From a virus: a stretch of DNA of 64,000 nucleotides. The DNA lies in the IMG/VR virus record IMGVR_UViG_3300042311_001406, positions 27,323-91,322 of that record. One strand, written 5' to 3'. The translations under genes were made by a program, and so were the position numbers. Under the pieces are notes generated by a model that was not told where the DNA came from, made no database searches, and worked only from the letters and a program-made list of their open reading frames with translations. This document shows, piece after piece, positions 1 through 64,000 of the stretch (positions are counted from its first letter, which is position 1; each line of letters begins with the position of its first letter).

Positions 1-513
1 ATGATGAACCGGATCGAGTCTCAGTTCTGCAAACTGCTCTCTGGGAGCAGCCAGGAGATGGCTGGCAACATGGCCATTCTTGCTGCTGGCGCGACGGCGG
101 CCAGCCTGTCCCTGACCGCGACCAGGTTCATGCTGGTGGCCTGGCTGGCTCCGCTGCTCATCAATAACGACATGAGCTCGCTGGTGTCCCAGCTGCAGGC
201 AATGGGCGCTGTGCGGGCGGCGCAGGCGTTGCGGGAGGGCAGGGTCGAAGACTTCGTGGCGATGAAGCCAAGCGAATCGACACAAGCCGGGGCCAGCGAA
301 ACCCTGATTGAGGAGCTCCGCGGAAGACTTCGTGACGAGAACGAATACGCGGCTTACGCTGCGGCCAGTGCACAAGTTTCTGGGCAGCACAACTCGGTCA
401 TGATGGCCGGAGCCGTGACTGCCGACATCAAGATCGCCCAGCGTGACGAACTTCAGCGACGTGAGCAGGCCGCAAGAAATCTGAGACGGTTGGCGGAGGA
501 CATCCCCGTATGA
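1..513 (+). CDS. Hypothetical protein upstream of the baseplate genes
   Basis: 170-aa protein that I do not recognise. The frame is open from the first base of the window. ATG codons sit at 1 and 4, but the true start may lie upstream and the gene may be cut by the window edge. Residues about 20-55 are rich in Ala, Leu, Met and Gly and could hold one or two membrane or buried helices. The C-terminal half is charged and helical with many Arg and Glu. It overlaps the next gene by 4 nt (ATGA), so the two are probably translationally coupled, and its position suggests a tail or baseplate accessory. Confidence 0.6.
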   Translation: MMNRIESQFCKLLSGSSQEMAGNMAILAAGATAASLSLTATRFMLVAWLAPLLINNDMSSLVSQLQAMGAVRAAQALREGRVEDFVAMKPSESTQAGASETLIEELRGRLRDENEYAAYAAASAQVSGQHNSVMMAGAVTADIKIAQRDELQRREQAARNLRRLAEDIPV

Positions 514-932
514 GCGACATCAGCCTCTTCACCTTGGACAGAGACGGCATCGTCGTCTTCAGCATGAAGGGCATCGATCGCGAGGTGTCTGGGCCGGCTG
601 AAGCGCTGCAGCTTGTCGCGAAGTGCATGCTCACCGAGCCAGGCAGCGACGCCTTTGCTCCCAGCGACGGCGGCGGCGTCAAGGACATGATGGCCAAGGG
701 GATGCAGGGCGTCGAGAGCACCCGAGTGGATGCCGCCATCATCGTACGCAAGACGATGGAGACCATCCGGCGCACGCAGCGCAGTGACCGCCCAGCCAAT
801 GCCACCGTGGTTGCGCTGGAACTCGTTGACGCCGTCCCAGTCCGCAACGACACCAAGATCATCATGCGTGTCAGAATTCGTCTGCAGGACGGCAGTTCTT
901 TCGTTTCAGGCTTCCGAGGTGTCTATGGTTGA
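510..932 (+). CDS. Putative gp25/GPW-like baseplate wedge protein
   Basis: 140-aa protein placed directly before the J-like baseplate gene, which is where gp25/gpW-like wedge proteins usually sit. A central stretch reading LTEPGSDAFAP recalls the 'initLltepGe' element of that family. The C-terminal beta-rich part (VVALELVDAVPV, then IIMRVRIRLQDG) fits a small alpha/beta fold. The match is weak and rests mainly on gene order. The start ATG overlaps the upstream stop (ATGA), and the end overlaps the next start by 8 nt. The alternative is an unrelated small tail protein. Confidence 0.5.
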   Translation: MSDISLFTLDRDGIVVFSMKGIDREVSGPAEALQLVAKCMLTEPGSDAFAPSDGGGVKDMMAKGMQGVESTRVDAAIIVRKTMETIRRTQRSDRPANATVVALELVDAVPVRNDTKIIMRVRIRLQDGSSFVSGFRGVYG

Positions 933-3255
933 CGATCGCTACCGCGCCAATGCCGAGTCCTACATTGCCGGCGTCATCAAAGCCGACAACCCAGACATCA
1001 GCGTCGACGGCGCTGGCGTCAGCAGCCTGATCGTAAAGCCAGGTGGCGCCATCGCCAGCGCCTTCCTGCAGGAGCTGGAGCACACTCGCAGCGCTCGCGA
1101 CATCAGCGACCCGGAAGCGATCAGCGAAGAGGACATGGACCTGAACCTGTCCACCCTTTTGGTGCCGCGTCTGCGTGGCCTCAAGTCGACTGGACCCGTC
1201 AACATCCACTTCACGACGCGCACGCGAAAGCAGCTCACGGCGGGCACACGGGTCAGCACCAGGGACCAGCAGTACGTCTACGTCCTCGACAACGACCTCG
1301 TCTTCGAGGAGTTCGATTTCATCGCGAATCCCGACGACGGCACGTACTACGTGCGCGCAACATTCTCAGCCGAGAACGAGGGCGAATCGTACGATCTGGA
1401 CATCGGCCAGATCAACACCATCATCGACAACAACGTCGGCGCCTCGTACGTCAGGAACCCGGAGCGCTTCCAAAGCGGCGAAGACGCACAGTCGAACACC
1501 GGCTACCTGCGCTACGTTGGCCGTGGCGTCAGCGTGCGAACACCCGTCGTCAGCGACGGTGCAACCTTCACCGTTCAGCAGCTCTTCGGCCTCAAAGTCC
1601 TGGACGTGCTCAACGTCGGCAATGGCGACAGCGAGATGCTGCGAGACGAACTCCACCGACAGCCAGATGGAACCCTCGATCTGCTGCCGACTGGAACCCC
1701 CACCGGCATCCACATTGGCGGCCGCAGCGACATCTACCACTGGTACAAGCGCGTCAACTACATCGAGGTCACGATCGACCTGAGCACTGACCTGGTGCTG
1801 ATCTCAGCGTCATCTGTCGGCGCTGCATCGATCGTTGCAGGCCTCGCGAATGGTGTGACTGCAGTGAATGCTGTCCCCCAGAGTGGGAAGCTGGTCATCG
1901 AGCTTGGCGCTGGCCGCGAAGAGACGGTGCAGTACACGTCGTGGACCTTCAACACGACGACGCAGCAGTACACGTTCCAGCTGGCGACGACGCTGACTCA
2001 GCCGCACAGCGCGCAAGCCACTGTCAAGATCGCTGGCGATGGCCGTGTTGCCATTGGTCCGGGAACCAAGATCGATCGCCTCCCGGTGCTGCGTGTGCAA
2101 AGCGTTCAGCTGTTGGACCCGTTGACGCTGTCCCCTGTTGGCGACTTGGTTCCGAAGACCACTGCCGCAAGCCGCAAGCCAGGCTGGTACATCTCGGACA
2201 TCAACAAGTTCAACCACCTCAGCGCCAAGGAGACCAAGACGCTGGTGATTGACGAGAAGGTTGATGTCGACGGCAACAGCGCAGTGCACGACACCAATGG
2301 CGTCACCAGCGCAGGAAGCCGAACGCTCACGTCGACGACGGTGAACTTCACTGGCCGCAAAGGACAGACAGTGACGTTGACGTTCGCGGATGGGACGAAA
2401 CGCTCGTTCCCCATCATCGGCTTGCTGTCTTCGACGTCGGTGTTCCTTGGTCCAGATGGCGTACTGCCGACACAGTCTGGTGTGACGATCGACATCGAGG
2501 CGCAGTCTGGTGATTACCTCCAGTACGCCATTCGCGTCGGGTACTACACCCACGTCGAAGCCATGTCGTTGCAGGAGCAGCTGGACACTCCGCGCAAGCG
2601 TGTCGTCACCAGCAACATCCTGAGCCGGCTTTTCTATCCGGTCTTCCTCGACTTCAAGCTCCGCTACAAGGGGACAGGGACCGAAGCCGACGTTCGCGAG
2701 GCCGTACTGCGCCTGATCCAGCAAAGCCAAGGCAACGCCCTTGGCGAGAACGACGGCGCCAGGTTCGAGGCCAGCGACATCATCGCCGCAGCCTACGAGG
2801 ACAACCTGGCGACGTACGTCGAAATGCCATTCGAGATCAAGGTGACGACTGTTCACCCAGACCAAGCAGATACCGTGTCGTGGGTCTCGCCCAGCATCAA
2901 GACCATCGTGCCCATGGTCATCTCCACCAGCGCCATCGCCAATGATGGCTACGTGCGGGCTCGATTCCCAACGGGCACCGCCGCGGTCGCCATCCCTTCC
3001 ACCGGAAAACTCTTCCTGGGCGCCTTCGAGACCAACAAGGAGGTCGTGAACTACACCGGCTTCTTTGTCGCCGAGGACGGGCAGTATTGGTTCATGGTCG
3101 ACGGACAAGTCACGTACACGCACCAGACGGCTGAGCCGCTCTCTGTGACGGTTGCCGACTACGACCCAGCCAACGTCATCACCGATGGCGTGATCAGTGC
3201 CGACAGAATCCATCGACCATACTTCGGCGTCGTCGCCGTGGAGAAGATCCAGTGA
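925..3255 (+). CDS. Baseplate J-like protein (Mu gp47 family)
   Basis: 776-aa predicted structural protein of the tail baseplate. The frame is open further upstream, but ATG 925 is chosen because it overlaps the preceding stop by 8 nt and begins MVDDRYRANAE. Residues about 85-200 fit the J family: a beta-rich stretch 'LTAGTRVSTRDQQYVYV' like the conserved paG...f segment, then 'SAENEGESYDLDIGQI' and 'NNVGASYVRNPERFQSGED', which matches the family's 'N..aF.GG.d.Es' step. The middle carries inserted beta domains, which makes it longer than the roughly 350-400 aa family core. It lies between the gp25-like gene and the 908-aa tail protein, as expected for a baseplate module. Confidence 0.75.
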   Translation: MVDDRYRANAESYIAGVIKADNPDISVDGAGVSSLIVKPGGAIASAFLQELEHTRSARDISDPEAISEEDMDLNLSTLLVPRLRGLKSTGPVNIHFTTRTRKQLTAGTRVSTRDQQYVYVLDNDLVFEEFDFIANPDDGTYYVRATFSAENEGESYDLDIGQINTIIDNNVGASYVRNPERFQSGEDAQSNTGYLRYVGRGVSVRTPVVSDGATFTVQQLFGLKVLDVLNVGNGDSEMLRDELHRQPDGTLDLLPTGTPTGIHIGGRSDIYHWYKRVNYIEVTIDLSTDLVLISASSVGAASIVAGLANGVTAVNAVPQSGKLVIELGAGREETVQYTSWTFNTTTQQYTFQLATTLTQPHSAQATVKIAGDGRVAIGPGTKIDRLPVLRVQSVQLLDPLTLSPVGDLVPKTTAASRKPGWYISDINKFNHLSAKETKTLVIDEKVDVDGNSAVHDTNGVTSAGSRTLTSTTVNFTGRKGQTVTLTFADGTKRSFPIIGLLSSTSVFLGPDGVLPTQSGVTIDIEAQSGDYLQYAIRVGYYTHVEAMSLQEQLDTPRKRVVTSNILSRLFYPVFLDFKLRYKGTGTEADVREAVLRLIQQSQGNALGENDGARFEASDIIAAAYEDNLATYVEMPFEIKVTTVHPDQADTVSWVSPSIKTIVPMVISTSAIANDGYVRARFPTGTAAVAIPSTGKLFLGAFETNKEVVNYTGFFVAEDGQYWFMVDGQVTYTHQTAEPLSVTVADYDPANVITDGVISADRIHRPYFGVVAVEKIQ

Positions 3256-3734
3256 AGATTGTGTACGGAGACCTGTTCCAGGTCATGAAGAACGGGTACG
3301 ACGCTGTCGGCATCCCGACCAATGGCCACACCAACAACTCAGGCTTGGCGACCATGGGTGCAGGCGTCGCCAGGGCTGCCGTGCAGACCTTCGGCATGTG
3401 GATTCGAGAGTTCCTCGGCGCGAAGATCGACCGCCACGGCAACAATGTTCATGTGCTGCAGGCGCTCAATGCTGACGGCGACCCCATCAAGAGTCCGCCG
3501 TTCATCTTCAGCTTTCCGACGAAGCACCACTGGAGCGACAAGCGCAGCGACATGGCGCTCATCGAGAAGAGCGCTGAGCAGCTCAAGGCTGTGATCGCGG
3601 CCAACAAGTGGAAGTCGGTCTGCATGCCGGAGCCCGGAACCGGGATGGGTGGATTGCAGTGGGACGACGTCTCGAAGATCCTGGAGAAGCGCTTCGGCGA
3701 CGAGCTGACCATCGTGCGACTGCTCGGGACCTGA
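3252..3734 (+). CDS. Macro domain protein (ADP-ribose binding)
   Basis: 160-aa single-domain protein of the macro (Appr-1''-p processing) fold, which binds or hydrolyses ADP-ribose derivatives. Visible signatures are GIPTNGHTNN with the binding Asn (residues 20-29), the glycine loop MGAGVARAA (35-43), and PEPGTGMGGLQW (about 126-137), matching the family's second phosphate-binding loop and following W. The start is GTG at 3252, overlapping the J-like stop by 3 nt (GTGA). In phages such domains may reverse ADP-ribosylation or process NAD-derived signals or tRNA-splicing by-products. Which applies here is not visible. Transcription probably ends at the hairpin that begins at its stop codon. Confidence 0.8.
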   Translation: MKIVYGDLFQVMKNGYDAVGIPTNGHTNNSGLATMGAGVARAAVQTFGMWIREFLGAKIDRHGNNVHVLQALNADGDPIKSPPFIFSFPTKHHWSDKRSDMALIEKSAEQLKAVIAANKWKSVCMPEPGTGMGGLQWDDVSKILEKRFGDELTIVRLLGT

Positions 3735-3760
3735 CTCCAAAGGGGATCGCCTTTTGGAGT
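3734..3760 (+). terminator. Hairpin at the end of the macro-domain gene
   Basis: Inverted repeat ACTCCAAA...TTTGGAGT extended by GG/CC around a short GATCG loop, starting at the last base of the stop codon. There is no U-run after it, so it could be a weak terminator or a 3'-end stabiliser. Confidence 0.45.
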
Positions 3761-3788
3761 TCACAGTCGCGCTGACCGATGCCATATC
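3760..3788 (+). promoter_or_regulatory. Candidate sigma70-like promoter for the lipoprotein gene
   Basis: TTCACA (3760-3765), a 17-nt spacer, then CATATC (3783-3788). The lipoprotein ATG follows after 6 nt, so transcription would start at or next to the start codon. Confidence 0.45.
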
Positions 3789-3794
3789 TGGGGC

Positions 3795-4115
3795 ATGAAC
3801 AAGAAAGCAGCCTCACTCTTTGCGGTCATCATCACAGCCATCATCGCGGTGGCGTGTGAGCCGCCGTCGCGCGCTCTGAGCCACGAGAACAGCGGCAACA
3901 TCCAGGTTGGCGTCGAGCTCGTTGGTCACATCCCGAAGCACGACTGCGACATCTATCGCATCACCAACGCCATCGACTACCAAACGGTGGCTGTGATCTG
4001 CCAGAAGCCAGTGCAGGATGTGACGTCGGAGGAAGAGCACGCTGAGAGCTGTGGGAAGAACTGCACGCGCATGATCCGCAACACCACTGTTGTCACGGGC
4101 GCATCCAAGGATTGA
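3795..4115 (+). CDS. Predicted small lipoprotein
   Basis: 106-aa protein. The N-terminus MNKKAASLFAVIITAIIAVAC has a basic n-region, a hydrophobic core and a lipobox-like A-V-A-C with Cys at residue 21, so it is probably exported and lipidated. The mature part contains further Cys (CDIY, VICQK, CGKNC), which could form disulfides in the periplasm. Phage-encoded lipoproteins often act in superinfection exclusion or cell-surface alteration. Nothing here proves that role. The start is only 6 nt after a -10-like box. A small structured RNA candidate follows immediately. Confidence 0.65.
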   Translation: MNKKAASLFAVIITAIIAVACEPPSRALSHENSGNIQVGVELVGHIPKHDCDIYRITNAIDYQTVAVICQKPVQDVTSEEEHAESCGKNCTRMIRNTTVVTGASKD

Positions 4116-4141
4116 CCGGCTCGATGGCAGGCATGTAGAAT
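4112..4141 (+). promoter_or_regulatory. Candidate sigma70-like promoter upstream of a structured non-coding segment
   Basis: TTGACC (4112-4117), an 18-nt spacer, then TAGAAT (4136-4141). The -35 box overlaps the stop codon of the lipoprotein gene. This is the best consensus match seen on the plus strand, yet no convincing gene starts below it. Confidence 0.55.
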
Positions 4142-4147
4142 CCTGCT

Positions 4148-4310
4148 GCCTTGGCGCTTGTACCTTGTCGGTGTTACCCCTTCCGCCAGACGAGGACGAG
4201 ACGACGAGGCTCGTCATCCTGCCGGTCGCCGCTGTGTCCCACCCTCCACTCAACGGCGACCGGCAAGGGTGATTTGATCCAGACACGAAAAAGCCGCCTC
4301 CAGGGCGGCT
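4148..4310 (+). ncRNA. Candidate structured small RNA
   Basis: About 160 nt between a good promoter (TAGAAT at 4136-4141) and a hairpin (4292-4310), without a convincing gene. It contains an 11-bp perfect inverted repeat (GCCGGTCGCCG at 4221-4231, CGGCGACCGGC at 4254-4264). CCTTGTCGG (4163-4171) can instead pair with CCGGCAAGG (4260-4268), competing for the same right arm. A 5-bp hairpin GACGA/TCGTC lies just before. The mutually exclusive pairing suggests a regulatory RNA or attenuator. A 60-codon frame ending at 4272 exists but starts inside the lipoprotein gene without a ribosome-binding site. Confidence 0.45.
4286..4310 (-). terminator. Rho-independent terminator of the H1-like gene
   Basis: Read on the minus strand: stem AGCCGCC/GGCGGCT (4292-4298 with 4304-4310) followed by a run of five T and CGTG. 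It lies about 40 nt beyond the stop of the minus-strand Lys/Ala-rich gene. On the plus strand the same stem lacks a U-run but may cap the small RNA. Confidence 0.75.
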
Positions 4311-4347
4311 CTCTCGTCTGACGATGTCGGCGTCGTCAGGTTCGCAC

Positions 4348-5061
4348 TCAGGCTTCAGCGGCGCCAGGCGTGAAGCTGTCGTCGGTGTGGTCGGCGTCAG
4401 CAGCGGCCACTGGCGTGTTCTCGCTGGTGTCGACCGCCGCGGCGGCAACGGCCTTGGCCTTCTTGGCTTTCTTGGTCACGATCACGATCTCAGCCTTCGC
4501 GGCCTTGGCTTTCTTCGCGGCAGGCGCCGCCTTCTTCGAGGCCTTCGCGGCCTTCGCCGCCGCCTTCTTCGGCTCAGCCTTGGCCTTCGCCTTCGTGGCC
4601 TTGGCCTTCTTGGCGGCGGGGGCCGCCTTCTTCGCAGCCTTCGTGGCCTTCTTGGCTGGGCCAGACTTGGGCGCCTCATCGAAGTGCCACGCGTCGACAG
4701 TCGAGCAGCGGGGCGTGTAGTAGTGGACGTTGCCCTTCTCGTCGGTCGAGGCCACGAGGTACCGGCGATGAGCGCTCTGCGGGGTGCGGGTCTCGACACG
4801 CGACGGCAGGGTCTTGGCGGGGACGTGCTTCCACGCGTCGACGTTCTCGGCGAGGAACTTCTTGACGACGCCAGACTTGACGTTCCACTCGCCGCGGACC
4901 TGCGAGGACCACTCGACCGTGGTGCCAACTTCGATCCGAGGCTTGTAGGCGGCAGGCGCCGCGCTCTTGGCCTTCACCTTGGCAGCCTTGGGGGCCTTCG
5001 TCGCCTTGGCAGTCTTCGCGGCTTTCGCCGGCTTCTTCTTCGAGTTCTTCTTGCTGGCCAT
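4348..5061 (-). CDS. Lys/Ala-rich histone H1-like protein
   Basis: 237 aa in three parts. A basic N-terminal tail (MASKKNSKKKPAK onward, to about residue 40) is followed by a compact central domain of about 80 residues with Trp, Tyr and a YKPRIEVGTTVEWSS start, which could be an SH3-like or hypermodified fold. The C-terminal tail has many KKA, AKKA and KAAK repeats and ends acidic (DADHTDDSF). Such tails resemble bacterial H1-like (AlgP, HctB) proteins that bind DNA through charge, so packaging or nucleoid remodelling is plausible. The start at 5061 has AGGGAAG upstream. It runs against its structural-gene neighbours and has its own terminator, so it is an independent unit. Confidence 0.8.
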   Translation of the reverse strand: MASKKNSKKKPAKAAKTAKATKAPKAAKVKAKSAAPAAYKPRIEVGTTVEWSSQVRGEWNVKSGVVKKFLAENVDAWKHVPAKTLPSRVETRTPQSAHRRYLVASTDEKGNVHYYTPRCSTVDAWHFDEAPKSGPAKKATKAAKKAAPAAKKAKATKAKAKAEPKKAAAKAAKASKKAAPAAKKAKAAKAEIVIVTKKAKKAKAVAAAAVDTSENTPVAAADADHTDDSFTPGAAEA

Positions 5062-5160
5062 GTGATTCTTCCCTTGCGTGAGCGGTTGGACTTCCCTTAT
5101 AGGATCGATGCAGATGATCACAGCCTCGGATCGGCTGTCAACACGAAACTGGAGGAAATA
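5062..5160. promoter_or_regulatory. Divergent intergenic region
   Basis: 99 nt between the divergently read H1-like and dCTP deaminase-like genes. It must hold promoters for the minus strand at least. A TATAAG box is present on the minus strand (plus 5098-5103, CTTATA). A strong plus-strand Shine-Dalgarno (GGAGG at 5151-5155) precedes the GTG at 5161. Confidence 0.4.
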
Positions 5161-5841
5161 GTGAGCGTTCAGACGAATACCAGCATCAAGAAGATGATTT
5201 CTGAAGACGAGATCATCATGAGGCCCATGCGCCCGGAGCAAATCAACAACGGGAGCGTCGACGTCACACTGGGCCGGTTCGCGTGGCGCCTCAAGGACAA
5301 GTTTCGTAACGACTTTGATCCAAGCAAGCCGCTGATTGGGCAGCTTTGCGTCTGCCCAACGGCCATGGTCGGACACGACATCTTCGACCTTGTCGACATC
5401 CAGCGAGACCACGGAGGTCAAATCTGGTTCGGCCCTGGTGAACGGATGATCATGCACACGCATGAGTTCATCGGAAGCCGACATCGCTCCCTTCCAGAAA
5501 TGCGCGCAAAGAGCTCGTCCATGCGGTGGGGGTTCACCTTGTCAGGGGACGCCGGATGGGGTGATGTAGGCTTCTTTTCGAGGTGGGCAACGGAGCCCGT
5601 CAACTTCAATCCATGCCCAATGGTTCTGGCTGTTGGCCAGCTGGTCGGCCAGGTCATCTTCCACGCCGTCGAGACACCGGAGGCTGGCACCCTGTATCAC
5701 GAAAAAGGGAACTACCAGAACGAGAGCGACATCGAGGAGATCATCAAGAGCTGGCATCCGCGCGATCTTTTGCCAAAGAGGATGAAAGTCGTTCCATTTG
5801 AAGCGATGAACGACGCGGACCGTTTTGGAGTGCAGCCATAG
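5161..5841 (+). CDS. dCTP deaminase / dUTPase-like protein
   Basis: 226 aa. GTG 5161 is chosen because GGAGGAAAT lies directly before it. The frame stays open far upstream only because it mirrors the Lys/Ala gene. Family features: 'EQINNGSVDVTLGRFAW' (like paS.DlrlG), 'FGPGERMIMHTHEFIG' (like lpPGef.La.T.E), 'MRAKSSSMRWGF' (the R-S-S subunit-interface motif) and 'DAGWGDVGFFSRWATEPVNF' (the conserved dag..D.GF.G..TlE..N core with the catalytic Glu). The enzyme would supply dUMP or limit dUTP. It is longer at both ends than the usual 155-190 aa. It stands apart from the kinase/RNR operon. Confidence 0.75.
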   Translation: MSVQTNTSIKKMISEDEIIMRPMRPEQINNGSVDVTLGRFAWRLKDKFRNDFDPSKPLIGQLCVCPTAMVGHDIFDLVDIQRDHGGQIWFGPGERMIMHTHEFIGSRHRSLPEMRAKSSSMRWGFTLSGDAGWGDVGFFSRWATEPVNFNPCPMVLAVGQLVGQVIFHAVETPEAGTLYHEKGNYQNESDIEEIIKSWHPRDLLPKRMKVVPFEAMNDADRFGVQP

Positions 5842-5887
5842 GCATTGAGCTACCCAGGCGGCCTCGGTCTGTAGTACGCTGCCGACC

Positions 5888-8614
5888 GTGGCCAACCTCG
5901 ACACCAACCGCATCTGGCAGGCACTCGGGACCTTCTTCTCCGAATACTTCCCGGAGGAGGAGCGTCGGTACTGGGATTCGTACTGGCTGTCGTTTGCAGA
6001 CATCTGCTCCGACCTCTGGGGATACGCCTACCAGATCGACCAGTGTCGATCCGTTTTCTCGGCGCCAGCGTCCTACGAGCGCCTCAACGTCATGCTGAAC
6101 CCAGTCCTGCAGGAGCAGTTGCCGCTGCTCTCGATGCAGCTGTGCTCGGTGTCATCTGTTGGTGGCGTCAACGTCGTGCGTGGCTTCGTTCCGCGCAGCA
6201 AGCTCAGCTTCAAGAAGAACGACATCCCTGGCCGTGGGCTGATTCGCATTGGCGTCGACGTCGTTCCCTATGTTGCCGTCAACGTGATCACGGTGCCATC
6301 TGGCCCAATGGCTGGGTATGTGAGCGAGGCAACGTTCACACTGGGCAGTGTGCTGCCACACAACTACGTCGACACCATCGACCTGAACGAGTCGTTCACC
6401 AAAGACTTTGTTGATCTCGCTTTCCGCGTGCCACAGGTGCCAGGGCAGACGTACATCGATGCCACCAGTGACGGCGTCGACGTCACCCTCGACCAGACAG
6501 GTCTCTTGGAGATCGGTGTCGCTGGCTACAACCGCGAGTTGCTGGAGTACCAAAGCTTCTCTCGATCCGGCGACCGCTACGTCTTCACCTTGCCGAGCAC
6601 CTTCAAAGCTCCTGGTGGCGGCGTGCCGCCGAAGACGTCATTCTTCCACGCGCAGGGCGAGCGGGTCCGGGTCTCGAAGCTGATGTCGAGCACCGGCCGG
6701 TGGCAGTTCTTTGGTGCCGGACCGGTCCGCGTCTACAACGACAGCGCCGCAGTCATCAGCATCGACAACGAGCCATCCAGCAGCGCCTGCAGCGCTGTGC
6801 TCTCGGACACCCGCCGTATCCAGAGCAACACCGACTTCGACATGGAAGTCACTCTGATCCTGAACACGTGGATGGAGCCCACCGGCGACAGCGACCGCGC
6901 TGCAGGTTTCCGTGTGAGCGTTGGCCCACATGTGCACGATGTCGCGCTCCGCACGCGCCGTGTGGGCGCAACCACCCTCCACACCCTGGTTGCCACGACG
7001 CCGGATGGAGAGACGGTGCGACTTCTGGCCGAGAAGCCAGAGCGAGTCGTCTTCCGCATCGCCAGGACCAAGAACACGATTGAGCTTCAGGCCAAGGTCG
7101 ATGACGAGCCTGACTTCAGAACCCTGTCCTCACGAACCGTACCCGGCCTTGCCTCGGCGATGGAGCTGTTCTGCCTGGACACGGGCACCGGCACGCCATC
7201 GCTGCTGCGTTTTGACGAGATCGTTCGTCGGCTCGGACAGGCTGTTGGCAGCCAGCGGCTGGAGTCATCGTTCACCGTCAGCGACAGCTTCCCCTGGCGC
7301 TACAGCGTCGACGTGAATGTCGCGACGGCGCCACGGCTCCAAGAGGAGCCCAAAGCTCGCGCTCAGAACCTGAAGACCGTCTTCGATGTGGCAGAAAGCG
7401 GCGGCGCATCCATCCGCTGCGAGGGCGTTGGCGACGATTTCTTCGCCGCCGCCGTCCCACAAAGCGGCGTGCTCGTCATCGCAGGAAAGCGAATCGTCTA
7501 CGACAGCATCTTGCGTGTTGGACCAAAGACTTTCGACTTCTTCGTCCGCGGCGGGAAGATCGATCCAGATCTGATTCCCATCGCCATGGGCACTGACGCG
7601 ATCGCGCGCACCCGGACGCTTTCAACGTCCGAGTTCCAATTCAACGGCGACAGCACGTTGTGGTTGCGCGACCCTCCGACTCGCAGCCAGTTGTGGGCGC
7701 CGCTGGCGCATGTCGATGAGCACGAGATCCAGAAGATCTACGGGCCGCTCGTCGGCATGGATGCCGTCAAGAGCAGCGAGAGCTACGCCCGCCGCGTGCA
7801 GGGCGCGTTCTTCGCCCTCATGAACGGACCCGCGATCGAGAACGTGCACATCGGCGTTCACCTCGCTCTCGGCCTGCCTGCGGCCAAGATCGACGGGGTC
7901 GTGACCGAAGTCGCCGTGCAGCGTGACGCGGTTGGCCGGGTCATCCGCCAGACGATGACGATCTCCGGCGCTGACGGCGTCGCCATCCACGAGCTCGACC
8001 CAGGCCTGCCCTCGCTGTGGAGCGTCGGCCTCGGCGACCGCGTGGAGAAGTTCCAGCCTCTGACGTCAGGCGTTGAAGTGCTCGACGTCGAGACAGATCC
8101 GAACTGGGGCACCCGGTTCGGTGGCACGGCGCCGACGGAGAAGAGCCTGGAGCGCTGGAATGCATTCGGCGTTCTCGCTGACGTCTCGGCGCTCGGAGAT
8201 GACGCCAGCATCTACGACGCCGTGAAGTTCGCGATCCGCATCAGGCCTCTGTGGGCCAAGCTCTACTTCAGCTTCACGATGGGTGAACTTGGTCACGAGC
8301 ACCTGCAGGTGTCTGACGACAGCTTCTTCACGCAGTCTGTCGGCGACATCGAAGACATCAGCTTCGACCACGGGACACCGCCGCTGCCAGGTCAAGAGCA
8401 ATTGCGGATGGGTGACGGCCACAAGATGGGCTGGGGCAAGTTCATGGGTGACCACAACCTGTGGAAGCCGTTCCCTTTCATGAGCCCATTCCTGCACATG
8501 GGGATCGGCTTGACGATGGGCATGGAGCCTCGTGTCGTCATTGGCGATCCAGATCAGGATGGTCACGCCTACGAAGCGCTCACGGCAACCGCCATCGAAG
8601 AGGTCGATGTATGA
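5888..8614 (+). CDS. Large tail/baseplate structural protein with LamG-like region
   Basis: 908 aa. The start is GTG 5888. There is no Shine-Dalgarno, but a TAGTAC box lies at 5872-5877. The N-terminal about 100 residues are helical and aromatic (FFSEYFPEEERRYWDSYW), suiting docking to a baseplate. Residues about 315-455 ('FDMEVTLILNTWME...RAAGFRVSVGP...ELQAKVDDEP...LLRFDEIV') resemble a concanavalin/LamG beta-sandwich, often found in phage adhesins. The C-terminus is Met/Gly/Phe-rich with several MGxG motifs and ends near 'MGMEPRVVIGDP'. Its position after the J-like protein suggests a baseplate-to-fibre connector. The stop overlaps the next start (ATGA). Confidence 0.65.
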   Translation: MANLDTNRIWQALGTFFSEYFPEEERRYWDSYWLSFADICSDLWGYAYQIDQCRSVFSAPASYERLNVMLNPVLQEQLPLLSMQLCSVSSVGGVNVVRGFVPRSKLSFKKNDIPGRGLIRIGVDVVPYVAVNVITVPSGPMAGYVSEATFTLGSVLPHNYVDTIDLNESFTKDFVDLAFRVPQVPGQTYIDATSDGVDVTLDQTGLLEIGVAGYNRELLEYQSFSRSGDRYVFTLPSTFKAPGGGVPPKTSFFHAQGERVRVSKLMSSTGRWQFFGAGPVRVYNDSAAVISIDNEPSSSACSAVLSDTRRIQSNTDFDMEVTLILNTWMEPTGDSDRAAGFRVSVGPHVHDVALRTRRVGATTLHTLVATTPDGETVRLLAEKPERVVFRIARTKNTIELQAKVDDEPDFRTLSSRTVPGLASAMELFCLDTGTGTPSLLRFDEIVRRLGQAVGSQRLESSFTVSDSFPWRYSVDVNVATAPRLQEEPKARAQNLKTVFDVAESGGASIRCEGVGDDFFAAAVPQSGVLVIAGKRIVYDSILRVGPKTFDFFVRGGKIDPDLIPIAMGTDAIARTRTLSTSEFQFNGDSTLWLRDPPTRSQLWAPLAHVDEHEIQKIYGPLVGMDAVKSSESYARRVQGAFFALMNGPAIENVHIGVHLALGLPAAKIDGVVTEVAVQRDAVGRVIRQTMTISGADGVAIHELDPGLPSLWSVGLGDRVEKFQPLTSGVEVLDVETDPNWGTRFGGTAPTEKSLERWNAFGVLADVSALGDDASIYDAVKFAIRIRPLWAKLYFSFTMGELGHEHLQVSDDSFFTQSVGDIEDISFDHGTPPLPGQEQLRMGDGHKMGWGKFMGDHNLWKPFPFMSPFLHMGIGLTMGMEPRVVIGDPDQDGHAYEALTATAIEEVDV

Positions 8615-8949
8615 TCATCAGCGTCGCCACCAGTGATGGTGCAACCGGAGAACGGCTGCTCTTCGTCAACAAACACCGGAGCCCAGCGCTCTTGGCTGTG
8701 ATGCTGGTCAGCCTTGGACAGCCTGAGACCTGGGTGCCATCCACGGGAGAGGTCACAGCGATCGTCAAACAGATGGACCTCATCGTCGTCGACGTCACCG
8801 TCATTGGCGCCTTCAACGGCACGCTGACGCTCTCGTCATCCGGTGGCCAATGGCTGGCGGCCAGAAACGTGGTCATCGGCGTCGGCGAGCGCAAGATCGT
8901 CAGGTTCCGCTTTTCGTTCAGCGAGCAGCGAGAGAAATCGCTGTCCTGA
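8611..8949 (+). CDS. Small beta-rich tail-associated protein
   Basis: 112 aa. ATG 8611 overlaps the previous stop by 4 nt. A longer reading frame upstream is a shadow of the 908-aa gene. The sequence alternates hydrophobic and polar residues (DLIVVDVTVIGAFNGTLTLSS, then RKIVRFRFSFSE), as in a small beta-sandwich. The coupling suggests it works with the 908-aa protein. No specific family is recognised. Confidence 0.6.
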   Translation: MIISVATSDGATGERLLFVNKHRSPALLAVMLVSLGQPETWVPSTGEVTAIVKQMDLIVVDVTVIGAFNGTLTLSSSGGQWLAARNVVIGVGERKIVRFRFSFSEQREKSLS

Positions 8950-9023
8950 TAGCGTTCAGCAAGTCTTTGTTTCTCGTGACGATGAAGTGTGGCATCATTC
9001 ACGCCACCACGGAGCCTGTGAGC

Positions 9024-9905
9024 ATGAACAACGCGGTCAAGGTCAAACATTCCGTGCAGGGCATCTTCCGCGGTCGGCAGATGATCGAAGTCGGCGGTCG
9101 CCGTTTCGACATCAACGATCCAGATGTCATGGAGATCCGGGACGAGCTTGCCGCCAAAGCCAGCAAAGACTTCGGCGTCAAACTGCAAAGCGTTCACCGT
9201 CACAACCTCGTCGTGAACAGTGGCCGCCTGATGACATGCCGCAAGCTTGCCGAGCGCGATCTGAACGCCGTCATCTACGCGGTGCAGTTTGGCGACTGCA
9301 AGGTCGACGGCGTCGTCAGCAAAGACCTCTTCCCTCCAGACCTCAGCGACAACCGCCTGGTCCGCGAGATCCGCACCATCGGCGGCGCGCCGGGTGCCAC
9401 CTTCGAGCTCGACGGCTACGAGTACCCGGAGCAGGTGGTCAAGGTTGCACCGGCTGGCCTTCCAGGCTCGTTGACGGGCGGCGAGGTCTCGACGTTCACC
9501 GACGCCTCCTCGGACTTCGTGGTGGCGGGTGTCACCGACGACGATGTCGTCAACGCGGTCATCGGCGGCGAAAGCTTCACGCTGCCCATCAAGCGTGTCG
9601 TCGGCCCCCATGACCTTGAGGTCGAGAACAACGGCGGCATCGCTGGCGCCGGCATCTCGTACACGATCACGACACCAGCAGGGCAGGTCCTGTTCCGTAA
9701 GTTCGTCAGCGGTGAGAACTTCCCGACGTCGCTCTACGGACCGATGACCATCGCACACGAAGCAGGCCTCCTGTTCAGCGACGGCACACTCTTTAACCGC
9801 GTCGTATTCGCGCCAAGCTCGCCGACCAATGGGCTCATCTTCCAGCCGATGGACATCAACGGCGTCACGCTTGGCGTGCAGGTCGATTGGCTCATCGTCA
9901 TCTGA
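9024..9905 (+). CDS. Virion structural protein, baseplate/fibre region
   Basis: 293 aa. ATG 9024 is preferred because GGAG (9011-9014) precedes it at good spacing. An in-frame ATG at 8982 would add 14 residues without one. The N-terminal 60 residues are basic and helical (FRGRQMIEVGGRRFDINDPDVMEIRDELAAKASKDFG). The rest is beta-rich with Gly/Asp turns. Gene order puts it among baseplate and fibre proteins. I do not recognise the family. Confidence 0.6.
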   Translation: MNNAVKVKHSVQGIFRGRQMIEVGGRRFDINDPDVMEIRDELAAKASKDFGVKLQSVHRHNLVVNSGRLMTCRKLAERDLNAVIYAVQFGDCKVDGVVSKDLFPPDLSDNRLVREIRTIGGAPGATFELDGYEYPEQVVKVAPAGLPGSLTGGEVSTFTDASSDFVVAGVTDDDVVNAVIGGESFTLPIKRVVGPHDLEVENNGGIAGAGISYTITTPAGQVLFRKFVSGENFPTSLYGPMTIAHEAGLLFSDGTLFNRVVFAPSSPTNGLIFQPMDINGVTLGVQVDWLIVI

Positions 9906-9969
9906 CGCGCCCGACACTGCTGCCGCCAGCACCATCTCGATCCAGATCGAACATCCCTGAGGTTCACCA

Positions 9970-12270
9970 ATGACCACGAGCATCTTCCCCTGGTACAATG
10001 TCGATCTCGATGCAGGTCGATTCCTTGAGCTGTTCCGACAGGTTGTTCGGAGCGGCGTCGTCGAAGGCAGCGAGGTCACTGCAGGGTCCAGCGGCTGGAA
10101 CATCAGCATCAATGCCGGCAAGGTCTTGGCTGACGGCAGCGTCGTCTACGACGACCTGACGAAGCTCAACCACACGAACCTCGGCCACGTCGCTGGCAAC
10201 GATGGCCACTACGCCGTCTACGAGACGTACGCCTACGCGCCCACGAACCCGCCGCCAGCACCCGCCTACTTGGTAGCCGCAGCGACGCCGCCGCTGCAGC
10301 CGGTTGTGCCTGGTGGTGGCGTCAAGCTCGCTGACATCTTCATCCCGGACACGGCGACCAGCATCCTGAGCCCAGGCGTGCGCATCGTCAACGCGCCCAA
10401 GCTCTTCTCGCGCGCCGACAGCGGAGAGCTGATCGATCGTCTGGTGATGAGCATCGGCAACACGCAGACGCGAACGAATGGCGCCGTCAACTACGACGAC
10501 ACGACCGGCAACATCACGCTCACACAGAACCTCATCATCGAGGCCACGTGCTCGTCGCACCGTCAGCAGTTTGAAGAGGCCCCGCCGTTGGTCCGCGGCG
10601 TCATCCCTGCTGGCACCTACGCGGTCCCTGGTACGTCGCCGAACCGTGATGTGCTGGTGTACACCCTCTTCGACCGAAGCGTCCCGAACGAGAACCTGGC
10701 GTGCACGCTCAAGTTCTTGGATCGAAACGCTCCAGACTTCGGCAACGTCACGGAGCTTTTGCTGCCGTCGAACCACACCAAGATCAAGATCCTGGGCATC
10801 GTCAGCGGCACCCGCATGTCGCTGGTCGACCTGAACGGCCAAATGCCGCCGCCAGATGCTGATGATCGCAAGTTCTTGCGGGATGCTGCTGATGGACAGC
10901 ACCTGTGGGAACTCGTCAGCGACAGCAAGTCGGTGGGTGGCCACAAGGCAGGTGTCTCGAACATCACGGCTCGTGACGCCATCGCCAGCGACCTGCGGAA
11001 GCAAGGCATGATCTGCTACGTCCAAAGCACTGGCCTGTTTTACGTGCTTGAAGGTGGCCTCACCAACAGCGACTGGCGCGTCTTCAACGACTCGAATTTC
11101 GCCATCGGCGGCCACCACGTCGTCGCCGATCAGGCAACGCTGCTGGCGATCCCCAGTAAGTATCTGCGCACCGGGATGTCGGCGTACCAGGTCGACACCA
11201 GCGCCGTGCGTCGCTGGAAAGAGAACATCTCGATCGGCACGCCCAACAACTGGGACTTTGAGTTCTATAGTCGCGGTGACGAGCTTGGCGCCAGGATCGG
11301 TGTCGACACCATCTACCCTGGCAACGAGTTCACGGCCAGCACCAAGATCGCAAAGCGAGAACTCAAAGCGCTGGCATTCCTCGGCAAAAACCCAGATGCG
11401 AATGCCGGATCTCGCGTCGTCAATGGCGGTGAGCTGGTGCCGTTTGAAGTCGGCAGCGTGCCGATGGCGCTCCTGCATCCAACGACCGCGATCACAGCCA
11501 ATGCGACTGAGGGGGCCACCAGCTTCGTGCGCACCACCAGCGCCGTACAGATCAGCCTGAACACGGGCGTTCCGGCGTCGTTCATTGGTGGCGTGGTGCC
11601 CAGCTCGTACCCGTCGAACGTGTACTGCTTCCTGCGAAGCGATGGCTCGCTCCGGGCCAGCACCGTGGCGCCAGATTCCCGAGGTCGCCCATCGGCGGCT
11701 GACGCCACCTACACGACGAGCGACTACTGCTACGTCGGCATGCTGCGACCCAAGGCCAATGTCGGCGACTTCACGGCGGTGTGGGGCACTTTCAGCGTGA
11801 GCCACGACGGAGACGGACGTCGTCACATCATGTTCGACATGGATGAGACGGCTCTGTACGGGTCCAGCGTGTTCGGCTCCATCACGGAAGGCGTTCCGGA
11901 AACGATCGACACTGGTCCAGTGTCGGGTCCCGCCACACTGTTCCCGACTTCCATCGACGTCGACGCCAACCACCTCATCACGGTGGCCTGCGGCTCGGAT
12001 GGTCTTGAGGCTGTACTGGAGGCGACCATCGGCGGCGCCATGATCACAGCTCGCGTTCTCAGCAACGCCACTCCGGCCGGCATCAACGGATCGGCGTTTG
12101 CCACCACCACAACGCCCAGCCGCGCAGACCGCCCCAGGGTCAAGCTCTCGCTGAACGTTTCAGCGGCGACAGGTGCTTTCCGCGCCTGCAAGCACGAGCT
12201 GCGCTACACTGGCATCCTTGAGAACGTCAACCGTCCGATCACCCTTCGCCAGAGCACGTTCCTGCCATGA
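9970..12270 (+). CDS. Large tail fibre/baseplate protein
   Basis: 766 aa, starting at ATG 9970 with GAGGT upstream. The N-terminus 'FPWYNVDLDAGRFLELFRQVV...SSGWNISINAGKVLADGSVVYDDL' has the features of the attachment region seen in several phage fibre proteins, where a short helix is followed by beta structure rich in NAG and G turns. The rest is beta-rich, low in Cys, with many S, T, G and N residues, as in trimeric fibres. It is translationally coupled (ATGA) to two small downstream genes, forming a fibre cluster. A host-binding role is an inference. Confidence 0.6.
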   Translation: MTTSIFPWYNVDLDAGRFLELFRQVVRSGVVEGSEVTAGSSGWNISINAGKVLADGSVVYDDLTKLNHTNLGHVAGNDGHYAVYETYAYAPTNPPPAPAYLVAAATPPLQPVVPGGGVKLADIFIPDTATSILSPGVRIVNAPKLFSRADSGELIDRLVMSIGNTQTRTNGAVNYDDTTGNITLTQNLIIEATCSSHRQQFEEAPPLVRGVIPAGTYAVPGTSPNRDVLVYTLFDRSVPNENLACTLKFLDRNAPDFGNVTELLLPSNHTKIKILGIVSGTRMSLVDLNGQMPPPDADDRKFLRDAADGQHLWELVSDSKSVGGHKAGVSNITARDAIASDLRKQGMICYVQSTGLFYVLEGGLTNSDWRVFNDSNFAIGGHHVVADQATLLAIPSKYLRTGMSAYQVDTSAVRRWKENISIGTPNNWDFEFYSRGDELGARIGVDTIYPGNEFTASTKIAKRELKALAFLGKNPDANAGSRVVNGGELVPFEVGSVPMALLHPTTAITANATEGATSFVRTTSAVQISLNTGVPASFIGGVVPSSYPSNVYCFLRSDGSLRASTVAPDSRGRPSAADATYTTSDYCYVGMLRPKANVGDFTAVWGTFSVSHDGDGRRHIMFDMDETALYGSSVFGSITEGVPETIDTGPVSGPATLFPTSIDVDANHLITVACGSDGLEAVLEATIGGAMITARVLSNATPAGINGSAFATTTTPSRADRPRVKLSLNVSAATGAFRACKHELRYTGILENVNRPITLRQSTFLP

Positions 12271-12542
12271 GCCTTCCCACCTGCCGCATCACTGGAACCA
12301 TCATCAACGCCCAAGGCTCACCTCGCAGCCGTGTGCGATTCACAGCAAGGATCAGCTCGACTGGAGATCTCCCATCTGCGGTCACCCAGGACACGGTGGC
12401 CGTCTTCACCGACGGGAACGGCCAGTTCGAGCTCGATCTTCTGCAAGGTGTCGAGGTGATTCTCATCTCTGAGGAACTGCGCTACTACAAGCGCACCACG
12501 GTGCCGAGCTTGTCCACCATCGACTTCAGGAGCCTGACATGA
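12267..12542 (+). CDS. Small transthyretin/carboxypeptidase-regulatory-like protein
   Basis: 91 aa. The pattern 'CRITGTIINAQGSPRSRVRFTAR...TDGNGQFELDLLQGVEVILISEE' fits the carboxypeptidase-regulatory (transthyretin-like) beta-sandwich, whose members begin with G.v.d..G.P...v.v and continue with td..G.f.l.l..G.Y.v. Such domains serve as adaptor modules on phage tails. Both ends overlap neighbouring genes by 4 nt, so it belongs to the fibre operon. Confidence 0.6.
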   Translation: MSLPTCRITGTIINAQGSPRSRVRFTARISSTGDLPSAVTQDTVAVFTDGNGQFELDLLQGVEVILISEELRYYKRTTVPSLSTIDFRSLT

Positions 12543-13210
12543 GCGAGTACGTCCAGATCTCTGGAGCCGGGAACCAGAACGCGCAGAACGTGTTGCGTGT
12601 GGTGTTCTCCGGCGCCGACCAGAGCGACATCCCACAGCTTCAGGCCTGGGCCGATTTCAACCTGAACACCACCAACATCGAGGCGCTGCAGGGTACGCCG
12701 GTCAACGGCGAACGCAGCATGCTCGTGGCCAAGAGCACGCACGCTGGACCCTCTGGCGTCGACTGGCCTGTGGGCTTGGCGCAGACGCCTGGTGGCGCTG
12801 TGGCCAACCGGCTTCGCGGCAACGACGCCTTCGTGCTTCTGGGGACCTCGGCCCCTGTCGCTCCATTCCCAGTGGCGCGGACCTTCAACATGGCCTTGCT
12901 GGTCCCTGCTGATGCCAGCCCTGGTGGCGTCGGCTTCCAGCCTGTGGTGGCCGTGAAGGTCTTCTACGCAGGCGCCCCGCCGACGATCGAATTCGAGTGC
13001 AACGAAGGCTCTGATGGATCGCCAGTTTGGCGGCCGCTGACCAGCTCGCCGCAGGGCGTCAACATGCCCATCGCCGCCAACAATGGGTTGCTGTTCACGG
13101 GGCCAAACACGGTGCCTGGCACTGGCAGCAACAATGGCAGCATCGACCCCATCACCAAGCCAGGCTCTGGTGAGAAGGTCGCTGAAGAAGTTTGGGTCCG
13201 GAGCCTCTGA
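12539..13210 (+). CDS. Virion structural protein in the fibre cluster
   Basis: 223 aa, beta-rich, with N-terminal 'VLRVVFSGADQSDIPQLQAWADFNLNTTNIEALQGTPV' and a long Gly/Asn/Thr/Pro-rich C-terminal tail (TGPNTVPGTGSNNGS...KPGSGEK) that looks flexible. No enzymatic motif is seen. It is coupled by ATGA overlap upstream and TGATG downstream. Probably a fibre-associated or decoration component of the tail. Confidence 0.55.
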   Translation: MSEYVQISGAGNQNAQNVLRVVFSGADQSDIPQLQAWADFNLNTTNIEALQGTPVNGERSMLVAKSTHAGPSGVDWPVGLAQTPGGAVANRLRGNDAFVLLGTSAPVAPFPVARTFNMALLVPADASPGGVGFQPVVAVKVFYAGAPPTIEFECNEGSDGSPVWRPLTSSPQGVNMPIAANNGLLFTGPNTVPGTGSNNGSIDPITKPGSGEKVAEEVWVRSL

Positions 13211-13557
13211 TGTTTTTCGCTGTCACCAAAGACGACAAGGTCATCAGCGGCCAGGAGCTGGAGTGGTCCGGGATTCCGGCCGATGTCGTGATCAAGTCGC
13301 TGCAATGCAAACTGAAAGACACCAGTGGGCGAGTGATCGCGAACTTTGAGGTCGAGGGTTTCGATGAATACGGCTTCCAGCGTTATGACCTTGTTGCTCA
13401 GCAAGGCCTCATTGGTCGTGGCATCCAGCTGCTCGCGCGTCGTGGTGAAGTTGTTGTCGTACACGACGTCGACATTCACTCCGGCACCACTCGCATTTCT
13501 TCGATCAGCAAAGACGCATGCTCCTACCGGAAAGATCTGTGGAGGTCTGGATGCTGA
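13210..13557 (+). CDS. Small hypothetical structural-region protein
   Basis: 115 aa. ATG 13210 shares its A with the upstream TGA (TGATG), which fixes the start. The sequence is mixed alpha/beta (VIKSLQCKLKDTSGRVIANFEVEGFDEYGFQRYDLVAQQGLIGRGIQLLARRGEVVVVHDVDI) and has three Cys near the ends. The function is not recognised. It overlaps the next gene by 7 nt. Confidence 0.55.
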   Translation: MFFAVTKDDKVISGQELEWSGIPADVVIKSLQCKLKDTSGRVIANFEVEGFDEYGFQRYDLVAQQGLIGRGIQLLARRGEVVVVHDVDIHSGTTRISSISKDACSYRKDLWRSGC

Positions 13558-13874
13558 CGGAAGGCAAGCAAAGGATCGACTTCGGCGCCAGGGTGTCTTT
13601 GTTTCCCGGCAAGGACACCTCCGAAAGCCTGCTCTTCTTCGACATGGTAGCGGTTGGCTTGGTCGCACGCATCATCGTCGAGCTCGACGCCAGTAAGCAT
13701 CAGATTATCCGCGAAATCACGATGCACAAGTCTCCGTACGCGAGCCAGGAGTTCATCTCCTACATGGAGGAGTGCGGTTTCAAGGTGAACGTGGTCGATC
13801 ATCTCGCTGGTGAGGTGGTCAAGGTTTCACCGTCGACAGACCTGAACCCTATCCAACCGCCCGATAGAATCTGA
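13551..13874 (+). CDS. Small hypothetical protein
   Basis: 107 aa. ATG 13551 is chosen over ATG 13518 because GGAGG (13541-13545) sits at 5-nt spacing. It has a hydrophobic centre (SLLFFDMVAVGLVARIIVEL) and a helical charged second half (ASQEFISYMEECGFKVNVVDHL). Unrecognised. It closes the fibre cluster. The following 55 nt hold the start region of the patatin gene. Confidence 0.5.
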   Translation: MLTEGKQRIDFGARVSLFPGKDTSESLLFFDMVAVGLVARIIVELDASKHQIIREITMHKSPYASQEFISYMEECGFKVNVVDHLAGEVVKVSPSTDLNPIQPPDRI

Positions 13875-13907
13875 CACACGGCCAACCAATTTGATGACCG
13901 TCGGTTC

Positions 13908-13928
13908 CCGGCAACGTAGAATTGCCGG
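13908..13928 (+). promoter_or_regulatory. Palindrome and -10-like box at the patatin start
   Basis: CCGGCAA (13908-13914) and TTGCCGG (13922-13928) form a 7-bp perfect inverted repeat that encloses a TAGAAT box (13917-13922) and ends one base before ATG 13930. It could be an operator over a promoter that starts a leaderless message, or a hairpin at the start codon. Confidence 0.45.
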
Positions 13929-13929
13929 C

Positions 13930-14892
13930 ATGACGAAACCGACGGCCATCTCTTTGTCTGCTGCAGTCCAAGGGCTCCCGCCTTCGGACGTGAATCGCCC
14001 TGTCCGCAGCCTGGAGACAGACCTTTGGTTGGTGCTGAGCGGCAGTGGGGCAAAGTACCCTGCCTACTTCGGCGCCGTGCGGCGCTTCATCACCAAGTAC
14101 GGCCGCCGCTTCAGCCGCTTCTGTGGCTGCAGTGGTGGGGCCTTGGCGGCCGCCTTGATGGCGACCGGCAAAGACATCCAGGAGTGCATCGAGATCGCGA
14201 AGGCCATCAACCCGAGCGAGTACCTCGACAGCAACATCTTCACGCCTGCTGTCATCGTGTGGCCATTCAACAACGAAGGTCTCTACGACGGCGACAAGCT
14301 GCTTGGAGTGCTCCGCAAGGTCTTCAAAGGACTGAAGATGGCTGACCTGCAGCATGAGCTGCACGTCGTCACCTACAACATCCAGCGCAAGCAGACGATG
14401 ATCTGGGGCAACCGCCCCATCAACCATCCGAATGCTGTCTACGCTCCAGACATGGAGGTTGCGCTTCTGGTGCGGGCCAGCATCAGCCTCCCGCTGATCT
14501 TCAACATGGTGAAGATCAAGTACAACCGTCTCATCGGCGGCAAGGTCGTCGAGGACTACCACATCGACGGCGGCGTCGGCGGGAACTTCCCGATCGACAT
14601 CTTTGGCGACAGTTCACGAGTTGTTGGCCTCAGGTTCAAGCAGCAGAGCCAAGATGTCGCGACGCCCATCAACAACAAGATCGACCTGATCTCCTCTGTT
14701 GTTGACGCCTTCATCGACTCAACCATGAAGGAGCACATTGAAGATGCGCTGCACGCAAAACAGGTTCACATCGACACGAAGTTCAACGGCCTCGACTTCA
14801 ATCTGACGCCTTCAGCCTTCAACGGACTGATGCAGGATGGGGAACGCTGTGTCGACCAATGGATGAAGGAGAATGCTGATGACGCTCGCTGA
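13930..14892 (+). CDS. Patatin-like phospholipase
   Basis: 320 aa. Features of the patatin (Ser-Asp dyad) acyl-hydrolase family are an oxyanion-type glycine loop 'LVLSGSGAKYPAYFGAV' (about 36-52), a nucleophile elbow G-C-S-G-G with Ser68, and 'HIDGGVGGNFP' with Asp213 in the D-G-G motif. The catalytic set is complete, so lipase activity on membrane phospholipids is likely. ATG 13930 has no Shine-Dalgarno. The alternative ATG 13894 would add 12 residues. It overlaps a single-pass membrane protein that resembles a holin, so roles in lysis or membrane remodelling are plausible. Toxicity toward the host or competing phages is possible but not shown. Confidence 0.85.
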   Translation: MTKPTAISLSAAVQGLPPSDVNRPVRSLETDLWLVLSGSGAKYPAYFGAVRRFITKYGRRFSRFCGCSGGALAAALMATGKDIQECIEIAKAINPSEYLDSNIFTPAVIVWPFNNEGLYDGDKLLGVLRKVFKGLKMADLQHELHVVTYNIQRKQTMIWGNRPINHPNAVYAPDMEVALLVRASISLPLIFNMVKIKYNRLIGGKVVEDYHIDGGVGGNFPIDIFGDSSRVVGLRFKQQSQDVATPINNKIDLISSVVDAFIDSTMKEHIEDALHAKQVHIDTKFNGLDFNLTPSAFNGLMQDGERCVDQWMKENADDAR

Positions 14893-15211
14893 AATCGGTT
14901 TGCTCATGCGGGATCTCGGCGGATGGGGTGTCTCAGCCGTCCTTTTGTACGCTTTGAAGAAAATCTATGATGACAAGGAGGCTGCGGCCAAGAAGTACAG
15001 CGTCGAGAAAGACGAAAACTTCAAGATGATTCTTTCGATAAGCGAGAACATGGCTGAGGTGTTGGCGACCAACACCGAGACGAGTCGTGCCCTGAGTGCT
15101 AACCTGCACGAGCTGCGAGACCGCTTCTTGTCAAATGGCAAGGCTGGCGCTGGCAGCCGAACCTTGCTGGCGGGCACCTCAGAAGATGGTCGTTCGCACG
15201 GAGACAGATAG
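14879..15211 (+). CDS. Holin-like single-pass membrane protein
   Basis: 110 aa. ATG 14879 follows AAGGAG (14866-14871) at 7 nt. ATG 14873 is in frame but too close. Residues about 8-27 (LMRDLGGWGVSAVLLYALKK) form one amphipathic/hydrophobic membrane segment. It is followed by a charged coiled-coil region (DDKEAAAKKYSVEKDENFKM...NTETSRALSANLHELRDRF), the layout of BhlA/UviB-type small holins. The start overlaps the patatin gene by 14 nt. Without a recognisable endolysin next to it the holin label is tentative. A membrane anchor for the phospholipase is an alternative. Confidence 0.5.
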   Translation: MTLAEIGLLMRDLGGWGVSAVLLYALKKIYDDKEAAAKKYSVEKDENFKMILSISENMAEVLATNTETSRALSANLHELRDRFLSNGKAGAGSRTLLAGTSEDGRSHGDR

Positions 15212-15213
15212 CC

Positions 15214-15606
15214 ATGACGTTCATCAAGAAGCTGTTCGATCGTATCGGCAACGTGTCGCCGCGCTGTGAGGCACCATCGGACACAGCCAGCATCGGCAAG
15301 ATTCTCGTCGATGCTGGCCGCATCTCAAGCGATCAGCTTCAAGAAGTCACCGTCTCCCAGAAGCACATTACAGAACGGGTCATCAGCGACGAGATACTGC
15401 GTCGCGGATGGGTCGACGAAGAAGACATGAAGCGCGCGCGCTCCATCCAAGCGAAAATTCAAGCTGGTGACGAGATGCGCGCCCAGATCGAAATCACCCA
15501 GATGCGCCTCAGTGAGGCCCTACGCGTCGAGAAGAACCTGAAGGCTGTCGTCAGGACCACGATGCCAATGCTCACGGCCATGAGCGCCATCTCCGCGGAC
15601 TCCTGA
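15214..15606 (+). CDS. MshEN/T2SSE-N-like domain protein
   Basis: 130 aa. After a short basic N-terminus, residues about 26-80 read 'SIGKILVDAGRISSDQLQEVTVSQKH...SDEILRRGWVDEEDMKRA'. This matches the two-repeat pattern of MshEN / type II secretion ATPase N-terminal domains (lGeiLve.Gli..eqL..al..Q). In bacteria some of these bind cyclic di-GMP. The C-terminal third is helical. No ATPase domain is present, so it would be a stand-alone sensor or decoy. It starts 3 nt after the preceding stop, with GGAG upstream. Confidence 0.5.
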   Translation: MTFIKKLFDRIGNVSPRCEAPSDTASIGKILVDAGRISSDQLQEVTVSQKHITERVISDEILRRGWVDEEDMKRARSIQAKIQAGDEMRAQIEITQMRLSEALRVEKNLKAVVRTTMPMLTAMSAISADS

Positions 15607-15699
15607 AGACAGACGCAGCCTCGGCGCTGTATGCGTCGACTTGGCACCATGATTCATGTAACCTTGCAGTCGCCAATGTTGGCGCCTTTGAGGTGAGTC
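15607..15699 (+). promoter_or_regulatory. Intergenic region with short hairpin
   Basis: 93 nt. It contains CGCCAA-TG-TTGGCG (about 15672-15685) just before a clear Shine-Dalgarno (GAGGTGA) for the next gene. A promoter is possible but no good -35/-10 pair is seen. Confidence 0.3.
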
Positions 15700-16104
15700 A
15701 TGGTGCTTCGAGTTGATGATGCTGTTCGTTCTGCTGTCGTGAACGCGATTCGCGACGCCATTGACGCTGGTGCTGGCGCCGGCCTCCTCCGCATCTACGC
15801 TGGCGCAAAGCCTGGCACCAAAGGTGCCGCTCCTGCAGGCCTTCTGCTGGCCGAGTTGACGCTGGCAGATCCTTGCGGTGTCACCACCACTGGCGTGCTC
15901 AACTTCACCGTGCCGTTCTCGGACACCAGCGCCAACAACAGCGGCACCGCGGCGTTCTTCTACCTGTGCACCAGCACCGGCGCGTACGTGGCGGAAGGCG
16001 ACATCGCCACCTCCGGCAGCGACCTGAACCTCGTGACGACATCGATCGTCGCTGGTCAGCCGGTGCAGGTGACGTCGTTCTCGTTCACCGCTGCCGGCGC
16101 CTGA
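15700..16104 (+). CDS. Small virion structural protein
   Basis: 134 aa. The sequence 'DAVRSAVVNAIRDAIDAGAGAGLLRIYAGAKPG...GLLLAELTLADPCG' followed by Thr/Ser/Gly/Ala-rich beta structure is of a type common in phage structural modules, where a short helix leads into a beta-sandwich. GAGGTGAGTC precedes ATG 15700. The exact place in the virion is unknown. The neighbours are fibre-like proteins. Confidence 0.6.
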   Translation: MVLRVDDAVRSAVVNAIRDAIDAGAGAGLLRIYAGAKPGTKGAAPAGLLLAELTLADPCGVTTTGVLNFTVPFSDTSANNSGTAAFFYLCTSTGAYVAEGDIATSGSDLNLVTTSIVAGQPVQVTSFSFTAAGA

Positions 16105-16132
16105 TCGCTCACACGACTGAAGGAGGTGGCCT

Positions 16133-16582
16133 ATGGCTGACGACGTCAACATTCCAGATGCAAGCGATGTCCCCACTCCGATCGCTACTGATGAGGTGGC
16201 TGCTCGGCATCATCAGCTCGTCAAAATGGAGTTTGGTGAGGACGGCGTGGCTACGCCTGTCAGCGCAGCCAACCCGATGCCGACCACGCTGTTCGGCGAG
16301 GTCGTTGAGCAGCTGTCGGCGATCCGCATGCTGCTGCAGTCGATGATGAAAGCAAGCATGGGCTCCCTCCCCGACGTCGCAGGCCGCATGCGCGTCAACG
16401 TCGAAACAGGATCAGTGGGTGTGAGTTCACTGCCAACGCTTGGCACGGTGACGACCGTGACGACGGTTGCATCCCAAACGAACCAGGTGAACATCGGCGG
16501 CCTTCCGGCCATCGAACAGATCCCATCCCTTATGCGCCTTGGCGCTGACTCGCTGCGCCGAAACATCACGGTGACACCATGA
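16133..16582 (+). CDS. Virion-associated protein of the fibre region
   Basis: 149 aa with one of the strongest ribosome-binding sites in the window (AAGGAGGTGG, 16121-16130). The N-terminal half is acidic and helical (DEVAARHHQLVKMEFGEDG, then EVVEQLSAIRMLLQSMMKA, a possible coiled coil). The C-terminal half is Thr/Val/Gly-rich (SLPTLGTVTTVTTVASQTNQVNIGG), like a fibre shaft. The stop overlaps the next ATG by 4 nt. Confidence 0.55.
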   Translation: MADDVNIPDASDVPTPIATDEVAARHHQLVKMEFGEDGVATPVSAANPMPTTLFGEVVEQLSAIRMLLQSMMKASMGSLPDVAGRMRVNVETGSVGVSSLPTLGTVTTVTTVASQTNQVNIGGLPAIEQIPSLMRLGADSLRRNITVTP

Positions 16583-18018
16583 CCACCACGAATGGCAATC
16601 GACCGATTTTGGATCTCAAGCGCTGGGAGTTCTGCGCGCCAGCGCCAGTAGCGTCCGCTGCTGGATCGTTTATCATGTCATCACGACACCACCGACAGCG
16701 TCAGCTGTACATCGTCAATGCGACGACGCACTACCTCTACATGCCGGAAGAAGATGGTTGGGTGCAGATTCCCAGCGGCGCGCTCGCGGGAACATTTGCG
16801 GCTGGTGCCTGCGGAACAGGCACAGCTGTTGGCCCATCAGGCACTGCAACAGTCGCGTCGACGACGTCGACGATCGTCAGCAACTTGAACCTGCAGCGCG
16901 ATCTCCGTGGCTACTCGTTGTTTGTGACGGGCGGCCCCAACGCGGGCGCAACGCTGAAGATCCTGAGCAACACGATTGGCGCCAACAGCGTGATCACGGT
17001 GGCCACACAAGGCACAGCGTTCAACGCTAGCACCACGTTCCGCTTGTTCACGCCTCGGTGGTACGTTCTCAACGCCATCACGGCATCAGGAACCACCACC
17101 GCGAACGTGTTCAAAATCTACGACCTGGCAACCAACACTTGGTCCGCCGCAGAAACAGGCGCAACTGACGGCGTTGCTCCAGCTGCAGTCATCGGCACCG
17201 ATGGAAAGCTGATCGCTACGCCATCATGGGTTGACGATGACTACGTGTCGTTCGCGACAGGGACCGCCACTGCAGGTGCGACCAGCACGTTGACGTTCGG
17301 CAGCGCAAACTGGGCTGTCAACCAGTGGGCCAACTCACAAGTCCGCATCTCGGCAGGCACAGGCGCTGGTCAGATTCGCAGCATCACTGCCAATACAGCA
17401 ACCGTGTTGACGGTAGCAGCGCCTTGGACCACTCCGCCAGATGGAACGTCGGTGTTCTCGATCGAAGGGAATGACGACTACATCTATTACACCGGATCTG
17501 GTGCCACCGCAGTCTTTCGATATTCGATTTTGTCGGGTGCTTGGCAGTCGATGACTGCTCGTGGCGGTGCACCTGGGGCCGGCATGTCTGGTCATTGGAT
17601 CTATGAGGTCGATGATCCGGCGTGGAACCTTCCAAATGCCATTTTGAATGGTCGGTACATCTACTCGTTCCGCGGCGCCAACGGCGCTGTGCTGGATCGG
17701 TACGACATTGCCGCCAATACCTGGACGACGTTGTCGTATGCGCCTGCTGCAGAGTTGATCAACACAGGCGCTAAGCACGTCTACCGAAAAAACTTCATCT
17801 ACACCCAGCAGCTCAACACGGGTCGATGGTTGGTGTTCAACATCGTCACCAGCGGACAAAACGGCTTTTCCACGATGATGTACACTCAGGGAGCCGCAGT
17901 CGTTGGCGACACAGCCTTCGATGTACACTACCGAGACGGCACAACTCAGATCGACTATGTGTACATGCTGTTGAACACGTCGACGGTTTTGCTGCGGTGC
18001 ATGATCATCAACGACTGA
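16579..18018 (+). CDS. Structural protein with Kelch-like repeats
   Basis: 479 aa. The beta-rich sequence contains YDLATNTWSA and YDIAANTWTTLSYAPAAE, typical Kelch blade signatures, plus 'LYMPEEDGWVQIPSG' and 'FRYSILSGAWQSMTARGG', so several blades of a beta-propeller are likely. Between them are Ser/Thr/Ala/Gly-rich stretches. Kelch propellers mediate protein or glycan binding, so a receptor-binding or tail-tip role is plausible. It is coupled to the gene upstream. The next gene starts 17 nt later. Confidence 0.6.
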   Translation: MTTTNGNRPILDLKRWEFCAPAPVASAAGSFIMSSRHHRQRQLYIVNATTHYLYMPEEDGWVQIPSGALAGTFAAGACGTGTAVGPSGTATVASTTSTIVSNLNLQRDLRGYSLFVTGGPNAGATLKILSNTIGANSVITVATQGTAFNASTTFRLFTPRWYVLNAITASGTTTANVFKIYDLATNTWSAAETGATDGVAPAAVIGTDGKLIATPSWVDDDYVSFATGTATAGATSTLTFGSANWAVNQWANSQVRISAGTGAGQIRSITANTATVLTVAAPWTTPPDGTSVFSIEGNDDYIYYTGSGATAVFRYSILSGAWQSMTARGGAPGAGMSGHWIYEVDDPAWNLPNAILNGRYIYSFRGANGAVLDRYDIAANTWTTLSYAPAAELINTGAKHVYRKNFIYTQQLNTGRWLVFNIVTSGQNGFSTMMYTQGAAVVGDTAFDVHYRDGTTQIDYVYMLLNTSTVLLRCMIIND

Positions 18019-18034
18019 TCTGTGAGGTGACGTC

Positions 18035-19633
18035 GTGACACTGCTGCTCCTGCTGTCAGGGCGAAGGGCGAGTGCCGCCAGCGGTGTTACCGGCACTGGC
18101 GCCATCACGCTTGGCATCAACGAGACGGGTGTTGGCTCACCTGTCATCGTCGCCACTGGTGGTGCCGGCAGCTTGGGTGTGGTGGTGGCTGGCGCTGGCA
18201 CCGCTGGCGCTGCCCCCATCACCGGCACTGGCTCTATCGCCCTTGGCTTTGCCGAGGCTGGTGCTGGCGCTCCAGTTGTCACAGGCGCTGGCACTGGTGT
18301 CTTGGGTCTCACCGAGACTGGTACTGGTAGCAGCACGGTTACAGGCGCTGGTACTGGTGCCCTTGGCATCACTGAGGCTGGTGCTGGCGCTCCAGTTGTT
18401 ACTGGCTCTGGTGCCATCGCCATGGGCCTCGCCGAAGCTGGTGCCGGCAGCAGCACGGTCACAGGCGTAGGCGCAGTCACGACGATTAGCTTGACGCCTG
18501 CGGCAGCGGGGTCGCCGGTTGTCGCAGGTTCTGGCGCCATTGCCCTGGGGACAACGGTCTCAGGCGTCGGTGGTTCCTCGACAGCCGGGGCTGGCGCGAT
18601 TTCCTTGGGGATCGCGGTCGCTGGTGCAGGAAACAGCACGGTCGTCGGCACGGGCGCCATTGCGCTTTCGATCACACCTGCTGGCGTTGGACGCCCAATC
18701 GGCACTGGCACTGGTGCCATCGCGATCGGCCTATCACAGGCGGCAGCGGGATCGCCCGTCGTCAAAGGCGATGGTGCCGCCACCGTCGTCGGCATCACGC
18801 CGACCGGCTCTGGCCGTCCCATCGTCACCGGCGCTGGGTCCATTGGACTTGGTCTCGCCGTCAGCGGTGCCGGAGCACAAGCATCAGCAGCCAGTGGCGC
18901 CGTCACTCTGGGCGTCACGCCAGCCGGCGCTGGCTCGTCGGTGGTCACCGGTGCCGCAACAGCTCAGACCATTGGTCTCGCGGCTGCTGGCGCTGGCGCT
19001 CCGGTTCAGCGCGGTACTGGCAGCAGCGTCATTGGCTTCAGCGCCAGCGGCACCGCCTCCGTCATCGTCGCCGGCAGCGGCGGCCCCAGTGTTGGCCTCG
19101 CGGTTGCCGCCAGCGGAACCGTCGTTGTTCCCGGCACAGCCGCCATCCCCGTCGGCCTGTCGTCGACAGGCATCGGCGGCATGGTTGTCGTCGGCACAGC
19201 TGCCGGCAGCATGGGCCTGTCGTCGACTGGTTCAGGCGCGCCAGTCCTCCAGGGCAGTGCTGCATCTACTGTCGGCGCACTGACTTCCAACGGCGCAGGT
19301 AGCCCCGTCGTCAACGGTCAAGGATCGGCTGGCACTGACTTCTCTGTTTCTGGCGTCGGTGATCCAGTTGTCTCTGGCAGCAGCCAGGTCACTGTTGAGC
19401 TGTCGTCATCTGGCGACGTCAACATCACCATCCTGGGCGACGGGAACACTGTCGTAGGATTTGAGGCCACAGGCGAAGGTCGTGTCCTCAATACGACGTA
19501 CTTTGGAATCATTCTCGGATCGATTGAGGATTTGAGCGTTCTCTCTTGCTCCATCTCCGACGAAAGAGAAGAGATCTTCGCGACCGTCGACAACGATGCC
19601 ACCGTCATCGCGACATCAATCGAAATGCTGTAG
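18035..19633 (+). CDS. Gly/Ala/Ser-rich repetitive fibre protein
   Basis: 532 aa starting at GTG 18035 with GAGGTGA upstream. Residues about 12-490 consist of about 23 tandem units of 19-22 residues, each close to [AS]-P/S-V-V-x-G-x-G-[TA]-[GI]-x-x-[LV]-G-[LI]-x-x-[AT]-G-[AV]-G. Alternate units begin APVVTG and SSTVTG. The unit suits two short beta-strands with a tight Gly turn, as in a beta-solenoid or trimeric shaft. The last about 45 residues (LGSIEDLSVLSCSISDEREEIFATVDND) are non-repetitive and may be the tip. Repeat number is likely to vary between relatives. Confidence 0.8.
   Translation: MTLLLLLSGRRASAASGVTGTGAITLGINETGVGSPVIVATGGAGSLGVVVAGAGTAGAAPITGTGSIALGFAEAGAGAPVVTGAGTGVLGLTETGTGSSTVTGAGTGALGITEAGAGAPVVTGSGAIAMGLAEAGAGSSTVTGVGAVTTISLTPAAAGSPVVAGSGAIALGTTVSGVGGSSTAGAGAISLGIAVAGAGNSTVVGTGAIALSITPAGVGRPIGTGTGAIAIGLSQAAAGSPVVKGDGAATVVGITPTGSGRPIVTGAGSIGLGLAVSGAGAQASAASGAVTLGVTPAGAGSSVVTGAATAQTIGLAAAGAGAPVQRGTGSSVIGFSASGTASVIVAGSGGPSVGLAVAASGTVVVPGTAAIPVGLSSTGIGGMVVVGTAAGSMGLSSTGSGAPVLQGSAASTVGALTSNGAGSPVVNGQGSAGTDFSVSGVGDPVVSGSSQVTVELSSSGDVNITILGDGNTVVGFEATGEGRVLNTTYFGIILGSIEDLSVLSCSISDEREEIFATVDNDATVIATSIEML
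18070..19500 (+). repeat. About 23 tandem coding repeats of roughly 60 bp
   Basis: Degenerate in-frame repeats within the fibre gene. Segments such as GAGGCTGGTGCTGGCGCTCC recur with few changes near 18255 and 18373. They encode the 20-residue units described for the host gene. Confidence 0.75.
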
Positions 19634-19671
19634 GCGGCACAGCAGCACAACACTGTTCACCGGAGCCAGAG

Positions 19672-20118
19672 ATGACCTACAGCGAGATGTCACCAAAAAC
19701 CCGTCTTCGGATGCTTGTTCGCGGCGATAGCTTTCGCTGGAAGCTGACATGCACGTCGCCAAATCCGTCGCCAGGTTCCGATGCGATTGGTCCGAGGTTT
19801 GATCTCACAGGTGTCTTGATCATCTTCACCATGAAGCTGTGGCGGGCAGATGGCGGCAGCGTCAGCACTGACCGCATCATCATCCGCAAAAGCAGCGACG
19901 ACACTGATGAGATTTCAGTTCTTGATCAACTGTCTGATGTAACGATCGGCCAGTGTGTCATCAAAGGAAATCCAGACGACACGCAGTACCTTGAGCCTGG
20001 TGTCTACCGCTACGACATCAGGCTCCATCTGACCAATGGAGAACGCATCACCGTCATCAGCGATGAGATCTACGTTCGAGGTGATGTAGGCTCAGCAGAG
20101 GACAACACGACGCCATGA
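19672..20118 (+). CDS. BppU-like beta-sandwich tail protein (tentative)
   Basis: 148 aa. ATG 19672 has GGAG (19662-19665) in front. The frame extends further upstream only as a shadow. The sequence 'RGDSFRWKLTCTSPNP...FDLTGVLIIFTMK...YLEPGVYRYDIRLHLTNGERITVISDEIYV' is the pattern of small beta-sandwich domains of baseplate or fibre-base proteins (G.y.Ydi.....G...t...G...i). It probably sits beside the repetitive fibre. Confidence 0.5.
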   Translation: MTYSEMSPKTRLRMLVRGDSFRWKLTCTSPNPSPGSDAIGPRFDLTGVLIIFTMKLWRADGGSVSTDRIIIRKSSDDTDEISVLDQLSDVTIGQCVIKGNPDDTQYLEPGVYRYDIRLHLTNGERITVISDEIYVRGDVGSAEDNTTP

Positions 20119-20132
20119 CGGAAAGTTGGTGT

Positions 20133-20161
20133 TTGTGGAACACCGCTGCGCATGGTGATAA
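20133..20161 (+). promoter_or_regulatory. Candidate promoter
   Basis: TTGTGG (20133-20138), 17 nt, TGATAA (20156-20161), 44 nt before the next ATG. Confidence 0.35.
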
Positions 20162-20205
20162 GCTCTCATGGACTTCACAACCGTTCCCGCTGACAGGAGG
20201 ACCAC

Positions 20206-20805
20206 ATGCCGATTCTCAAGATGAAACTGCTCGAAGCCGACAGCGCTCCCGAGCTGCAGACCAAGATCAACGCCCTCGTCGCTGCCGACTCCATCGTCAA
20301 CGGCCTTCGTGGCATGGCGCTCTCGGCGTACCGCGCCGCCGACCTCGACACGCAGATGGTGGCCTGCTTGGCCTACGCGGGCACCGATCTTCCGGCTGGT
20401 GCCGGCAAGACCTCGAACGTGAAGGTCCTGTCCGTCGAAGGCAACACGTTGGCCAAAGCCCAGGCCGCCCTTGATCTGGCGCTCAGCGAAGTGCTGCAGG
20501 CCACCAACGCCACCGGCAACGCGAACACCAACCCCGGCGACATCAACGTCACCGGCAACATGTTCCTCGCTGGCGACGTCGGCCGCAAGATCCGCATCGG
20601 CGGCGCCTTGCGCACGATCACGGCCTTCACGAGCACGACCCGCGTCACCTACTCGGGTGCCGCCATCGCCGGTACCGGCCTGACCGTCGAGCTCCTGGGC
20701 GCCGAAGTCCTGCAGCCCGATGGCATCTGCGTCTCGGCATTCAAGGACCAGAACGGCGGCTCGCGCATCGCCCTGCTGGTGGCTGTCAGCGGCGAACAGC
20801 TCTGA
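20206..20805 (+). CDS. Abundant-type structural protein
   Basis: 199 aa with a strong AGGAGG site (about 20193-20198) and good GC-rich codon choice, suggesting high expression. The N-terminal half is helical (SAPELQTKINALVAADSIVNGLRGMALSAYRA, then LAKAQAALDLALSEVLQATN). The C-terminal half is beta-rich (DVGRKIRIGGALRTITAFTSTTRVTYSG...TVELLGAEVL). No catalytic motif is seen. It is flanked by a candidate promoter and a strong terminator, so it is probably a single-gene unit. Possibly a fibre or head-decoration protein. Confidence 0.6.
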   Translation: MPILKMKLLEADSAPELQTKINALVAADSIVNGLRGMALSAYRAADLDTQMVACLAYAGTDLPAGAGKTSNVKVLSVEGNTLAKAQAALDLALSEVLQATNATGNANTNPGDINVTGNMFLAGDVGRKIRIGGALRTITAFTSTTRVTYSGAAIAGTGLTVELLGAEVLQPDGICVSAFKDQNGGSRIALLVAVSGEQL

Positions 20806-20841
20806 GCCCGGTGGCTCAACAGCGGTGAGCAGACAGTGGGT

Positions 20842-20875
20842 GACGGCGGCCAGCAATGGTCGCCGTCGCTCTTTT
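20842..20875 (+). terminator. Rho-independent terminator
   Basis: GACGGCGGCCA / TGGTCGCCGTC stem of 11 pairs (one G-U) closed by a GCAA tetraloop (20842-20867), followed by GCTCTTTTG. It ends the 199-aa gene. Confidence 0.75.
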
Positions 20876-20906
20876 GTGGGACAGGTGGCCGTGGTACGGT
20901 CGCGCC

Positions 20907-21239
20907 ATGTCGCTCATCCCGCCGCCGCTTCCGCGCCTCAGCAGCCTTCCCGAGGTGTCGCTTGTGACCTGGAACCCAGTGAGCAAGTGCATTCACCGAG
21001 CGAACAAACTCATCGAAGCGCAGGGCGTGCAGTTCGAGTGCCCGTGTGGCGAAGGCCACATGATCTGCATCTGGTTCCACACGCCGCCAGTGCTCCCGCC
21101 TGCCAGCAGCGACTCGCCGCCGAACGAGAAGCGCTGGGAGCATGGCGGCACCAGCCTCGAAGACCTCAGCCTCTGGCCGTCTATCCTGCTGCCGTGCTGG
21201 CATGGCTTCATTGAAAACGGCGCCGTGAAGTCGGTCTGA
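20907..21239 (+). CDS. DUF6527-like small zinc-site protein
   Basis: 110 aa. The pattern FECPCGEGHMICIWF ... RWEHGGTSLEDLSLWPSILLPCWHGFIENGAV matches DUF6527-type proteins, with CPCG, an LxPSI element and a C.HGfI..G segment that together could bind a metal. Relatives occur widely in phages and, elsewhere, next to ubiquitin-like gene sets. Their biochemical role is not settled. ATG 20907 lacks a Shine-Dalgarno but follows a TACGGT box (20895-20900) by 6 nt, suggesting a leaderless message. Confidence 0.6.
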   Translation: MSLIPPPLPRLSSLPEVSLVTWNPVSKCIHRANKLIEAQGVQFECPCGEGHMICIWFHTPPVLPPASSDSPPNEKRWEHGGTSLEDLSLWPSILLPCWHGFIENGAVKSV

Positions 21240-21271
21240 CCAACAACGATCTCGATCCGGAGCACACGCAC

Positions 21272-22978
21272 ATGCCATTCCGATCAGAGCAGCAGCGTCG
21301 TCTCTTCTACGCCCTCCGACGGAAAGGCGAGATGAGCCAGCACACCATCGACAAGTGGAACGAAGAGACCAAGCAGAAGCAGGACGGGAAGCCGCTGCCA
21401 CGCCGTGTGAAGCAGGCCGCCGCTGCGCTGGTTCCGCCTGAGGAAGTTCGAGCCGCCGCACGCCGCGGACTCGCTGCACGCCGAGCGGCCCCGCAGAGTC
21501 AGCGTGGCGGCCTCACCGCCAGCCAGGCGAGTGCCCAGGGCATTGGCAGCGGTGTGGTGCGCGCACAGACCCTGGCCAGCGGCCGTGGCGTCAGCCCCGA
21601 AACCGTGAAGCGCATGCACTCGTTCTTCAGCCGCCACCGGAAGAACAAAGACACGCCACGTGGACGCATCGCCTGGGACCTCTGGGGTGGCGACCCCGGC
21701 GCCCGCTGGGCCGCCAGCCAGGTCGCTGCCATGAAGTCCTCCACCACCACCTCCTCAGCCAAGAGCCACGCCATGAAGACCACGAAGACTGCCGCCAGCA
21801 TGGAGCAGACGTTGCAGGGCGCCATCAGTGGCGCGATCGGCGGCGCCCTGATTGGCAGCCGTCGCAGCTTGGACGACGCTGTTGTCCGCGGCATGGTGCA
21901 GGGCGCCGTGACCGGAGCACTGGCTGGCGGCGCTGCGGCACAAGCCACACGTGACCAGCGCGCCCACTTTGGTGCCGGTGTCGTCGGCGGCTACCTCGGC
22001 AGCCGGGGGCCGCGCGGCGAGAGCCGGCCGCAAGTGCACGTCCGCATGGACCGCCACAACACAGGAACACCGGAGAGCTTTGTGACCGAAAAGCACGCTG
22101 CAGCATCTGAGCTTCGTCGTCGCCACCACGTGAAGCTGGCCGACGCCATGGCACGTGCAGTTCAATCAGGTAAGCTTCGCTCATTGGCGAATGCGGCATC
22201 GTCGATCAACAACAAAAGTCCTCACCCTGTCCTGCGTGGTGGAACAGTTCTGAGCGGTCTTGAGGCAATGAAGTATTACCCAAGAGGGTCCAATGCTTAC
22301 AACGGACAAGATGTTCGCCTTATGCGGCTGGCGCTGAAGAAATCACGAGATGCAAAATCTGCCGCTTCTGCCGATCGTAGACAGTACCTCCGGGAGGCTC
22401 TTGAGCGAAATCTCCGGAAGAAAACAAATACCACCATCACGCATGGATCTGTGAAGCTCGCCGAGGGCAATTTTGGCCATGGCGCCGAACTCGCGGGTCT
22501 GGCAATGCTGGCGGCCCCCAGCATTCAGCACTTCCGCAAGAAGCCCATGAGCGATCGCACCAGCCACAAGATCAACGCCGCAGGCCTGGCCGTGCTCGCC
22601 GCTCCGAGCCTGTTGGAGCTGGCGAAGCGCCACAAGAAGACGGCTGCCACCAAAGATGACGGCCAGACGCAGAAGCGCCTTGGCATCGGAGCAGCTCTTG
22701 CTGGCACTGGTTTGCAAATCGCGCATAATTACAAGCATCGAAACAACCGACACATGAATTACCTGAACCCAGTGAACCTTGCAGGGCATGTGATCCAAGC
22801 TGCCGGTTGGGCTGCTTACGCCAACGGAAAACAGAAATCACAAAAGAAGACCGCTGCCGAACGCCGAACCCCCGCCGAAGTCGAAGCGCGCCGCAAAGCT
22901 CGCATCGCACAGGCTCGCGCCAACACCAAGAAGCGCCCGTCATCGGATGATGATTGTGGCGACCATGAGTACCGATGA
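21272..22978 (+). CDS. Large basic virion-type protein with WALLWGGD-like domain
   Basis: 568 aa. It begins MPFRSEQQRRLFYALRRKG, a start typical of phage internal or head proteins. Residues about 62-150 contain 'AARRGLAARRA..SQRGGLT...GIGSGVVRAQTLASGRGVSPETVKRMHSFFSRHRKNK...RGRIAWDLWGGDPGARWA', a conserved phage domain of unknown function. A Gly/Ala membrane-like segment follows (about 176-225). The motif KTAAS, KTAAT and KKTAAE appears three times. The protein is very basic, so DNA contact inside the head is plausible. The start has GGAG 11 nt upstream. Confidence 0.65.
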   Translation: MPFRSEQQRRLFYALRRKGEMSQHTIDKWNEETKQKQDGKPLPRRVKQAAAALVPPEEVRAAARRGLAARRAAPQSQRGGLTASQASAQGIGSGVVRAQTLASGRGVSPETVKRMHSFFSRHRKNKDTPRGRIAWDLWGGDPGARWAASQVAAMKSSTTTSSAKSHAMKTTKTAASMEQTLQGAISGAIGGALIGSRRSLDDAVVRGMVQGAVTGALAGGAAAQATRDQRAHFGAGVVGGYLGSRGPRGESRPQVHVRMDRHNTGTPESFVTEKHAAASELRRRHHVKLADAMARAVQSGKLRSLANAASSINNKSPHPVLRGGTVLSGLEAMKYYPRGSNAYNGQDVRLMRLALKKSRDAKSAASADRRQYLREALERNLRKKTNTTITHGSVKLAEGNFGHGAELAGLAMLAAPSIQHFRKKPMSDRTSHKINAAGLAVLAAPSLLELAKRHKKTAATKDDGQTQKRLGIGAALAGTGLQIAHNYKHRNNRHMNYLNPVNLAGHVIQAAGWAAYANGKQKSQKKTAAERRTPAEVEARRKARIAQARANTKKRPSSDDDCGDHEYR

Positions 22979-23196
22979 TCAACATGTTCAAGAAAGCCTG
23001 GTCGTGGATCGTCATCTTCTACCAGACCGCTGTCTTCCTTCGTGACCGCAACACGGAAGCTCGCCTGCGCTCTGCGCGTGAGCTCGACGACACCAACCCA
23101 GACCTGAAGACGAGGATCGACCATGAAGCCACAACCGAGCCTGGGGCGCATGCTGTTGGCGACGTCCGGCATGTTGGTCGAGAAGACAGCGTCTGA
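22975..23196 (+). CDS. Possible small membrane protein
   Basis: 73 aa. ATG 22975 overlaps the previous stop (ATGA). MFKKAWSWIVIFYQTAVFLRDRN could be one membrane segment. It overlaps the next gene by 74 nt, and its C-terminal third looks like out-of-frame sequence, so the gene is uncertain. Confidence 0.4.
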   Translation: MINMFKKAWSWIVIFYQTAVFLRDRNTEARLRSARELDDTNPDLKTRIDHEATTEPGAHAVGDVRHVGREDSV

Positions 23197-24139
23197 CGAC
23201 GAGAGCTGCTGTCCAGAGTGCAAGCGAAGCATCGCCGTGGCCAAGCGGCGGGCTCGTGCGAAAGCTGCACATCGAGATGCTCGACGCACCTGGACCAAGA
23301 CCGCGGCGGCTGTGCAGGACTACGCGGCGAAGGCCACGGCCAGCGTTCAACGCCAGTTGACCGCGCGGTTCTCCAAGATGAACCGGAACCCAGCCACTAG
23401 CCGACTGCCGGTGGCGCGGCCACCAGCCGTCGCTGCGCCCTCGCCCATGAACATGACGCGCAGCATGAGGCCAATGCGGCCGCCTCAGCCCGCTGCCATG
23501 TCGTCGATGGTGAAGCGTGCAGGTTCCATCCTGGCGCCATCTGTCGCTGGGCCACAGCCATGCATTGAAGGATGGGGAAGTGCAGCGAGTTCGGCGCTGC
23601 GAAAGCGCGTTGATGCGCTCAAGAAGAAACTGAAACCGGGAGACATCATCTCCACAGATCCGCGGCGTCCCGTTGGAGTGCATCGCGCTTTCAAAGCGTT
23701 GAGCTCGACGGTGCAAGGCACACGTTTTGGCCACTCGGCAATGTACGTTGGCAACGGCGCCATCGTTGAATCGCGAGACACGGCCGTCATCAAGCGACCG
23801 CTGCTTGATCTTGCGCGCTGCAACGAATTCGTCGTGCATCGTGTTGAGAATGCTTCGCCGACGCAGCGTCAACGTGCCGCGGCATGGATGAAGAAGCAGG
23901 TCGGCAAAGAAGGCGTCCGCACGACCGTTGGACATCTTGCGTACCGAGGCGCAAGACCAACGGCGCTAGCCGGGAAACACGAAGGAAAAAGGCAGAAGCT
24001 TGACCGCATCATCTGCAGTTCGCTCATCGCCAACGCGTACTCGCGCGTGCCCTTCAATCCAGACCGCGCAATCCTCAACCACAGACCGAATGACATCGCC
24101 AACAGCGAACATGTCACACCTGTGGCTCAGATGACTTGA
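23123..24139 (+). CDS. Permuted NlpC/P60 (YiiX-like) papain-fold hydrolase
   Basis: 338 aa. GAGGA precedes ATG 23123. The N-terminal 30 residues include VEKTAS and a Cys cluster CCPECK. A basic Pro/Met-rich linker follows. The catalytic domain (about 168-338) shows 'LKPGDIIS' (Asp174), 'GTRFGHSAMYVGNGAIVES' with His204, and 'RIICSSLIANAYSRV' with Cys298. In this order, His before Cys, it fits the circularly permuted NlpC/P60 (YiiX/LRAT-like) group that cuts peptide, amide or thioester bonds. Likely a virion-borne cell-wall or lipid-acting enzyme, given the virion-type motif at its N-terminus. Confidence 0.7.
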   Translation: MKPQPSLGRMLLATSGMLVEKTASDDESCCPECKRSIAVAKRRARAKAAHRDARRTWTKTAAAVQDYAAKATASVQRQLTARFSKMNRNPATSRLPVARPPAVAAPSPMNMTRSMRPMRPPQPAAMSSMVKRAGSILAPSVAGPQPCIEGWGSAASSALRKRVDALKKKLKPGDIISTDPRRPVGVHRAFKALSSTVQGTRFGHSAMYVGNGAIVESRDTAVIKRPLLDLARCNEFVVHRVENASPTQRQRAAAWMKKQVGKEGVRTTVGHLAYRGARPTALAGKHEGKRQKLDRIICSSLIANAYSRVPFNPDRAILNHRPNDIANSEHVTPVAQMT

Positions 24140-24172
24140 TCAGGTTGACTTCTAGTTGATCACGTGGCACAA

Positions 24173-24211
24173 CCTCCGTCCCGTCGCTGCTCAGCGTCGA
24201 CAGGGTGGAGG
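24173..24211 (+). promoter_or_regulatory. Hairpin that hides the kinase ribosome-binding site
   Basis: CCTCCGTCC (24173-24181) pairs with GGGTGGAGG (24203-24211, two G-U pairs), continues after one mismatch as GTCG/CGAC, and then TGC/GCG, closing on a 3-nt loop. The right arm contains the Shine-Dalgarno GGAGGA (24207-24212), so the folded form would block translation of the kinase and the coupled RNR. Confidence 0.55.
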
Positions 24212-24218
24212 AAGATGC

Positions 24219-24929
24219 ATGCGGAACAAGTACAGGAAGGATGTCTTCGTCGTTGCCGTGGAAGGCATCATCGGAGCAGGAAAGACCACGCTCACCAAGC
24301 GCTTGCGCGATGAGCTTCATCTGCATGAAGTGCCGGAGCCGGTTGAAGACAACCCGTTCCTCGAAAACTTCTACAAGGACCAAAAGAAGTGGGCCTTCCC
24401 CATGCAGATGTGGATGGTGCAGCGTCGAGCGGAGTCGATTGCTGACGCCGTCGAAAGTCACAAGAACATCATCACGGACCGCAGCCTGGTGGGAGACATG
24501 GTCTTCGCCAAGATGCACAAAGACAACGGAAACATCGACGCCGAGATGTGGCCCGTCTACCGCGACACCTGGAGCATGATGAACCGCTTGCTGGCACCCG
24601 TGCCAGACGTCATCGTCTTCCTGGATGTGAACCCCAGCACCGCGTTCAAACGCATGCACAACCGAGGGAGACAGTCCGAAGTCGACGGCGTCACACTGTC
24701 GTATCTTCAGGATCTCTGTGCCACATACCGCTCCACCATCGAGAAGTTGGGTAGCAACTTCAACGGGACGGAGTCATTCCGTCATACGCGCATCGAATGC
24801 CTCAAAGGAGACACTGATCACGCCGTGATCGTCGACATCGTCAAGCGACACATGGCCAACAAGACCGCCGCTTTCTCGAACGCCGCCGCCGCCAACGAGT
24901 ACAACAACGACAACGAGGTCAAGCTGTGA
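24219..24929 (+). CDS. Deoxynucleoside kinase
   Basis: 236 aa of the dNK/dGK family that phosphorylates deoxynucleosides to monophosphates for phage DNA synthesis. Motifs: P-loop VEGIIGAGKTT (about 12-22), 'EPVEDNPFLENFYKDQKKWAFPMQMWMVQRR' with the substrate-binding Glu and the aromatic/Gln/Arg row, 'TDRSLVGDMVFAKM' (DRS motif), and 'FLDVNPSTAFKRMHNRGRQSE' (lid). ATG 24219 is fixed by GGAGGA at 6-nt spacing. The C-terminus ends in an Ala/Asn-rich tail. The stop overlaps the GTG start of the RNR, so the two are coupled and share the hairpin control. Confidence 0.85.
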   Translation: MRNKYRKDVFVVAVEGIIGAGKTTLTKRLRDELHLHEVPEPVEDNPFLENFYKDQKKWAFPMQMWMVQRRAESIADAVESHKNIITDRSLVGDMVFAKMHKDNGNIDAEMWPVYRDTWSMMNRLLAPVPDVIVFLDVNPSTAFKRMHNRGRQSEVDGVTLSYLQDLCATYRSTIEKLGSNFNGTESFRHTRIECLKGDTDHAVIVDIVKRHMANKTAAFSNAAAANEYNNDNEVKL

Positions 24930-27900
24930 AGAACACCGTCACGATTCCATCCGCCGACTCCATCGACTACACGCTGAGCATTGCCGGCGACAAGATCGAG
25001 TGCAGGGTCCATAGCATCGACATCGTCAACTTCAACAAGCGTGACGTCGCCATCGAAGGCAGCGGCTTCAAGCAGAAGGATGTCGAGGCTCCTGACTTCT
25101 GGAGCGACACGGCCGTCCGCATCGTCGCCAACAAGTATTTCCGCGGCCACGACAGCGATCGCGAGAACAGCGTCAAGCAGCTGGTTGCTCGTGTCGTCGG
25201 CTCAATCGTCGACTTCCTCGACAGCAAGGACCGTTTCGCCAGCGCCACCGACAAGCACAGCTTCAAAAGTGTCCTGACCCATCTGCTCTACGTGCAAGCG
25301 TTCGCGTTCAACAGCCCGGTGTGGTTCAACCTCGGCACCGAAGTCAGCCCGCAGTGCAGCGCTTGCTTCATCCTCGGCGTCGACGACAACATCGAATCCA
25401 TCCTCAAGTGGATCAACGACGAAAGCCTCGTCTTCCGTCGTGGCAGCGGTGCCGGCGTCAACATCTCCCGCATCCGCCACAAGAACGCGCGTCTGCAGGG
25501 CGGCGGCCACGCCAGCGGCCCGCTGAGCTTCGCCAACGGCGCCAACTACATGGCCGGCGCCATCAAGAGCGGCGGCAAGACGCGTCGCGCGGCCAAGATG
25601 CTGGTCATGAACGACAACCACCCCGACGTCTTCGACTTCATCGACACGAAGTCGATTGCCGAGCGCGTCGCCAAGGCGCTGATCGCTGGTGGCTTCAGCT
25701 CGAAGTTCAATGCCGAAGGCGGCGCCTACGAGCTCGCCCCCTGGCAGAACGCCAACAACAGCGTGAGCCTGTACGACCGCTTCCTCAATGCCGTCTTGGT
25801 CGACGGAGACCATGACCTCGTTGACCACAAGGGCGCTGTGGTTCGCACCATCAAGGCTCGCGAGCTGTGGCGCAAGATGGGTGAGGCAGCCTGGGAATCC
25901 GGTGACCCCGGCCTCCACTTCCGTGACACGATGAACCGCTTCAACACGGTCGCAGAAGATGGCGAGATTGAAGCCAGTAACCCGTGCTGCTTCACCGGCG
26001 AGACGCTCGTCGACACCAGCGAAGGAAAGATCCGCATCGACGAACTCGTCGCTCGAAGCCAGCGCGGTGAGGACCTGCCAATGGCATGGGCCTTTGACCT
26101 TGAATCGTCGCTGCCTGTCTTGCGCCGCATCGTCAAAGCCTGGAAGGCCGGCGACGCGACCAAGCTTGTCCGCGTCACGACGGACCGCGGCATCAGTGTG
26201 TTGTGCACACCTGAGCACCGCTGGCTGAAGCGCAATGGCGCTTGGGTGGAGGCTCAGCATCTGAAAGCTGGGGACAGCCTGCGCAAAACGGCGCGCTGGG
26301 TGAACAAGGATCGCTCTGGTCGCCACTGCTTGAACATGCGTGGCACAGAGTCAGCGCCAAACGGAACCGTCTGGCAGAACCGATACATGTGGGAGCAGGC
26401 CTATGGACCAATTCCTGACGGCATGGAAGTTCACCACAAAAACGGAGACCCGACTGACGACCGCCTCAGCAACTTTGAGCTGATCCCTGTCAGCGATCAT
26501 CGCTCTGAACACTCGGCTGGCGACGAGAACCCACGTTTCATTGACGTGGAAGATCATGTGCTTGTGGAGGCGTGGGATGCTGTCGCTGCCGGCAGAAAGC
26601 GTGGTTCCGGTGTGACGCCAACAACATGGAACGCACACATCAACAGCAATGGGCTCAAAGGACATCTGCCGTTGGCTGCATCACCAACGAACGGAGGGCG
26701 AATCCAAGGCATGCCTTGGGCGGAGTTCGAGAGCAAGATCAACGAGCTGCGTTCATCTGTGAACGATCGCGTCGTCAGCGTCGAGTTCATTGCCAACGAC
26801 ACGGCGACATCCGTCTTCGACATCGAAGTTGAAGGCGTGCACAACTTCTCGGTGACCAGCCCCGGCGCTGTTCATTCGGTCGTGGTGCACAACAGCGAGT
26901 ACCTGTTCATCAACAACACCAGCTGCAACCTCGCGAGCTTCAACCTCGTGCGGTACATGATCCGTGACGGTCTCAAGCGCGTGTTCAACTGGCGCGCATT
27001 CCAGCGTGACGGCTTGGCGATGTACCTGTGTCTCGACGCCATCGTCGACATCAGCAGCTACCCGACGCCAGAGATCGACGAGACGACCCGCAAGTACCGC
27101 ACGCTTGGTGCCGGGTACGCCAACATTGGCGGCATGCTGATGCGTATGGGCATTCCGTACGACAGCGACGAAGGCCGTCACATGATCGCCGTCATCACCA
27201 GCGCGCTCCAGGGCACCATGGTCTGCAACAGCATGAAAGCTGCTGAGGCCTGGGGCACATTCGATCGCTACGAAGCGAACCGTGATCACGTCGACAAGGT
27301 GATTCTGTCGCACTACAACGCACAGGTCGGGCTGACCTACAACAAAGACGACGTGGTGTGGAATCCGTGGCAGCACTACGAGCAGACTGTCCTGCGAGAC
27401 AACACGAAGATCGCGCGTGTGCGCAACGCGCAGTTCACGGTCGTGGCGCCCACTGGCACCATCGGCTTCATGATGGACGTCGACACGACGGGCATCGAGC
27501 CAGACTTCAGCCTGGTGAAGTACAAGGAGATGGTTGGCGGCGGCTACATGACGCTGGTCAACACCGCGATGTCCGAAGGCCTCGAAGTGCTGGGCTACGA
27601 TGAGGAGACGCGCAAAGCCATTGAGGCGCACGTCACAACCACTGGCGGTGTCGTCGAAGGCGCTCCCGGTCTGAAGCCAGAGCACTACGGCGTCTTCGAC
27701 TGCGCGGTCGCAGCGTTCGGCGGCACACGCTTCATTCGCCCTGAGGCGCACATTGAGGCCATGGCCGAGGCGCAGCCGTTCCTCAGCGGCGCCATCAGCA
27801 AGACCGTCAACATGCCAGAGTCGTCGACGGTGGATGACATCCTCGACATCTACATGAAGTCGTGGAAGCTGGGTCTCAAAGCTGTTGCCGTCTACCGCGA

Positions 27901-28627
27901 CAACTGCAAGCAGAGCCAGCCGCTCAGCACCTCGAAGACGACGGACAAGGGCAGCGCCACCGTCATCCTTGAGTCGGCTCCAGCGACGTCGATGTCTTAC
28001 GACGACATGACGATCTGCAAGTTGGAAGCGCAGATCAAAGACCTGAAGTCGATCATTGGCAGCCTGCGACGTGGAGAGCGTGAGCGCCTGTCGACGTCGC
28101 ACATGGGCCACATCCACAAATTCACCATTCAGGGGATGAGTGGCCACTTGACGGTCGGCTTCTACGACGATGGCCGCATCGGCGAAGTCTTCGTCGAGAT
28201 GAGCAAGGAAGGCAGCACCGTCGGTGGCTTCCTGGACGCCTGGAGCAAGGCATTCTCGCTCATGCTGCAGTACGGCGCTCCGCTGACTGAAGTCCTGCAG
28301 AAGTTCGAGGGCAGCCGCTTCGAGCCATCTGGCTTCACGCTCAACGAGAACATCCGCACCTGCACATCGGTGATCGACTACGTCAGCCGCTACATGAAGA
28401 TGCTGAGCTCAAGCGCACCGAAGGCGGCTCCGATGCTCGACAGTGCCCCTGGCGACCATCAGGTTGAGGAAGGTGAAGACGTCGACGATTCGCACGTCCC
28501 GTCAAACACGCAGAAGTTCGTCGACACCAATGGTCGCATCTGTTCGTCATGCGGAAGCAGCAACCTGCGTCAAAGCGGCGCCTGCTTCGTTTGCAATGAG
28601 TGTGGCTCAAGCACGGGGTGTGGCTGA
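24926..28627 (+). CDS. nrdJ: Class II (adenosylcobalamin-type) ribonucleotide reductase with intein
   Basis: 1233 aa, of which about 931 form the reductase after removal of a 302-aa intein. Family signatures: 'FAFNSPVWFNLG' and 'QCSACFILGVDDNIESIL' near residues 128-160, 'RGSGAGVNISRIR', 'NPC' joined after splicing to 'SEYLFINNTSCNLASFNL' (catalytic Cys and Glu), 'VAPTGTIGFMMDVDTTGIEP', and a C-terminal zinc-ribbon-like CSSCG...CFVCNECG. This is the single-chain B12-dependent type, needing neither oxygen nor a small subunit. The start is GTG 24926 overlapping the kinase stop, with GAGGTC upstream. It reduces ribonucleotides for replication. It stays inactive until the intein leaves. Confidence 0.9.
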   Translation: MKNTVTIPSADSIDYTLSIAGDKIECRVHSIDIVNFNKRDVAIEGSGFKQKDVEAPDFWSDTAVRIVANKYFRGHDSDRENSVKQLVARVVGSIVDFLDSKDRFASATDKHSFKSVLTHLLYVQAFAFNSPVWFNLGTEVSPQCSACFILGVDDNIESILKWINDESLVFRRGSGAGVNISRIRHKNARLQGGGHASGPLSFANGANYMAGAIKSGGKTRRAAKMLVMNDNHPDVFDFIDTKSIAERVAKALIAGGFSSKFNAEGGAYELAPWQNANNSVSLYDRFLNAVLVDGDHDLVDHKGAVVRTIKARELWRKMGEAAWESGDPGLHFRDTMNRFNTVAEDGEIEASNPCCFTGETLVDTSEGKIRIDELVARSQRGEDLPMAWAFDLESSLPVLRRIVKAWKAGDATKLVRVTTDRGISVLCTPEHRWLKRNGAWVEAQHLKAGDSLRKTARWVNKDRSGRHCLNMRGTESAPNGTVWQNRYMWEQAYGPIPDGMEVHHKNGDPTDDRLSNFELIPVSDHRSEHSAGDENPRFIDVEDHVLVEAWDAVAAGRKRGSGVTPTTWNAHINSNGLKGHLPLAASPTNGGRIQGMPWAEFESKINELRSSVNDRVVSVEFIANDTATSVFDIEVEGVHNFSVTSPGAVHSVVVHNSEYLFINNTSCNLASFNLVRYMIRDGLKRVFNWRAFQRDGLAMYLCLDAIVDISSYPTPEIDETTRKYRTLGAGYANIGGMLMRMGIPYDSDEGRHMIAVITSALQGTMVCNSMKAAEAWGTFDRYEANRDHVDKVILSHYNAQVGLTYNKDDVVWNPWQHYEQTVLRDNTKIARVRNAQFTVVAPTGTIGFMMDVDTTGIEPDFSLVKYKEMVGGGYMTLVNTAMSEGLEVLGYDEETRKAIEAHVTTTGGVVEGAPGLKPEHYGVFDCAVAAFGGTRFIRPEAHIEAMAEAQPFLSGAISKTVNMPESSTVDDILDIYMKSWKLGLKAVAVYRDNCKQSQPLSTSKTTDKGSATVILESAPATSMSYDDMTICKLEAQIKDLKSIIGSLRRGERERLSTSHMGHIHKFTIQGMSGHLTVGFYDDGRIGEVFVEMSKEGSTVGGFLDAWSKAFSLMLQYGAPLTEVLQKFEGSRFEPSGFTLNENIRTCTSVIDYVSRYMKMLSSSAPKAAPMLDSAPGDHQVEEGEDVDDSHVPSNTQKFVDTNGRICSSCGSSNLRQSGACFVCNECGSSTGCG
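25988..26893 (+). mobile_element. HNH-endonuclease intein inserted in the RNR active site
   Basis: Residues 355-656 of the RNR frame. It starts with Cys (CFTGETLVDTSEGKIRIDEL, block A), has block B 'TDRGISVLCTPEHRW', an HNH homing-endonuclease part (QNRYMWEQAYGPIPDGMEVHHKNGDPTDDRLSNFELIP), and ends FDIEVEGVHNFSV...VVVHN before Ser (+1). The insertion is directly after the catalytic Cys of N-P-C-S-E, so any unspliced enzyme is inactive and precise loss restores function. Splicing residues (Cys1, His-Asn, Ser+1) are all present. Confidence 0.9.
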
Positions 28628-28911
28628 TGGTCGCCAAGAAGAAGCAGAAAACTGTGAACATCGATCGCTTCTGCTGCGCTCGTGGCTGCAAGAAGGAGTT
28701 CACGTCGCCAGCGGGAACGTTCTTCTGTCCTCGGCATCAGGCCATTGCTCTTGAGCATCACCCTGATCTCGTCGAGTCGCTTCGAGCGGAAGCTGATGAA
28801 GTTGGCGTGCAGAACAAAGGACTGCACTTCAAGATCATCAAGCTGCAGACCATCATCGCGAACAACGACGAACACGTTCTCGATCAGATCGAGATGTTTG
28901 CCGACACGTAA
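28627..28911 (+). CDS. Small zinc-finger-like protein
   Basis: 94 aa. ATG 28627 shares its A with the RNR stop (TGATG). N-terminal 'RFCCARGCKKEFTSPAGTFFCPRHQ' offers Cys/Cys/Cys/His spacing for one zinc ion. The C-terminal half is a helical, acidic region (HFKIIKLQTIIANNDEHVLDQIEMF). It is in the RNR operon and upstream of the primase-helicase. A regulatory or replication-accessory role is possible. The family is not recognised. Confidence 0.6.
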   Translation: MVAKKKQKTVNIDRFCCARGCKKEFTSPAGTFFCPRHQAIALEHHPDLVESLRAEADEVGVQNKGLHFKIIKLQTIIANNDEHVLDQIEMFADT

Positions 28912-28922
28912 AAAAAAGCAGA

Positions 28923-28992
28923 CAGGGCCATTAGTGTGTCGCCGTCGAGACCACCACCATATGTGGCGTCTTGACGGCGACACACGTCCCTG
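28923..28992 (+). promoter_or_regulatory. Very long hairpin before the primase-helicase gene
   Basis: 28934-28951 pairs with 28968-28985 over 18 pairs (one G-U), starting GTGTGTCGCCGTC. An outer helix CAGGG/CCCTG (28923-28927, 28988-28992) and an inner CCAC/GTGG with a CATAT loop extend it. There is no U-run after it on the plus strand. An A8 run lies before it, so it would be a terminator only on the minus strand. RNase III processing, attenuation or an origin-related function are all possible. Confidence 0.6.
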
Positions 28993-29040
28993 ATCAACTG
29001 CGTTTCCTTCGACAAAGACACACCGGGGAGCAGCATCTCG

Positions 29041-31878
29041 ATGACGACACTCTTCAACGACGATGACGACGACAGCTTCTTTGACATCGTCAACATCACG
29101 GCGAAGGCAGCTGTGAACAACGCCGCCGCCGCCAAGAAGACGGAGCCCGCAGCAAAGGCGTCGTCATACGGAGACGCGAAACCCAACAAGGGCAACGAAG
29201 CATCGCAAGCCATGACGCGACTCGTCGCCACGATCCCCGGTATCCGCGCGATGCCTGTGCGTGATCGACTGCCATTCATTGAAGGATGGGCATCAGAGGC
29301 GTTCTGGTCGAAGCCGATGCCTGAACTCATGGAGCAGTGGCAGAAGGAATACGGAAACGACATCGACTACGCCTTCGTGCTTGGCGATCACTGCGGCCAG
29401 GACAGCGGTGACCTCGTCCTCGAAGCCGACAACGAAGCCGGTGAACAGTGGCTGCGCGAGAACGCGCCTGCGACACCGACGATGGTGAGCACGCGTCGCG
29501 GTTTCAACCACCGCCACTATCGCATCGACATGGCCGGACGCGGCAACCGCATCGACATCTTTGGCAGCGTCAAGAAGCACAAGAAGGCGGCCCTGGACGC
29601 CGGCTTCAAGGTTGAACTTCCGCGTGGCCGCAAGGCCACCGAAGAAGAGCGCGCCGCACGCGACAGCGAGATGGCGAAGGCGTTGGCTGCCATCCCGATG
29701 GGGCCAGTCATCGACCTGAAGTGCAACGGCGGCCAGGCCATGGCGCCAGGCGGGCGCAACAGCAAGACGCCGAACTTCCGCTACGAAGAAGTCGGCGGCC
29801 TGTGGACGATCGACATGTGGCGCGCGCGTCCCGTGTTCGACCCGAAGTGGTTCCCTGATAGCGTCTGGGCTCGTGAGCTGGCTGCCGACACGCAGCAAGG
29901 CTCGCACGCCAGCTACGACGTCGAATACTGGACCCTGGACCGTCGGGTCTCTGCGGCGATGCGGTACGCGGCCAACATGAAGCCGACGGTGAGTGGCGAG
30001 GGTGCGCACAGCTCGTTCTTGCGGAACGCCATCCTCATTGTGCGCGGCTTCGACCTCGACGTGCAGTCCGGTCGTCGCGTGCTCACGTATTGGGGCCAAC
30101 AGGTCTGTGCGCACGAACCCTGGAGCACCAAGGAGATCGAACACAAGCTCGAATCAGCACTGCAGCAGGGCAAGGAACCGATGGGGTTCAAGCTTGCTGC
30201 TCGTCGTGGCGATGAGACTGTTGGTGAACGGTACGCGGCCATGATGCGTGCCATGGCCAACGACAGCATGACCGCTGAACTCGAAGGCGACCTCATCAGC
30301 GAGGTCATGAACGACGCGGCTCCCACCTATCGCAGCGAAGGCAGCGAGGACCAGGACGATGGCACTGTCGATCCGTTCGACATGTCACCAGTCGAGGTGC
30401 CAGCGGCGTCGCCAGCCAGTGCTCTGGCCTCGCAACTCCCGCAGACGACGCCGATGTTTGGTCCCGGCTCTGGGGCGGCGACGGCAACCAAGATGACGGT
30501 GGCGGCTCGTGCGGCCGGCGCCAGCGACGCGGCGCATGGTGCCAGCGACATCGCCGACAGCGAGCGCCAAGTGCTGGCCGAGCTCGGCATGGACATCGCC
30601 GACATCCTCAGCAACCCGAAGATTGGCGTCATCTACAAGCGCATCGAAGGGAAGGTCGTTCGCCTGCCGCCGACGACGCTGAATCTGGCTCAGTTCCTGA
30701 TGCACAGTCGCATGTTCAAAGGGCGGCTCCGCAAGAACCTGATGAACCATGAGATGGAGTTCGACAACGTCGGCCTGGAGAGCATTCACACGCTGAAGAC
30801 GACGATCGATACGCTGTTCCAGGAAGACGTGCCAAAGGAACGCATCGAGGATTCTCTGGAGACTGTTGGTCTGTACTGCCGGTATGACCCCAGCCTTGAA
30901 GAGTTCGAGAAGCTCCCGCCGTGGGACGGCGAAGAACGGCTGATGCGTGTGGCCGGTGAAGTGCTGCCAGTTGAATCGGCGAGCCTGTACCTCTCAAAGG
31001 TCAAGATGGCGAAATCCATCATGGCGATGGTGGCCCGCACACTTGATCCTGGCTGCAAAGTCGACACGATTCCGATCTTCATCGGCAAGCAGGGTGCCCG
31101 GAAATCGTCGTTCTGGGAGATGCTGGCTGGGCCAAAGTTCTTCTCGGACACCGCAATGCAGAACATCGGCGGCCGTGACGAGATGTGGCTCATCTCCAGG
31201 TTCCGGGTCATCGAGATTCCTGAGATCGACGGCATGTACTCGAAGCACCAGAACGCGCAGATGAAGGCCTTCTTCTCGAAGCGACGGGATGACTACCGTC
31301 TCCCGTACGCCCGTCGCATGGTCAGCGTGGCGCGACGCAGCATCATGGTCGGCACCACGAACGAGCACGAGATTCTGAGCGACCCCACCGGCAGCCGTCG
31401 GTATTGGCCGATTCCCACCATCGGCAAGGCCCGCCTGGACCTTCTCGGGAAGTGGCGCGACCAGCTGCTGGCGGAGGCGATTCACAAGGTCTCGGCCCAC
31501 CTCGTAGCCAAAGCCGCGGGACGTGAAGAGTCAAAAGAGTACAAGGAAGGCATGTGGTGGCTCGATGACCAACAAGACGAGGAACGCTCCAAAGACAACC
31601 TGAAATACCAAGAAGACGACCCATGGCGGCCAGCGATCGAGGAGTTCCTGCGCCCCATGACACCTGACCACAAGTTCCAGGTGGCCGACGTTATCGACTA
31701 CCTCAAGCTGCCGATTGACCGAGTCGCGCGCCGAGACAGCATCAGAATTGCGAACATCCTGAACAATCTCTCCTGCCGACGCTTCAACGAGGGAAGACCA
31801 ACGACCGTCGACAAAAAAAATGGGCGCTGGTGGGAGCCGCCAGCAAGCCAAGACCCTTTGGCGAGCACGGAAGAATAG
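29041..31878 (+). CDS. Prim-Pol / VapE-type primase-helicase
   Basis: 945 aa. The N-terminal about 60 residues are acidic then Ala/Lys-rich. Residues about 65-280 form a bifunctional primase-polymerase (Prim-Pol, AEP) domain: 'DLVLEADNEAGEQWL' (acidic metal site, from residue 124), 'TPTMVSTRRGFNHRHYRID' (the H.y motif, about 145-162). A low-complexity linker (400-500) leads to a virulence-associated-E/SF3-like helicase: 'FIGKQGARKSSFWEML' (Walker A, 682-689), 'RFRVIEIPEIDGM' (Walker B), 'DDYRLPYARR', 'VGTTNEHEILSDPTGSRRYWPI'. It would prime and unwind DNA. It lies right beside the candidate origin and ends at a strong terminator. Confidence 0.85.
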   Translation: MTTLFNDDDDDSFFDIVNITAKAAVNNAAAAKKTEPAAKASSYGDAKPNKGNEASQAMTRLVATIPGIRAMPVRDRLPFIEGWASEAFWSKPMPELMEQWQKEYGNDIDYAFVLGDHCGQDSGDLVLEADNEAGEQWLRENAPATPTMVSTRRGFNHRHYRIDMAGRGNRIDIFGSVKKHKKAALDAGFKVELPRGRKATEEERAARDSEMAKALAAIPMGPVIDLKCNGGQAMAPGGRNSKTPNFRYEEVGGLWTIDMWRARPVFDPKWFPDSVWARELAADTQQGSHASYDVEYWTLDRRVSAAMRYAANMKPTVSGEGAHSSFLRNAILIVRGFDLDVQSGRRVLTYWGQQVCAHEPWSTKEIEHKLESALQQGKEPMGFKLAARRGDETVGERYAAMMRAMANDSMTAELEGDLISEVMNDAAPTYRSEGSEDQDDGTVDPFDMSPVEVPAASPASALASQLPQTTPMFGPGSGAATATKMTVAARAAGASDAAHGASDIADSERQVLAELGMDIADILSNPKIGVIYKRIEGKVVRLPPTTLNLAQFLMHSRMFKGRLRKNLMNHEMEFDNVGLESIHTLKTTIDTLFQEDVPKERIEDSLETVGLYCRYDPSLEEFEKLPPWDGEERLMRVAGEVLPVESASLYLSKVKMAKSIMAMVARTLDPGCKVDTIPIFIGKQGARKSSFWEMLAGPKFFSDTAMQNIGGRDEMWLISRFRVIEIPEIDGMYSKHQNAQMKAFFSKRRDDYRLPYARRMVSVARRSIMVGTTNEHEILSDPTGSRRYWPIPTIGKARLDLLGKWRDQLLAEAIHKVSAHLVAKAAGREESKEYKEGMWWLDDQQDEERSKDNLKYQEDDPWRPAIEEFLRPMTPDHKFQVADVIDYLKLPIDRVARRDSIRIANILNNLSCRRFNEGRPTTVDKKNGRWWEPPASQDPLASTEE

Positions 31879-31895
31879 AAATCTTTGAAGTCAAA

Positions 31896-31920
31896 AGCCA
31901 CCTTCGGGTGGCTCTTTTTT
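31896..31920 (+). terminator. Rho-independent terminator of the replication operon
   Basis: AGCCACC-TTCG-GGTGGCT (31896-31913), a 7-bp stem with a stable UUCG tetraloop, followed by C and a long T-run into 31922. Confidence 0.9.
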
Positions 31921-31940
31921 TTCTTTAGCTTGACTTTTTT

Positions 31941-32004
31941 CTTTGAATAGAAAAATTTTGACCAATAGAAATATCTGCAGAGCCTAAAATATTTCTATTC
32001 AAAG
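31941..32004. repeat. Nested AT-rich inverted repeats
   Basis: CTTTGAATAGAAA (31941-31953) and TTTCTATTCAAAG (31992-32004) are perfect 13-bp arms. Inside, AATAGAAATAT (31964-31974) and ATATTTCTATT (31989-31999) are perfect 11-bp arms. The two pairings compete. ATAGAAA also recurs near 31876, 31947 and 32420. This could be a DNA-unwinding element beside the origin. Confidence 0.7.
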
Positions 32005-32100
32005 TTTCACTTCTTTTAGTTCAGCGATTTCTTTGAGTTCAGGCTCCGCAGTTCAAAGAAGTTGCCGGAATTTATTTGAATCGATAATGTATAGTGAGAA

Positions 32101-32840
32101 AAAAAAGTGACAAACAAAAGTCAGTCACTTTTCCATGTATACAGTTTTGCTGGGAGCGGTTTTCATGGCTTCAGGATGCGGCGGCCAACGACGTCGTCGC
32201 GCAGTGATCGATGCAAATATACTCTGTAGGAAAAACGCGTTAACAAAAGTCAGTCACTTTTTCAGTCACTAGCTGTGAAATCAAGGACTTACGCCCGGAA
32301 TCGGCGCGACCTGAAGCCGCGAACCACTGTCATGATAAAAGTCAGTCACTTCCTTGTAAGTCCTTGTGGCGCCTTCTCTTTTCCCTCTCTTTTTTCCTTT
32401 AGTGACTGAAAATCAGAAAATAGAAACTTTTCGGAGTCGGAGAAAAGCACGGTCGGTCTGCTGGTGCGGCGCACGCGGGAGTGCTGGCCGGTCCCTGGCT
32501 CTGGCGCTGGGCTGGGAAACTTGTTGAATTTCTGAAAAGTCAGTCACTTTTTTAAATTTGCAGCGAATTCCGTTGGCGCCACAAGGACTTACAAGGAAAT
32601 GACGAACTTAAAGTAAGGCACTGGGTCGACGGTTCACGGAAGGTCAACTTCCGGCGTAAGTCCTTGATTTTACAGCTAGTGACTGAAAAAGTGACTGAGA
32701 AGTGACAGAGATGAAATCCTACACAGTAAAGTGAACGAGTGTTCTCGTTTTGACGCCGCGTCCGGAAGCCATCCCACGGCCCCGCGTGCGCACAACAATG
32801 GCCGCAAACCCCCGAAAAAAGTCAGTCACTTTTTTGAGCA
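32101..32840. other. Candidate replication origin: 447-bp dyad with iterons
   Basis: Non-coding and strongly AT-rich compared with flanks. Boxes AGTCAGTCACTT lie at 32119-32130, 32248-32259, 32340-32351, 32538-32549 and 32820-32831. CAGTCACT is at 32263-32270, and AGTGACTG (reverse) at 32401-32408, 32679-32686 and 32690-32697. They sit in a large symmetry: outer arms 32251-32300 and 32649-32697 (48 of 50 positions match), inner arms 32350-32373 and 32575-32598 (24 bp perfect), and boxes 32401-32408 with 32541-32548, all centred on 32474. The centre (about 32440-32520) is GC-rich and not symmetric. It lies next to the primase-helicase gene. Between and around the arms I see no believable gene. 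Confidence 0.7.
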
Positions 32841-32902
32841 GTATATATTTTGGGCAAATTCAGATTCTGGCGTTTTCTTTGAGTTCAGAACGACACGTAA
32901 AA

Positions 32903-32923
32903 AAAGCGGCACGGAGCCGCTTT
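32903..32923 (-). terminator. Minus-strand terminator-like hairpin
   Basis: AAAGCGGC-ACGGA-GCCGCTTT (32903-32923). On the minus strand it is followed by a T-run (TTTTTTACGTG overall), giving a standard terminator, perhaps stopping transcription from the 33.2-35 kb genes before it enters the origin. Confidence 0.65.
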
Positions 32924-32924
32924 C

Positions 32925-32989
32925 ATCACGAAGCACGCCTGAGCGCTTCAAACCCTGTGAGGGGTTCAGCGCTTTGGCGGCTTCGTGAT
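32925..32989. other. Compact structured element
   Basis: ATCACGAAGC (32925-32934) pairs perfectly with GCTTCGTGAT (32980-32989). Inside, AGCGCT (32942-32947) pairs with AGCGCT (32968-32973), and AACCC (32951-32955) pairs with GGGTT (32962-32966). This gives a 65-nt three-step stem. It could be a small RNA, a processed 3' end or part of the origin. From 32999 to 33154 I see nothing clear apart from GTGGAT/ATCCAC around an A8 run near 33075-33096. Confidence 0.45.
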
Positions 32990-33154
32990 GGCTGTCAGGA
33001 CGTCATCAAGCATGGACATGTGGAACTCCGGAATCTGAGAGGGGGCGCGGCGACCAGCTGTTGGCCGCCTGCTTGTGGATAAAAAAAACCATCCACCCTG
33101 CACCCACCCAGTCCATTGCTGGACCAGATGGGTACAGAGCGAATGGCTGCCCTT

Positions 33155-33187
33155 GGCCAGGCGCCCTGGGTCAACCAGGGCGTGGCC
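33155..33187 (-). terminator. Hairpin just past the 341-aa gene
   Basis: GGCCA (33155-33159) and CGCCCTGG (33162-33169) pair with CCAGGGCG (33175-33182) and TGGCC (33183-33187), with a 2-nt bulge. It lies 10 nt beyond the minus-strand stop. It has no T-run, so its role as terminator is less certain. Confidence 0.5.
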
Positions 33188-33197
33188 AGGAGCGAGC

Positions 33198-34223
33198 TCA
33201 GGCCTTGGTCACCGCCGAGGCGGCGGCCAGCTCGGCTGCGGCCTGCTGCTGCACCGTTGCGTTGAGGGCCGGGAGGCTCTTCATCACCGCGGTCATGGCT
33301 GCCTCGACCGCAGCCGCCGTGGCGCGCGCCACGATGGCTTCGATGTCCGGCTGGTTGGCCTTGGCGGCTTCGAGTGCGGCCGTGGTCGCAATCGTCACGG
33401 CCTGCTCGATGTCACGGCTGTGGGACTTGACCTGGCCCATGGCCGCCTCGACTGCCGCCGTCGAGACTTCACGAGCGGCAGCCACGGTCTCGTTCTTGAG
33501 GCGGGTGGTGAAGCCTGCCTCCGCGCCGTAGTACAGACCGTCGCGCTGCTTCTGCTGGCGCACCACGCGGCTGTACATGTCCGAGCGCGCCAGGTAGCGC
33601 TCGTCGACGTACTTGATCAGCGTGTACCGCATCGACGCGTTCGTGTCGTAGACCGCCTTCTGGGTGCGGCTCGCACGCTCGAAGATCTGGCGGCGCATGC
33701 CGACACGACCAATCGTCGCGCCGGAATACACGTAGCAGAACGCAGCGATGAGGCTGTCGCCCTTGATGCCAAGTTCCGTGGCGATCTTGCGCATGTCCTC
33801 ATTGAGGCCACCACGGATCGCGCTGTTGTTGAGCTGGGCCGGGGCATCCATCTCGATGACGTCAGCCACCGAGCGGATCTGCTCAATGGTGCTGTCGATG
33901 TTCGAGTCCACGAGGAACTCTTCGACCTTGGTCACTTCGAGACGGGCGATCATCGAGAGGAACGCGTCGACGTCGGGAACGAAGTGACGCACTTCGGCCT
34001 TGTTCTCGATGAGCATGGCGAGCGTTTCTTCGGCATCGCGCAGTGCAGCGTCTTCCGGCATCTTGATCTTGCCGCCCTCACGCAAAGCAGTCGACAGGCG
34101 ACCGCCGTGGATGCGCTTGGTGTCCTCAAGGAACTGCTTGTCGGCGCGAGCTTCAGGGCTCGTGCTGCCGAGGATGGCGGTGGTGACGAAGTTGTTGAGC
34201 TTGCGGGTGATGGTGCTGGTCAT
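33198..34223 (-). CDS. Unknown 341-aa protein with helical C-terminus
   Basis: I do not recognise the family. Residues 1-210 are mixed, with 'KQFLEDTKRIHGGRLSTALREGG', 'FVPDVDAFLSMIARLEVTKVEEFLVDSNIDSTIEQIRSVADVIEMD' and 'GDSLIAAFCYVYSGATIGRVGMRRQIFERASRTQKAVYDTNASMRYTLIKYVDERY'. From about 235 on it is an Ala/Val-rich helical region with many AAxEAA steps, probably a coiled coil. It is driven by the TGAAAA/TATAAT promoter at 34303-34331 and has the AGAAAGAAAGAG leader shared by other minus-strand genes, so it is probably made early. A long plus-strand frame over it is a shadow. Confidence 0.8.
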   Translation of the reverse strand: MTSTITRKLNNFVTTAILGSTSPEARADKQFLEDTKRIHGGRLSTALREGGKIKMPEDAALRDAEETLAMLIENKAEVRHFVPDVDAFLSMIARLEVTKVEEFLVDSNIDSTIEQIRSVADVIEMDAPAQLNNSAIRGGLNEDMRKIATELGIKGDSLIAAFCYVYSGATIGRVGMRRQIFERASRTQKAVYDTNASMRYTLIKYVDERYLARSDMYSRVVRQQKQRDGLYYGAEAGFTTRLKNETVAAAREVSTAAVEAAMGQVKSHSRDIEQAVTIATTAALEAAKANQPDIEAIVARATAAAVEAAMTAVMKSLPALNATVQQQAAAELAAASAVTKA

Positions 34224-34302
34224 GGTGTTGTCTCTTTCTTTCTGTCAGGCGATCAGTGGGTTACGAGAGAAGCGATCGCCATATTGATCTTCTCTCTACT
34301 AT

Positions 34303-34331
34303 ATTATACCGCATTTTAGGCGGTATTTTCA
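34303..34331 (-). promoter_or_regulatory. Minus-strand promoter with operator-like palindrome
   Basis: Minus strand: TGAAAA (34331-34326), 17 nt, TATAAT (34308-34303). The spacer carries the inverted repeat ATACCGC-N7-GCGGTAT (34306-34326), so a dimeric repressor could bind between the boxes. Same class as those at 35025-35053 and 48807-48835. Confidence 0.75.
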
Positions 34332-34529
34332 CGATCCAAACGTGTCATACCCGCGGAATGCGGGGTTACACTCAATTTCTCTGTCTTCAGATGAACCGCT
34401 GCCAATGCAGATGTTCAGCCGCCTGGTGGCGTGCCGTTTCCTGTCGATGGCATCCTGACGCTGCAGTTCATCCCTCGTGTCTCCAGCGGCCAAGTGGAGA
34501 TCGACGAGCAGGATCATCAACTCATCCAT
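34329..34529 (-). CDS. Small hypothetical protein
   Basis: 66 aa. The ATG at 34529 has TAGGAG at 8-nt spacing, where the TAG is the stop of the upstream lipoprotein gene, so translation is probably coupled. The sequence starts MDELMILLVDLHLAAGDTRDEL (acidic, hydrophobic helix) and ends with a basic stretch and two Cys. No family recognised. The next promoter's -35 box overlaps its stop. Confidence 0.5.
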   Translation of the reverse strand: MDELMILLVDLHLAAGDTRDELQRQDAIDRKRHATRRLNICIGSGSSEDREIECNPAFRGYDTFGS

Positions 34530-34539
34530 CTGCACGCTC

Positions 34540-34980
34540 CTAGAAGCTGTCGAGGCACAGGCTCTCAGACTCGAAGTATCTGTCGCAGACACCATCAAGA
34601 TCCACTGGGATCTCGAAGCCGTTTTTACCGCAGAACCCGTAGTGGTTCAGGCAGGAGACAGCCTCATAGGTCTCGGCGTCACACGGGTTGTCGACGAAGT
34701 AGTCGTTGTCGGCGCACACCTCGGCAGCCTCGCTCTTCGTCAGGCCGCCATCACACATGGCCTCCTTGACGCAGAGGTCATGGTTGACGGTGTCGCGCGA
34801 CAGCCAGGTGATGGGACCTTTGGCTTCATTCGCGCGGTACACGACCTCGACGTCAGGCTCTTGGGTGCAGCCAGTGAGGCTGGACATCGCAAAGAGGCCG
34901 AGCGCTGCGACCCCGAAGACGACGGTGCCATAGGTGGCACCAAAGGCAAAGCACTTCAGGCATTGTTTATTCGTGATCAT
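34540..34980 (-). CDS. Cys-rich predicted lipoprotein
   Basis: 146 aa. N-terminal region with a long hydrophobic segment (TYGTVVFGVAALGLFAMSSLTGC) ending in a good lipobox L-T-G-C (Cys38). The mature part has about nine Cys (HDLCVKEAMCDGG, EVCADNDYFVDNPCDAETYEAVSCLNHYGFCG, GVCDRYFESESLC), suggesting a disulfide-stabilised surface or periplasmic domain. AAGGGG precedes the start, and the 35025-35053 promoter drives it. Early-expressed phage lipoproteins often block superinfection. That is an inference. Confidence 0.75.
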   Translation of the reverse strand: MITNKQCLKCFAFGATYGTVVFGVAALGLFAMSSLTGCTQEPDVEVVYRANEAKGPITWLSRDTVNHDLCVKEAMCDGGLTKSEAAEVCADNDYFVDNPCDAETYEAVSCLNHYGFCGKNGFEIPVDLDGVCDRYFESESLCLDSF

Positions 34981-35024
34981 TGGAGCCCCTTAATGAGCAC
35001 CGGAATGGTTGCTCTTGTTACTAT

Positions 35025-35053
35025 TTTATACCGTGAAATGGAGCCGCTTTTCA
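35025..35053 (-). promoter_or_regulatory. Minus-strand promoter for the Cys-rich lipoprotein
   Basis: Minus strand: TGAAAA (35053-35048), 17 nt ending CACGG, TATAAA (35030-35025), followed by ATAGTAAC. Nearly the same as the promoters at 34303-34331 and 48807-48835. Confidence 0.75.
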
Positions 35054-35081
35054 TGGTCTACCCCTTGGCCCTGTCGACGTG

Positions 35082-35087
35082 TAGACT
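35082..35087 (+). promoter_or_regulatory. -10-like box of the RNA polymerase gene
   Basis: TGTAGACT (box TAGACT 35082-35087) lies 6 nt before ATG 35094 with no Shine-Dalgarno and no good -35 box, as at 13917-13922 and 5872-5877. Confidence 0.35.
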
Positions 35088-35093
35088 TCGCGC

Positions 35094-38000
35094 ATGAGCA
35101 TCCAGCACGCGTCCTCGACCTTCGACAGCGTCAAGCGCAACCTCGTGGAACACCTCACGAGCTTGTTCCCTCTGGAGAGCGAGGGTCGAACGTTGCGGCT
35201 CACTGGCCCAATCGTGGTCGATGATCGACTGGCGATGGATGACTACGAGGGGCAGCGCGCGGCTCGTACGGCCGGGAAGTCGTGGACGGTGCCCGTCAAA
35301 GCGCCGTTGGAACTCCTGAAGGGCGACCGGGTCATCGACCGGAAGACGGTCAAGCTGCTCGACCTGCCACGTCTGACCAACCGCGGCTCGTACATCGTTG
35401 GCGGCACCGAATACATGTTCCCAGCCCAGAAGCGCCTGCGCTCTGGCGTCTACGTGCGCACCCGCGGCGACGGCACCACCGAGGCCATGTTCAACCTCAA
35501 GAAGGGCCGCAACTTCTCGGTGGCGATGCACCCGTCGAAAGGGAACTTCGTCATCGAGATCGCGACGACCACGACGCTGCCGCTCTACCCGCTCCTGCGT
35601 GCACTCGGTGTCGAAGACAGCGAGATGGTGAAAGCCTGGGGCCGTGAAGTGTTCACGGCGAACCACATGGTCGAAAGCAGCGACGCCTACAAGAAGGCAC
35701 AGCAGCGCATCTTCGACTTGATCTCGTACAACGATCGTCGGGAAGACGCTCAGGTCCCACAGCCCGCAGACATGAACGCCGCCATCCGTGACAAGATCGG
35801 CGAGTCGTCGTGGGATGGCGACAACGTCGAGCTGACTCTCGGCTTCAAGACCGCGGGTCTCGACGGACCCAGCCTCTTGGCCGCCGCCACGAAGTTGCTC
35901 CAGGTGAACCGCAACGAGGCCAAGGAAGACAACCGTGAGTCGCTGATCCACAGCGACATCGTCGACTTGAGCGACTACATCGTCGAGCGCTACAACGACC
36001 GCCAGTTCCGTGGCCGCCTGCAGCGCCAGCTTGCCCGCATGGTGGGCAATGCCGACACCGTGACCGACGCGATCCCGCGTGACGCTTTCCAGCGCCCTGT
36101 GAACTCGCTGATGACCGAGGCCGCCATCAGCCGCAGCCCGAACCAGGGCAACCCGCTTGGCATTATGAGCGACTACACCGCAGTCACGGTTCGCGGTGAA
36201 GGTGGCATCGAGAGCGACCATGCGCTGACGCGTGGCGTGCGCGCGCTCGACCCCAGCCACCTCGGCTTTCTGGACCCAGCCCACACGCCTGAAGGCGCCC
36301 AGATCGGCACGACCCTGCACTTGGCTGCCGGTACCCGCAAGAAGGGCCGCACCTTGGTGACCGACGTGTGGAACTTCCGCAGCAAGTCTCTCATGGAGGC
36401 GACGCCGATCGACATCCACAAGGGCGTCATCGCGTTCCCCGACTTCTTTGACGTCGTCAGCAAGCGGCTCAAGCCGGTCAATGGGAAGATCAAAGCCATG
36501 AAGGCTGGCGAGATCGTTGAGGTCTTGCCTGCAGAAGTCGACATGGCTTTCACGCTCCCAGAGCAGCTCTTCGACACCAACTCGCTCGCTGTTCCGTTCT
36601 TGAGCCACAACAACGGTGTGCGCTTGATGACGGCTGCCAAGATGGGTGTGCAAAGCAAGACCCTGGTGCACCGCGAGGCGCCCAAGGTGCAGGTGCTGCT
36701 GCCCGACCAGAAGGAGACGCTTGAAGGCGCCATGGGCAAGAGCTTCAGCGTGCAGTCCCCCGTCGATGGCGTCGTCGAAAAGATCGAAGAACAGGCGATC
36801 ATCGTCAGCGGCCAGAAAGTGCCGATGCCGAAATACTTCCCGTTGAACAACGGCAACTACTGGCACGCCAAGCCCAAGGTGAAGGTCGGTGACAAGGTCA
36901 AGAAGGGTCAACTCCTGGCCGACACCAACTTCACCAAAGACGGCGTTCTGGCGCAGGGCACCAACCTGCGCGTCGCCTACGTGCCGTACAAAGGCCTCAA
37001 CTTCGAGGACGGCGTCGTCATCAGCGAAGGGGCGAGCTCGAAGCTGACCAGCGAGCACGTCTACCCGGTCGACTTCGCGTACGACAGCGAGACGGTGATC
37101 AACAAGAAGTCGTTCCAGTCGTACTTTCCGACGACGTTTACCGAAGAGCAGGTCAAGCAGATCGACGATGGCGGTCTGATCACTGTCGGCACAACGCTGA
37201 CCTACGGCATGCCCATGGTGCTGGCGCTCAAGAAGCGGCAGCTCGGCACCGAGGGTGAGCGCCTGGCCTCCATCTCCCGCATGCTGGCCACCGAGTACAG
37301 CGACGCAAGCTTGACGTGGAAGAAGCACGTTGCCGGCGAAGTGCTGGAGATCGTGCACCGCAACAATGAGATCGTCATCCACGTTCGCACCGAGGAGCCG
37401 GCGCGCATCGGCGACAAGATCGTTGGCCGCTACGGCAACAAGGGCGTAATCGTCCACATCATCCCGAACGACCAGATGCCGAAGGATGCTGGTGGCAAGC
37501 CATTGGACTTGCTGCTGAATCCGAATGGCGTCGTCGGCCGCATGAACCTGGGCCAGATTCTGGAGACCACCAGCTCACGTATCTCCGAGAAGACTGGCAA
37601 GCCGTACGTCGCCAGCGGCTTCGGTGGAAATGCCACGGAGCGCGTAACTGCTGAGCTCAAGAAGCTGGGCCTGAAGGATCACGAGACGATTCACGATCCG
37701 ATCGACAACATCGACATCCCCGGCATCCTGGTTGGCAGCCAGTACATCTACAAGCTGGAGCATCAGGCCACCAAGAAGGTGAGCTCGCGCGGTGGCGGCC
37801 CTGAAGCGCTGGAGCACGGCGAGGTCTACACCAGCGAGAACCAGCCGGCGAAGGGTTCTGGCGTCGGCGGACGCGCCATCGGCAGCATGGAGATGTACGC
37901 GCTGTTGGCCCACGGCGCGACGAAGAACATCCACGAGATCTACACGAGCAAGTCGAACTTCGATCCGGAGTTCTGGCGTGCTGTGGTCAGCGGCCTCCCG

Positions 38001-41000
38001 CTCCCGCCGCCGAAGGCAACTTTCAGCAGCGAGAAGTTCGTCACCCTGCTCAAGGGTGCCGGCATCGACGTCCGCATCGACGAAGACATGAAGGAGGCGC
38101 GCTTCGTTCCCTTCCTCGATCGCCAGGTGCTGGCCGCCAGCAACGGCGAGATCAAGAAGTCTGCGGTCATTCGCGACAAGGACGGCGCCGAGATTCCTGG
38201 TGGCCTCTTCGACCTGAAGGCGACGGGTGGCCTCAAGGGCGAGCACTACTCGCACATCACGCTGCCAGAGCCGATGCCGAGCCCGATGTTCAGCAAGGCC
38301 ATCGCAACGCTGCTTGGCATCCGTGAGGACGACATCAGCAGCGTCATCGACGGCAGCATGGAACTCAAGTCTGGTGGCTCTGGTCCGCAGGCGCTCAAGA
38401 AGGCTTTGTCTGCCATCGACGTCGACGCCCGCATCAAGGCGGTCGAGACAGAGATCGTCGGCAAGAAGGCGGCGCAGCTCAACAAGCTGCACCGTGAACT
38501 TCGCTTCCTGAAGGCGCTGAAGTCGACCGGCACCAAGCCGAGCGAGTACATGATCAGCGTGCTGCCGGTCATCCCGCCGAAGTTCCGCCCCATCTACACA
38601 CTGCCTGACGGCGCCATCCGCGTCAGCGACCTGAACTACCACTACCAGGCGCTCCTGCAGCTCAACGAGCAGATTGCTCGCATGAAGGGCAAGCCGGAGT
38701 TCAAGGACGAGTACAAGAAGGCGCTGGGCCAGGTCTACAAGGGCATCAATGGTGTGGCTGGCGTCGACGCTGGCATCGTCGACCGCAAGGGCCAGGACAT
38801 CAAGGGCATCGTCGACACGCTGTCTGGCCAAGGATCGCCGAAGGGCGGCTACGTTCACTCGACGATGCTGAAGCGCCGCCAGGACATGAGCGGCTCGGCT
38901 GTGGCCACCGTGAACCCGAAGCTGGGCCTCGACGAAGTCGGCATCCCGGAAGAGACGGCCTGGAAGATGTTCCGCCCGCTCGTGCAGCGCGAGATGTCCA
39001 TCATGGGCTTCAAGCCGAACGACGCCAAGAAGGACATCGACGACCGCACCCCCGGCGCCCGCCAGGCGTTGGAGAACGTGATGCGCTCGCGCGTCGTCAC
39101 CATCAACCGTGCGCCGTCGCTGCATAAGTTCTCGATCATGGCGTTCAAGCCTCGCCTAACCAAGGGCTACGCCGTCGAGATGAACCCGTTCGTCTTCAAC
39201 GGCTTGAACCTCGACCTCGACGGTGACGTGCTCGGCATGCATGTTCCCGTCAGCGAAGAGGCGAATGCTGAAGCGCACGACATGCTCCCCAGTAAACACC
39301 TGTACAAGCCAGGGAGCGGCGCGCTCATGCCGAAGCTCGGTCAGGAGTACGTTCTGGGTCTCTACCGGATCACGTCGCCTGGCGAGAAGACGACGAAGGT
39401 CTACAGCTCGACGACGGCAGCCATCGCCGACCTCACGGCCCGCAAGATTGCCCCGAATGCCATGGTCAGTGTCCGCGGTCTTGGCGCGACGACGCCAGGC
39501 CGTGTGCTCATCAACAGCGTGCTGCCAGCCGCGGTCCGAGACTACGGCCTCATCTACACGCAGAAGGCGACCAACGCGAAGTTGGAGGAGATCGACAAGA
39601 AGGTCGGCCGTGACGCCTTCAGCAAGGCCCTCAGCGCCATCAGCGACATTGGCCGCCAGTACGCCTACAGCACCGGCGCCAGCTTCCTGTTGAGCGACCT
39701 GCAGGTGATGACCAAGGACCGCAACGACGCGTATCGGATCGCCGATCGCAAGGCCGACGCCATCCGTCTTGGTCCCGGCACTGAGGCTGAGAAGCGCAAG
39801 AAGCTCATCGAGATCTACCAGGCTGTCAGCAACGATCTGACCAACAACATCCACCTCAAGGACAACGACAGCAAAGGTCGCAACAACATCACCGAGATGC
39901 TGACCAGCGGCGCCCGTGGTAGCCCGGAGCAGGCCCGTCAGTTGGTGGCCAACGTCGGCGTCATGCTTGACCACGAGAACCGGCCGATGCCCTTGCCTGT
40001 CCGCGGCACATACACCGAGGGCCTCGACACCGCTGAATACTTCCAGCACATGTACGGAGCCAGAAAGGGCATGATCGACAAGTCGCAGTCGGTTCGTGAC
40101 CCTGGCGCGCTCACGAAGCAGATGGTCGTCTCGGCCACCAGCTTCCGTGTGGCCATGCTCGACTGTGGCACCAAGGGTGGCATCGCTGAGACCACGAAAC
40201 GGAACGATGCGATCGATCGCTATCTGGCTGAAGACATCCCTGGTGTTGCGCGGCACAACGAAGTCGTCACGACGACGGTGCTCAACAAGGCACGGGCCAA
40301 GGGCATTGTCGACATCAAGGTACGCAGCCCGTTGACGTGCCTGGTGCCGCAGGGTGTGTGCGTGCGCTGCTACGGCCTCGATGCTGAGGGGCAGCCGCCA
40401 TCCATCGGTGCTCACGTTGGCGTCGTCGATACCCACGCCATCACGGAGCCCACGACGCAGATGGCGCTCAAGAGCTTCCACACAGGTGGTGTCGCCACCC
40501 AGAAGCAGCAGCTCAGCACCGGGTTCGATCGTGCGGCTCAGTTGTTCGAGATGCCGTCGTCGCTCCGCGGCCACGCCATCGTCGCAGAAGTCCCCGGCGT
40601 GGTTTCTTCCGTCGAGAAGAGTAACTTCGGTGGCTGGTACGTCACGATCGCCAACAACAAGCACCGCATCCCGCACGACCGCGAAGTCATCGTCAAGGTC
40701 GGCGACGTCGTCACACCTGGTCAGGCGCTGACGTCCGGCAGCGTGCGACCGCAGGACACCATGCGTTTGCGTGGTCTGCACGCAGCCCGCATGACCTTGC
40801 GCGACGACATTCGGTCCGTGTTCGCGGAAGGTGGCGTGAACCTGAAGCCGAAGACGATCGAAACGGCTGTGCGCATGCTGACCGACACGGTCCGCATCAT
40901 CAACGCGGGGGATCACCCACACCTTGTCGTCGGCGACCACGCCAGCATGAGCCAGGTGGAGAACTGGAACCGGGAGAACCGCGACAAGCATCAGGTTCGG

Positions 41001-41219
41001 TACGTCAACGAGCTCCCAGGTTCTGAGTTCTTGCCGCACAAGCAAGATGACTGGGCGCACCGGATGGCCCATAATCGCCTGAGCGAAGTGCTGACCACGC
41101 AGGCGCCAATGGCGGGCACCGCCAGCCTGAAGGGTCCCAGCCCGTTTGCGTCACTGTTCCTTGGCCGCCCCATCCCTCTTCCTGTCAGCTCGACGCCGTC
41201 TATCGGCAACAAAGGTTGA
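35094..41219 (+). CDS. Single-chain multisubunit-type RNA polymerase (fused beta-beta')
   Basis: 2041 aa with beta-like (1 to about 960) and beta'-like (about 960-2041) halves in one frame. Beta motifs: 'LDPAHTPEGAQIG' (TPEG at 398), 'NFEDGVVISE' (636), 'GRYGNKG' (778-784), 'LLLNPNGVVGRMNLGQ'. Beta' motifs: 'LPVIPPKFRPI' (1157), 'NRAPSLHKFS', the catalytic triad 'NLDLDGD' with Asp1374/1376/1378, trigger-loop flanks 'SGARGS' (1605) and 'GARKG' (1655), a Cys cluster at 1749/1756/1759, 'EPTTQMALKSFHTGG' (1785). It is shorter than the two E. coli subunits together (about 2750). No alpha, omega or sigma is visible in this window. It presumably transcribes phage genes. The ATG has no Shine-Dalgarno. 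Confidence 0.9.
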   Translation: MSIQHASSTFDSVKRNLVEHLTSLFPLESEGRTLRLTGPIVVDDRLAMDDYEGQRAARTAGKSWTVPVKAPLELLKGDRVIDRKTVKLLDLPRLTNRGSYIVGGTEYMFPAQKRLRSGVYVRTRGDGTTEAMFNLKKGRNFSVAMHPSKGNFVIEIATTTTLPLYPLLRALGVEDSEMVKAWGREVFTANHMVESSDAYKKAQQRIFDLISYNDRREDAQVPQPADMNAAIRDKIGESSWDGDNVELTLGFKTAGLDGPSLLAAATKLLQVNRNEAKEDNRESLIHSDIVDLSDYIVERYNDRQFRGRLQRQLARMVGNADTVTDAIPRDAFQRPVNSLMTEAAISRSPNQGNPLGIMSDYTAVTVRGEGGIESDHALTRGVRALDPSHLGFLDPAHTPEGAQIGTTLHLAAGTRKKGRTLVTDVWNFRSKSLMEATPIDIHKGVIAFPDFFDVVSKRLKPVNGKIKAMKAGEIVEVLPAEVDMAFTLPEQLFDTNSLAVPFLSHNNGVRLMTAAKMGVQSKTLVHREAPKVQVLLPDQKETLEGAMGKSFSVQSPVDGVVEKIEEQAIIVSGQKVPMPKYFPLNNGNYWHAKPKVKVGDKVKKGQLLADTNFTKDGVLAQGTNLRVAYVPYKGLNFEDGVVISEGASSKLTSEHVYPVDFAYDSETVINKKSFQSYFPTTFTEEQVKQIDDGGLITVGTTLTYGMPMVLALKKRQLGTEGERLASISRMLATEYSDASLTWKKHVAGEVLEIVHRNNEIVIHVRTEEPARIGDKIVGRYGNKGVIVHIIPNDQMPKDAGGKPLDLLLNPNGVVGRMNLGQILETTSSRISEKTGKPYVASGFGGNATERVTAELKKLGLKDHETIHDPIDNIDIPGILVGSQYIYKLEHQATKKVSSRGGGPEALEHGEVYTSENQPAKGSGVGGRAIGSMEMYALLAHGATKNIHEIYTSKSNFDPEFWRAVVSGLPLPPPKATFSSEKFVTLLKGAGIDVRIDEDMKEARFVPFLDRQVLAASNGEIKKSAVIRDKDGAEIPGGLFDLKATGGLKGEHYSHITLPEPMPSPMFSKAIATLLGIREDDISSVIDGSMELKSGGSGPQALKKALSAIDVDARIKAVETEIVGKKAAQLNKLHRELRFLKALKSTGTKPSEYMISVLPVIPPKFRPIYTLPDGAIRVSDLNYHYQALLQLNEQIARMKGKPEFKDEYKKALGQVYKGINGVAGVDAGIVDRKGQDIKGIVDTLSGQGSPKGGYVHSTMLKRRQDMSGSAVATVNPKLGLDEVGIPEETAWKMFRPLVQREMSIMGFKPNDAKKDIDDRTPGARQALENVMRSRVVTINRAPSLHKFSIMAFKPRLTKGYAVEMNPFVFNGLNLDLDGDVLGMHVPVSEEANAEAHDMLPSKHLYKPGSGALMPKLGQEYVLGLYRITSPGEKTTKVYSSTTAAIADLTARKIAPNAMVSVRGLGATTPGRVLINSVLPAAVRDYGLIYTQKATNAKLEEIDKKVGRDAFSKALSAISDIGRQYAYSTGASFLLSDLQVMTKDRNDAYRIADRKADAIRLGPGTEAEKRKKLIEIYQAVSNDLTNNIHLKDNDSKGRNNITEMLTSGARGSPEQARQLVANVGVMLDHENRPMPLPVRGTYTEGLDTAEYFQHMYGARKGMIDKSQSVRDPGALTKQMVVSATSFRVAMLDCGTKGGIAETTKRNDAIDRYLAEDIPGVARHNEVVTTTVLNKARAKGIVDIKVRSPLTCLVPQGVCVRCYGLDAEGQPPSIGAHVGVVDTHAITEPTTQMALKSFHTGGVATQKQQLSTGFDRAAQLFEMPSSLRGHAIVAEVPGVVSSVEKSNFGGWYVTIANNKHRIPHDREVIVKVGDVVTPGQALTSGSVRPQDTMRLRGLHAARMTLRDDIRSVFAEGGVNLKPKTIETAVRMLTDTVRIINAGDHPHLVVGDHASMSQVENWNRENRDKHQVRYVNELPGSEFLPHKQDDWAHRMAHNRLSEVLTTQAPMAGTASLKGPSPFASLFLGRPIPLPVSSTPSIGNKG

Positions 41220-41225
41220 TCACAT

Positions 41226-41630
41226 ATGGCCATCAAGAAACCAACGGCGATCCCGAACTCGAATGGCGGCATCCAGTCGTCAGGGAACTTCACCCTCAGC
41301 AAGCACTTGCTTGGCGTTGACGGCTCAAATGTGCTCAACGACACCAGCGAGTGGATGCAGATCAACCAGGTTGCCTGGAAGACACTGTTCCTGCGACCGT
41401 TGAGCCAGGTTGTCGGCTCCAACATCACCACAGGCCAAGTTCGGGTGGAGTTCGCCATCACATTGGCGGCTGTGTCGCCAGAGGTGAACACCAAGGCCGC
41501 CCACTCCGTTGTGCTGACGCAGGCTGCGCCATTGCTCAACCTGGAGGCGCCGTATGGCTACGTGCGCGTCGTCGTCGCGGCTGCTGACCCTTTGATGATG
41601 CAGGTGGACTTCCATGGCATTGGCGTCTGA
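41226..41630 (+). CDS. Small beta-rich structural-type protein
   Basis: 134 aa, starting 7 nt after the RNAP stop. 'EWMQINQVAWKTLFLRPLSQVVGSNITTGQVRVEFAITLAAVSPEVNTKAAHSVVLTQ' and 'YGYVRVVVAAADPLMMQVDFHGIGV' suggest a beta-sandwich such as a head decoration or fibre domain. The function is not recognised. It overlaps the next gene by 17 nt. Confidence 0.55.
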   Translation: MAIKKPTAIPNSNGGIQSSGNFTLSKHLLGVDGSNVLNDTSEWMQINQVAWKTLFLRPLSQVVGSNITTGQVRVEFAITLAAVSPEVNTKAAHSVVLTQAAPLLNLEAPYGYVRVVVAAADPLMMQVDFHGIGV

Positions 41631-42102
41631 CCAGATCGTCGACGAGCTCGTTCTGAGTCTCAGCGAGGCGACGAGCGACGAGTCAACCAATCGGCACACG
41701 GTACTGGAAGACGCCTTGCCACAGGACGAGGCTCTGGAGCCATGGCTGGCGGAACAAGAGGCGCGGTACCGCGTGAAGCTCAGCGACCGAGACCTTGGTC
41801 GCTGTTTCTCGTCGTGGAGTGTCTACGACCTCGCACGCGCCATCACACGCCTGCTGCTTTCGCGGTCTGCCGCCGAGAAGACGGCGGCGATGACCGAACA
41901 GCAACAGCGGCAGCGGTCACACCAGCGCTACATGGCCATGCGTGGCCTGCACCTGCAGCGCTCCAAGGCCTACCGGATCATCCACATGCAGACGATCCGC
42001 AGGAAGCAGAAGGCGTACCGCCGCAAGGTGAAGCGCAAGCAGATCAGACCCCAGAAGCGCATCGGCAGCGCTGCTGGCGGCTACTCTTTCATCCCGAGGT
42101 AG
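41614..42102 (+). CDS. Basic-tailed protein near the terminase
   Basis: 162 aa. ATG 41614 has AGGTGG at 7 nt. The N-terminal half is acidic and helical, the middle holds 'SRSAAEKTAAMTEQQQRQR', and the C-terminus is strongly basic (RRKQKAYRRKVKRKQIRPQKR). The acidic-then-basic layout could fit a small terminase or a DNA-binding virion protein, but I cannot identify it. It carries the KTAA motif found in other virion-type proteins. Confidence 0.5.
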   Translation: MALASDQIVDELVLSLSEATSDESTNRHTVLEDALPQDEALEPWLAEQEARYRVKLSDRDLGRCFSSWSVYDLARAITRLLLSRSAAEKTAAMTEQQQRQRSHQRYMAMRGLHLQRSKAYRIIHMQTIRRKQKAYRRKVKRKQIRPQKRIGSAAGGYSFIPR

Positions 42103-42105
42103 GCG

Positions 42106-42942
42106 ATGTCGTTCAACATTGGCGCAGCAATCCTTTCTGGTCTCACCGAGAAGCTGGCGATCAGCGATGCACTTGTGAATCGCTTGGGGTCCGGACGTGC
42201 CAAAAACGTATTCAACGGCAGCGATGCTGATGGAAAGAAACTGTTGCGATCGATTGAGCTCAGTGACGCCAGAGAACTCAGACAGAAACGGAAAGCAGCA
42301 GCACAAGCTGCTGTGATGCATCACGCGCCAACGAAAGTGACTGTCACCACTGCAACCAAGAGCACTGCAGCCGCCGCGAAGGCTCGTGGCTTTCGTGGGC
42401 CATCGCTGAAGCAGATGGGGGTCGGTGCCGGCATCGCCGCAGGCGTTGGTGCGGCGCTCTACGCTCGGCACCGTCGAGAGCGTGAAAAGACGGCAGCCAT
42501 CCCAGCGGCCCGGTTCAAAGAACTCCGCGGCCAGATCGCTGGTCGCCTGGCGCACCGGGTGGACATGGTGAGCAACCGCTTGCTGGATGCACACGGCTCG
42601 GACCTGTTGCGCCTCCGCGCTCAGAAGCGTCGTCTCGGTGGGATGCTGGGCCGTGCGCAGATGCACGAGACGAAGGCTGGGCTCCGAAGTGCTGGCGTGA
42701 ACACCAACGTGCGCAACAGTGCAGCATCGCTGTCGGCTGAGCGCTCCGCGGTGACGGGCTCGACCGCCAATGCCGCCACCAAAATCACCCGTCGTCCGGC
42801 ACCACCTGCAGGCGGCGGCATGGCGAACGATGCCACCAAGGTCGTGAAGACGCCGCCGCTGCCGGCTGCTACAGGTGGAGCTGACCACACGCGCACTGGG
42901 CTCGGGTGGCACCTCCAGAAGCCGAAGGTTCGCGCTGCATGA
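42106..42942 (+). CDS. Virion-type protein with Gly/Ala membrane-like segment
   Basis: 278 aa. The N-terminus includes 'LTEKLAISD', the centre has 'MGVGAGIAAGVGAALYARHRREREKTAAIPAA' (about 105-136: a Gly/Ala-rich hydrophobic stretch followed by basic residues and EKTAA), and the C-terminus is a Pro/Ala/Thr-rich tail. Similar Gly/Ala segments occur in the 21.3, 51.7, 55.9 and 59.1 kb proteins. Probably packaged in the head. The stop overlaps the terminase ATG by 4 nt. Confidence 0.5.
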   Translation: MSFNIGAAILSGLTEKLAISDALVNRLGSGRAKNVFNGSDADGKKLLRSIELSDARELRQKRKAAAQAAVMHHAPTKVTVTTATKSTAAAAKARGFRGPSLKQMGVGAGIAAGVGAALYARHRREREKTAAIPAARFKELRGQIAGRLAHRVDMVSNRLLDAHGSDLLRLRAQKRRLGGMLGRAQMHETKAGLRSAGVNTNVRNSAASLSAERSAVTGSTANAATKITRRPAPPAGGGMANDATKVVKTPPLPAATGGADHTRTGLGWHLQKPKVRAA

Positions 42943-44801
42943 CGCTGCTTGGTCTCCACGACGACGATGATGACGGCGACTCAGGGATCGAGGTGGTGTC
43001 TCGTGCGCCGCTGCGATCTCTGGCTCGCAACTTCGAGTCGAAGGAGAGCCGAGAGCGTTTGCGCGACGCCTTCAACAGGGCGCGTGATGCCGCGGCTGAG
43101 GCCAAGGGTGGCGTGGCTGGCGGCATGTGGGTCGACAAGGACGGCGTGACGTGGACCACGCCGTCCAACATGATCGCCAACCGCATCTACATCAAGCGAG
43201 ACACGCCGTATTCGTTCATCGATCGACCGTGCATGAAGACGGTGTTTGATGATGATCACCGCTTCATTCTGATGAAGACGGCTCGTCAGGTGAGCAAAAG
43301 CACGACGCTGGCTGGCCGTCTGATGCTCAACACCGAGGTCTTGGCGCCGTACGCCGCCCTGTTCCTGAGCCCCAGCTACGACCAGACCTCGAAGTTCAGT
43401 CACCAGCGTCTTGGCCCCACGATCATGCAGAGCCCGCACCTCAAGGCTCGCATGAGCCGAGAGATGCTGAACAACGTCCTGGAGAAAGAGTTCATCGACG
43501 GCAGCCGCATCTATCTGAGCTACGCCAAGAGCGACGCGGATCGCGCACGTGGTATCTCGGTCGACGAAATCGACTTCGATGAGGTGCAGGACATGCACCT
43601 CAGCGCCATCGAGCCGGTCGTCCAGGAGTCGCTGTTCACCAGCGTGCACAAGAAGCGGTTCTACAGCGGCACACCGAAGTCGTTCAGCAACGGCATTGAA
43701 GGGCTGTGGCGCAACAGCGACCAGCGTGAGTGGATGGTGGCCTGCCGTCACCATTCTCCGGCCTATCACCAGAAGTTGACGATCAAGAACATCGGCAACG
43801 AAGGCCCAGTGTGTGTCAAGTGCGGGAACCTGCTCAACACGCTCGACGGCCTCTGGGTGCAGACCGTCACCGTGCTGCCTGACGGGAAGAAGCCAGAGAC
43901 GCACGGCTACCACCTGCCGCAGATCATCTTCCCAACGAACAAGGTCGTTCTCGGGAAGAAGCCGAATGGCAAAGACATCAAGGGCTTCCTGGACTGGGAT
44001 GACCTGCTGCTCCGCCTCTCGAACCCGAACGCTGAGATCGCGACGATTCAGAACGAAATCTTTGGTGAGAGTGCCGACAGCGCCAGCAAACCCATCAGCG
44101 AGGAGAAGCTGCGGTCACTGTGCCACAAAGACCGGCCCATGCCCACGGAGTACCCGGCCTGGGCGCAGGGCACGTACACCTTCGCTGGCGTCGACTGGGG
44201 CATGGGTCTCGGCTCATCGACGGTGCTTTCGATTGGCCAGTTCGACCCTCGCGACCCGTCGAAGTTCCGCATCATCTTCTGCAAGCGATGGGACGGTGGA
44301 GACGCCGACCCAGAAATCTGCGTGCCGTTGATCTTGCAGTATTGCCGCTGGTTCCGCGTCAAGCGCCTGCACGCCGACTGGGGTGGCGGCGCTGGCATCA
44401 ACAGCCGCATCATGGATGAACTCGGCCCAGAGTTCATCACGACGAACTACTGGTCGACGAACATGAGCGCCAAGATGGCGAACTACGACGACCGCCACAA
44501 CCGCTTCGTTTTGAACCGGAGCATGACGATCACGAAGTTCTTCCAAGCGCTGCGTCGAGATTCGATTCAGATCGCCTTCCGATGGGAGGACTACCGTGAG
44601 TTCTCCGTCGACATCCTCAACGTGTTCCGTGAGGAGCGCAAGAACGAGGACTACTACTACGATCACCCGCCAGGCACACAGGATGACGCGATGCACTCGC
44701 ACATCTACTGCTGGCTGGTGGCCTGCTGGCACCGCATCAACGAGAACTTCGTCGAGGACGCTCGTATCACTGGCAGTACGCACAACCCGTTGATGGTGTG
44801 A
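42939..44801 (+). CDS. Terminase large subunit
   Basis: 620 aa. DNA-packaging motor with ATPase and nuclease parts. ATPase: 'MKTARQVSKSTTLAGR' (Walker A, 115-122), 'ISVDEIDFDEVQDM' (Walker B, 206-216), 'YSGTPKSFSNGIEGLW' (coupling motif). A Cys pair 'CVKCGN' lies between. Nuclease (RNase H fold): 'FAGVDWGMG' with Asp419, 'LHADWGGGAG' and 'TQDDAMHS' with Asp582/583. The Walker A has Ser119 where a Gly is usual. The start overlaps the previous stop (ATGA). The frame extends 11 codons upstream without support. A strong hairpin follows, facing a convergent gene cluster. Confidence 0.9.
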   Translation: MTLLGLHDDDDDGDSGIEVVSRAPLRSLARNFESKESRERLRDAFNRARDAAAEAKGGVAGGMWVDKDGVTWTTPSNMIANRIYIKRDTPYSFIDRPCMKTVFDDDHRFILMKTARQVSKSTTLAGRLMLNTEVLAPYAALFLSPSYDQTSKFSHQRLGPTIMQSPHLKARMSREMLNNVLEKEFIDGSRIYLSYAKSDADRARGISVDEIDFDEVQDMHLSAIEPVVQESLFTSVHKKRFYSGTPKSFSNGIEGLWRNSDQREWMVACRHHSPAYHQKLTIKNIGNEGPVCVKCGNLLNTLDGLWVQTVTVLPDGKKPETHGYHLPQIIFPTNKVVLGKKPNGKDIKGFLDWDDLLLRLSNPNAEIATIQNEIFGESADSASKPISEEKLRSLCHKDRPMPTEYPAWAQGTYTFAGVDWGMGLGSSTVLSIGQFDPRDPSKFRIIFCKRWDGGDADPEICVPLILQYCRWFRVKRLHADWGGGAGINSRIMDELGPEFITTNYWSTNMSAKMANYDDRHNRFVLNRSMTITKFFQALRRDSIQIAFRWEDYREFSVDILNVFREERKNEDYYYDHPPGTQDDAMHSHIYCWLVACWHRINENFVEDARITGSTHNPLMV

Positions 44802-44822
44802 TCGGCAGCTTGACTCAGTCGT

Positions 44823-44925
44823 AAAAAAAATCACCCGGTTGCCGGAGCTGCTGCTGACCTCCTCGTCAATCCCAGCGCCCTCGATACGAGGTGCGCATGG
44901 GTCTGTCGATTCGGTCAGCAGCAGC
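44823..44925. terminator. Structured region between convergent gene clusters
   Basis: GCTGCTGCTGACC (44847-44859) pairs perfectly with GGTCAGCAGCAGC (44913-44925). CCTCGT (44861-44866) pairs with ACGAGG (44886-44891) inside the loop. On the minus strand a small CCGG-CAA-CCGG hairpin and GTGA lead into T8 (plus 44823-44830), so the minus cluster ends here. The long stem may also stop the terminase transcript or be a small RNA. Confidence 0.6.
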
Positions 44926-44937
44926 CAGAGAACGGCA

Positions 44938-45087
44938 TCAGCCTGCTGAGTGGCGTGAGCCTTCAGCAGCTTTTGACGTGTTTGCGATGCTCTTCTTCTT
45001 GGAGCGTCTTGATCGCCAAGCCATGACGAAATCGTAACCGTGCGCCAGCAAGGCGAGCACGAAGAGAATGACGACGATGATCGTCAC
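44938..45087 (-). CDS. Small membrane protein
   Basis: 49 aa starting at GTG 45087, preceded by GGAG at 6-7 nt. One hydrophobic segment (TIIVVILFVLALLAHGYDFVMAW) is followed by a very basic tail (RSRRSKKKS). A longer frame exists upstream but lacks a start site. It is last in the minus-strand cluster and pairs with a similar small membrane gene. Unknown role. Holin- or exclusion-type functions are possible. Confidence 0.5.
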   Translation of the reverse strand: MTIIVVILFVLALLAHGYDFVMAWRSRRSKKKSIANTSKAAEGSRHSAG

Positions 45088-45103
45088 GGCAAACTCCAGC
45101 GGC

Positions 45104-45250
45104 TCAAGGTTTGGTTGGCTTCTTCTTTTTCTGTTTTCGTCGAAGGTCACGGCTTTCCTGGATCTCGTCAATGATCGTTTCGACGATCGGACAAAGCAAG
45201 ATTCCAATCACGAGAACAGCAAAAGGAACTTCCACGTCGAAGTCACCCAT
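45104..45250 (-). CDS. Small membrane protein
   Basis: 48 aa starting MGDFDVEVPFAVLVIGILLCPIVETIIDEI, one hydrophobic segment with an acidic N-terminus, and a basic tail (RRKQKKKKPTKP). The start at 45250 lies 5 nt after the preceding stop. The Shine-Dalgarno is weak. It stands in tandem with the 49-aa membrane gene. Confidence 0.5.
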   Translation of the reverse strand: MGDFDVEVPFAVLVIGILLCPIVETIIDEIQESRDLRRKQKKKKPTKP

Positions 45251-45254
45251 GCAC

Positions 45255-45959
45255 TCAGCGCTTCCAGAGCGGCTTGTTGGACCAGGCAGCGGAAGTTTCG
45301 GTGTGCATGTAGGCGCTTGTGTCGTGCAGACGCTCCTCGAACGCGAAGAAGTCACGAAGAACCAGCGAGATGCTGTACTGACGCAGGAACAGGTCCGGCG
45401 TCACCCACAGCGCCCGCAGCAGCATGTGCAGTACCACAGTCCCCGTCGTCGCTGAGAACGGGTTGCTGGGGTCGATGTTTTCTCCAGAGAACACCCGGAG
45501 GCGAAGGTTCTCTTGCCCGTTCTTCTCGTTGGGAATCCACTCGCTTTTGACCATAGAGCGGATCTGATCAACCGTGTACGTGGCGACCAACGGCGCAGCC
45601 TGTCCGGCTCGGACCTTGGCGTAATGGACGCCGTGATCCCGTGAGAAGTCACTGAGCATTTGGCGCATGGTCATGTAGTTGGCGTCTTCCGTCGGTTTCT
45701 CCGTGAGGATGGCAACAATCAACTGCGCGTCTTCGATGCGCATGGGCCACTTTGCTTGGCGGCCGTCGATGCCGGCAAGGGCGAGCGCTGCGTGCGACTT
45801 GGTGTACCCAGTCAGAATGTCTTCGACCAGGTGGTGATTCAGAACCACGCGAGCAGCCTGGTTTTGAGCCCATGCCTCACGGCAGGTCTCCAGCCAGTTG
45901 CCGAAGGCTGTGTTGCTGGTGTTGGCTGTGGCCTTGGTACGGTTTGCTGCTTTACTCAT
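45255..45959 (-). CDS. Unknown 234-aa early-type protein
   Basis: The start at 45959 is chosen for the AGAAAGAAGGAAGAG leader directly before it. The frame could extend 8 codons. Mostly helical with Trp and His scattered (FGNWLETCREAWAQNQAARVVLNHHLVEDILTGYTKSH). The C-terminal half contains 'TTGTVVLHMLLRALWVTPDLFLRQYSISLVLRDFFAFEERL'. No family recognised. Conserved leader and position suggest an early host-takeover protein. Confidence 0.6.
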   Translation of the reverse strand: MSKAANRTKATANTSNTAFGNWLETCREAWAQNQAARVVLNHHLVEDILTGYTKSHAALALAGIDGRQAKWPMRIEDAQLIVAILTEKPTEDANYMTMRQMLSDFSRDHGVHYAKVRAGQAAPLVATYTVDQIRSMVKSEWIPNEKNGQENLRLRVFSGENIDPSNPFSATTGTVVLHMLLRALWVTPDLFLRQYSISLVLRDFFAFEERLHDTSAYMHTETSAAWSNKPLWKR

Positions 45960-46044
45960 CTCTTCCTTCTTTCTGTGCGCCACGTTCGTGTGGCTTGGCC
46001 AGCATCATTGCAGCTGGCGACGCATGACCGACATGGCCATGTGC

Positions 46045-46064
46045 CGGCGCCTGAGCGGGCGCCG
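46045..46064 (-). terminator. Hairpin between small minus-strand genes
   Basis: CGGCGCC (46045-46051) and GGCGCCG (46058-46064) around TGAGCG. There is no T-run. It may be an attenuator or mRNA-end stabiliser. Confidence 0.35.
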
Positions 46065-46074
46065 TTCGCAGAGA

Positions 46075-46308
46075 TCAAGACAGACGCGCGCCGCGGCCTG
46101 CGGCCTGTTTGTCATGCCAGTATTTCATGGTCTCTTCTTCCGTTGCATTCTCGACGCTGAGGACATCGAAGTTGCCGTCGAAGATCATGCTGTCGACTTT
46201 GTTCATGGCATCGTTGACCGTGACGCCGTCAACGAATGCGAGTGAGACGTGTTCTCCGGTAGCCGCAGTCGATGGCTGCCGGCGAACCTTGAAGACGAAG
46301 CCATTCAT
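46075..46308 (-). CDS. Small hypothetical protein
   Basis: 77 aa. The ATG at 46308 overlaps the upstream stop by 4 nt and has AGGTGG. Sequence 'MNGFVFKVRRQPSTAATGEHVSLAFVDGVTVNDAMNKVDSMIFDGNFDVLSVENATEEE' looks like a compact alpha/beta fold. Unrecognised. Confidence 0.55.
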   Translation of the reverse strand: MNGFVFKVRRQPSTAATGEHVSLAFVDGVTVNDAMNKVDSMIFDGNFDVLSVENATEEETMKYWHDKQAAGRGARLS

Positions 46309-46730
46309 GCTGCCACCTGTTCCTCTGTGAGCTGTTCGTACATGTCGTCGACGAAGTCGAGCACGTCGCTCCACTGTTCCGCTGGCCAAACAAGCTGGGT
46401 CTTGTGCGTCGACAAGACGAGCCAGTGTCCTGACTCTTCGGTGACAGGGTGCTGCATGGCGACGTGTACGGCCATCGACAAGAAGCTGCCACCCATGGCT
46501 GCCGTTCGTGCCACTGTGATGCGGTCGATGCTGCGGAAATTGCGCATGCCCAGGAAGAACCACAGACGATGCACGTGCATGTCTTCATTGCTCCTGCACT
46601 CGATGACGCTGGCGATGAACTTGTCGACTTCTGGTTTCGAGAAGTGGGTCAGGCTCTCGCCCAGGGTCGTGCGGAGGCTGGCGATGGTGGTCGTTGCGAG
46701 CTTGAGGGTCTGACGTCGAAGGTTTTCCAT
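46305..46730 (-). CDS. Hypothetical early-type protein
   Basis: 141 aa from ATG 46730, chosen because the ACAGAAAGAAGAAAG leader lies directly before it. 'ATTTIASLRTTLGESLTHFSKPEVDKFIASVIECRSNEDMHVHRLWFFLGMRNFRSIDRI' is helical, with 'SGHWLVLSTHKTQLVWPAEQWSDVLDFVDDMYEQL' at the C-terminus. Coupled to the 77-aa gene. Function unknown. Confidence 0.6.
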   Translation of the reverse strand: MENLRRQTLKLATTTIASLRTTLGESLTHFSKPEVDKFIASVIECRSNEDMHVHRLWFFLGMRNFRSIDRITVARTAAMGGSFLSMAVHVAMQHPVTEESGHWLVLSTHKTQLVWPAEQWSDVLDFVDDMYEQLTEEQVAA

Positions 46731-46768
46731 GGTGCTTTCTTCTTTCTGTGGTGGATCATGTAAAGAAA

Positions 46769-46806
46769 CGCGGCGCATCCGAAGCTGCCACTCCGGATGC
46801 GCCGCG
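46769..46806 (-). terminator. Strong minus-strand terminator
   Basis: 13-bp perfect stem CGCGGCGCATCCG / CGGATGCGCCGCG (46769-46781, 46794-46806), followed on the minus strand by TTTCTTTAC. It separates the 122-aa gene from those downstream, which would need read-through or antitermination if no other promoter exists. Confidence 0.7.
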
Positions 46807-46845
46807 CTGGTGATGGCTCACTCACCCATCGTTGGCAGCGACGGG

Positions 46846-47214
46846 CTATGCGACATCAACCGCGAGTGACCAAAACCGCGACAGCGCGCGGTCAGAGGTC
46901 AAATCCTCCAACATCAGTGGTTTCTCACTGGGTTCGAGGTAGAGGCACCCTGCGCCAAGGTCACCGAGGAAGGACACGCACACCGTGTCACCCCCCAGCA
47001 CCAAGTCACGCATGGTGTCGTCGTCGTAGAAGCTCTCACTGGAGATCAAGCTGAGGAGCTTTTTCAGCTTTTCATCAATGCTGGCGATCAGCGTCTCACC
47101 GCTGAGCACCACGTCTTCAGGGAACGACTCACTGCTCTGGAACGTGGCAAGTCCGGAAAGTTCACCACGAAGATCTTCGGCAGCTGCAAAGATCTGTTCA
47201 ACCCACTCAATCAT
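46846..47214 (-). CDS. Hypothetical acidic protein
   Basis: 122 aa. TGGAG precedes ATG 47214 at about 6 nt. Acidic overall, with 'IEWVEQIFAAAEDLRGELSGLA', 'SIDEKLKKLLSLISSESFYDDDTMRDLVLGGDTVCVSFLGDLGAGCLYLEPSE'. It could mimic DNA or bind a basic partner, but that is a guess. Unrecognised. Confidence 0.55.
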   Translation of the reverse strand: MIEWVEQIFAAAEDLRGELSGLATFQSSESFPEDVVLSGETLIASIDEKLKKLLSLISSESFYDDDTMRDLVLGGDTVCVSFLGDLGAGCLYLEPSEKPLMLEDLTSDRALSRFWSLAVDVA

Positions 47215-47262
47215 TCTTGCTCCAATCGGCCACGAGGCGGGGAGCTCCGCTGTGTGGCCATA

Positions 47263-47281
47263 GGCGAGTGGGCCGCTCGCC
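47263..47281 (-). terminator. Short hairpin between small genes
   Basis: GGCGAG/CTCGCC around TGGGCCG, between the 122-aa and 72-aa genes. There is no T-run. Confidence 0.3.
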
Positions 47282-47286
47282 GGTGA

Positions 47287-47505
47287 TCAATACAGATGAA
47301 CGCCAACCTCTTTGAGGTTGAAGATGCTCTCCTGGTCTTCGATGAAAACGTCGAAGCTGATGCCGCTCACCAGGAATATTTCGTACTTTTTGAGTTCTTC
47401 ATTTTTGACGATGTAGGCGATGTGGTCGACGTTGATTACGGTCCCTCTGACCGGTTCCATGCCTATGTCAAAAATGTGCGCGAAGCGAACGTTGTGGTTG
47501 GACAT
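47287..47505 (-). CDS. Small FlbD-like-fold protein (tentative)
   Basis: 72 aa. 'GTVINVDHIAYIVKNEELKKYEIFLVSGISFDVFIEDQESIFNLK' recalls the short FlbD-type pattern (vN...I..i........i.l.~G....v.e). AAGGAT precedes the start. A terminator lies just upstream of it. Function unknown. Confidence 0.5.
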   Translation of the reverse strand: MSNHNVRFAHIFDIGMEPVRGTVINVDHIAYIVKNEELKKYEIFLVSGISFDVFIEDQESIFNLKEVGVHLY

Positions 47506-47525
47506 GTTGATCCTTGCAAAAGAAA

Positions 47526-47546
47526 GCGCCTGTCAAAGACAGGCGC
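47526..47546 (-). terminator. Minus-strand terminator
   Basis: Perfect 9-bp stem GCGCCTGTC / GACAGGCGC around AAA, followed on the minus strand by TTTCTTTTG. It lies between the 129-aa and 72-aa genes. Confidence 0.75.
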
Positions 47547-47574
47547 GGGTGTGCATGCGTCATGACGGCGCAGT

Positions 47575-47964
47575 TCAGGCCTGGCCCCATCCTTCAGGGC
47601 TCACGGTCTGCATGTGAAGGTGCAGATCCATGAAGGAGCAGCAGACGACTCGAAGCGCGAACAGGTCAAACTCGTCGCGGAGTGTGGCCATCTTCTCGCT
47701 GTTCGACGCCGACTGGTTGACCAAGGTCAAGATCTCTTGCTTCCAGCAGCGCCGTGAGATGTCTTCAAACTCTGCGCGGTGCACCTTGCCGATCTCTGTG
47801 TACTTCATGTGCATCAACACGAAGTTGGCGACGGCCGAAGACGGCTGGCTGCGCATTTCAGAGAGGAGCGCCTTGGTCAGGCAGGCGATGCATTGCCCGC
47901 ACTTGTCTTCCTCGTGGCTGTTGTTCATGCGGTCGCCCTGATTGGTGTTCTTGGTGTCGGTCAT
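47575..47964 (-). CDS. Hypothetical protein with CxxC
   Basis: 129 aa, starting MTDTKNTNQGDRMNNSHEED. A 'KCGQCIACLTKALLSEM' segment has Cys at C-x2-C-x2-C, a possible metal site. The rest is helical and ends 'CCSFMDLHLHMQTVSPEGW'. The leader AGAAAGAAGGAAAAG precedes the ATG at 47964. Member of the minus-strand early-type cluster. Confidence 0.6.
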   Translation of the reverse strand: MTDTKNTNQGDRMNNSHEEDKCGQCIACLTKALLSEMRSQPSSAVANFVLMHMKYTEIGKVHRAEFEDISRRCWKQEILTLVNQSASNSEKMATLRDEFDLFALRVVCCSFMDLHLHMQTVSPEGWGQA

Positions 47965-48008
47965 GGCTTTTCCTTCTTTCTGCTTTCTGTCTTGGTTGCA
48001 ATGGAAGA

Positions 48009-48734
48009 TCAGACTTGCGTCATGATCTCTTGGGTTGAAGCGTCGAACGAATAGTGCCCGAAGGCGCCGATGATGACCTGTGCTGCATGGCGCAAGTCCT
48101 TCACGACATGAGGAGGCGTGGAGGACAAGAGCGCACCCAGTGGCTTCCCGTACGCAAAAGAGCGCAGCGCCACGTAGTCGACATCATTCGCCTTGACCTC
48201 GATGTCTTTGCCGCGGAATCGCAGGTCGACCGAGCATTCGCCCTTTGACATCGCTTTGACGACGACGCCGACCTCGTCGCCACGCGTCGTGATCATGGTG
48301 ATGCCCGTGTACAAGTTGAAGCCGAACGAGTCGTCGCGAATGGAGCCGACCACGTCTGTGTAGAAAGTGATGCGGCAGGCATTCAGCGCTTTTTCTGTGG
48401 CATGCCCGATGGACGCTTTGACGGCATCCATCAGCAGCTCTTCGATGGTGACCATCGAGAGGCCTGCCAAACCTTCAGCGTTGTAGGAATCGTCAGCCGA
48501 GACGATGTCGTTGACGGGCTTCCCGTTCAGCCGAAGAGAGACGGCCAGCGTCTCAGGGTTGATGGAGAGAAGCGCCCGACAGTATGCCGGCAGCAGGTCG
48601 CCGCTGCTCAGCTTGATCTTCTGCATCAGCGACATTCTGAGGATGGGTTTTTGCGTTGGGCTGACGCCGGTGATTCCACCCTGCAGGAGGGTGATGATCG
48701 ACTGGTGAACGATGCTCGCGTTGACGTTTGACAT
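48009..48734 (-). CDS. Unknown 241-aa protein, first gene below promoter 48807-48835
   Basis: The family is not recognised. Alpha/beta content: 'SIVHQSIITLLQGGITGVSPTQKPILRMSLMQKIKLSSGD', 'EGLAGLSMVTIEELLMDAVKASIGHATEKALNACRITFYTD', then beta strands (GFNLYTGITMITTRGDEVGVVVKAMSKGECSVDLRFRGKDIEVKANDVDYVAL). GGGAGC precedes the start. It lies just below an early-class promoter with a palindromic operator, so it may be strongly expressed and regulated. Confidence 0.65.
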   Translation of the reverse strand: MSNVNASIVHQSIITLLQGGITGVSPTQKPILRMSLMQKIKLSSGDLLPAYCRALLSINPETLAVSLRLNGKPVNDIVSADDSYNAEGLAGLSMVTIEELLMDAVKASIGHATEKALNACRITFYTDVVGSIRDDSFGFNLYTGITMITTRGDEVGVVVKAMSKGECSVDLRFRGKDIEVKANDVDYVALRSFAYGKPLGALLSSTPPHVVKDLRHAAQVIIGAFGHYSFDASTQEIMTQV

Positions 48735-48779
48735 GTGCTGCTCCCGCTGGGTGGAACTGCACCGTCACAACGACGGCAC

Positions 48780-48804
48780 AGAAACAGATACTTGATCTGT
48801 TTCT
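48780..48804. promoter_or_regulatory. Operator-like palindrome at the transcription start
   Basis: AGAAACAGAT (48780-48789) and ATCTGTTTCT (48795-48804) are perfect 10-bp arms around ACTTG. They lie right after the -10 box of the minus-strand promoter, where a repressor would block initiation. As RNA they form a 5'-leader hairpin. Confidence 0.6.
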
Positions 48805-48806
48805 AT

Positions 48807-48835
48807 TTTATGCCGTGATCTACTGGTGTTTTTTA
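48807..48835 (-). promoter_or_regulatory. Minus-strand early-class promoter
   Basis: Minus strand: TAAAAA (48835-48830), 17 nt ending CACGG, CATAAA (48812-48807), then ATAGAAAC. It shares the CGG[T/C]ATAA.ATAG core with 34303-34331 and 35025-35053. The -35 box overlaps the stop of the 138-aa gene. Confidence 0.7.
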
Positions 48836-49249
48836 CGCCGTCATCGTCGGCCTGCTCATCGTCGAAAGCACCAGATCGTCGATGACCTTCGACATCTCGT
48901 TCGCGTGCTTGGTGATGAGTTCGTAGACCACGTCTGGCGAACGGTCGTGACTGGCCACAGCCCGAAGGTGGGTCGTGCTCAGCGCCACCAGGGCCTCGTC
49001 GGCGGTCAACCCCTCAAGGCGCAGCGTCAGCATGGCGTTGTAGAGGCGGACGCACCCTCTCTCGATGCGTTCCTCTTGCAACTCAATGCGGATGCTTGGC
49101 GGGTCGTCAGCGGCGGCGGCCGCCACCGCTGCTGGCTTCTTCACCCGGCGCGAGGCGGGTGGTTTTGCTCTGGCTCTGGGCTTCTTGGTTGCGGGCTGTG
49201 GATCAGCCGCATCATGGACATCCACCCGTACTTTTCGTGGCGAACGCAT
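48833..49249 (-). CDS. Hypothetical protein with basic Ala/Pro-rich N-terminus
   Basis: 138 aa. GGGGGATGT precedes ATG 49249. The N-terminal 45 residues are Pro/Ala/Arg/Lys-rich (TKKPRARAKPPASRRVKKPAAVAAAAADD). The remainder is helical (IRIELQEERIERGCVRLYNAMLTLRLEGLTADEALVALSTTHLRAVASHDRSPDVVYELITKH). It overlaps the upstream gene by 109 nt in another frame. One of the two ends may be misplaced. Function unknown. Confidence 0.55.
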   Translation of the reverse strand: MRSPRKVRVDVHDAADPQPATKKPRARAKPPASRRVKKPAAVAAAAADDPPSIRIELQEERIERGCVRLYNAMLTLRLEGLTADEALVALSTTHLRAVASHDRSPDVVYELITKHANEMSKVIDDLVLSTMSRPTMTA

Positions 49250-49440
49250 ACATCCCCCGATTTGAAGCAGGCGCCATCGCCAACATTGGCTTTGAGCTGA
49301 AAGCGTCCGTCACCAAGGTCGTCTGCGTCAACCGCGAAGCCTGCGACGACGACTCTGGTGCGCACTCGACCAAGACGCTGCGACATGTCTGTCATCGTCG
49401 TCTCGTCTTTGGCGGGGCTGTTGCTGCTGATGCTGTTCAT
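49141..49440 (-). CDS. Hypothetical protein coupled to the helicase gene
   Basis: 99 aa from ATG 49440, which overlaps the helicase stop by 4 nt. 'MSQRLGRVRTRVVVAGFAVDADDLGDGRFQLKANVGDGACFKSGDVCVRHEKYGW' looks like a small beta domain with two Cys. The last 30 residues lie over the start of the 138-aa gene and look less protein-like (HSPQPRSPEPEQNHPPRAG). Unrecognised. Confidence 0.45.
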   Translation of the reverse strand: MNSISSNSPAKDETTMTDMSQRLGRVRTRVVVAGFAVDADDLGDGRFQLKANVGDGACFKSGDVCVRHEKYGWMSMMRLIHSPQPRSPEPEQNHPPRAG

Positions 49441-50885
49441 AGTGCTGACACTGCCTCCTGGTTGAGACGGTTCTTCTCTTTTCGCCGATTGACAATCCAC
49501 TCGTCGATGGTTGTTTCTGGCTTGATGATCGGGTGCCAGAAGCGCTTCGGCGCCGTCGCCAGGTACTTCTGCACCAGCAGGTTCCGCTTCTCTGGCGGCA
49601 GGTGTGCATGGCTCTTGAAGCGTTCACCACGGCCCTGCACCTGAACTCCTCTCTCCGGATTCCAGTGGTCCTCCGTCATCTGCAGCAAACGGACGCCCTT
49701 CAGGTCAAGACCTTCACCGCCTGCCGGGGAGATGCCCAGCACCTTGGTGCGACCTTCATTGAAGTCTTTGACGACGGCAGCGCGCTGCTTGTCCGTCATG
49801 CCGCCGCGGAACGTTTTGGAGCCAAGCCCTTGCTCGTTCAGCTTCTTGGTGACTGGCGTGACACCGGCATCCAGGAAGCTGGAGTACACCACGCTCCGGA
49901 AGTGCGGATCGTTCTTGGCCAAGCGATGCTGTTCCTCGATCATCTTCTGCATCTTGGGGCTGGCCGCAACTGGGTCTTTGACGCTGAGGTCATAGTTGGC
50001 TGGCGTGTTACTGATCTGGCGCACGGCGACAGAGAAGGCGTTCATGTTCGCCAAGTCGTTCTTTGATGGCGGCAAGTTGTTCTTGATCTTGCGAGCAAAG
50101 TTCGGGTTCTTCTTGAGGACGTTCTGGTAGAGCGCCCACTGCTGCTTCTGCATGGGGACTCGAACTTCCTGCTCCTGCACCGTCGGGAAGTTGGCGTTGA
50201 ACTTCTCGTCGCCCATGTACCGATGCACGTACGGGCCAATGACCTTGCGGACCCCCTGGGGATCGGTCACGGATTCGATCTTCGGCGCTTCTTTCCTGGT
50301 GAGGAACTCGCCGACGGTTCGACGTCGTTGCGGCACCAGCTTCACATGGCGGCGCACAAAGTCGTTCTCGTCACGGTAGATCTGCTTCCCGCTGACGATG
50401 TTGACCAGCGGCGCAATCTCCTTGGGGTGGTTGTTCACCAGGCTGCCAGTCAAGCCGAGGACGAACGGCATCTGGTGGCGGGTGCGCATCAGGGCACCCT
50501 GGGCCTTGCCAGGATTGCGGGCACGCTGCAGCTCGTCGAGGATGACGGTTTTGGGCCGGATGGAAGCCAGAGCCATCTCTGGGTTCTTCGAGAACTGCTC
50601 GTAGCTCATGACGTGGTAGCGGTTGTGGCGGTCCTCGGTCGTGAAGCGCTTCACGCTGTCGTTGAAGTTGTTGCGGAGGGCGGCGGGGCCAATGACCAGC
50701 GTGTCGCCGCCGCGGTCTTCGGCGACGGCGATAGCGCCTGGTGTCTTGCCGGCGCCCACACGCCAGTTGGCGATCTGCCCAGTGCTGTTCCGAGCTCGCT
50801 CGCGAAGCTCCTCCTGGTGACGCTGCAGCTTGACCTCAGGACGCAATGCGGCCTGTTTCACGATGATCGCGCCAAGGTTCAGCAT
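49437..50885 (-). CDS. SF2/SNF2-like helicase
   Basis: 482 aa. 'WRVGAGKTPGAIAVAE' (motif I, 43-48), 'VILDELQRARN' (motif II, DELQ at 117-120 in place of DEAH/DExx), 'GLTGSLVNN' (motif III), 'VVYSSFLDAGVTPV' (IV), 'GISPAGGEGLDLKGVRLLQMTEDHWNPERGVQVQGRGER' (V and VI with the arginine finger). A compact SNF2-type translocase that may act in recombination, repair or transcription control. It sits in a minus-strand operon with virion-type genes. A start at 50885 overlaps the upstream stop by 1 nt. Confidence 0.85.
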   Translation of the reverse strand: MLNLGAIIVKQAALRPEVKLQRHQEELRERARNSTGQIANWRVGAGKTPGAIAVAEDRGGDTLVIGPAALRNNFNDSVKRFTTEDRHNRYHVMSYEQFSKNPEMALASIRPKTVILDELQRARNPGKAQGALMRTRHQMPFVLGLTGSLVNNHPKEIAPLVNIVSGKQIYRDENDFVRRHVKLVPQRRRTVGEFLTRKEAPKIESVTDPQGVRKVIGPYVHRYMGDEKFNANFPTVQEQEVRVPMQKQQWALYQNVLKKNPNFARKIKNNLPPSKNDLANMNAFSVAVRQISNTPANYDLSVKDPVAASPKMQKMIEEQHRLAKNDPHFRSVVYSSFLDAGVTPVTKKLNEQGLGSKTFRGGMTDKQRAAVVKDFNEGRTKVLGISPAGGEGLDLKGVRLLQMTEDHWNPERGVQVQGRGERFKSHAHLPPEKRNLLVQKYLATAPKRFWHPIIKPETTIDEWIVNRRKEKNRLNQEAVSAL

Positions 50886-51739
50886 TACGACTCCGAATCA
50901 GGAAGGAGATAGGTCTCGGGAACGGTGTCGCTGCGTTCCTGCTCTTGAATCTGCTGCAGAGTGGCGATGGTCTGCGACGGGTACGAGACGCGCGTCATCA
51001 TCTTGGGCAGGTCGCTCTGCTTCTTCTCGATCTTCTTGGCACGCTGCATCTGCGACGACTGCATGGCCATCTTGGCCCAAGTCACAGCGAACTTGTCCTG
51101 ACCAGGCGTGTCGTCGTTGACTGCCTTCATGAACTTCATGTAGCTGGCGACCTGGATGCTTCTGACGATGTCGTCGGTACTGAGTTCACTGTCATCAGGA
51201 AGAATACCGGCTTCCCACGCGGCCGCCGCTGGCTGCTGGGTGATCGGGACGAAGTCGTGCGGGACTTCTCGCTCGATGCGGCCGAGGGTGTAGTAGTTCC
51301 TGAAGTCGATCGACGTGAGCGTCTTTGTGTCCCAGAAGCAGTCTCTGAAGAGTCTGATGGACTCCTCGGTGAGCTTGGCGTTTGCTCGGAGATTGAGGAC
51401 AGTCGCGATGTGGTGCAGAGCCATTCGCTCAATGAGGAAGCGTTCGGCCAATGCTCGAAGCGGCGCCGTTTCCACGATCGAGTAACAACGATCAAGATCT
51501 TCGGAGCCTTGTGCCTCGTCGAAGATCTCCACGTCGCAATGTTGCCGCCACTGAGCGCTCTCCACAGCCCCGTAAGCATTGGTCATCTGGCCTTGGGTGC
51601 AGGTTCTGACGATCTCCTCAAGGTCTTCAAGACGAGGTCGCACAAATCCAAGGTCAGCGACGTGACCTTGGATTTGCTTGGCTGACTCACCTTCAAGAGC
51701 CAGCCAGCGCAGGTACCGGTGATACGGGTAGCGGTTCAC
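50885..51739 (-). CDS. Unknown 284-aa protein
   Basis: Starts at GTG 51739, overlapping the upstream stop (GTGA), with GGAGA at 5 nt. Helical, with 'LRWLALEGESAKQIQGHVADLGFVRPRLEDLEEI' at the N-terminus (could be a small HTH) and 'FAVTWAKMAMQSSQMQRAKKIEKKQSDLPKMMTRV' near the end. It contains 'ALAERFLIERMALHHIATVLNLRANAKLTEESIRLF', a second HTH-like stretch. A small-terminase or regulatory role is conceivable but unproven. Confidence 0.55.
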   Translation of the reverse strand: MNRYPYHRYLRWLALEGESAKQIQGHVADLGFVRPRLEDLEEIVRTCTQGQMTNAYGAVESAQWRQHCDVEIFDEAQGSEDLDRCYSIVETAPLRALAERFLIERMALHHIATVLNLRANAKLTEESIRLFRDCFWDTKTLTSIDFRNYYTLGRIEREVPHDFVPITQQPAAAAWEAGILPDDSELSTDDIVRSIQVASYMKFMKAVNDDTPGQDKFAVTWAKMAMQSSQMQRAKKIEKKQSDLPKMMTRVSYPSQTIATLQQIQEQERSDTVPETYLLPDSES

Positions 51740-54108
51740 ACGTCTCCGTGTGCCTTTTCCTTGCGGTACACGTAGTCGGACTTCAGCAGGCGCAACTGAT
51801 CACAGGTGCGTGCGATGCCCTCCATGGCTTCCTTGACGGAAGCTTCACGGACGTGTTCGAGGCCGAGGCGGGTGGCGACCAGAAGCTTGGCGAGGTCGTT
51901 GCCGACTTTCTCGAACGTGTCGAGGTTGTCGACGAACATTCGCATGTTCTCGGTGCTCAGGAAGTTGAGGCTGAGGATGCTGTTGACGGTCTCTTCGTTC
52001 TTGGTCTCCTGCGCTGCCTTCATCAGGCCAGGCGTCACGATCTGCTTGGTCGCGGCCGCAACGTTGCGAGCGAGTGGGCTGTCAATCACCAGGTCGGCAG
52101 TGGCCGTCTTTTCGGTCTCGGTGATCTCGCCGTGACCCTGTGGGGCATGCAGACCTGCGATCAGGATGCCGTCAGGGTTCTCGGCGGTGACCTGTGCCAC
52201 CTTCTCGATGTCGACGAGGTCGTCGGCATTGGTGATGCCCATGCCAACCAGCAGCTCGAAGCAGCTGGTATCGGTGAGGCCATTCAGGCCGGCACCGCGC
52301 ATCGACACCGTCCAGTCGTTGTCGCCAAGGCGCTGCACGCGGACGTCGGAAGTCGCCTCAGCGGCGACCTTGGTGAGGTCGACCTGGTGGCCAGCAGCCG
52401 CGATGGGCTTGCTGAACTCGATCCACTGCGCGTTCTCGGGGATGTAGACGGCGAGGTCGCCGGCTTTGCGCATGACCGGGTTCAACGTGCTGGCGCTGCT
52501 CACTGGGATCGGCGAGTTGACGGCACGGGTCGGGATGAAGTTGACCTTCACGCCCGTGTGCTCGTCGACGCACGAGATCATCATCGTTGCCCGGTTCGGC
52601 TCGTTCAGGCTGGCGATGCTGGTGACGTTGCGAACACGCAACGGCGTCGACGCCACAGCTCGGTTGCCAATCATGATGACCAGGCAGCCGAGGCGTCCGG
52701 TCTTGGGGTCAGTCGTGCGCCAACCGTTCAGGCTGTCACCCATCGGCGTACCGAAGAAGCGCTCGCTGTAGGCGAAGCGACCGTCGCCGGTGACCGCGAG
52801 CTTGAGCTTCGTCCCACCACCGTTGGCTGCGAACACCGATTGGATGACGCCAGCCGGCACCGTCATGCCGTTGCCGCGGAGCGCCACCGAGAACAGGCCC
52901 TGTCGCGAAATCTCGGCCATGCTGCTGCTGGGTGGGCGGCGGAAGCTCCACGACGTCTGGCCGATGTTCTCGGTGGCGACGTAGAGACCCTTCGTCTCCA
53001 GCTTCTTCATGGCCGCGTCGAAGTTGGGGCCGAGCAAGTCTTCGAGTTCCTTGCGCGACTTGACGACCTGTTCTGCCGATCCTGGGAACTTCACGGTGAC
53101 CGCGTCGGTCAGCATGTCGCGACGCACGATCATGATGTTGGGTGCCTTGGTGTGCGCCTTGGCGTCGACGGTTCCGCGCGAGCGCAGGATGAAGTCGAGG
53201 CTCGCGATCGACTCGCCGTGCAGCATCATCGGGTTGTCGACGACGATGCGACGGAACTGTTCCACGTCGTTGTCGCCCATGACGCCAGCCACCTTCTTGA
53301 GGAGGTCGGCAGCCGTCGCGACCTTGGTGATGGCGCGGTACTGGTCCTCGACGCCGAGGCCTTTGCGGGCGACGGCGTGGGCGCCGCCGACCAGGGCGCC
53401 AATGCTGCCGCCACGGGTGACGGCGCGCACGAGAGCCTGGGCGCGGTTCTTGTTGGTCACCTTCTTGCCGCTGGCCTGCGCCTGGCGGTCCATGTTCTCC
53501 AGCTCACGGGTGGCCTGCAGGCCGGTGCCGGTGATACCACCCAAGATGGCACCACGAGCCACACCTTTGGCGGCGGCACTCGCTGCGCTGCCGGTCTTGG
53601 CGAAAGGAGCGCTGCCCGCTTGGGGGGTGAACTCCAGCGGCGAAACGTCGCCGGTCATCTCGCCGACGTACATGTTGCCGCCGCGGACCATGCGCTTCTG
53701 CTCTTGGCCGACAGGCGTACCCATCGGCAGCGAGAGCAATGCCTGCTTGATCGACGTGGGCGTCAGGGGGCGGATGGTGCCCTTGTGCTCGTAGACGTCG
53801 AACGGCTTCATCTCAGGCTCGTCGCCCATGCGCGACTTCGAGATGATGAAGGGCAGGTTGACGCCGGTCTCACCGATGATGACGCTGCCGACCGCGGCAC
53901 CCTTGCTCAGGTCGGTGCGATCGAAGTGAATGTCGAGCTCGTTGAGATTCTCGATGTACGGAAGTTCTCGGGCGACGTTCTGGATGATCTCTTCTTCCCA
54001 CATCCGTGGATCGGAAGAGAGCCGAGCACTGGCCGTCTTCTCCGAGAAGAGATCATCGACTTCGTCGCGCTGGGACTTGTTGATGAACAGGGGCATCCGC
54101 GTCGTCAT
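51736..54108 (-). CDS. Large virion-type protein with Gly/Ala region
   Basis: 790 aa. GAGGT precedes ATG 54108 at 6 nt. 'LFSEKTASARLSS' (22-31) carries the recurrent motif, which reappears as TKVATAADLLKKVAG, LTKVAAEATS, IEKVAQVT and TEKTATADL. Residues about 170-250 are Gly/Ala-rich (KGVARGAILGGITGTGLQATRE...GGSIGALVGGAHAVAR), like a membrane-active or pore-forming segment. The remainder is mixed alpha/beta. It is probably packaged or exposed in the virion and might form a DNA-ejection channel. A 788-codon frame exists on the opposite strand but has no gene-like features. Confidence 0.75.
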   Translation of the reverse strand: MTTRMPLFINKSQRDEVDDLFSEKTASARLSSDPRMWEEEIIQNVARELPYIENLNELDIHFDRTDLSKGAAVGSVIIGETGVNLPFIISKSRMGDEPEMKPFDVYEHKGTIRPLTPTSIKQALLSLPMGTPVGQEQKRMVRGGNMYVGEMTGDVSPLEFTPQAGSAPFAKTGSAASAAAKGVARGAILGGITGTGLQATRELENMDRQAQASGKKVTNKNRAQALVRAVTRGGSIGALVGGAHAVARKGLGVEDQYRAITKVATAADLLKKVAGVMGDNDVEQFRRIVVDNPMMLHGESIASLDFILRSRGTVDAKAHTKAPNIMIVRRDMLTDAVTVKFPGSAEQVVKSRKELEDLLGPNFDAAMKKLETKGLYVATENIGQTSWSFRRPPSSSMAEISRQGLFSVALRGNGMTVPAGVIQSVFAANGGGTKLKLAVTGDGRFAYSERFFGTPMGDSLNGWRTTDPKTGRLGCLVIMIGNRAVASTPLRVRNVTSIASLNEPNRATMMISCVDEHTGVKVNFIPTRAVNSPIPVSSASTLNPVMRKAGDLAVYIPENAQWIEFSKPIAAAGHQVDLTKVAAEATSDVRVQRLGDNDWTVSMRGAGLNGLTDTSCFELLVGMGITNADDLVDIEKVAQVTAENPDGILIAGLHAPQGHGEITETEKTATADLVIDSPLARNVAAATKQIVTPGLMKAAQETKNEETVNSILSLNFLSTENMRMFVDNLDTFEKVGNDLAKLLVATRLGLEHVREASVKEAMEGIARTCDQLRLLKSDYVYRKEKAHGDV

Positions 54109-54154
54109 CTTTGACCTCTTGTGTAGAGACTACCGTTGTACGGTAACACCATCA

Positions 54155-55087
54155 TCAGCAGTTTTGGAGCTTTGTGAGCAGCAACTGTACCTGCTCCAAA
54201 GGCCCAAGAACAGGCGCCAGCTTCTCGCGGATGTCGTTCATCGCCGTTGGCAAGTCGGACACGTTGGACAGGTCAGGGAAGTCCAGCAGCGTGCCCTGCT
54301 GCAGGCCGTCGATGACGCCGATGAGCTCATCTCTGGCCTCGTCACTGGGAAGCGGAATCAGTCCGTTCTTGATCGCGAACTTGAGCAGGTTGGCGACAGA
54401 GGCCGGCATGCCCTGGCTGATTGGCTGAGACATGGTTGAGACGTTCTGCAGGATCGGAATCAGGTTCGACAGTGGTCCGGCAGCGTGTTGCATGGCGTCA
54501 GCAACAGCCTCACGAGCGCACGCCAGCTTGGCGTCGATAACAGGGTCCCCAGTGTCTGCTGGGATTTTTGACATCTGATCGCTCAGGTCGTTGAGCTTCG
54601 CCGTCACGCCAGACATCACCACCGTTGAGGCGTTGAGCGTGTCCTTCACCGTCGCCAGCATCGAGAGATGCGGGATCAGGCCGATGAGCTTGACACCTTT
54701 CAGGATGACAGCGAGTGCATCGGAGATGAGCTTCCCTGGGTCAGGGACACCAGTGTCACCGGCTGGCTTGCCTGGGATCGGTGTGTCCACGTCGCTGTTG
54801 ATGATCGTTGGCACCGGGAAAACGGTCCCCAGTACCGGATTGATGATGCTGAGGGTTCCCAGCAGCGTCAACATGAAGGTCATCAAGGCCATCACGAACC
54901 CGACGATGTCGAATGCTGGCTGCATTGCGCCAAGTGCTGGAGCTGCTTGCGACAACAGCGAGTTCACAGGGTCCAGCGCGTTCGGGAATTGCTGGCTGCT
55001 GTTTGGCTGGCTCTGGATCTTGATACCGCCTGGAAGCGTGATGGAGATTTGCGGAGGGGGAGGAGCGATACGGATGCAGCCGCCCAT
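54155..55087 (-). CDS. Tail-associated hydrophobic protein
   Basis: 310 aa, coupled to the spike gene by a 1-nt overlap, with AAGGAC upstream. The N-terminus 'MGGCIRIAPPPPQISITLPGGIKIQSQP' is Pro-rich. A hydrophobic stretch 'AFDIVGFVMALMTFMLTLLGTLSII' (about 58-82) could cross a membrane. Long helical parts follow (DALAVILKGVKLIGLIPHLSMLATVKDTL). It may act at the tail tip or in ejection. No family recognised. Confidence 0.6.
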   Translation of the reverse strand: MGGCIRIAPPPPQISITLPGGIKIQSQPNSSQQFPNALDPVNSLLSQAAPALGAMQPAFDIVGFVMALMTFMLTLLGTLSIINPVLGTVFPVPTIINSDVDTPIPGKPAGDTGVPDPGKLISDALAVILKGVKLIGLIPHLSMLATVKDTLNASTVVMSGVTAKLNDLSDQMSKIPADTGDPVIDAKLACAREAVADAMQHAAGPLSNLIPILQNVSTMSQPISQGMPASVANLLKFAIKNGLIPLPSDEARDELIGVIDGLQQGTLLDFPDLSNVSDLPTAMNDIREKLAPVLGPLEQVQLLLTKLQNC

Positions 55088-55869
55088 CAGATTGGGTCCT
55101 TGATTGCCGCCACACGACGGTCGTTGAGGATGAGGTTTGGTGCGTTGATGGAGAGTTCAGCGTAGGCGTTGATCTCCATGACGTTGCCATTGATCTTGGC
55201 GATGCCGTCTTTGTCGACGCTGATGTCAAGCGCCGGCCTGGGATCTGTCTTCTTGCGTGTGACGCGAACCTGTACCGGGATGTCGCCAGTACCCACACGA
55301 ATGCCAACCCTGAAACCATCCGCCTCTGGATCAGTTTTCACCCGGTACTCGGCTGCATACTCGACGACATCTTTCCCTTTTTCTCGGGTCCACGCCACGT
55401 GGCCGCCAGGACCCTTCAAGTTCCAGCTGTCGAAGATGTTCTCGATCACGCCCAGCGGGGAGTAGACCGTGTTGGCCAGGGCGCCGCTGCCGACGATGAC
55501 AGTGCCGCCACGCAGAGCCAGAATCTTGGCCTCCGTGCCGTCTTCACTCAGCACGCGGAACCCCATGCTGCCCGGTGGGAATTTCTGCTTTGAGAGTCGC
55601 CCTTTTCCCTCGCCGAGTGCACTGTCGAACGGCATCTTGAACCCGATCACGGTTTCAAGCCCGCCAGCGCCCGACGACAGGATGACGCATTCGGCCTTCA
55701 CCTCGGGGACAAAGTCGAAGCCGCCACCGTTGGCCGCGTTGATGTAGGGCAGCAGCCAGGAGACTTTTCTGAACTTTCTCCCGCTCCGGGAGATGGCATG
55801 CAGCGTCTTGGTGTCCTCTTGAACACTGGTAACGCGACACTCGTAGATTCGAGCCTCGATGCCTGGCAT
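55087..55869 (-). CDS. gpV/gp5-like baseplate spike protein
   Basis: 260 aa. GGAGAG precedes ATG 55869. The frame extends upstream without support. Residues 8-80 ('YECRVTSVQEDTKTLHAISRSGRKFRKVSWLLPYINAANGGGFDFVPEVKAECVILSSGAGGLETVIGF') fit the OB-fold that starts T4 gp5, P2 gpV and VgrG spikes (surface, P.vGe.V.vl..G....G.vlG). The C-terminus 'ALDISVDKDGIAKINGNVMEINAYAELSINAPNLILND' is a short beta-helix-like strand ladder as in spike shafts. It would tip the baseplate and puncture the outer layer. Confidence 0.65.
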   Translation of the reverse strand: MPGIEARIYECRVTSVQEDTKTLHAISRSGRKFRKVSWLLPYINAANGGGFDFVPEVKAECVILSSGAGGLETVIGFKMPFDSALGEGKGRLSKQKFPPGSMGFRVLSEDGTEAKILALRGGTVIVGSGALANTVYSPLGVIENIFDSWNLKGPGGHVAWTREKGKDVVEYAAEYRVKTDPEADGFRVGIRVGTGDIPVQVRVTRKKTDPRPALDISVDKDGIAKINGNVMEINAYAELSINAPNLILNDRRVAAIKDPI

Positions 55870-55897
55870 TGTTCTCTCCGTAACGTCTCGATAGAAT
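55869..55897 (+). promoter_or_regulatory. Promoter of the head gene cluster
   Basis: TTGTTC (55869-55874), 17 nt, TAGAAT (55892-55897), then a 30-nt leader with AAGGACA before ATG 55928. Divergent to the minus-strand spike operon, so this 58-nt gap drives both. Confidence 0.45.
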
Positions 55898-55927
55898 AGA
55901 CGCGAAATCCAGACCAAGGACAACAAA

Positions 55928-57466
55928 ATGCGCACGAAGGCCGAACTCGAATCGTTCGCCAAGCAGGCTTCCGCAAAGTTCATCAACAACGGCGTCAGCC
56001 TTGATGAAGCTGTGTTCGAGGTCGCTTCGGTGAACTCTCTCAATGACGAGCAGACCAAGCGCGTCATCGGGTACACCAACACGTTCGTCAACAACGAACT
56101 CGTGAAGCAGGCAAAAGCTCACGGCAAGGACCCGTCGATCCACTTCCCCATGGCCAGCGCTGAAGGCGTGAAAACGGCGTCCAAGAAGATCGGCGGCCAC
56201 GCCAAGACGGCCTCGAAGAAGTCGGACGCTGAGTTCGACATCTTTGGCTCCGATCCGGTCGAGAAAGTGGCTTCGATGTTCGAGGTTCCAGAAGCCGAAA
56301 TGTCCAACGAAGAGGTGATGACGAAGGTGGCTGGCGCCGCTTCGACCGCGCCCACCCTCTCACACCTCGACGAAAACGTCCTCACCGAGGCCTACATCAA
56401 GGGCACGACGCTGCAGGGCCACTACTTCCTGCCGTCGCAGATGGAAGCCGCGGCCCGCAACGTCCAGACGACGATGGAGTTCGCGAAGCAGGCACAGGCT
56501 GGTCTCGACCACGAGATCGAGCTTGGTCTCGCCGCGCTCAAAGACACGGTGCACGATCTGATGCTGGATGGCACCACGATCGCCAGCCTGAAGCACATCG
56601 CCGCCACCGAGAACATGTCGAAGACCGCTTCGGCCGTGATCCACGACGTCAACATCGAGCAGGGCATCGACGTCGAGCGCATGGGCGAAGGCAAGAACCA
56701 GGTCGAGGCTGGCGCCATCATCGACCCGCGTCACCCCTTCATCCGTGACCTGCGCAAGGTGGCCGCCCTCCGCCTCAAGCAGGAGAAGACGGCACAGGTT
56801 GTCGCCCAGCTTGAAGACGCGCACGCGCGTGCCCAGGCGGACGTCAAGGAGTGCCGTCGCCTGCCGAAGACCGCGATGTTCATGCCGACCAAGGCCGTTG
56901 GCTCGAAGGCGGGCCTCGCGCTCAACGCGGTTGGCGCTGGCTTCTCGGCGTCCGACGCCACGAAGAAGCTGAAGGCGGCGCAGCGCACCCCGGCCGTGGG
57001 CGCTCAGAAGATGGCCAGCGTGCTGGGCTCGGCGGCGGCTGCTGTGTTGCCAGCGGTGGCTGTCGGCACGGGCATTGCGCTGGCTGGCCGTGGCATCGAC
57101 GCGGGTCTGACGCAGATCGGCAAGGCGTGGAAGTCGCAGAAGCATCAGAAGATGTTCGCTGAGCTCGCCAAGAAGGACCCCGAGTTCCTGACCAATCCGC
57201 GCGCCCGCGAGGCTTTCGACATCATCGAGAAGTACGCGCCGGCCATCCTCAAGAGCCCTGTCGCCACCCGCGACTACATCAAGGGCCAGCTCCAGTTCCC
57301 TCGCAGCAGCATGGAGCTGATTCGCCACCTTGCCGACTTCCAGAAGACCTACGCCCAGGGCAACATGGGCGGCGGACCTGGCATGGGGTCGATGGTGGCT
57401 GGCGAGTTCAACAGCCAGCTCAAGTCACAGGCGGCTGATGAACGTCGTCGCCTCTCTGGCGGCTGA
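55928..57466 (+). CDS. Probable internal head protein with repeated KTA/KVA motifs
   Basis: 512 aa. Helical N-terminal half with the recurrent motif at least seven times (GVKTASKK, HAKTASKK, VEKVASMF, TKVAGAAS, SKTASAV, RKVAALRL, EKTAQVV). A Gly/Ala hydrophobic stretch follows (GSAAAAVLPAVAVGTGIALAGRGIDAG, about 363-395), and a Gly/Met-rich C-terminus. It has its own promoter and is first in the head cluster. It may be an ejected or core protein. No enzyme motifs. Function is inferred only from context. Confidence 0.65.
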   Translation: MRTKAELESFAKQASAKFINNGVSLDEAVFEVASVNSLNDEQTKRVIGYTNTFVNNELVKQAKAHGKDPSIHFPMASAEGVKTASKKIGGHAKTASKKSDAEFDIFGSDPVEKVASMFEVPEAEMSNEEVMTKVAGAASTAPTLSHLDENVLTEAYIKGTTLQGHYFLPSQMEAAARNVQTTMEFAKQAQAGLDHEIELGLAALKDTVHDLMLDGTTIASLKHIAATENMSKTASAVIHDVNIEQGIDVERMGEGKNQVEAGAIIDPRHPFIRDLRKVAALRLKQEKTAQVVAQLEDAHARAQADVKECRRLPKTAMFMPTKAVGSKAGLALNAVGAGFSASDATKKLKAAQRTPAVGAQKMASVLGSAAAAVLPAVAVGTGIALAGRGIDAGLTQIGKAWKSQKHQKMFAELAKKDPEFLTNPRAREAFDIIEKYAPAILKSPVATRDYIKGQLQFPRSSMELIRHLADFQKTYAQGNMGGGPGMGSMVAGEFNSQLKSQAADERRRLSGG

Positions 57467-57517
57467 TCTCCATCAGCACACCAAGCAGCATCAAAACTCA
57501 GGACATCGGGAGACGGC

Positions 57518-59110
57518 GTGAGCGATCAACACAACTTCTACAAGAACATCGACAGCGGCGAAGACACCAATTTCGGGCCGTCGATGTCTTGGATTGATGT
57601 CGACTCGAAGTTCGCCTTCGAGAAGATCGCTCGCGCCCACTCCATCCACCAGAGCTACATCCCTGAGACGTTGCAGCAGACGATCGAAAGCATCCGCGGC
57701 AAGCTGCCCAAGGACAAGGTCGCGTTCTACAACCGTGCCCTCGGGAGCTTTGAGAGCTACGGCCTGAACAAGAACGGCGACGGCTGGTTCCGTGAAGAGC
57801 TGATGCGGAAGCACGCGACCTTTGTGTCGGACGCCGCGTACTTCCGTGACCACCTCAACAAGATCGCCATCCACCCGCACTTTGGTCGCCCAATCGCCAG
57901 CGCGTTCAACGAGAAGACCGACATGGTCGATCTCATCATCCTGGCCGATTTCGACAAAGTCGCTGAAAACGACATCCAGATGCTGGAGCGCGGCGGCCGC
58001 GTCTTCACCAGCATGGGCTGCCGCGTCAAGTTTGACGTCTGCACGATTTGCGGCCACCAGGCGCCAGCCCCTGATCACTATTGCGAGCACGTCAGGAAGC
58101 ATGCTCGTCACCCATATGGCATGGGCCAGGTGCTGGCTGACGGCCGCGTCTGTGGCGTCATGAACCCTGATCCGATCTTCTTCGACATCTCACGTCTCGA
58201 CGCCAATCCGGCTTTCGTGGGCAGCGAGAATCTGATGAAGGTCGCCGCTGCCATGGCCGGTGGCCGCGGCCGTCGCACCATGGTCCAGGTCAAAAGCGAA
58301 CGCTCCGTCAGGCCAGCGACCGCCGTCAAGTCAAGCCACGGTTGCGGCACCACCAAGAAGGCCGAAGAGAAGCAGGCTGACATGGTCAAGACCCTGCCGG
58401 CGACGACGGAAGCTGCTGTCGTTGGTGACCGCGTGATCGCAGCCCACGCTGCAGCCGCGCCCCGCCTTCCTGTGGCCGCCCTCATCAAGAAGGCTGGCTC
58501 GATGACATCGGCGCTCAAGGGCTCACTGGCTCTCGGCGTCATCTGGTCGCCTGACGAGTTCCGTGAAGGCGTGAAGATCGCCAGCGGCAAAGACCCAGGG
58601 CCTCAGTCGTGGCCAAGCCGCGTGAAGCTTGCTTCGGGTGCCTCGGCACTCAGCGCAAGCTCTGTGGCCGCATGGGGCGCGACGCCACTCGTTGACCTCA
58701 CTGATGAGCTGGCCAGCGTCGCTGAAGATCGAAGCCTGCTGCAGCCTCTGCTTTTCAACCGCTGCCAGCATCTGAAGGTCGCTCAGAATTCTGGTGCAGG
58801 CGAGAAGCAGTCCTTGTTGCCGAACGCAGATCCGAGCTATTCTCTGTACCGCGCGCTGTGCGTGCGCGGTCTTGAGGGATCGTTTTCTGGGATCGACACG
58901 GAGAAAATCGCGGACACGATGGTCCGCACCACGTCGAAGATGAGCAAAGAACTTGCTCTCGGACTGTGGACGAAAGAATCAGATTGTGGTGCTCTTGAAA
59001 AGAAGGCAAACGCCAGCAATACTGGCCCCGCACTTCTCATGACGGGCTCCATGATGGAGAATCTTGGGGCGGAAGCCCTTGATCAAATGGCTCGAAACAC
59101 GCTGACCTGA
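57518..59110 (+). CDS. Putative head maturation protease
   Basis: 530 aa from GTG 57518 with GGGAGA upstream. 'ESYGLNKNGDGWFREELMRKHATFVSDAAYFRDHL...HPHFGRPIASAFNEKTDMVDLIILADFDKV...GGRVFTSMGCRVKFDVCTICGHQAPAPDHYCEHVRKH' resembles large-phage prohead proteases (N.NgD, G.v..a, SMG..v) with a zinc-type C-x2-C...C-x2-H. A catalytic triad cannot be assigned with certainty. The C-terminal half (RSVRPATAVKSSHGCGTTKKAEEKQ onward) is a flexible region with many KVA/KIA/KLA motifs. Position just before scaffold-like, decoration and capsid genes supports the call. Confidence 0.5.
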   Translation: MSDQHNFYKNIDSGEDTNFGPSMSWIDVDSKFAFEKIARAHSIHQSYIPETLQQTIESIRGKLPKDKVAFYNRALGSFESYGLNKNGDGWFREELMRKHATFVSDAAYFRDHLNKIAIHPHFGRPIASAFNEKTDMVDLIILADFDKVAENDIQMLERGGRVFTSMGCRVKFDVCTICGHQAPAPDHYCEHVRKHARHPYGMGQVLADGRVCGVMNPDPIFFDISRLDANPAFVGSENLMKVAAAMAGGRGRRTMVQVKSERSVRPATAVKSSHGCGTTKKAEEKQADMVKTLPATTEAAVVGDRVIAAHAAAAPRLPVAALIKKAGSMTSALKGSLALGVIWSPDEFREGVKIASGKDPGPQSWPSRVKLASGASALSASSVAAWGATPLVDLTDELASVAEDRSLLQPLLFNRCQHLKVAQNSGAGEKQSLLPNADPSYSLYRALCVRGLEGSFSGIDTEKIADTMVRTTSKMSKELALGLWTKESDCGALEKKANASNTGPALLMTGSMMENLGAEALDQMARNTLT

Positions 59111-59142
59111 TCACCGAGTCAGCCACCAAGGAGACAGAGAAC

Positions 59143-60222
59143 ATGTTCAACAACGCCAACCAGACCTTCGCCGACCTGCTCGCCGCCACCAACGGCGTCG
59201 GCGGTGGCACCCAGGACAAGACCGCCAGCGAAACCAACACCGGTTCCGCTTCGCCCTTCGCCAAGGGCTTCTTCGCGAAGGTCGCCAGCGGCGATGCTGA
59301 AGCGCTTGCTGAACTCGAAGCCTACGGTGAGAGCCGTGCGGCCGACGGTCTCAGCGGTGACGAAGTCGCCGCCGAGATCAACCAGTTCGAGGCCGCCGAG
59401 ATCGAAGCCGGTGGCGAAGGCAGCGGCGACGCCGGCACCGATGACGGTGAAGGCGCCGGCGAAGGCGGTGAAGGCGGCGCGGACGACGAGTTCGAGGCCG
59501 AGAAGACCGCGGCGATGATCGAGGCCAGCAACCAGGCGGTTGCCGATGTCCTCGCCAACAGCGAGCTCGCTGCTGCTCTCGGCATCGACCAGGAGAAGAT
59601 CGCCGAATTCATCATCGCTGAAGAGGCGGGCGCCGCCTACTTCGAGACCAGCCGCCGCGTCAACGAGATGATCGAGAAGATCGCCTCGACCATGATCCCG
59701 TCGCAGGAAGACGTGGCTGCCGCCACCGAGTTCCTCAAGACGGCCGGCGTGGACGTCAGCTCGGTCGTGGCCCAGGCCGCCGAGTTCGAGAAGCAGGCTT
59801 CGGCCACCACGACCGAATCGACGGCCGAGAAGGTCGCCCGTGAAGCCGCCGAGCGCGAACAGCTCATGTTCGCGGCGATGGCCACCCTCCGCGATGCCGG
59901 CTTCGACATCGAGAAGGTCGCCGCCGACGCGGAGAGCAAGAAGAAGATGTCCGGCAAGGCCAAGGCTGCGCTCGGCATCGGTGCTGGTGTTGGCGCGGCT
60001 GCGCTCGGCCTCGCGGCTGGCAACAAGGCGCTCGGTGGTCGGTTCTCGACGCGTGCGGGCATGGACTCGGCGAAGGCCGGCGTCCGCGCTGGTGCCGACA
60101 TGTTCAAGTCGACCAAGGGTCAGGGCTTGAAGGACCGCGCTCGCGCGGCCGGTGTCATGGCCAAGGACAAAGCGACGCGCCAAGCCAAGGGCGACAAGTT
60201 CTACAACGGCGTCTTCCGCTGA
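59143..60222 (+). CDS. Scaffold-like acidic protein
   Basis: 359 aa, AGGAG upstream. Strongly acidic N-terminal half with a Gly/Glu/Asp run (about 90-120), helical middle, then a Gly/Ala hydrophobic stretch (ALGIGAGVGAAALGLAAGNKALGG) and a basic C-terminus (DRARAAGVMAKDKATRQAKGDKFYNGVFR). The C-terminal basic tail fits a scaffold that contacts the capsid shell. Recurrent motif: DKTASE, AKVASG, EKTAAM, EKIAST, EKVARE, EKVAAD, so many possible cleavage sites. Placed right before the decoration and capsid genes. Confidence 0.6.
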   Translation: MFNNANQTFADLLAATNGVGGGTQDKTASETNTGSASPFAKGFFAKVASGDAEALAELEAYGESRAADGLSGDEVAAEINQFEAAEIEAGGEGSGDAGTDDGEGAGEGGEGGADDEFEAEKTAAMIEASNQAVADVLANSELAAALGIDQEKIAEFIIAEEAGAAYFETSRRVNEMIEKIASTMIPSQEDVAAATEFLKTAGVDVSSVVAQAAEFEKQASATTTESTAEKVAREAAEREQLMFAAMATLRDAGFDIEKVAADAESKKKMSGKAKAALGIGAGVGAAALGLAAGNKALGGRFSTRAGMDSAKAGVRAGADMFKSTKGQGLKDRARAAGVMAKDKATRQAKGDKFYNGVFR

Positions 60223-60262
60223 GTTCTGATCGACCATTCCACACCGATCGGAGATGACGACC

Positions 60263-60631
60263 ATGAGCAAAGCAGCAGAATTGGCCAAGACCGCCGCCGA
60301 GAAGTCCGCCCAGACCGCAGAAGTGGCGACTCTTCGTGCCAAGGTTGCGGCTTTTGAGAAGGAGAAGGAGGCCGAAAACCTCCTTCTCTCTCTCGACATC
60401 CGTCACTCGATGTCCCCCGTCAGCGTCAACGATTTCATCGAGAAGCGAGCCCAGATCGCCAAGATGAAGGACATCGAGTCGGCACACGTCGCCGTCAAGA
60501 TGGCGCAGACGCAATCGTTTGATGCCTGCATCGGTGATCCCGTTGAACGGAACACCGATGACGGCGCCAGGCCTGGCGACGCGGTGACGCGTGCCGACAA
60601 AGATCTCAACGACTTCATCTTCAGCAGCTGA
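60263..60631 (+). CDS. Small coiled-coil head-cluster protein
   Basis: 122 aa. ATG 60263 is preferred: GGAG ends at 60253, directly before an in-frame ATG 60254 that would be too close. 'AAELAKTAAEKSAQTAEVATLRAKVAAFEKEKEAENLLLSLDI' is a coiled coil carrying KTAAE. The C-terminus is acidic. It may be a scaffold or capsid accessory protein. No family recognised. Confidence 0.6.
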   Translation: MSKAAELAKTAAEKSAQTAEVATLRAKVAAFEKEKEAENLLLSLDIRHSMSPVSVNDFIEKRAQIAKMKDIESAHVAVKMAQTQSFDACIGDPVERNTDDGARPGDAVTRADKDLNDFIFSS

Positions 60632-60673
60632 GCCTGCTACCAACCGTCAACCGCTCGACAGGAGAACACGCAC

Positions 60674-61120
60674 ATGGCTCTCAAGATCATCAACGACGCC
60701 GCCTTCCGTGACCGCAAGCCGGCGAAGCTTCCCCCGAAGACCACCCTCTCGGACGCCACCCTCAAGACCTGGAAGGGCGGCATGGTCATCCGTGAACAGG
60801 CTGACGGCTCGCACGTGCTCGCCGACGGCGCAGCCTTCGTGCCCGACCCGAAGTTCCTGCTCATCGGTGGCGACGCGTCGGACGTCCTGGCCGCGCGCTC
60901 GATCGGCTACGTCGAAGGCCCCGACACCTTCAAGATCAACAACGAGGCCTTCGTTGGCAACCCCGTGGCCGGCGATGAGCTCGCCATCGGCACCGGTGGC
61001 AACGTCGGCAAGCTCGTCGTCGTGGCCTCGACCACCCCGGCGCTGCTCAGCGCCAAGGTCGCGAACGTGACCAAGGCGGCCGACGCTGATGGCTTCATCA
61101 CCATCAAGGTCGTTCGCTGA
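60674..61120 (+). CDS. Capsid decoration/stabilisation-type protein
   Basis: 148 aa. AGGAG precedes the start at 9 nt. 'KTWKGGMVIREQADGSHVLADGAAFVPDPKFLLIGGDASDV', 'YVEGPDTFKINNEAFVGNPVAGDELAIGTGGNVGKLVVVA' is a beta-barrel pattern common for small decoration proteins encoded just upstream of the major capsid gene. A hairpin with T-rich tail follows, so capsid and decoration levels may be set separately. Confidence 0.65.
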   Translation: MALKIINDAAFRDRKPAKLPPKTTLSDATLKTWKGGMVIREQADGSHVLADGAAFVPDPKFLLIGGDASDVLAARSIGYVEGPDTFKINNEAFVGNPVAGDELAIGTGGNVGKLVVVASTTPALLSAKVANVTKAADADGFITIKVVR

Positions 61121-61131
61121 GCGAACAAGCT

Positions 61132-61158
61132 GAGCGGCGGCCCTCAAAGTCGCCGCTC
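61132..61158 (+). terminator. Terminator-like hairpin before the capsid gene
   Basis: GAGCGGCG (61132-61139) and CGCCGCTC (61151-61158), followed by GGTTGTTGTTG. Possibly a partial terminator or processing site between decoration and capsid genes. Confidence 0.5.
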
Positions 61159-61208
61159 GGTTGTTGTTGACCACCACCTCAATTCATCTCGCACAGGGAG
61201 AACGATAC

Positions 61209-62126
61209 ATGTCCATCGCCAACCAGCTCTTCGTCGAAAAGCTCCGCCAGCCCGGCATGGAGAAGCTTGCCGCTGACCGCCTCAACGGCTTCGTCCGTGA
61301 AACCCTCTATGAGGGCAGCGTCTTCGCGAAGCTCATCCCGCCCCAGCCGGTCAGCCCGCGTGACCTCGATCGTCTGCCTGCCGAGGAAAACGGTGGTCGC
61401 GCCGGCCTGCGCAAGGTCATCGACAAGGAATTCACGGACGTCTCGGCCGTGGCCCTCGACTTCCGCACCTCGACGCCGAAGCAGTACATCGAGTCCAGCA
61501 CCTTCAACATCAACTTCCACAAGATCGCGACGCCGACGTTCGAGATCACGGAAGACGAGCTGAAGGCGAAGGAACAGCCGATCCAGTCGATCCTCAAGAA
61601 CGCGATGACCGCGCACATCGATCGCGTGATCGATGAAACGGCCCGCAACGCCATGGTGGAAGCCGTCACCGGCACGTCGCGCGATGCGACGACCAGCGAC
61701 GAATACATCATGCCGCGCAACATCGTGAAGCTCATCAACTTGATCGAGTCCAGCGGCGCTGGCTCGGCCAAGAAGAAGCTGAAGGTCGAGACCCTGCTCA
61801 TGACGCAGGGCATGTGGAACCAGCTCTACACCTGGACCCAGTCCGACATCAGCTCGGTCATCGGCGAGAAATACTGGGCCGACGGGTTCACGTACGAGAC
61901 GCTGAACAAGAAGCGCGTCATCGTCACCAACAAGGACGACATGTTCCCGACGAACGAAGTCTGGGCCTTCGCCAGCCCCGAGTTCCTCGGCGTCCACTAC
62001 AACCTGAACGACGACCGCTTCGAGATCCAGCGCGACTTCGATCTCCTGCGCTTCAAGGCGTGGAAGACCCACGGCGCTGGCTTCGGCAACACCAGCGGCA
62101 TCGCCCGCATGACCTTCGGCGTCTGA
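61209..62126 (+). CDS. Major capsid protein
   Basis: 305 aa. ATG 61209 with GGGAGA at 8 nt. The frame's further upstream extension lacks a site. Features fit an HK97-fold capsid protein of the small type: N-terminal helix (MEKLAADRLNGFVRETLYEG), 'FTDVSAVALDFRTSTPKQYIESSTFNINFHKIATPTFEITEDELKAKEQPIQSILKNAMTAHIDRVIDETARNAMVEA' (E-loop and spine-helix region), and 'EVWAFASPEFLGVHYNLNDDRFEIQRDFDLLRFKAWKTHGAGF' (P-domain strands). Strong terminator after it. 'MEKLAAD' near the N-terminus is a candidate processing site. Gene order and length support the call. Confidence 0.75.
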   Translation: MSIANQLFVEKLRQPGMEKLAADRLNGFVRETLYEGSVFAKLIPPQPVSPRDLDRLPAEENGGRAGLRKVIDKEFTDVSAVALDFRTSTPKQYIESSTFNINFHKIATPTFEITEDELKAKEQPIQSILKNAMTAHIDRVIDETARNAMVEAVTGTSRDATTSDEYIMPRNIVKLINLIESSGAGSAKKKLKVETLLMTQGMWNQLYTWTQSDISSVIGEKYWADGFTYETLNKKRVIVTNKDDMFPTNEVWAFASPEFLGVHYNLNDDRFEIQRDFDLLRFKAWKTHGAGFGNTSGIARMTFGV

Positions 62127-62163
62127 GCTGAAGCAGGGTGACGACCAGCGTCGACAGAGATAC

Positions 62164-62199
62164 AGTGAGGGCGGACGAAGTGTCCGCCCTCACTTTTTT
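62164..62199 (+). terminator. Rho-independent terminator after the capsid gene
   Basis: AGTGAGGGCGGAC (62164-62176), loop GAAGT, GTCCGCCCTCACT (62182-62194), 13 pairs and a six-T run. The strongest terminator in the head region. Confidence 0.9.
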
Positions 62200-62246
62200 C
62201 TGGCGTGAAACATCGATCCGCCACGCCTTCGTAGGAGATCATCGAC

Positions 62247-62918
62247 ATGAAGATGCCCAGCGCTTTTTTCAAGAACATGCTCGACACCGTCAAGGAAGCT
62301 GGCTTCGCCACGTTCCAGCCGAAGCAAGTCCGCTTCCTGACTGGCGGCGAACGCAAGCTCTCGCGCCCTGTCCTCGATCGCTTGCTGGCCAAGGGCGACT
62401 TCGCCGGCCCGTTCGAGACCGCTGCCGAAGCCGAGGCCTACCAGGGGAACGGTGTCGCCCCCGACGCCCCCGCGGCCGCAGATGCCTCTGACGTGAACCA
62501 TGTCCTCAGCCAGGATGCCGCCGTCGACACCACTGGCGCCGGCCAGGCTGACCCAGTGGTTGAGCTGCCTCCCCCGCCCGCCCCAGTCGCCGCCGATGTT
62601 CCCGAGACCAGCCCTGAAGCCACGCAGGCCATTGTCGACGGCATCGCCGCCGCCGTCCTGCCACCGGTGGTCGACGAGCTGCCGCCCCCACCCGCCCCCG
62701 CCGAGGTCCCCCACGCGGCTCCCACGGCTTTGGAGTCAGCTCCCACGGCTCCCACGGAAACGCCCACGGCTCCCACCGAGCCAGCCGTCACCCCGGCAGC
62801 TGCTGAGGCCCCGGCACCAGCTCTGGCTGTTGCCGCAGAAGCAGAGGAAGATGAGGATGACGGCCTGATTGCCGCCGCCAAGCCCGACGCCAGGAAGGGC
62901 GCCAAGAAGAAGGGTTGA
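62247..62918 (+). CDS. Pro/Ala-rich head-region protein
   Basis: 223 aa. AGGAG precedes ATG 62247. The first 65 residues are folded-looking (MKMPSAFFKNMLDTVKEAGFATFQPKQVRFLTGGERKLSRPVLDRLLAKGDFAGPFETAAEAEAY). Residues 70-200 are a low-complexity Pro/Ala/Thr/Glu linker with PPPPAP repeats. The C-terminus is acidic then basic (EEDEDDGLIAAAKPDARKGAKKKG). Perhaps a capsid-bound tether or hoc-like surface protein. Not recognised. Confidence 0.55.
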   Translation: MKMPSAFFKNMLDTVKEAGFATFQPKQVRFLTGGERKLSRPVLDRLLAKGDFAGPFETAAEAEAYQGNGVAPDAPAAADASDVNHVLSQDAAVDTTGAGQADPVVELPPPPAPVAADVPETSPEATQAIVDGIAAAVLPPVVDELPPPPAPAEVPHAAPTALESAPTAPTETPTAPTEPAVTPAAAEAPAPALAVAAEAEEDEDDGLIAAAKPDARKGAKKKG

Positions 62919-62924
62919 TCTTCG

Positions 62925-63401
62925 ATGCCGATCAATATGAGCCTTGATGACCTCGTCAGGAAGCTTCGACTCTTCCTTGGCGACTCCCCTGAAACCAATC
63001 AGCTGATCGCTGGCTTCGAGCTCAGCGACGACAAACTCAGGCTCGCGCTTGAGCTTGCCGTCGACGAGTTCAACACGACGACGCCAATCACCAGCTACTC
63101 GATCTCACAGTTTCCGAGTCTGAAGGTGCTTTTGCATGCTGGAGCTGTGCAGGCTCTGATCATGGCTGGCATCATCGCCGACCGAAACTACCTGCAGTTT
63201 GCTGACGGCGGGTTGAGCGAGGTTCTCGGGGACCGCGGCCAACGGTACCAGGCGTGGATCGCTCAGCTGGTTGCCAGCTACAAGCAGGCGGCAGAGGCCA
63301 TCAAGATTCAGATCAACATGGAAGAAGGTTGGGGTACCCACCACAGCCCGTACCTCAACATTGGCGTTACCCGTGGCGGGTGGTCAGATACGGAGTGGTG
63401 A
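62925..63401 (+). CDS. Head-tail connector-type protein (tentative)
   Basis: 158 aa. 'MSLDDLVRKLRLFLGDSPETNQLIAGFELSDDKLRLALELAVDEFNTTTPITSYSISQFPSLKVLLHAGAVQALIMAGIIADRNYLQFADGG' is helical and of the neck/connector style, in which a short helix bundle binds the portal. The end contains 'EEGWGTHHSPYLNIGVTRGGWSDTEW'. Position after the capsid gene agrees. ATG 62937 is an alternative start. Confidence 0.55.
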   Translation: MPINMSLDDLVRKLRLFLGDSPETNQLIAGFELSDDKLRLALELAVDEFNTTTPITSYSISQFPSLKVLLHAGAVQALIMAGIIADRNYLQFADGGLSEVLGDRGQRYQAWIAQLVASYKQAAEAIKIQINMEEGWGTHHSPYLNIGVTRGGWSDTEW

Positions 63402-63404
63402 TCT

Positions 63405-64000
63405 GTGAAGTTTTACGACGAATCACTGACGCTCTTTCTGCGAGACAGCATCCACTTCCAGTGGAAGTTTGACCCGCAGGGCGCAGTCCCATCGCAGCTT
63501 GATTTCGTCGTCGAGCGCAGCGGCTCACCGAGTGGTCCGTGGGACGAGTTGGCAACGGTCGACCCACGGACCACTTTCAGCTACCACGATGACACCGCCC
63601 CCTTGCGGGCGATGAACGACACCCACTTCTACCGCATTCGTGTGGTCCGAAAGTCTGACGGCGTCACCGTCCACGAGTCGCGTGCTGTCTCCTACGACAA
63701 CGACCTGCCCTTGGACGCGAAGTGGATCATCAAACAGCAGACGATTCTGTTGGAAGGTGTCAACGGCCACAAGGCCATCAAAGGTCGCCCTGTCACCGTC
63801 TACAAGAAAATCACGAATGGGCCACCTTGCGACATCTGCACCGACAAGACGACAGGGCAGGTCATCATCAGCAACTGCATGGCGTGTGTCGGCACCGGCA
63901 TCGACCGTGGCTACTACAACGGCATCACCGTCGGCATGAACCTGACGCCGGCCACCAACATGAAGCGCTTGACCAATATGCAGGCGGTGTCCGACACAGA
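63405..64000 (+). CDS. Neck/tail protein with FnIII-like and CxxC parts, cut by the window end
   Basis: 198 codons of an open frame that runs past the window edge. The start is GTG 63405, with GGAG upstream and 3 nt after the previous stop. Residues about 30-85 ('LDFVVERSGSPSGPWDELATVDPRTTFSYHDDTAPLRAMNDTHFYRIRVVRKSDG') fit a fibronectin-III-like beta-sandwich. Residues about 125-170 contain PCDIC and CMAC, a possible four-Cys metal site, then 'GTGIDRGYYNGITVGMNL'. Probably a connector or tail-completion protein. The truncated C-terminus prevents more. Confidence 0.6.
   Translation, partial: MKFYDESLTLFLRDSIHFQWKFDPQGAVPSQLDFVVERSGSPSGPWDELATVDPRTTFSYHDDTAPLRAMNDTHFYRIRVVRKSDGVTVHESRAVSYDNDLPLDAKWIIKQQTILLEGVNGHKAIKGRPVTVYKKITNGPPCDICTDKTTGQVIISNCMACVGTGIDRGYYNGITVGMNLTPATNMKRLTNMQAVSDT

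Follow-up and report, generated by a model that had tools for sequence, protein, structure and literature searches.

The origins of PICIs lie immediately 3' of pri-rep and carry two iteron sets, a pri-rep-ori layout that has been described as unique to these elements (PMC6092414). Replication of pRN1 needs a stem-loop of 100 bp that lies 3' of the AEP-helicase gene, and phages of the BPP-1 type have been proposed to replicate in the same manner (PMC4234260). The origins of iteron plasmids, among them pSC101, R6K and P1, regularly contain sites for IHF and DnaA (PMC4980987). Judging from its sequence, the phage element described here is very probably a replication origin, one of the iteron type with a pri-rep-ori layout. 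An earlier note on this DNA had also read it as a replication origin, and this reading is supported by boxes, IHF sites and a DnaA box that are unique in the record, by the adjacent primase-helicase gene and, most decisively, by an equivalent cluster in the nearest relative. The further remark in that note, that no phage origin of this shape had been described, needs tempering: origins that directly follow a fused primase-helicase gene and have two iteron sets or a large inverted repeat are on record for PICIs (PMC6092414) and have been suggested for pRN1 and BPP-1 (PMC4234260). The pri-rep-ori origin type is already known; here it would take the form of an inverted duplication with IHF sites.

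The window, that is, the whole stretch of 64,000 nucleotides that was analysed, comprises bases 27323-91322 of IMG/VR record IMGVR_UViG_3300042311_001406 (91,322 bp) and has a GC content of about 60%; positions below are those of the window unless the record is named. The virus record is possibly incomplete, because relatives attain 155-200 kb. Protein searches showed that the phage encodes a terminase and a major head protein. Its RNA polymerase gene (35094-41219, + strand) specifies one fused protein of 2041 aa similar to the beta and beta' subunits, and the closest cultured matches, in Vibrio phages D69, D148 and D181 and Salmonella phage Arash, are split. Overall, this looks like a large, lytic phage. 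Elsewhere in the genome, a class II ribonucleotide reductase gene (24926-28627, + strand) is interrupted by an intein carrying an HNH endonuclease. To the left of the window, at about 19141-21120 of the record (L007), the 8-mers AGCGTGTC and ACGACACG occur up to eight times within 1.3 kb, mostly inside the predicted genes g015-g016.

The element occupies a non-coding intergenic region (31879-33197) between the convergent ends of g049 (29041..31878, + strand) and g050 (33198..34223, - strand). The former encodes a Prim-Pol/VapE-type primase-helicase of 945 aa, the proposed initiator, and the latter a protein of 341 aa with no assigned function. The intrinsic terminator of the primase-helicase operon was located at 31896..31921 on the + strand, where the earlier note's placement of the element after the terminator of the replication operon would have it, and a terminator-like hairpin of g050 lies at 33091..33141 on the - strand. 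The first box begins 240 bp beyond the end of g049. The region was also said to be AT-rich, which holds for the whole (48% GC against about 60% for the genome) and fails at the centre, where 32450-32499 is 78% GC. The A+T-rich stretches are found at 31950-32150 (58-74%) and 32400-32449 (64%).

The entire mirror-image element spans 32219..32729 and is symmetric about position 32474. Its left outer arm (32250..32295, + strand), which contains two boxes and an exact IHF-type site, matches its mirror at 32653..32698 on the - strand in 45 of 46 positions, and the left inner arm GTCACTTCCTTGTAAGTCCTTGTGGCGCC (32345..32373, + strand) matches the right inner arm (32575..32603, - strand) in 28 of 29. 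Since both inverted repeats give the same axis, the large centred dyad that had been noticed at 32474 is borne out, and the perfect 24-bp inner arms noted earlier are contained within the 28/29 repeat. Over a longer span (32250-32298) the outer arms still agree at 46 of 49 positions. In the whole 91,322-bp record the arm pairs score 43 and 26 as inverted repeats, and the only other inverted repeat scoring at least 16 is a hairpin at 31941-32004 (score 16), about 240 bp off. Markov-1 simulation of the intergenic region gave a top score of 15 against the 43 observed. Other phage loci and the RNA-polymerase relatives, together approximately 1.97 Mb, contained just two inverted repeats that scored at least 20, both with loops of 18-21 nt.

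When the two mirror halves are compared, one block of 49 bp is 94% conserved and another of 29 bp is 97% conserved, all blocks being in register; the 46-bp spacers between them are still 54% alike (25/46). The symmetry reaches further outward to a 12-bp element, TACTSTGTAGGA, at 32219-32230 and 32718-32729 (11/12). Given this outward extension and the residual similarity of the spacers, the structure is, on the mirror comparison, a diverged inverted duplication in which the box and IHF elements were retained and the spacing preserved while the spacers decayed. Other repeats were observed around the dyad: the hairpin at 31941-32004 that adjoins it begins with CTTTGAATAG, a direct repeat, TTTCTTTGAGTTCAG, flanks it at 32028 and 32874 with its copies 846 bp apart, and a big G+C-rich hairpin is present to its right at 32925-32995.

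The boxes are confined to this region. All nine copies of the core TCAGTCACT in the record fall within 710 bp (32121-32830), six in forward orientation (starting at 32121, 32250, 32262, 32342, 32540 and 32822) and three in reverse (32401, 32678 and 32690), where simulation gives an expected mean of 0.009. Thus, the genome-wide search that the earlier note had proposed found no scattering of boxes. A full 13-bp box, AAGTCAGTCACTT, occurs five times, at 32118..32130, 32247..32259, 32339..32351, 32537..32549 and 32819..32831, and all copies are on the + strand; the symmetry is therefore borne by the arms and the shorter boxes. Outside the arms, the first and last of these full boxes are direct copies, as had been reported for positions 32119 and 32820. 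Short boxes lie at 32262..32270 (+ strand) and, on the - strand, at 32401..32409, 32678..32686 and 32690..32698. The single boxes flanking the centre (32401-32409 and 32540-32548, the latter within the full box at 32537..32549) are present as claimed, but their mirror register is off by 1 nt. A 16-nt box pattern gave 23 isolated, chance-level matches and no cluster across IMG/VR, and a literature search by the motif sequences returned primers only.

Each outer arm contains one exact match, AATCAAGGACTTA, to the IHF consensus WATCAANNNNTTR (taken from PMC10380432), at 32279..32291 on the + strand and 32657..32669 on the - strand; these mirror-placed copies are the only two exact matches in the 91-kb record. 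The inner copies, CCACAAGGACTTAC, are without the WAT part of the consensus. The only consensus DnaA box in the record, TTATCCACA (33074..33082, - strand), lies in the same intergenic region; being outside the dyad it is weak evidence and could have arisen by chance. The sequence CAAGGACTTAC, present again beside primases in L126 and L148, could suggest a new conserved origin module, but wider searches led to the rejection of this reading: AATCAANGACTTA also turned up in DLP_6, in a microvirus, in plasmids and in attP regions, and it is simply the IHF consensus plus a 5' A-tract. It is shared by phages and plasmids that are unrelated, some copies being next to integrase genes, as would be expected of IHF sites, and the outer-arm elements are therefore read in this way. 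Stenotrophomonas phage DLP_6 (L187) carries three tandem copies of the IHF-type sequence AAATCAACGACTTACG at 5947-6020, in an intergenic gap near regA, and blastn located this repeat at 19 places in its genome. In bajarodmic microvirus 496 (L188), an exact IHF-type 20-mer, CTGTAAAATCAAGGACTTAC, sits at 2456-2477; the hairpin that contains it belongs to the main intergenic region, which precedes the gene for the replication initiator.

As in PICIs and SaPIs (PMC6092414), the candidate origin is non-coding, directly follows the primase-helicase gene and has two mirrored iteron sets around a centre. It differs from these origins in its long inverted-duplication arms and two exact IHF sites, and in a centre of 78% GC where that of PICIs is A+T-rich. 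The genome that carries it is no satellite, as the phage encodes a terminase, a head protein and a fused RNA polymerase of its own, and no integrase was found in the record. The candidate origin would resemble a PICI origin in its workings, but the phage itself is not a PICI. The large inverted repeat directly 3' of a gene encoding an AEP primase and an SF3-type helicase is shared with pRN1 and BPP-1 (PMC4234260), in the latter of which the arms themselves are two inverted TTGCCTCGTT pairs around a 60-nt centre. The present element is about 510 bp long, compared with about 100 bp in those systems, and has nested arms, nine boxes and IHF sites; its helicase is VapE-like, whereas that of the pRN1/BPP-1 type is ORF904-like. 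Phage P4 alpha, acting with ori and crr iterons, likewise combines primase, helicase and iteron binding in one protein (PMC4234260), the last of which is a prediction for g049, but its primase is of the Toprim and not the Prim-Pol type. The iteron plasmids pSC101, R6K and P1 also have iterons, IHF sites and DnaA sites together in the same region, but their initiators recruit the host DnaB, whereas in g049 helicase and primase are part of the protein itself.

Alignment of the RNA polymerase yielded 335 related IMG/VR stretches, some on contigs of 130-200 kb, and 36 records were searched; single-protein IMG/VR searches using g049 or the RNA polymerase gave no matches. Among these 36 records, only G001 (IMGVR 3300042898_006838, 155,932 bp) keeps the primase-helicase, with 54% identity in the RNA polymerase and 31% in the primase-helicase, and no close relative (>55%) carrying the dyad was found. 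The TCAGTCACT boxes and the long arms are absent from G001, as is any DnaA box, and a single IHF match was counted there regardless of position. G001 has a different iteron, CATGGGACA, all six exact genomic copies of which lie at 127343-127657, in both orientations and in two groups flanking a centre, 3' of the primase-helicase and beyond a possible small gene. The repeat count of this cluster was never attained by simulated sequences, and the other stretches of G001 that attain it consist of CCG-type repeats only. The earlier note had held that absence of the dyad from relatives keeping the primase-helicase would speak against an origin. Taken literally, the dyad is absent from this one; yet a cluster of different iterons occupies the corresponding site in G001, and for this reason the missing dyad counts as support for an origin. 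An unchanged layout with a changed box is what would be expected if initiator and iterons diverged together, and iteron sequences likewise vary from element to element in PICIs and SaPIs.

Iteron clusters directly 3' of an AEP/VapE primase-helicase gene were found in all four other phages checked, a small, hand-picked set. In BPP-1 they are the two inverted pairs of TTGCCTCGTT, and in L148 they are formed by GTGTTCGG. S-LBS1 (L201) has AGGTTAGG iterons at 5144-5548 and LWP01 (L202) has TGTCAACA iterons at 5276-5597, each directly 3' of the VapE/Prim-Pol gene; these two clusters are likely to be unannotated origins of the cultured phages concerned. In L126, GGGGTAC repeats form a cluster that lies on the 5' side of a D5-type primase and also contains two IHF-type sites in inverted orientation. 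The paired palindromes TAAGTCNTTG-N6-AAGGACTTAC look like something different. The family to which they belong consists of paired sites on IMG/VR contigs with the form TAAGTCNTTG-N6-AAGGACTTAC-(21-29 nt, often G+C-rich)-GTAAGTCCTT-N6-CAANGNNTTA, members of which include L129, L136, L137, L139, L142, L144, L145, L149, L151, L152 and L154, among others. The halves resemble a tyrosine-recombinase core or an attC-type site, a DnaA box lies beside the paired site in L127, L130, L132, L147 and L150, and one paired-site contig, L140, has a protease gene whose product starts with LExRxLLS, which recalls proteins of Planctomycetes.

Several other functions are conceivable for a cluster of this kind. 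The lambda attP has parts that resemble such boxes and IHF sites, and the element could accordingly be taken for the attP of a tyrosine integrase, with TCAGTCACTA as arm-type sites and AATCAAGGACTTA as IHF sites; Acidovorax phage AP1 and Pseudomonas phage USP_25 do have IHF-type sequences of the same form next to their integrase genes. However, no integrase or resolvase of the tyrosine or serine recombinase type was detected in the possibly incomplete record even at E <= 10, and g050 gave no recombinase match in searches and has no catalytic motif recognisable by eye. The window contains no tRNA and the centre has no closely spaced core-arm pair, so that an attP is very unlikely. Short repeats that cluster between genes are typical of centromeres, too, and a partition site for a ParB-like protein in a plasmid-like phase of the phage would look similar. 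It is nevertheless quite improbable here: no ParA or ParB was recognised among the scanned proteins (a subset of the genes), and the element adjoins the primase-helicase gene, as do the equivalent clusters in other phages.

The boxes could also be operators or promoters, serving a regulator or the big fused beta/beta' RNA polymerase that this phage has, and four weak promoter-like matches are present within 31600-33400. The flanking genes both run towards the region, so that it adjoins only 3' ends, and each is followed by a terminator; this makes such a reading poor, and since the box is found nowhere else in 91 kb it is not a general promoter signal; transcriptional control is thus an extremely doubtful explanation. 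That long inverted arms surround an unrelated centre would fit a MITE-like mobile element with terminal inverted repeats, for which the chance is close to negligible, given one copy in the record, no transposase inside, direct-orientation boxes that persist outside the arms (32119 and 32820) and internal IHF and box elements that are conserved while the spacers have decayed.

For the preferred reading, a replication origin, a working model can be proposed from the layout and from the domains of g049. This protein has a strong helicase match (PF05272, 2.6e-54), and its best solved relative is 7pds. The Prim-Pol match (PF09250) is weak in g049 (0.0011) but clear in the G001 orthologue (1.5e-11), and the first catalytic acidic residue is E in g049 and D in the orthologue, which makes the Prim-Pol activity of g049 uncertain. 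Sequence search found no C-terminal winged-helix DNA-binding domain in g049, and an AlphaFold prediction of the C-terminus of its helicase, made from two sequences only, had a mean pLDDT of 32. In the model, g049, with its Prim-Pol and VapE-type AAA+ helicase, would bind the AGTCAGTCACTT boxes, and host IHF would bend each half at its outer-arm site, bringing outer and inner boxes together, as the two exact sites suggest. The mirror symmetry would allow one helicase assembly to load on each half, the two facing opposite ways. Melting would take place in the A+T-rich stretches to either side, and not in the G+C-rich centre itself, the Prim-Pol domain may make the first primers, and forks would then depart both ways. 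GC skew had been proposed earlier as a check on such a two-ended start. At 4-fold sites the skew has no sign switch across the element and tracks gene orientation; it therefore gives a bidirectional start no support, and the check is negative or uninformative.

More tentatively, the inverted duplication of a half-origin, consisting of boxes, an IHF site and an inner box, may have produced a paired origin whose geometry alone places two self-loading primase-helicase rings head-to-head, and the PICI-type pri-rep-ori may be a common plan of full-size AEP/VapE phages, in which the iterons change with the initiator and the layout stays constant; we consider this combined proposal possible but somewhat doubtful.

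To our knowledge, origins of large metagenomic phages have almost never been identified. In the present phage a candidate origin can be read directly from the DNA, by the rule that a confined repeat cluster lies directly 3' of an AEP/VapE primase-helicase gene, and the same rule found equivalents in G001 and in four other phages. The pri-rep-ori layout of PICIs is thereby linked to full-size phages, and the locus offers a proposed initiator-iteron pair that can be tested, together with a mirror-image geometry by which two helicases may be loaded.

Follow-up and report, generated by a model that had tools for sequence, protein, structure and literature searches.

A plus-strand open reading frame of 2041 residues in a viral contig raises the question whether the two large subunits of a bacterial-type RNA polymerase (RNAP), β and β′, are encoded here as one working chain and, if so, with which partners such an enzyme would act. 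The window analysed is a stretch of 64,000 nucleotides, corresponding to bases 27323–91322 of a linear, 91,322-base IMG/VR record (IMGVR_UViG_3300042311_001406, hereafter G000) that is perhaps incomplete; positions refer to the window unless G000 is named. The reading that we favour, at a probability of roughly 0.7, is a one-chain core free of α and ω which, together with a phage-encoded σ factor, transcribes phage genes. Its activity and timing are inferred, without any experiment, whereas the integrity of the sequence, the predicted fold, the catalytic residues, their conservation in a family, the co-occurrence of a σ gene and the absence of detectable α and ω genes are direct observations.

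Both large subunits in one reading frame

The frame (35094–41219, plus strand) starts with ATG and contains no internal stop. Pfam domains of β occupy its first half (Rpb2_3, residues 351–412; Rpb2_6, 589–904, E 1e-44; Rpb2_7, 925–955) and are followed, in order, by the β′ domains Rpb1_1, Rpb1_2 (1327–1397, E 5e-22), Rpb1_4 and Rpb1_5 (1643–1811, E 1e-24), and a PDB sequence search matched the protein to bacterial β′ chains with E down to 2e-104. AlphaFold (AF2) models were obtained for two overlapping pieces and not for the full chain. The model of residues 1–1000 (pLDDT 85, pTM 0.80) aligns with the cyanobacterial β subunit 9dvs_C (VIA-align Z 34.4, 846 residues aligned, rmsd 4.2), residues 1–894 matching well and residues 895–956 being of low confidence in that model; the model of residues 895–2041 (pLDDT 88, pTM 0.87) superposes on bacterial β′ with a Z of about 31 and an rmsd of 3.2 Å over 1028 residues. 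The first-pass annotation of this DNA, made from the letters alone, had proposed homologues of β and β′ in a single 2041-residue frame without a stop; the frame itself, the ordered Pfam domains and the models of both halves, which superpose on the two bacterial subunits, bear this out. The junction, which had been expected near residue 960, has to be moved. Indeed, the β′ match starts at residue 102–104 of the second model, that is residue 996–998 of the full chain, and structural match and residue alignment together place the junction at residues ~985–998 (38046–38087, plus strand), between a β-like half (residues 1–985; 35094–38048) and a β′-like half (residues 999–2041; 38088–41216). The connection is direct, without an extra domain, β′ starting at about residue 998 immediately behind the C-terminal segment of β, and the segment 954–1018 measures 63–79 residues across the 132 relatives described below.

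The possibility that an assembly or sequencing error, such as a frameshift, joined two genes had been raised together with the original proposal, and can be ruled out for all practical purposes. The same fusion recurs in 132 distinct, independent contigs, and the GC content at third codon positions, taken in blocks of 500 codons, stays at 0.82–0.87 throughout codons 1–2000 and thus gives no hint of two frames having been joined. Domains, structure models and the 132 complete relatives all speak for a bacterial-type β–β′ fusion in one chain. The chain is a bacterial-type two-barrel RNAP whose membership of the superfamily is not in doubt, yet it does not correspond to the standard five-subunit bacterial core. 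The earlier estimate that it is about 700 residues shorter than β plus β′ holds arithmetically for E. coli; against bacteria of the B. subtilis kind (~1193 + 1199 residues) the deficit is only about 350. One real loss within this deficit is the N-terminal zinc finger of β′, missing in 132 of 132 relatives, in which the corresponding segment has 20–28 residues as opposed to 53–55 in bacteria.

Residue alignment, with E. coli numbering mapped through a Salmonella sequence, reveals that the chain keeps E813, D814, K1065, K1073, R1106 and H1237 of β and R425, D460, D462, D464, R780 and H936 of β′, as well as the four cysteines of the second zinc site. On the plus strand, the pair E638 D639 (β E813 D814) lies at 37005–37010, the stretch from K775 to K783 with the active-site lysines (β K1065 and K1073) at 37416–37442, the motif NLDLDGD (residues 1372–1378) with the catalytic Mg2+ triad D1374/D1376/D1378 at 39207–39227, and the trigger-loop region with H1796 (β′ H936) at 40446–40493. 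None of K775, K783, R816, R1339, D1374, D1378, R1657 and H1796 varies among the 132 relatives, and D1376 is kept in 129 of them, most of these proteins having NADFDGD at the place of NLDLDGD. The three catalytic aspartates originally pointed out are thus present, and a loss of the metal site, which would have spoken against the whole proposal, is not seen. Likewise, the cluster of three cysteines reported there exists (C1749, C1756 and C1759; 40338–40370, plus strand), though the count was incomplete: C1691 (40164–40166, plus strand) completes the four-cysteine site. In the window protein, every one of the rifampicin-pocket residues Q513, F514, D516, H526, R529, S531, L533, N568 and I572 is changed, from which resistance to rifampicin is predicted.

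A family of single-chain polymerases

Alignment-based scans of IMG/VR recovered at least 524 related stretches; a peptide-pattern search based on the single protein, the patterns of which are poorly conserved, had found no relatives. Among the phage loci kept, after removal of duplicates, there are 132 distinct complete single chains of 1993–3006 residues with overall identities of ~30–40%. The window RNAP therefore belongs to a large phage family and is not a singleton. Its closest relatives are encoded by IMGVR_UViG_3300042691_053387 (55–56% identity) and 3300006851_000007 (43%), and the family includes the named Vibrio phages D69, D148 and D181 and Salmonella phage Arash. Many tblastn matches labelled as phage (Enterococcus, Staphylococcus and Listeria records) look like contamination with host rpoB/rpoC, which is an inference. 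In 25 of the loci kept the chain is cut after residue ~1460 with the β/β′ junction still joined, and a few further chains are cut near residues 504, 740–800 or 1095. Breaks near the junction (960 and 986) were found only in one locus, which is fragmented into six pieces, apparently through poor sequence quality. As the proteins from which the search started were fused ones, relatives with separate β and β′ may be under-sampled.

In a tree calculated from 1982 columns of concatenated β and β′ (LG+G4, short search, midpoint rooting, no archaea, natural rpoB–rpoC fusions of Helicobacter and Wolbachia left out), the 58 sequences of the family group together, separated from those of 26 bacteria (SH-aLRT 100) and likewise from the polymerases of Cobetia phage Carin-5 and Yersinia phage GN1. 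The split-chain members fall into a single clade (99), with a single-chain member as their closest neighbour (98), and the single chain is accordingly, on a provisional basis, the simplest ancestral state within the family. With the reservation that the rooting lacks archaea, this suggests that fusion and splitting of RNAP subunits went both ways in phages.

Nineteen of the 132 complete chains exceed 2300 residues owing to intein-like inserts of 257–512 residues (L031, L032, L042, L072, L214, L276, L300, L327 and others). The insert sites include TPE/G (400), the lysine region K775–788, the loop of the catalytic aspartates (1377/1378) and the histidine of the trigger loop (1796). Many inserts begin with C or S and end with GN or HN, and the two that were scanned match a LAGLIDADG model. 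In L210 (5260–12324) and L235 the RNAP chain is broken near residues 740–800, in the lysine region that serves as an insert site in other relatives; the second ORF of L210 is ~290 residues longer than expected, which makes a split or damaged intein possible.

Partners of the core and rival readings

The absence of a σ gene noted in the first-pass annotation proves to be a window-edge effect, as an ORF of 281 residues at G000 24174–25019 (L107:10674–11516), 2.3–3.1 kb to the left of the window and 37 kb from the RNAP gene, encodes what by its sequence appears to be a divergent σ70-like protein. It matches the Pfam model Sigma70_r3 with 27.9 bits for a cut-off of 25.3, and the Pfam models of σ regions 2 and 4 gave no match in G000. 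A profile built from 16 homologues can be aligned with SigA over a span reaching from region 2 to region 4, and the 60 PDB matches listed for it are σ factors only (best E 2e-17). Twenty ORFs were fetched, one being that of G000 itself and the other 19 matching its protein at E 3e-13 to 6e-30. For region 2 of σ70, 10 of 13 split-chain records give a score above the cut-off, as do a minority of the single-chain ones. Among the 37 single-chain records, G000 included, in which region 2 does not pass, region 3 is matched at E ≤ 0.01 in 32, and above the curated cut-off in 18. When either a region-2 score above the cut-off or a region-3 match at E ≤ 0.01 is accepted, a σ70-family match, in some cases a region-3 match below the curated cut-off, is present in 41 of 46 single-chain records (91–210 kb), leaving out G045, in which the chain is broken near residue 777, and G033, a record of 19 kb. 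In two records of single-chain phages, L108 and L356, the σ gene is adjoined by an ORF that by eye resembles DNA polymerase I/3′–5′ exonuclease.

The residues R275, R278 and E295 (E. coli), on which σ region 2 docks, do not vary among the 26 bacteria aligned, but are replaced by L, Q and A in the window chain and mostly hydrophobic or variable across the phage family. A host σ is therefore unlikely to fit, and we infer that the phage σ docks instead. The models for α (PF01000) and ω (PF01192) found no match in 27 records of the family, among them those of G000, D69 and Arash, although they were positive in 13/14 and 14/14 control genomes, respectively. This agrees with the initial remark that no α or ω gene is seen in the window; given that G000 may be incomplete, the absence remains provisional.

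In the mechanism that we propose, the protein would be a complete, catalytically competent DNA-dependent RNAP of a tailed phage with β and β′ in one polypeptide. The fusion would hold the two halves together, such that the α dimer and ω might be dispensable for assembly, and the divergent σ70 would dock on the core in place of the host σ and choose the promoters. The pair is presumed to transcribe phage genes independently of the host RNAP, possibly aided by an SNF2-family helicase (49437–50885, minus strand) that is conserved beside the RNAP gene in the family. A RapA-like role of such a helicase has been proposed for jumbo phages (PMC7824862); by analogy, the conserved helicase may act like bacterial RapA, as a possible helper in RNAP recycling.

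The same chain could alternatively be packaged in the virion and ejected with the DNA to transcribe early genes, like the phiKZ vRNAP or the crAss-like enzyme, a use that would not preclude a σ factor. A portal-annotated protein family, named after the Arash annotation, lies upstream of the RNAP gene in 84 family loci (median ~0.8 kb), which is no more than suggestive, and one chain without α could be imagined to suit passage through the tail. In the window, however, minus-strand ORFs rather than a portal gene precede the RNAP gene, the σ found in most records fits a polymerase synthesised inside the cell, and packaging cannot be deduced from a gene neighbourhood, so that we consider a virion enzyme unlikely. 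Use of host α, ω or σ by the core after infection has in its favour the bacterial-type fold and the clamp helices and flap region, which residue alignment finds in the window chain; the replacement of R275, R278 and E295, the deletion of the N-terminal zinc finger in all 132 relatives and the presence of a phage σ count against it and make it improbable.

The divergence of the rifampicin pocket and of the σ-docking residues, as well as the departure of NLDLDGD from NADFDGD, might even be taken as signs of an inactive or repurposed RNAP-like protein, for instance a host-factor decoy or a structural protein. This is hard to reconcile with catalytic residues that are invariant, or nearly so, in both halves of 132 relatives sharing only ~30–40% identity, and the intein-like inserts at active-site motifs can be understood as fitting strong functional constraint; we hold such a protein to be very improbable. 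Returning to the core with its presumed own σ, this combination is found in dozens of related phages and looks like a widespread and remarkably simple form of a universal enzyme. Whether it represents a widespread lineage of two-component machines, each a single-chain core with a private σ and neither α nor ω, with the one-chain form ancestral, is in our judgement evenly balanced. Should a core with one σ and without α and ω be confirmed, it would be the simplest σ-dependent enzyme of the cellular RNAP superfamily. Should the pair work alone, the assembly of β with β′, the need for α and ω and the role of the N-terminal β′ zinc finger would become directly testable, with handles for experiments in the intein-like inserts located within active-site motifs and in the divergent rifampicin pocket.

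Known polymerases and the surroundings of the gene

The polymerases of D69, D148, D181 and Arash belong to the same family, being ~30% identical along most of the chain, and have β fused to the first part of β′ as in the window chain and a σ gene ~8–10 kb upstream. Unlike in the window, β′ is cut after the catalytic barrel and its C-terminal part (~606–609 residues) is a separate gene; the sister clade including D69 and Arash is never cut cleanly at the β/β′ junction. This split site recalls that of the phiKZ-like enzymes, which also share with the window family the absence of α and ω (PMC7598289). Whereas the phiKZ-like vRNAP and nvRNAP consist of 4–5 separate polypeptides without a recognised σ, the window encodes one chain and its genome a σ70 homologue. 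In crAss-like phages β and β′ are likewise found in one chain; according to PMC7481178, no similarity of that chain to the COG0085/COG0086 models can be recognised, in contrast to the strong Pfam matches (E down to 1e-44) of the window chain.

The same paper describes the mReC, RNAP-encoding Caudovirales drawn partly from IMG/VR (Weinheimer & Aylward 2020, PMC7481178), as having a bacterial-type RNAP that is readily alignable to those of cells and forms a separate clade; NADxDGD was required for inclusion, and β and β′ are reported with no mention, in the text examined, of a fusion in mReC or of σ. A clade apart from cellular RNAP is also true of the window family (SH-aLRT 100, tree without archaea). 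The NLDLDGD of the window fails the NADxDGD rule, whereas most of the 132 relatives (NADFDGD) would pass it, and many may thus sit in the mReC set with their fusion unremarked. The named mReC representative contigs are absent among the loci kept from our IMG/VR scans, and an overlap of the two sets is likely but unproven.

Carin-5 and GN1 also encode bacterial-like β and β′, with an annotated σ gene just upstream in Carin-5; unlike in the window, the two subunits are separate genes, in the order β′ then β, and fall in a separate clade. The natural rpoB–rpoC fusions of Helicobacter and Wolbachia join β to β′ in one chain as in the window, but are cellular enzymes of genomes that encode α. A literature search, which left many journals uncovered, brought up no paper describing a phage RNAP of the bacterial type that is fused and has a σ of its own. 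It is this combination that seems to be new, bacterial-type phage RNAPs (mReC) and the very divergent crAss-like single chain being known.

Downstream of the RNAP gene, the terminase large subunit (42906–44801, plus strand) provides the phage context. Two minus-strand genes encode proteins without assigned function: one of 790 residues (51736–54108; family 2, 55 loci), which in relatives lies just downstream of RNAP, and one of 335 residues (55087–56094; family 3, 47 loci), which directly follows RNAP in many of them. A σ70 consensus scan gave 7 sites for 3.4 expected. The sequence TATTTTATRCCGTGA is found at 35022–35036, ~70 bases ahead of the RNAP gene, and again at 48804–48818; with two copies only, it is a weak lead to a phage promoter or operator. 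Over-represented intergenic 8-mers were discarded as promoter candidates because they coincide with a repeat cluster at 31880–32900 that is more like an iteron-type origin. This noncoding cluster, which adjoins a primase-helicase gene, comprises nine copies of CAGTCACT on both strands, mostly within AAAGTCAGTCACTTTT-like stretches, together with TTTCTATT repeats, and is possibly an iteron-type replication origin. To the left of it, the ribonucleotide reductase large subunit (24926–28627, 1233 residues) has HNH endonuclease matches in its interior (residues ~431–536), probably reflecting a mobile insert.
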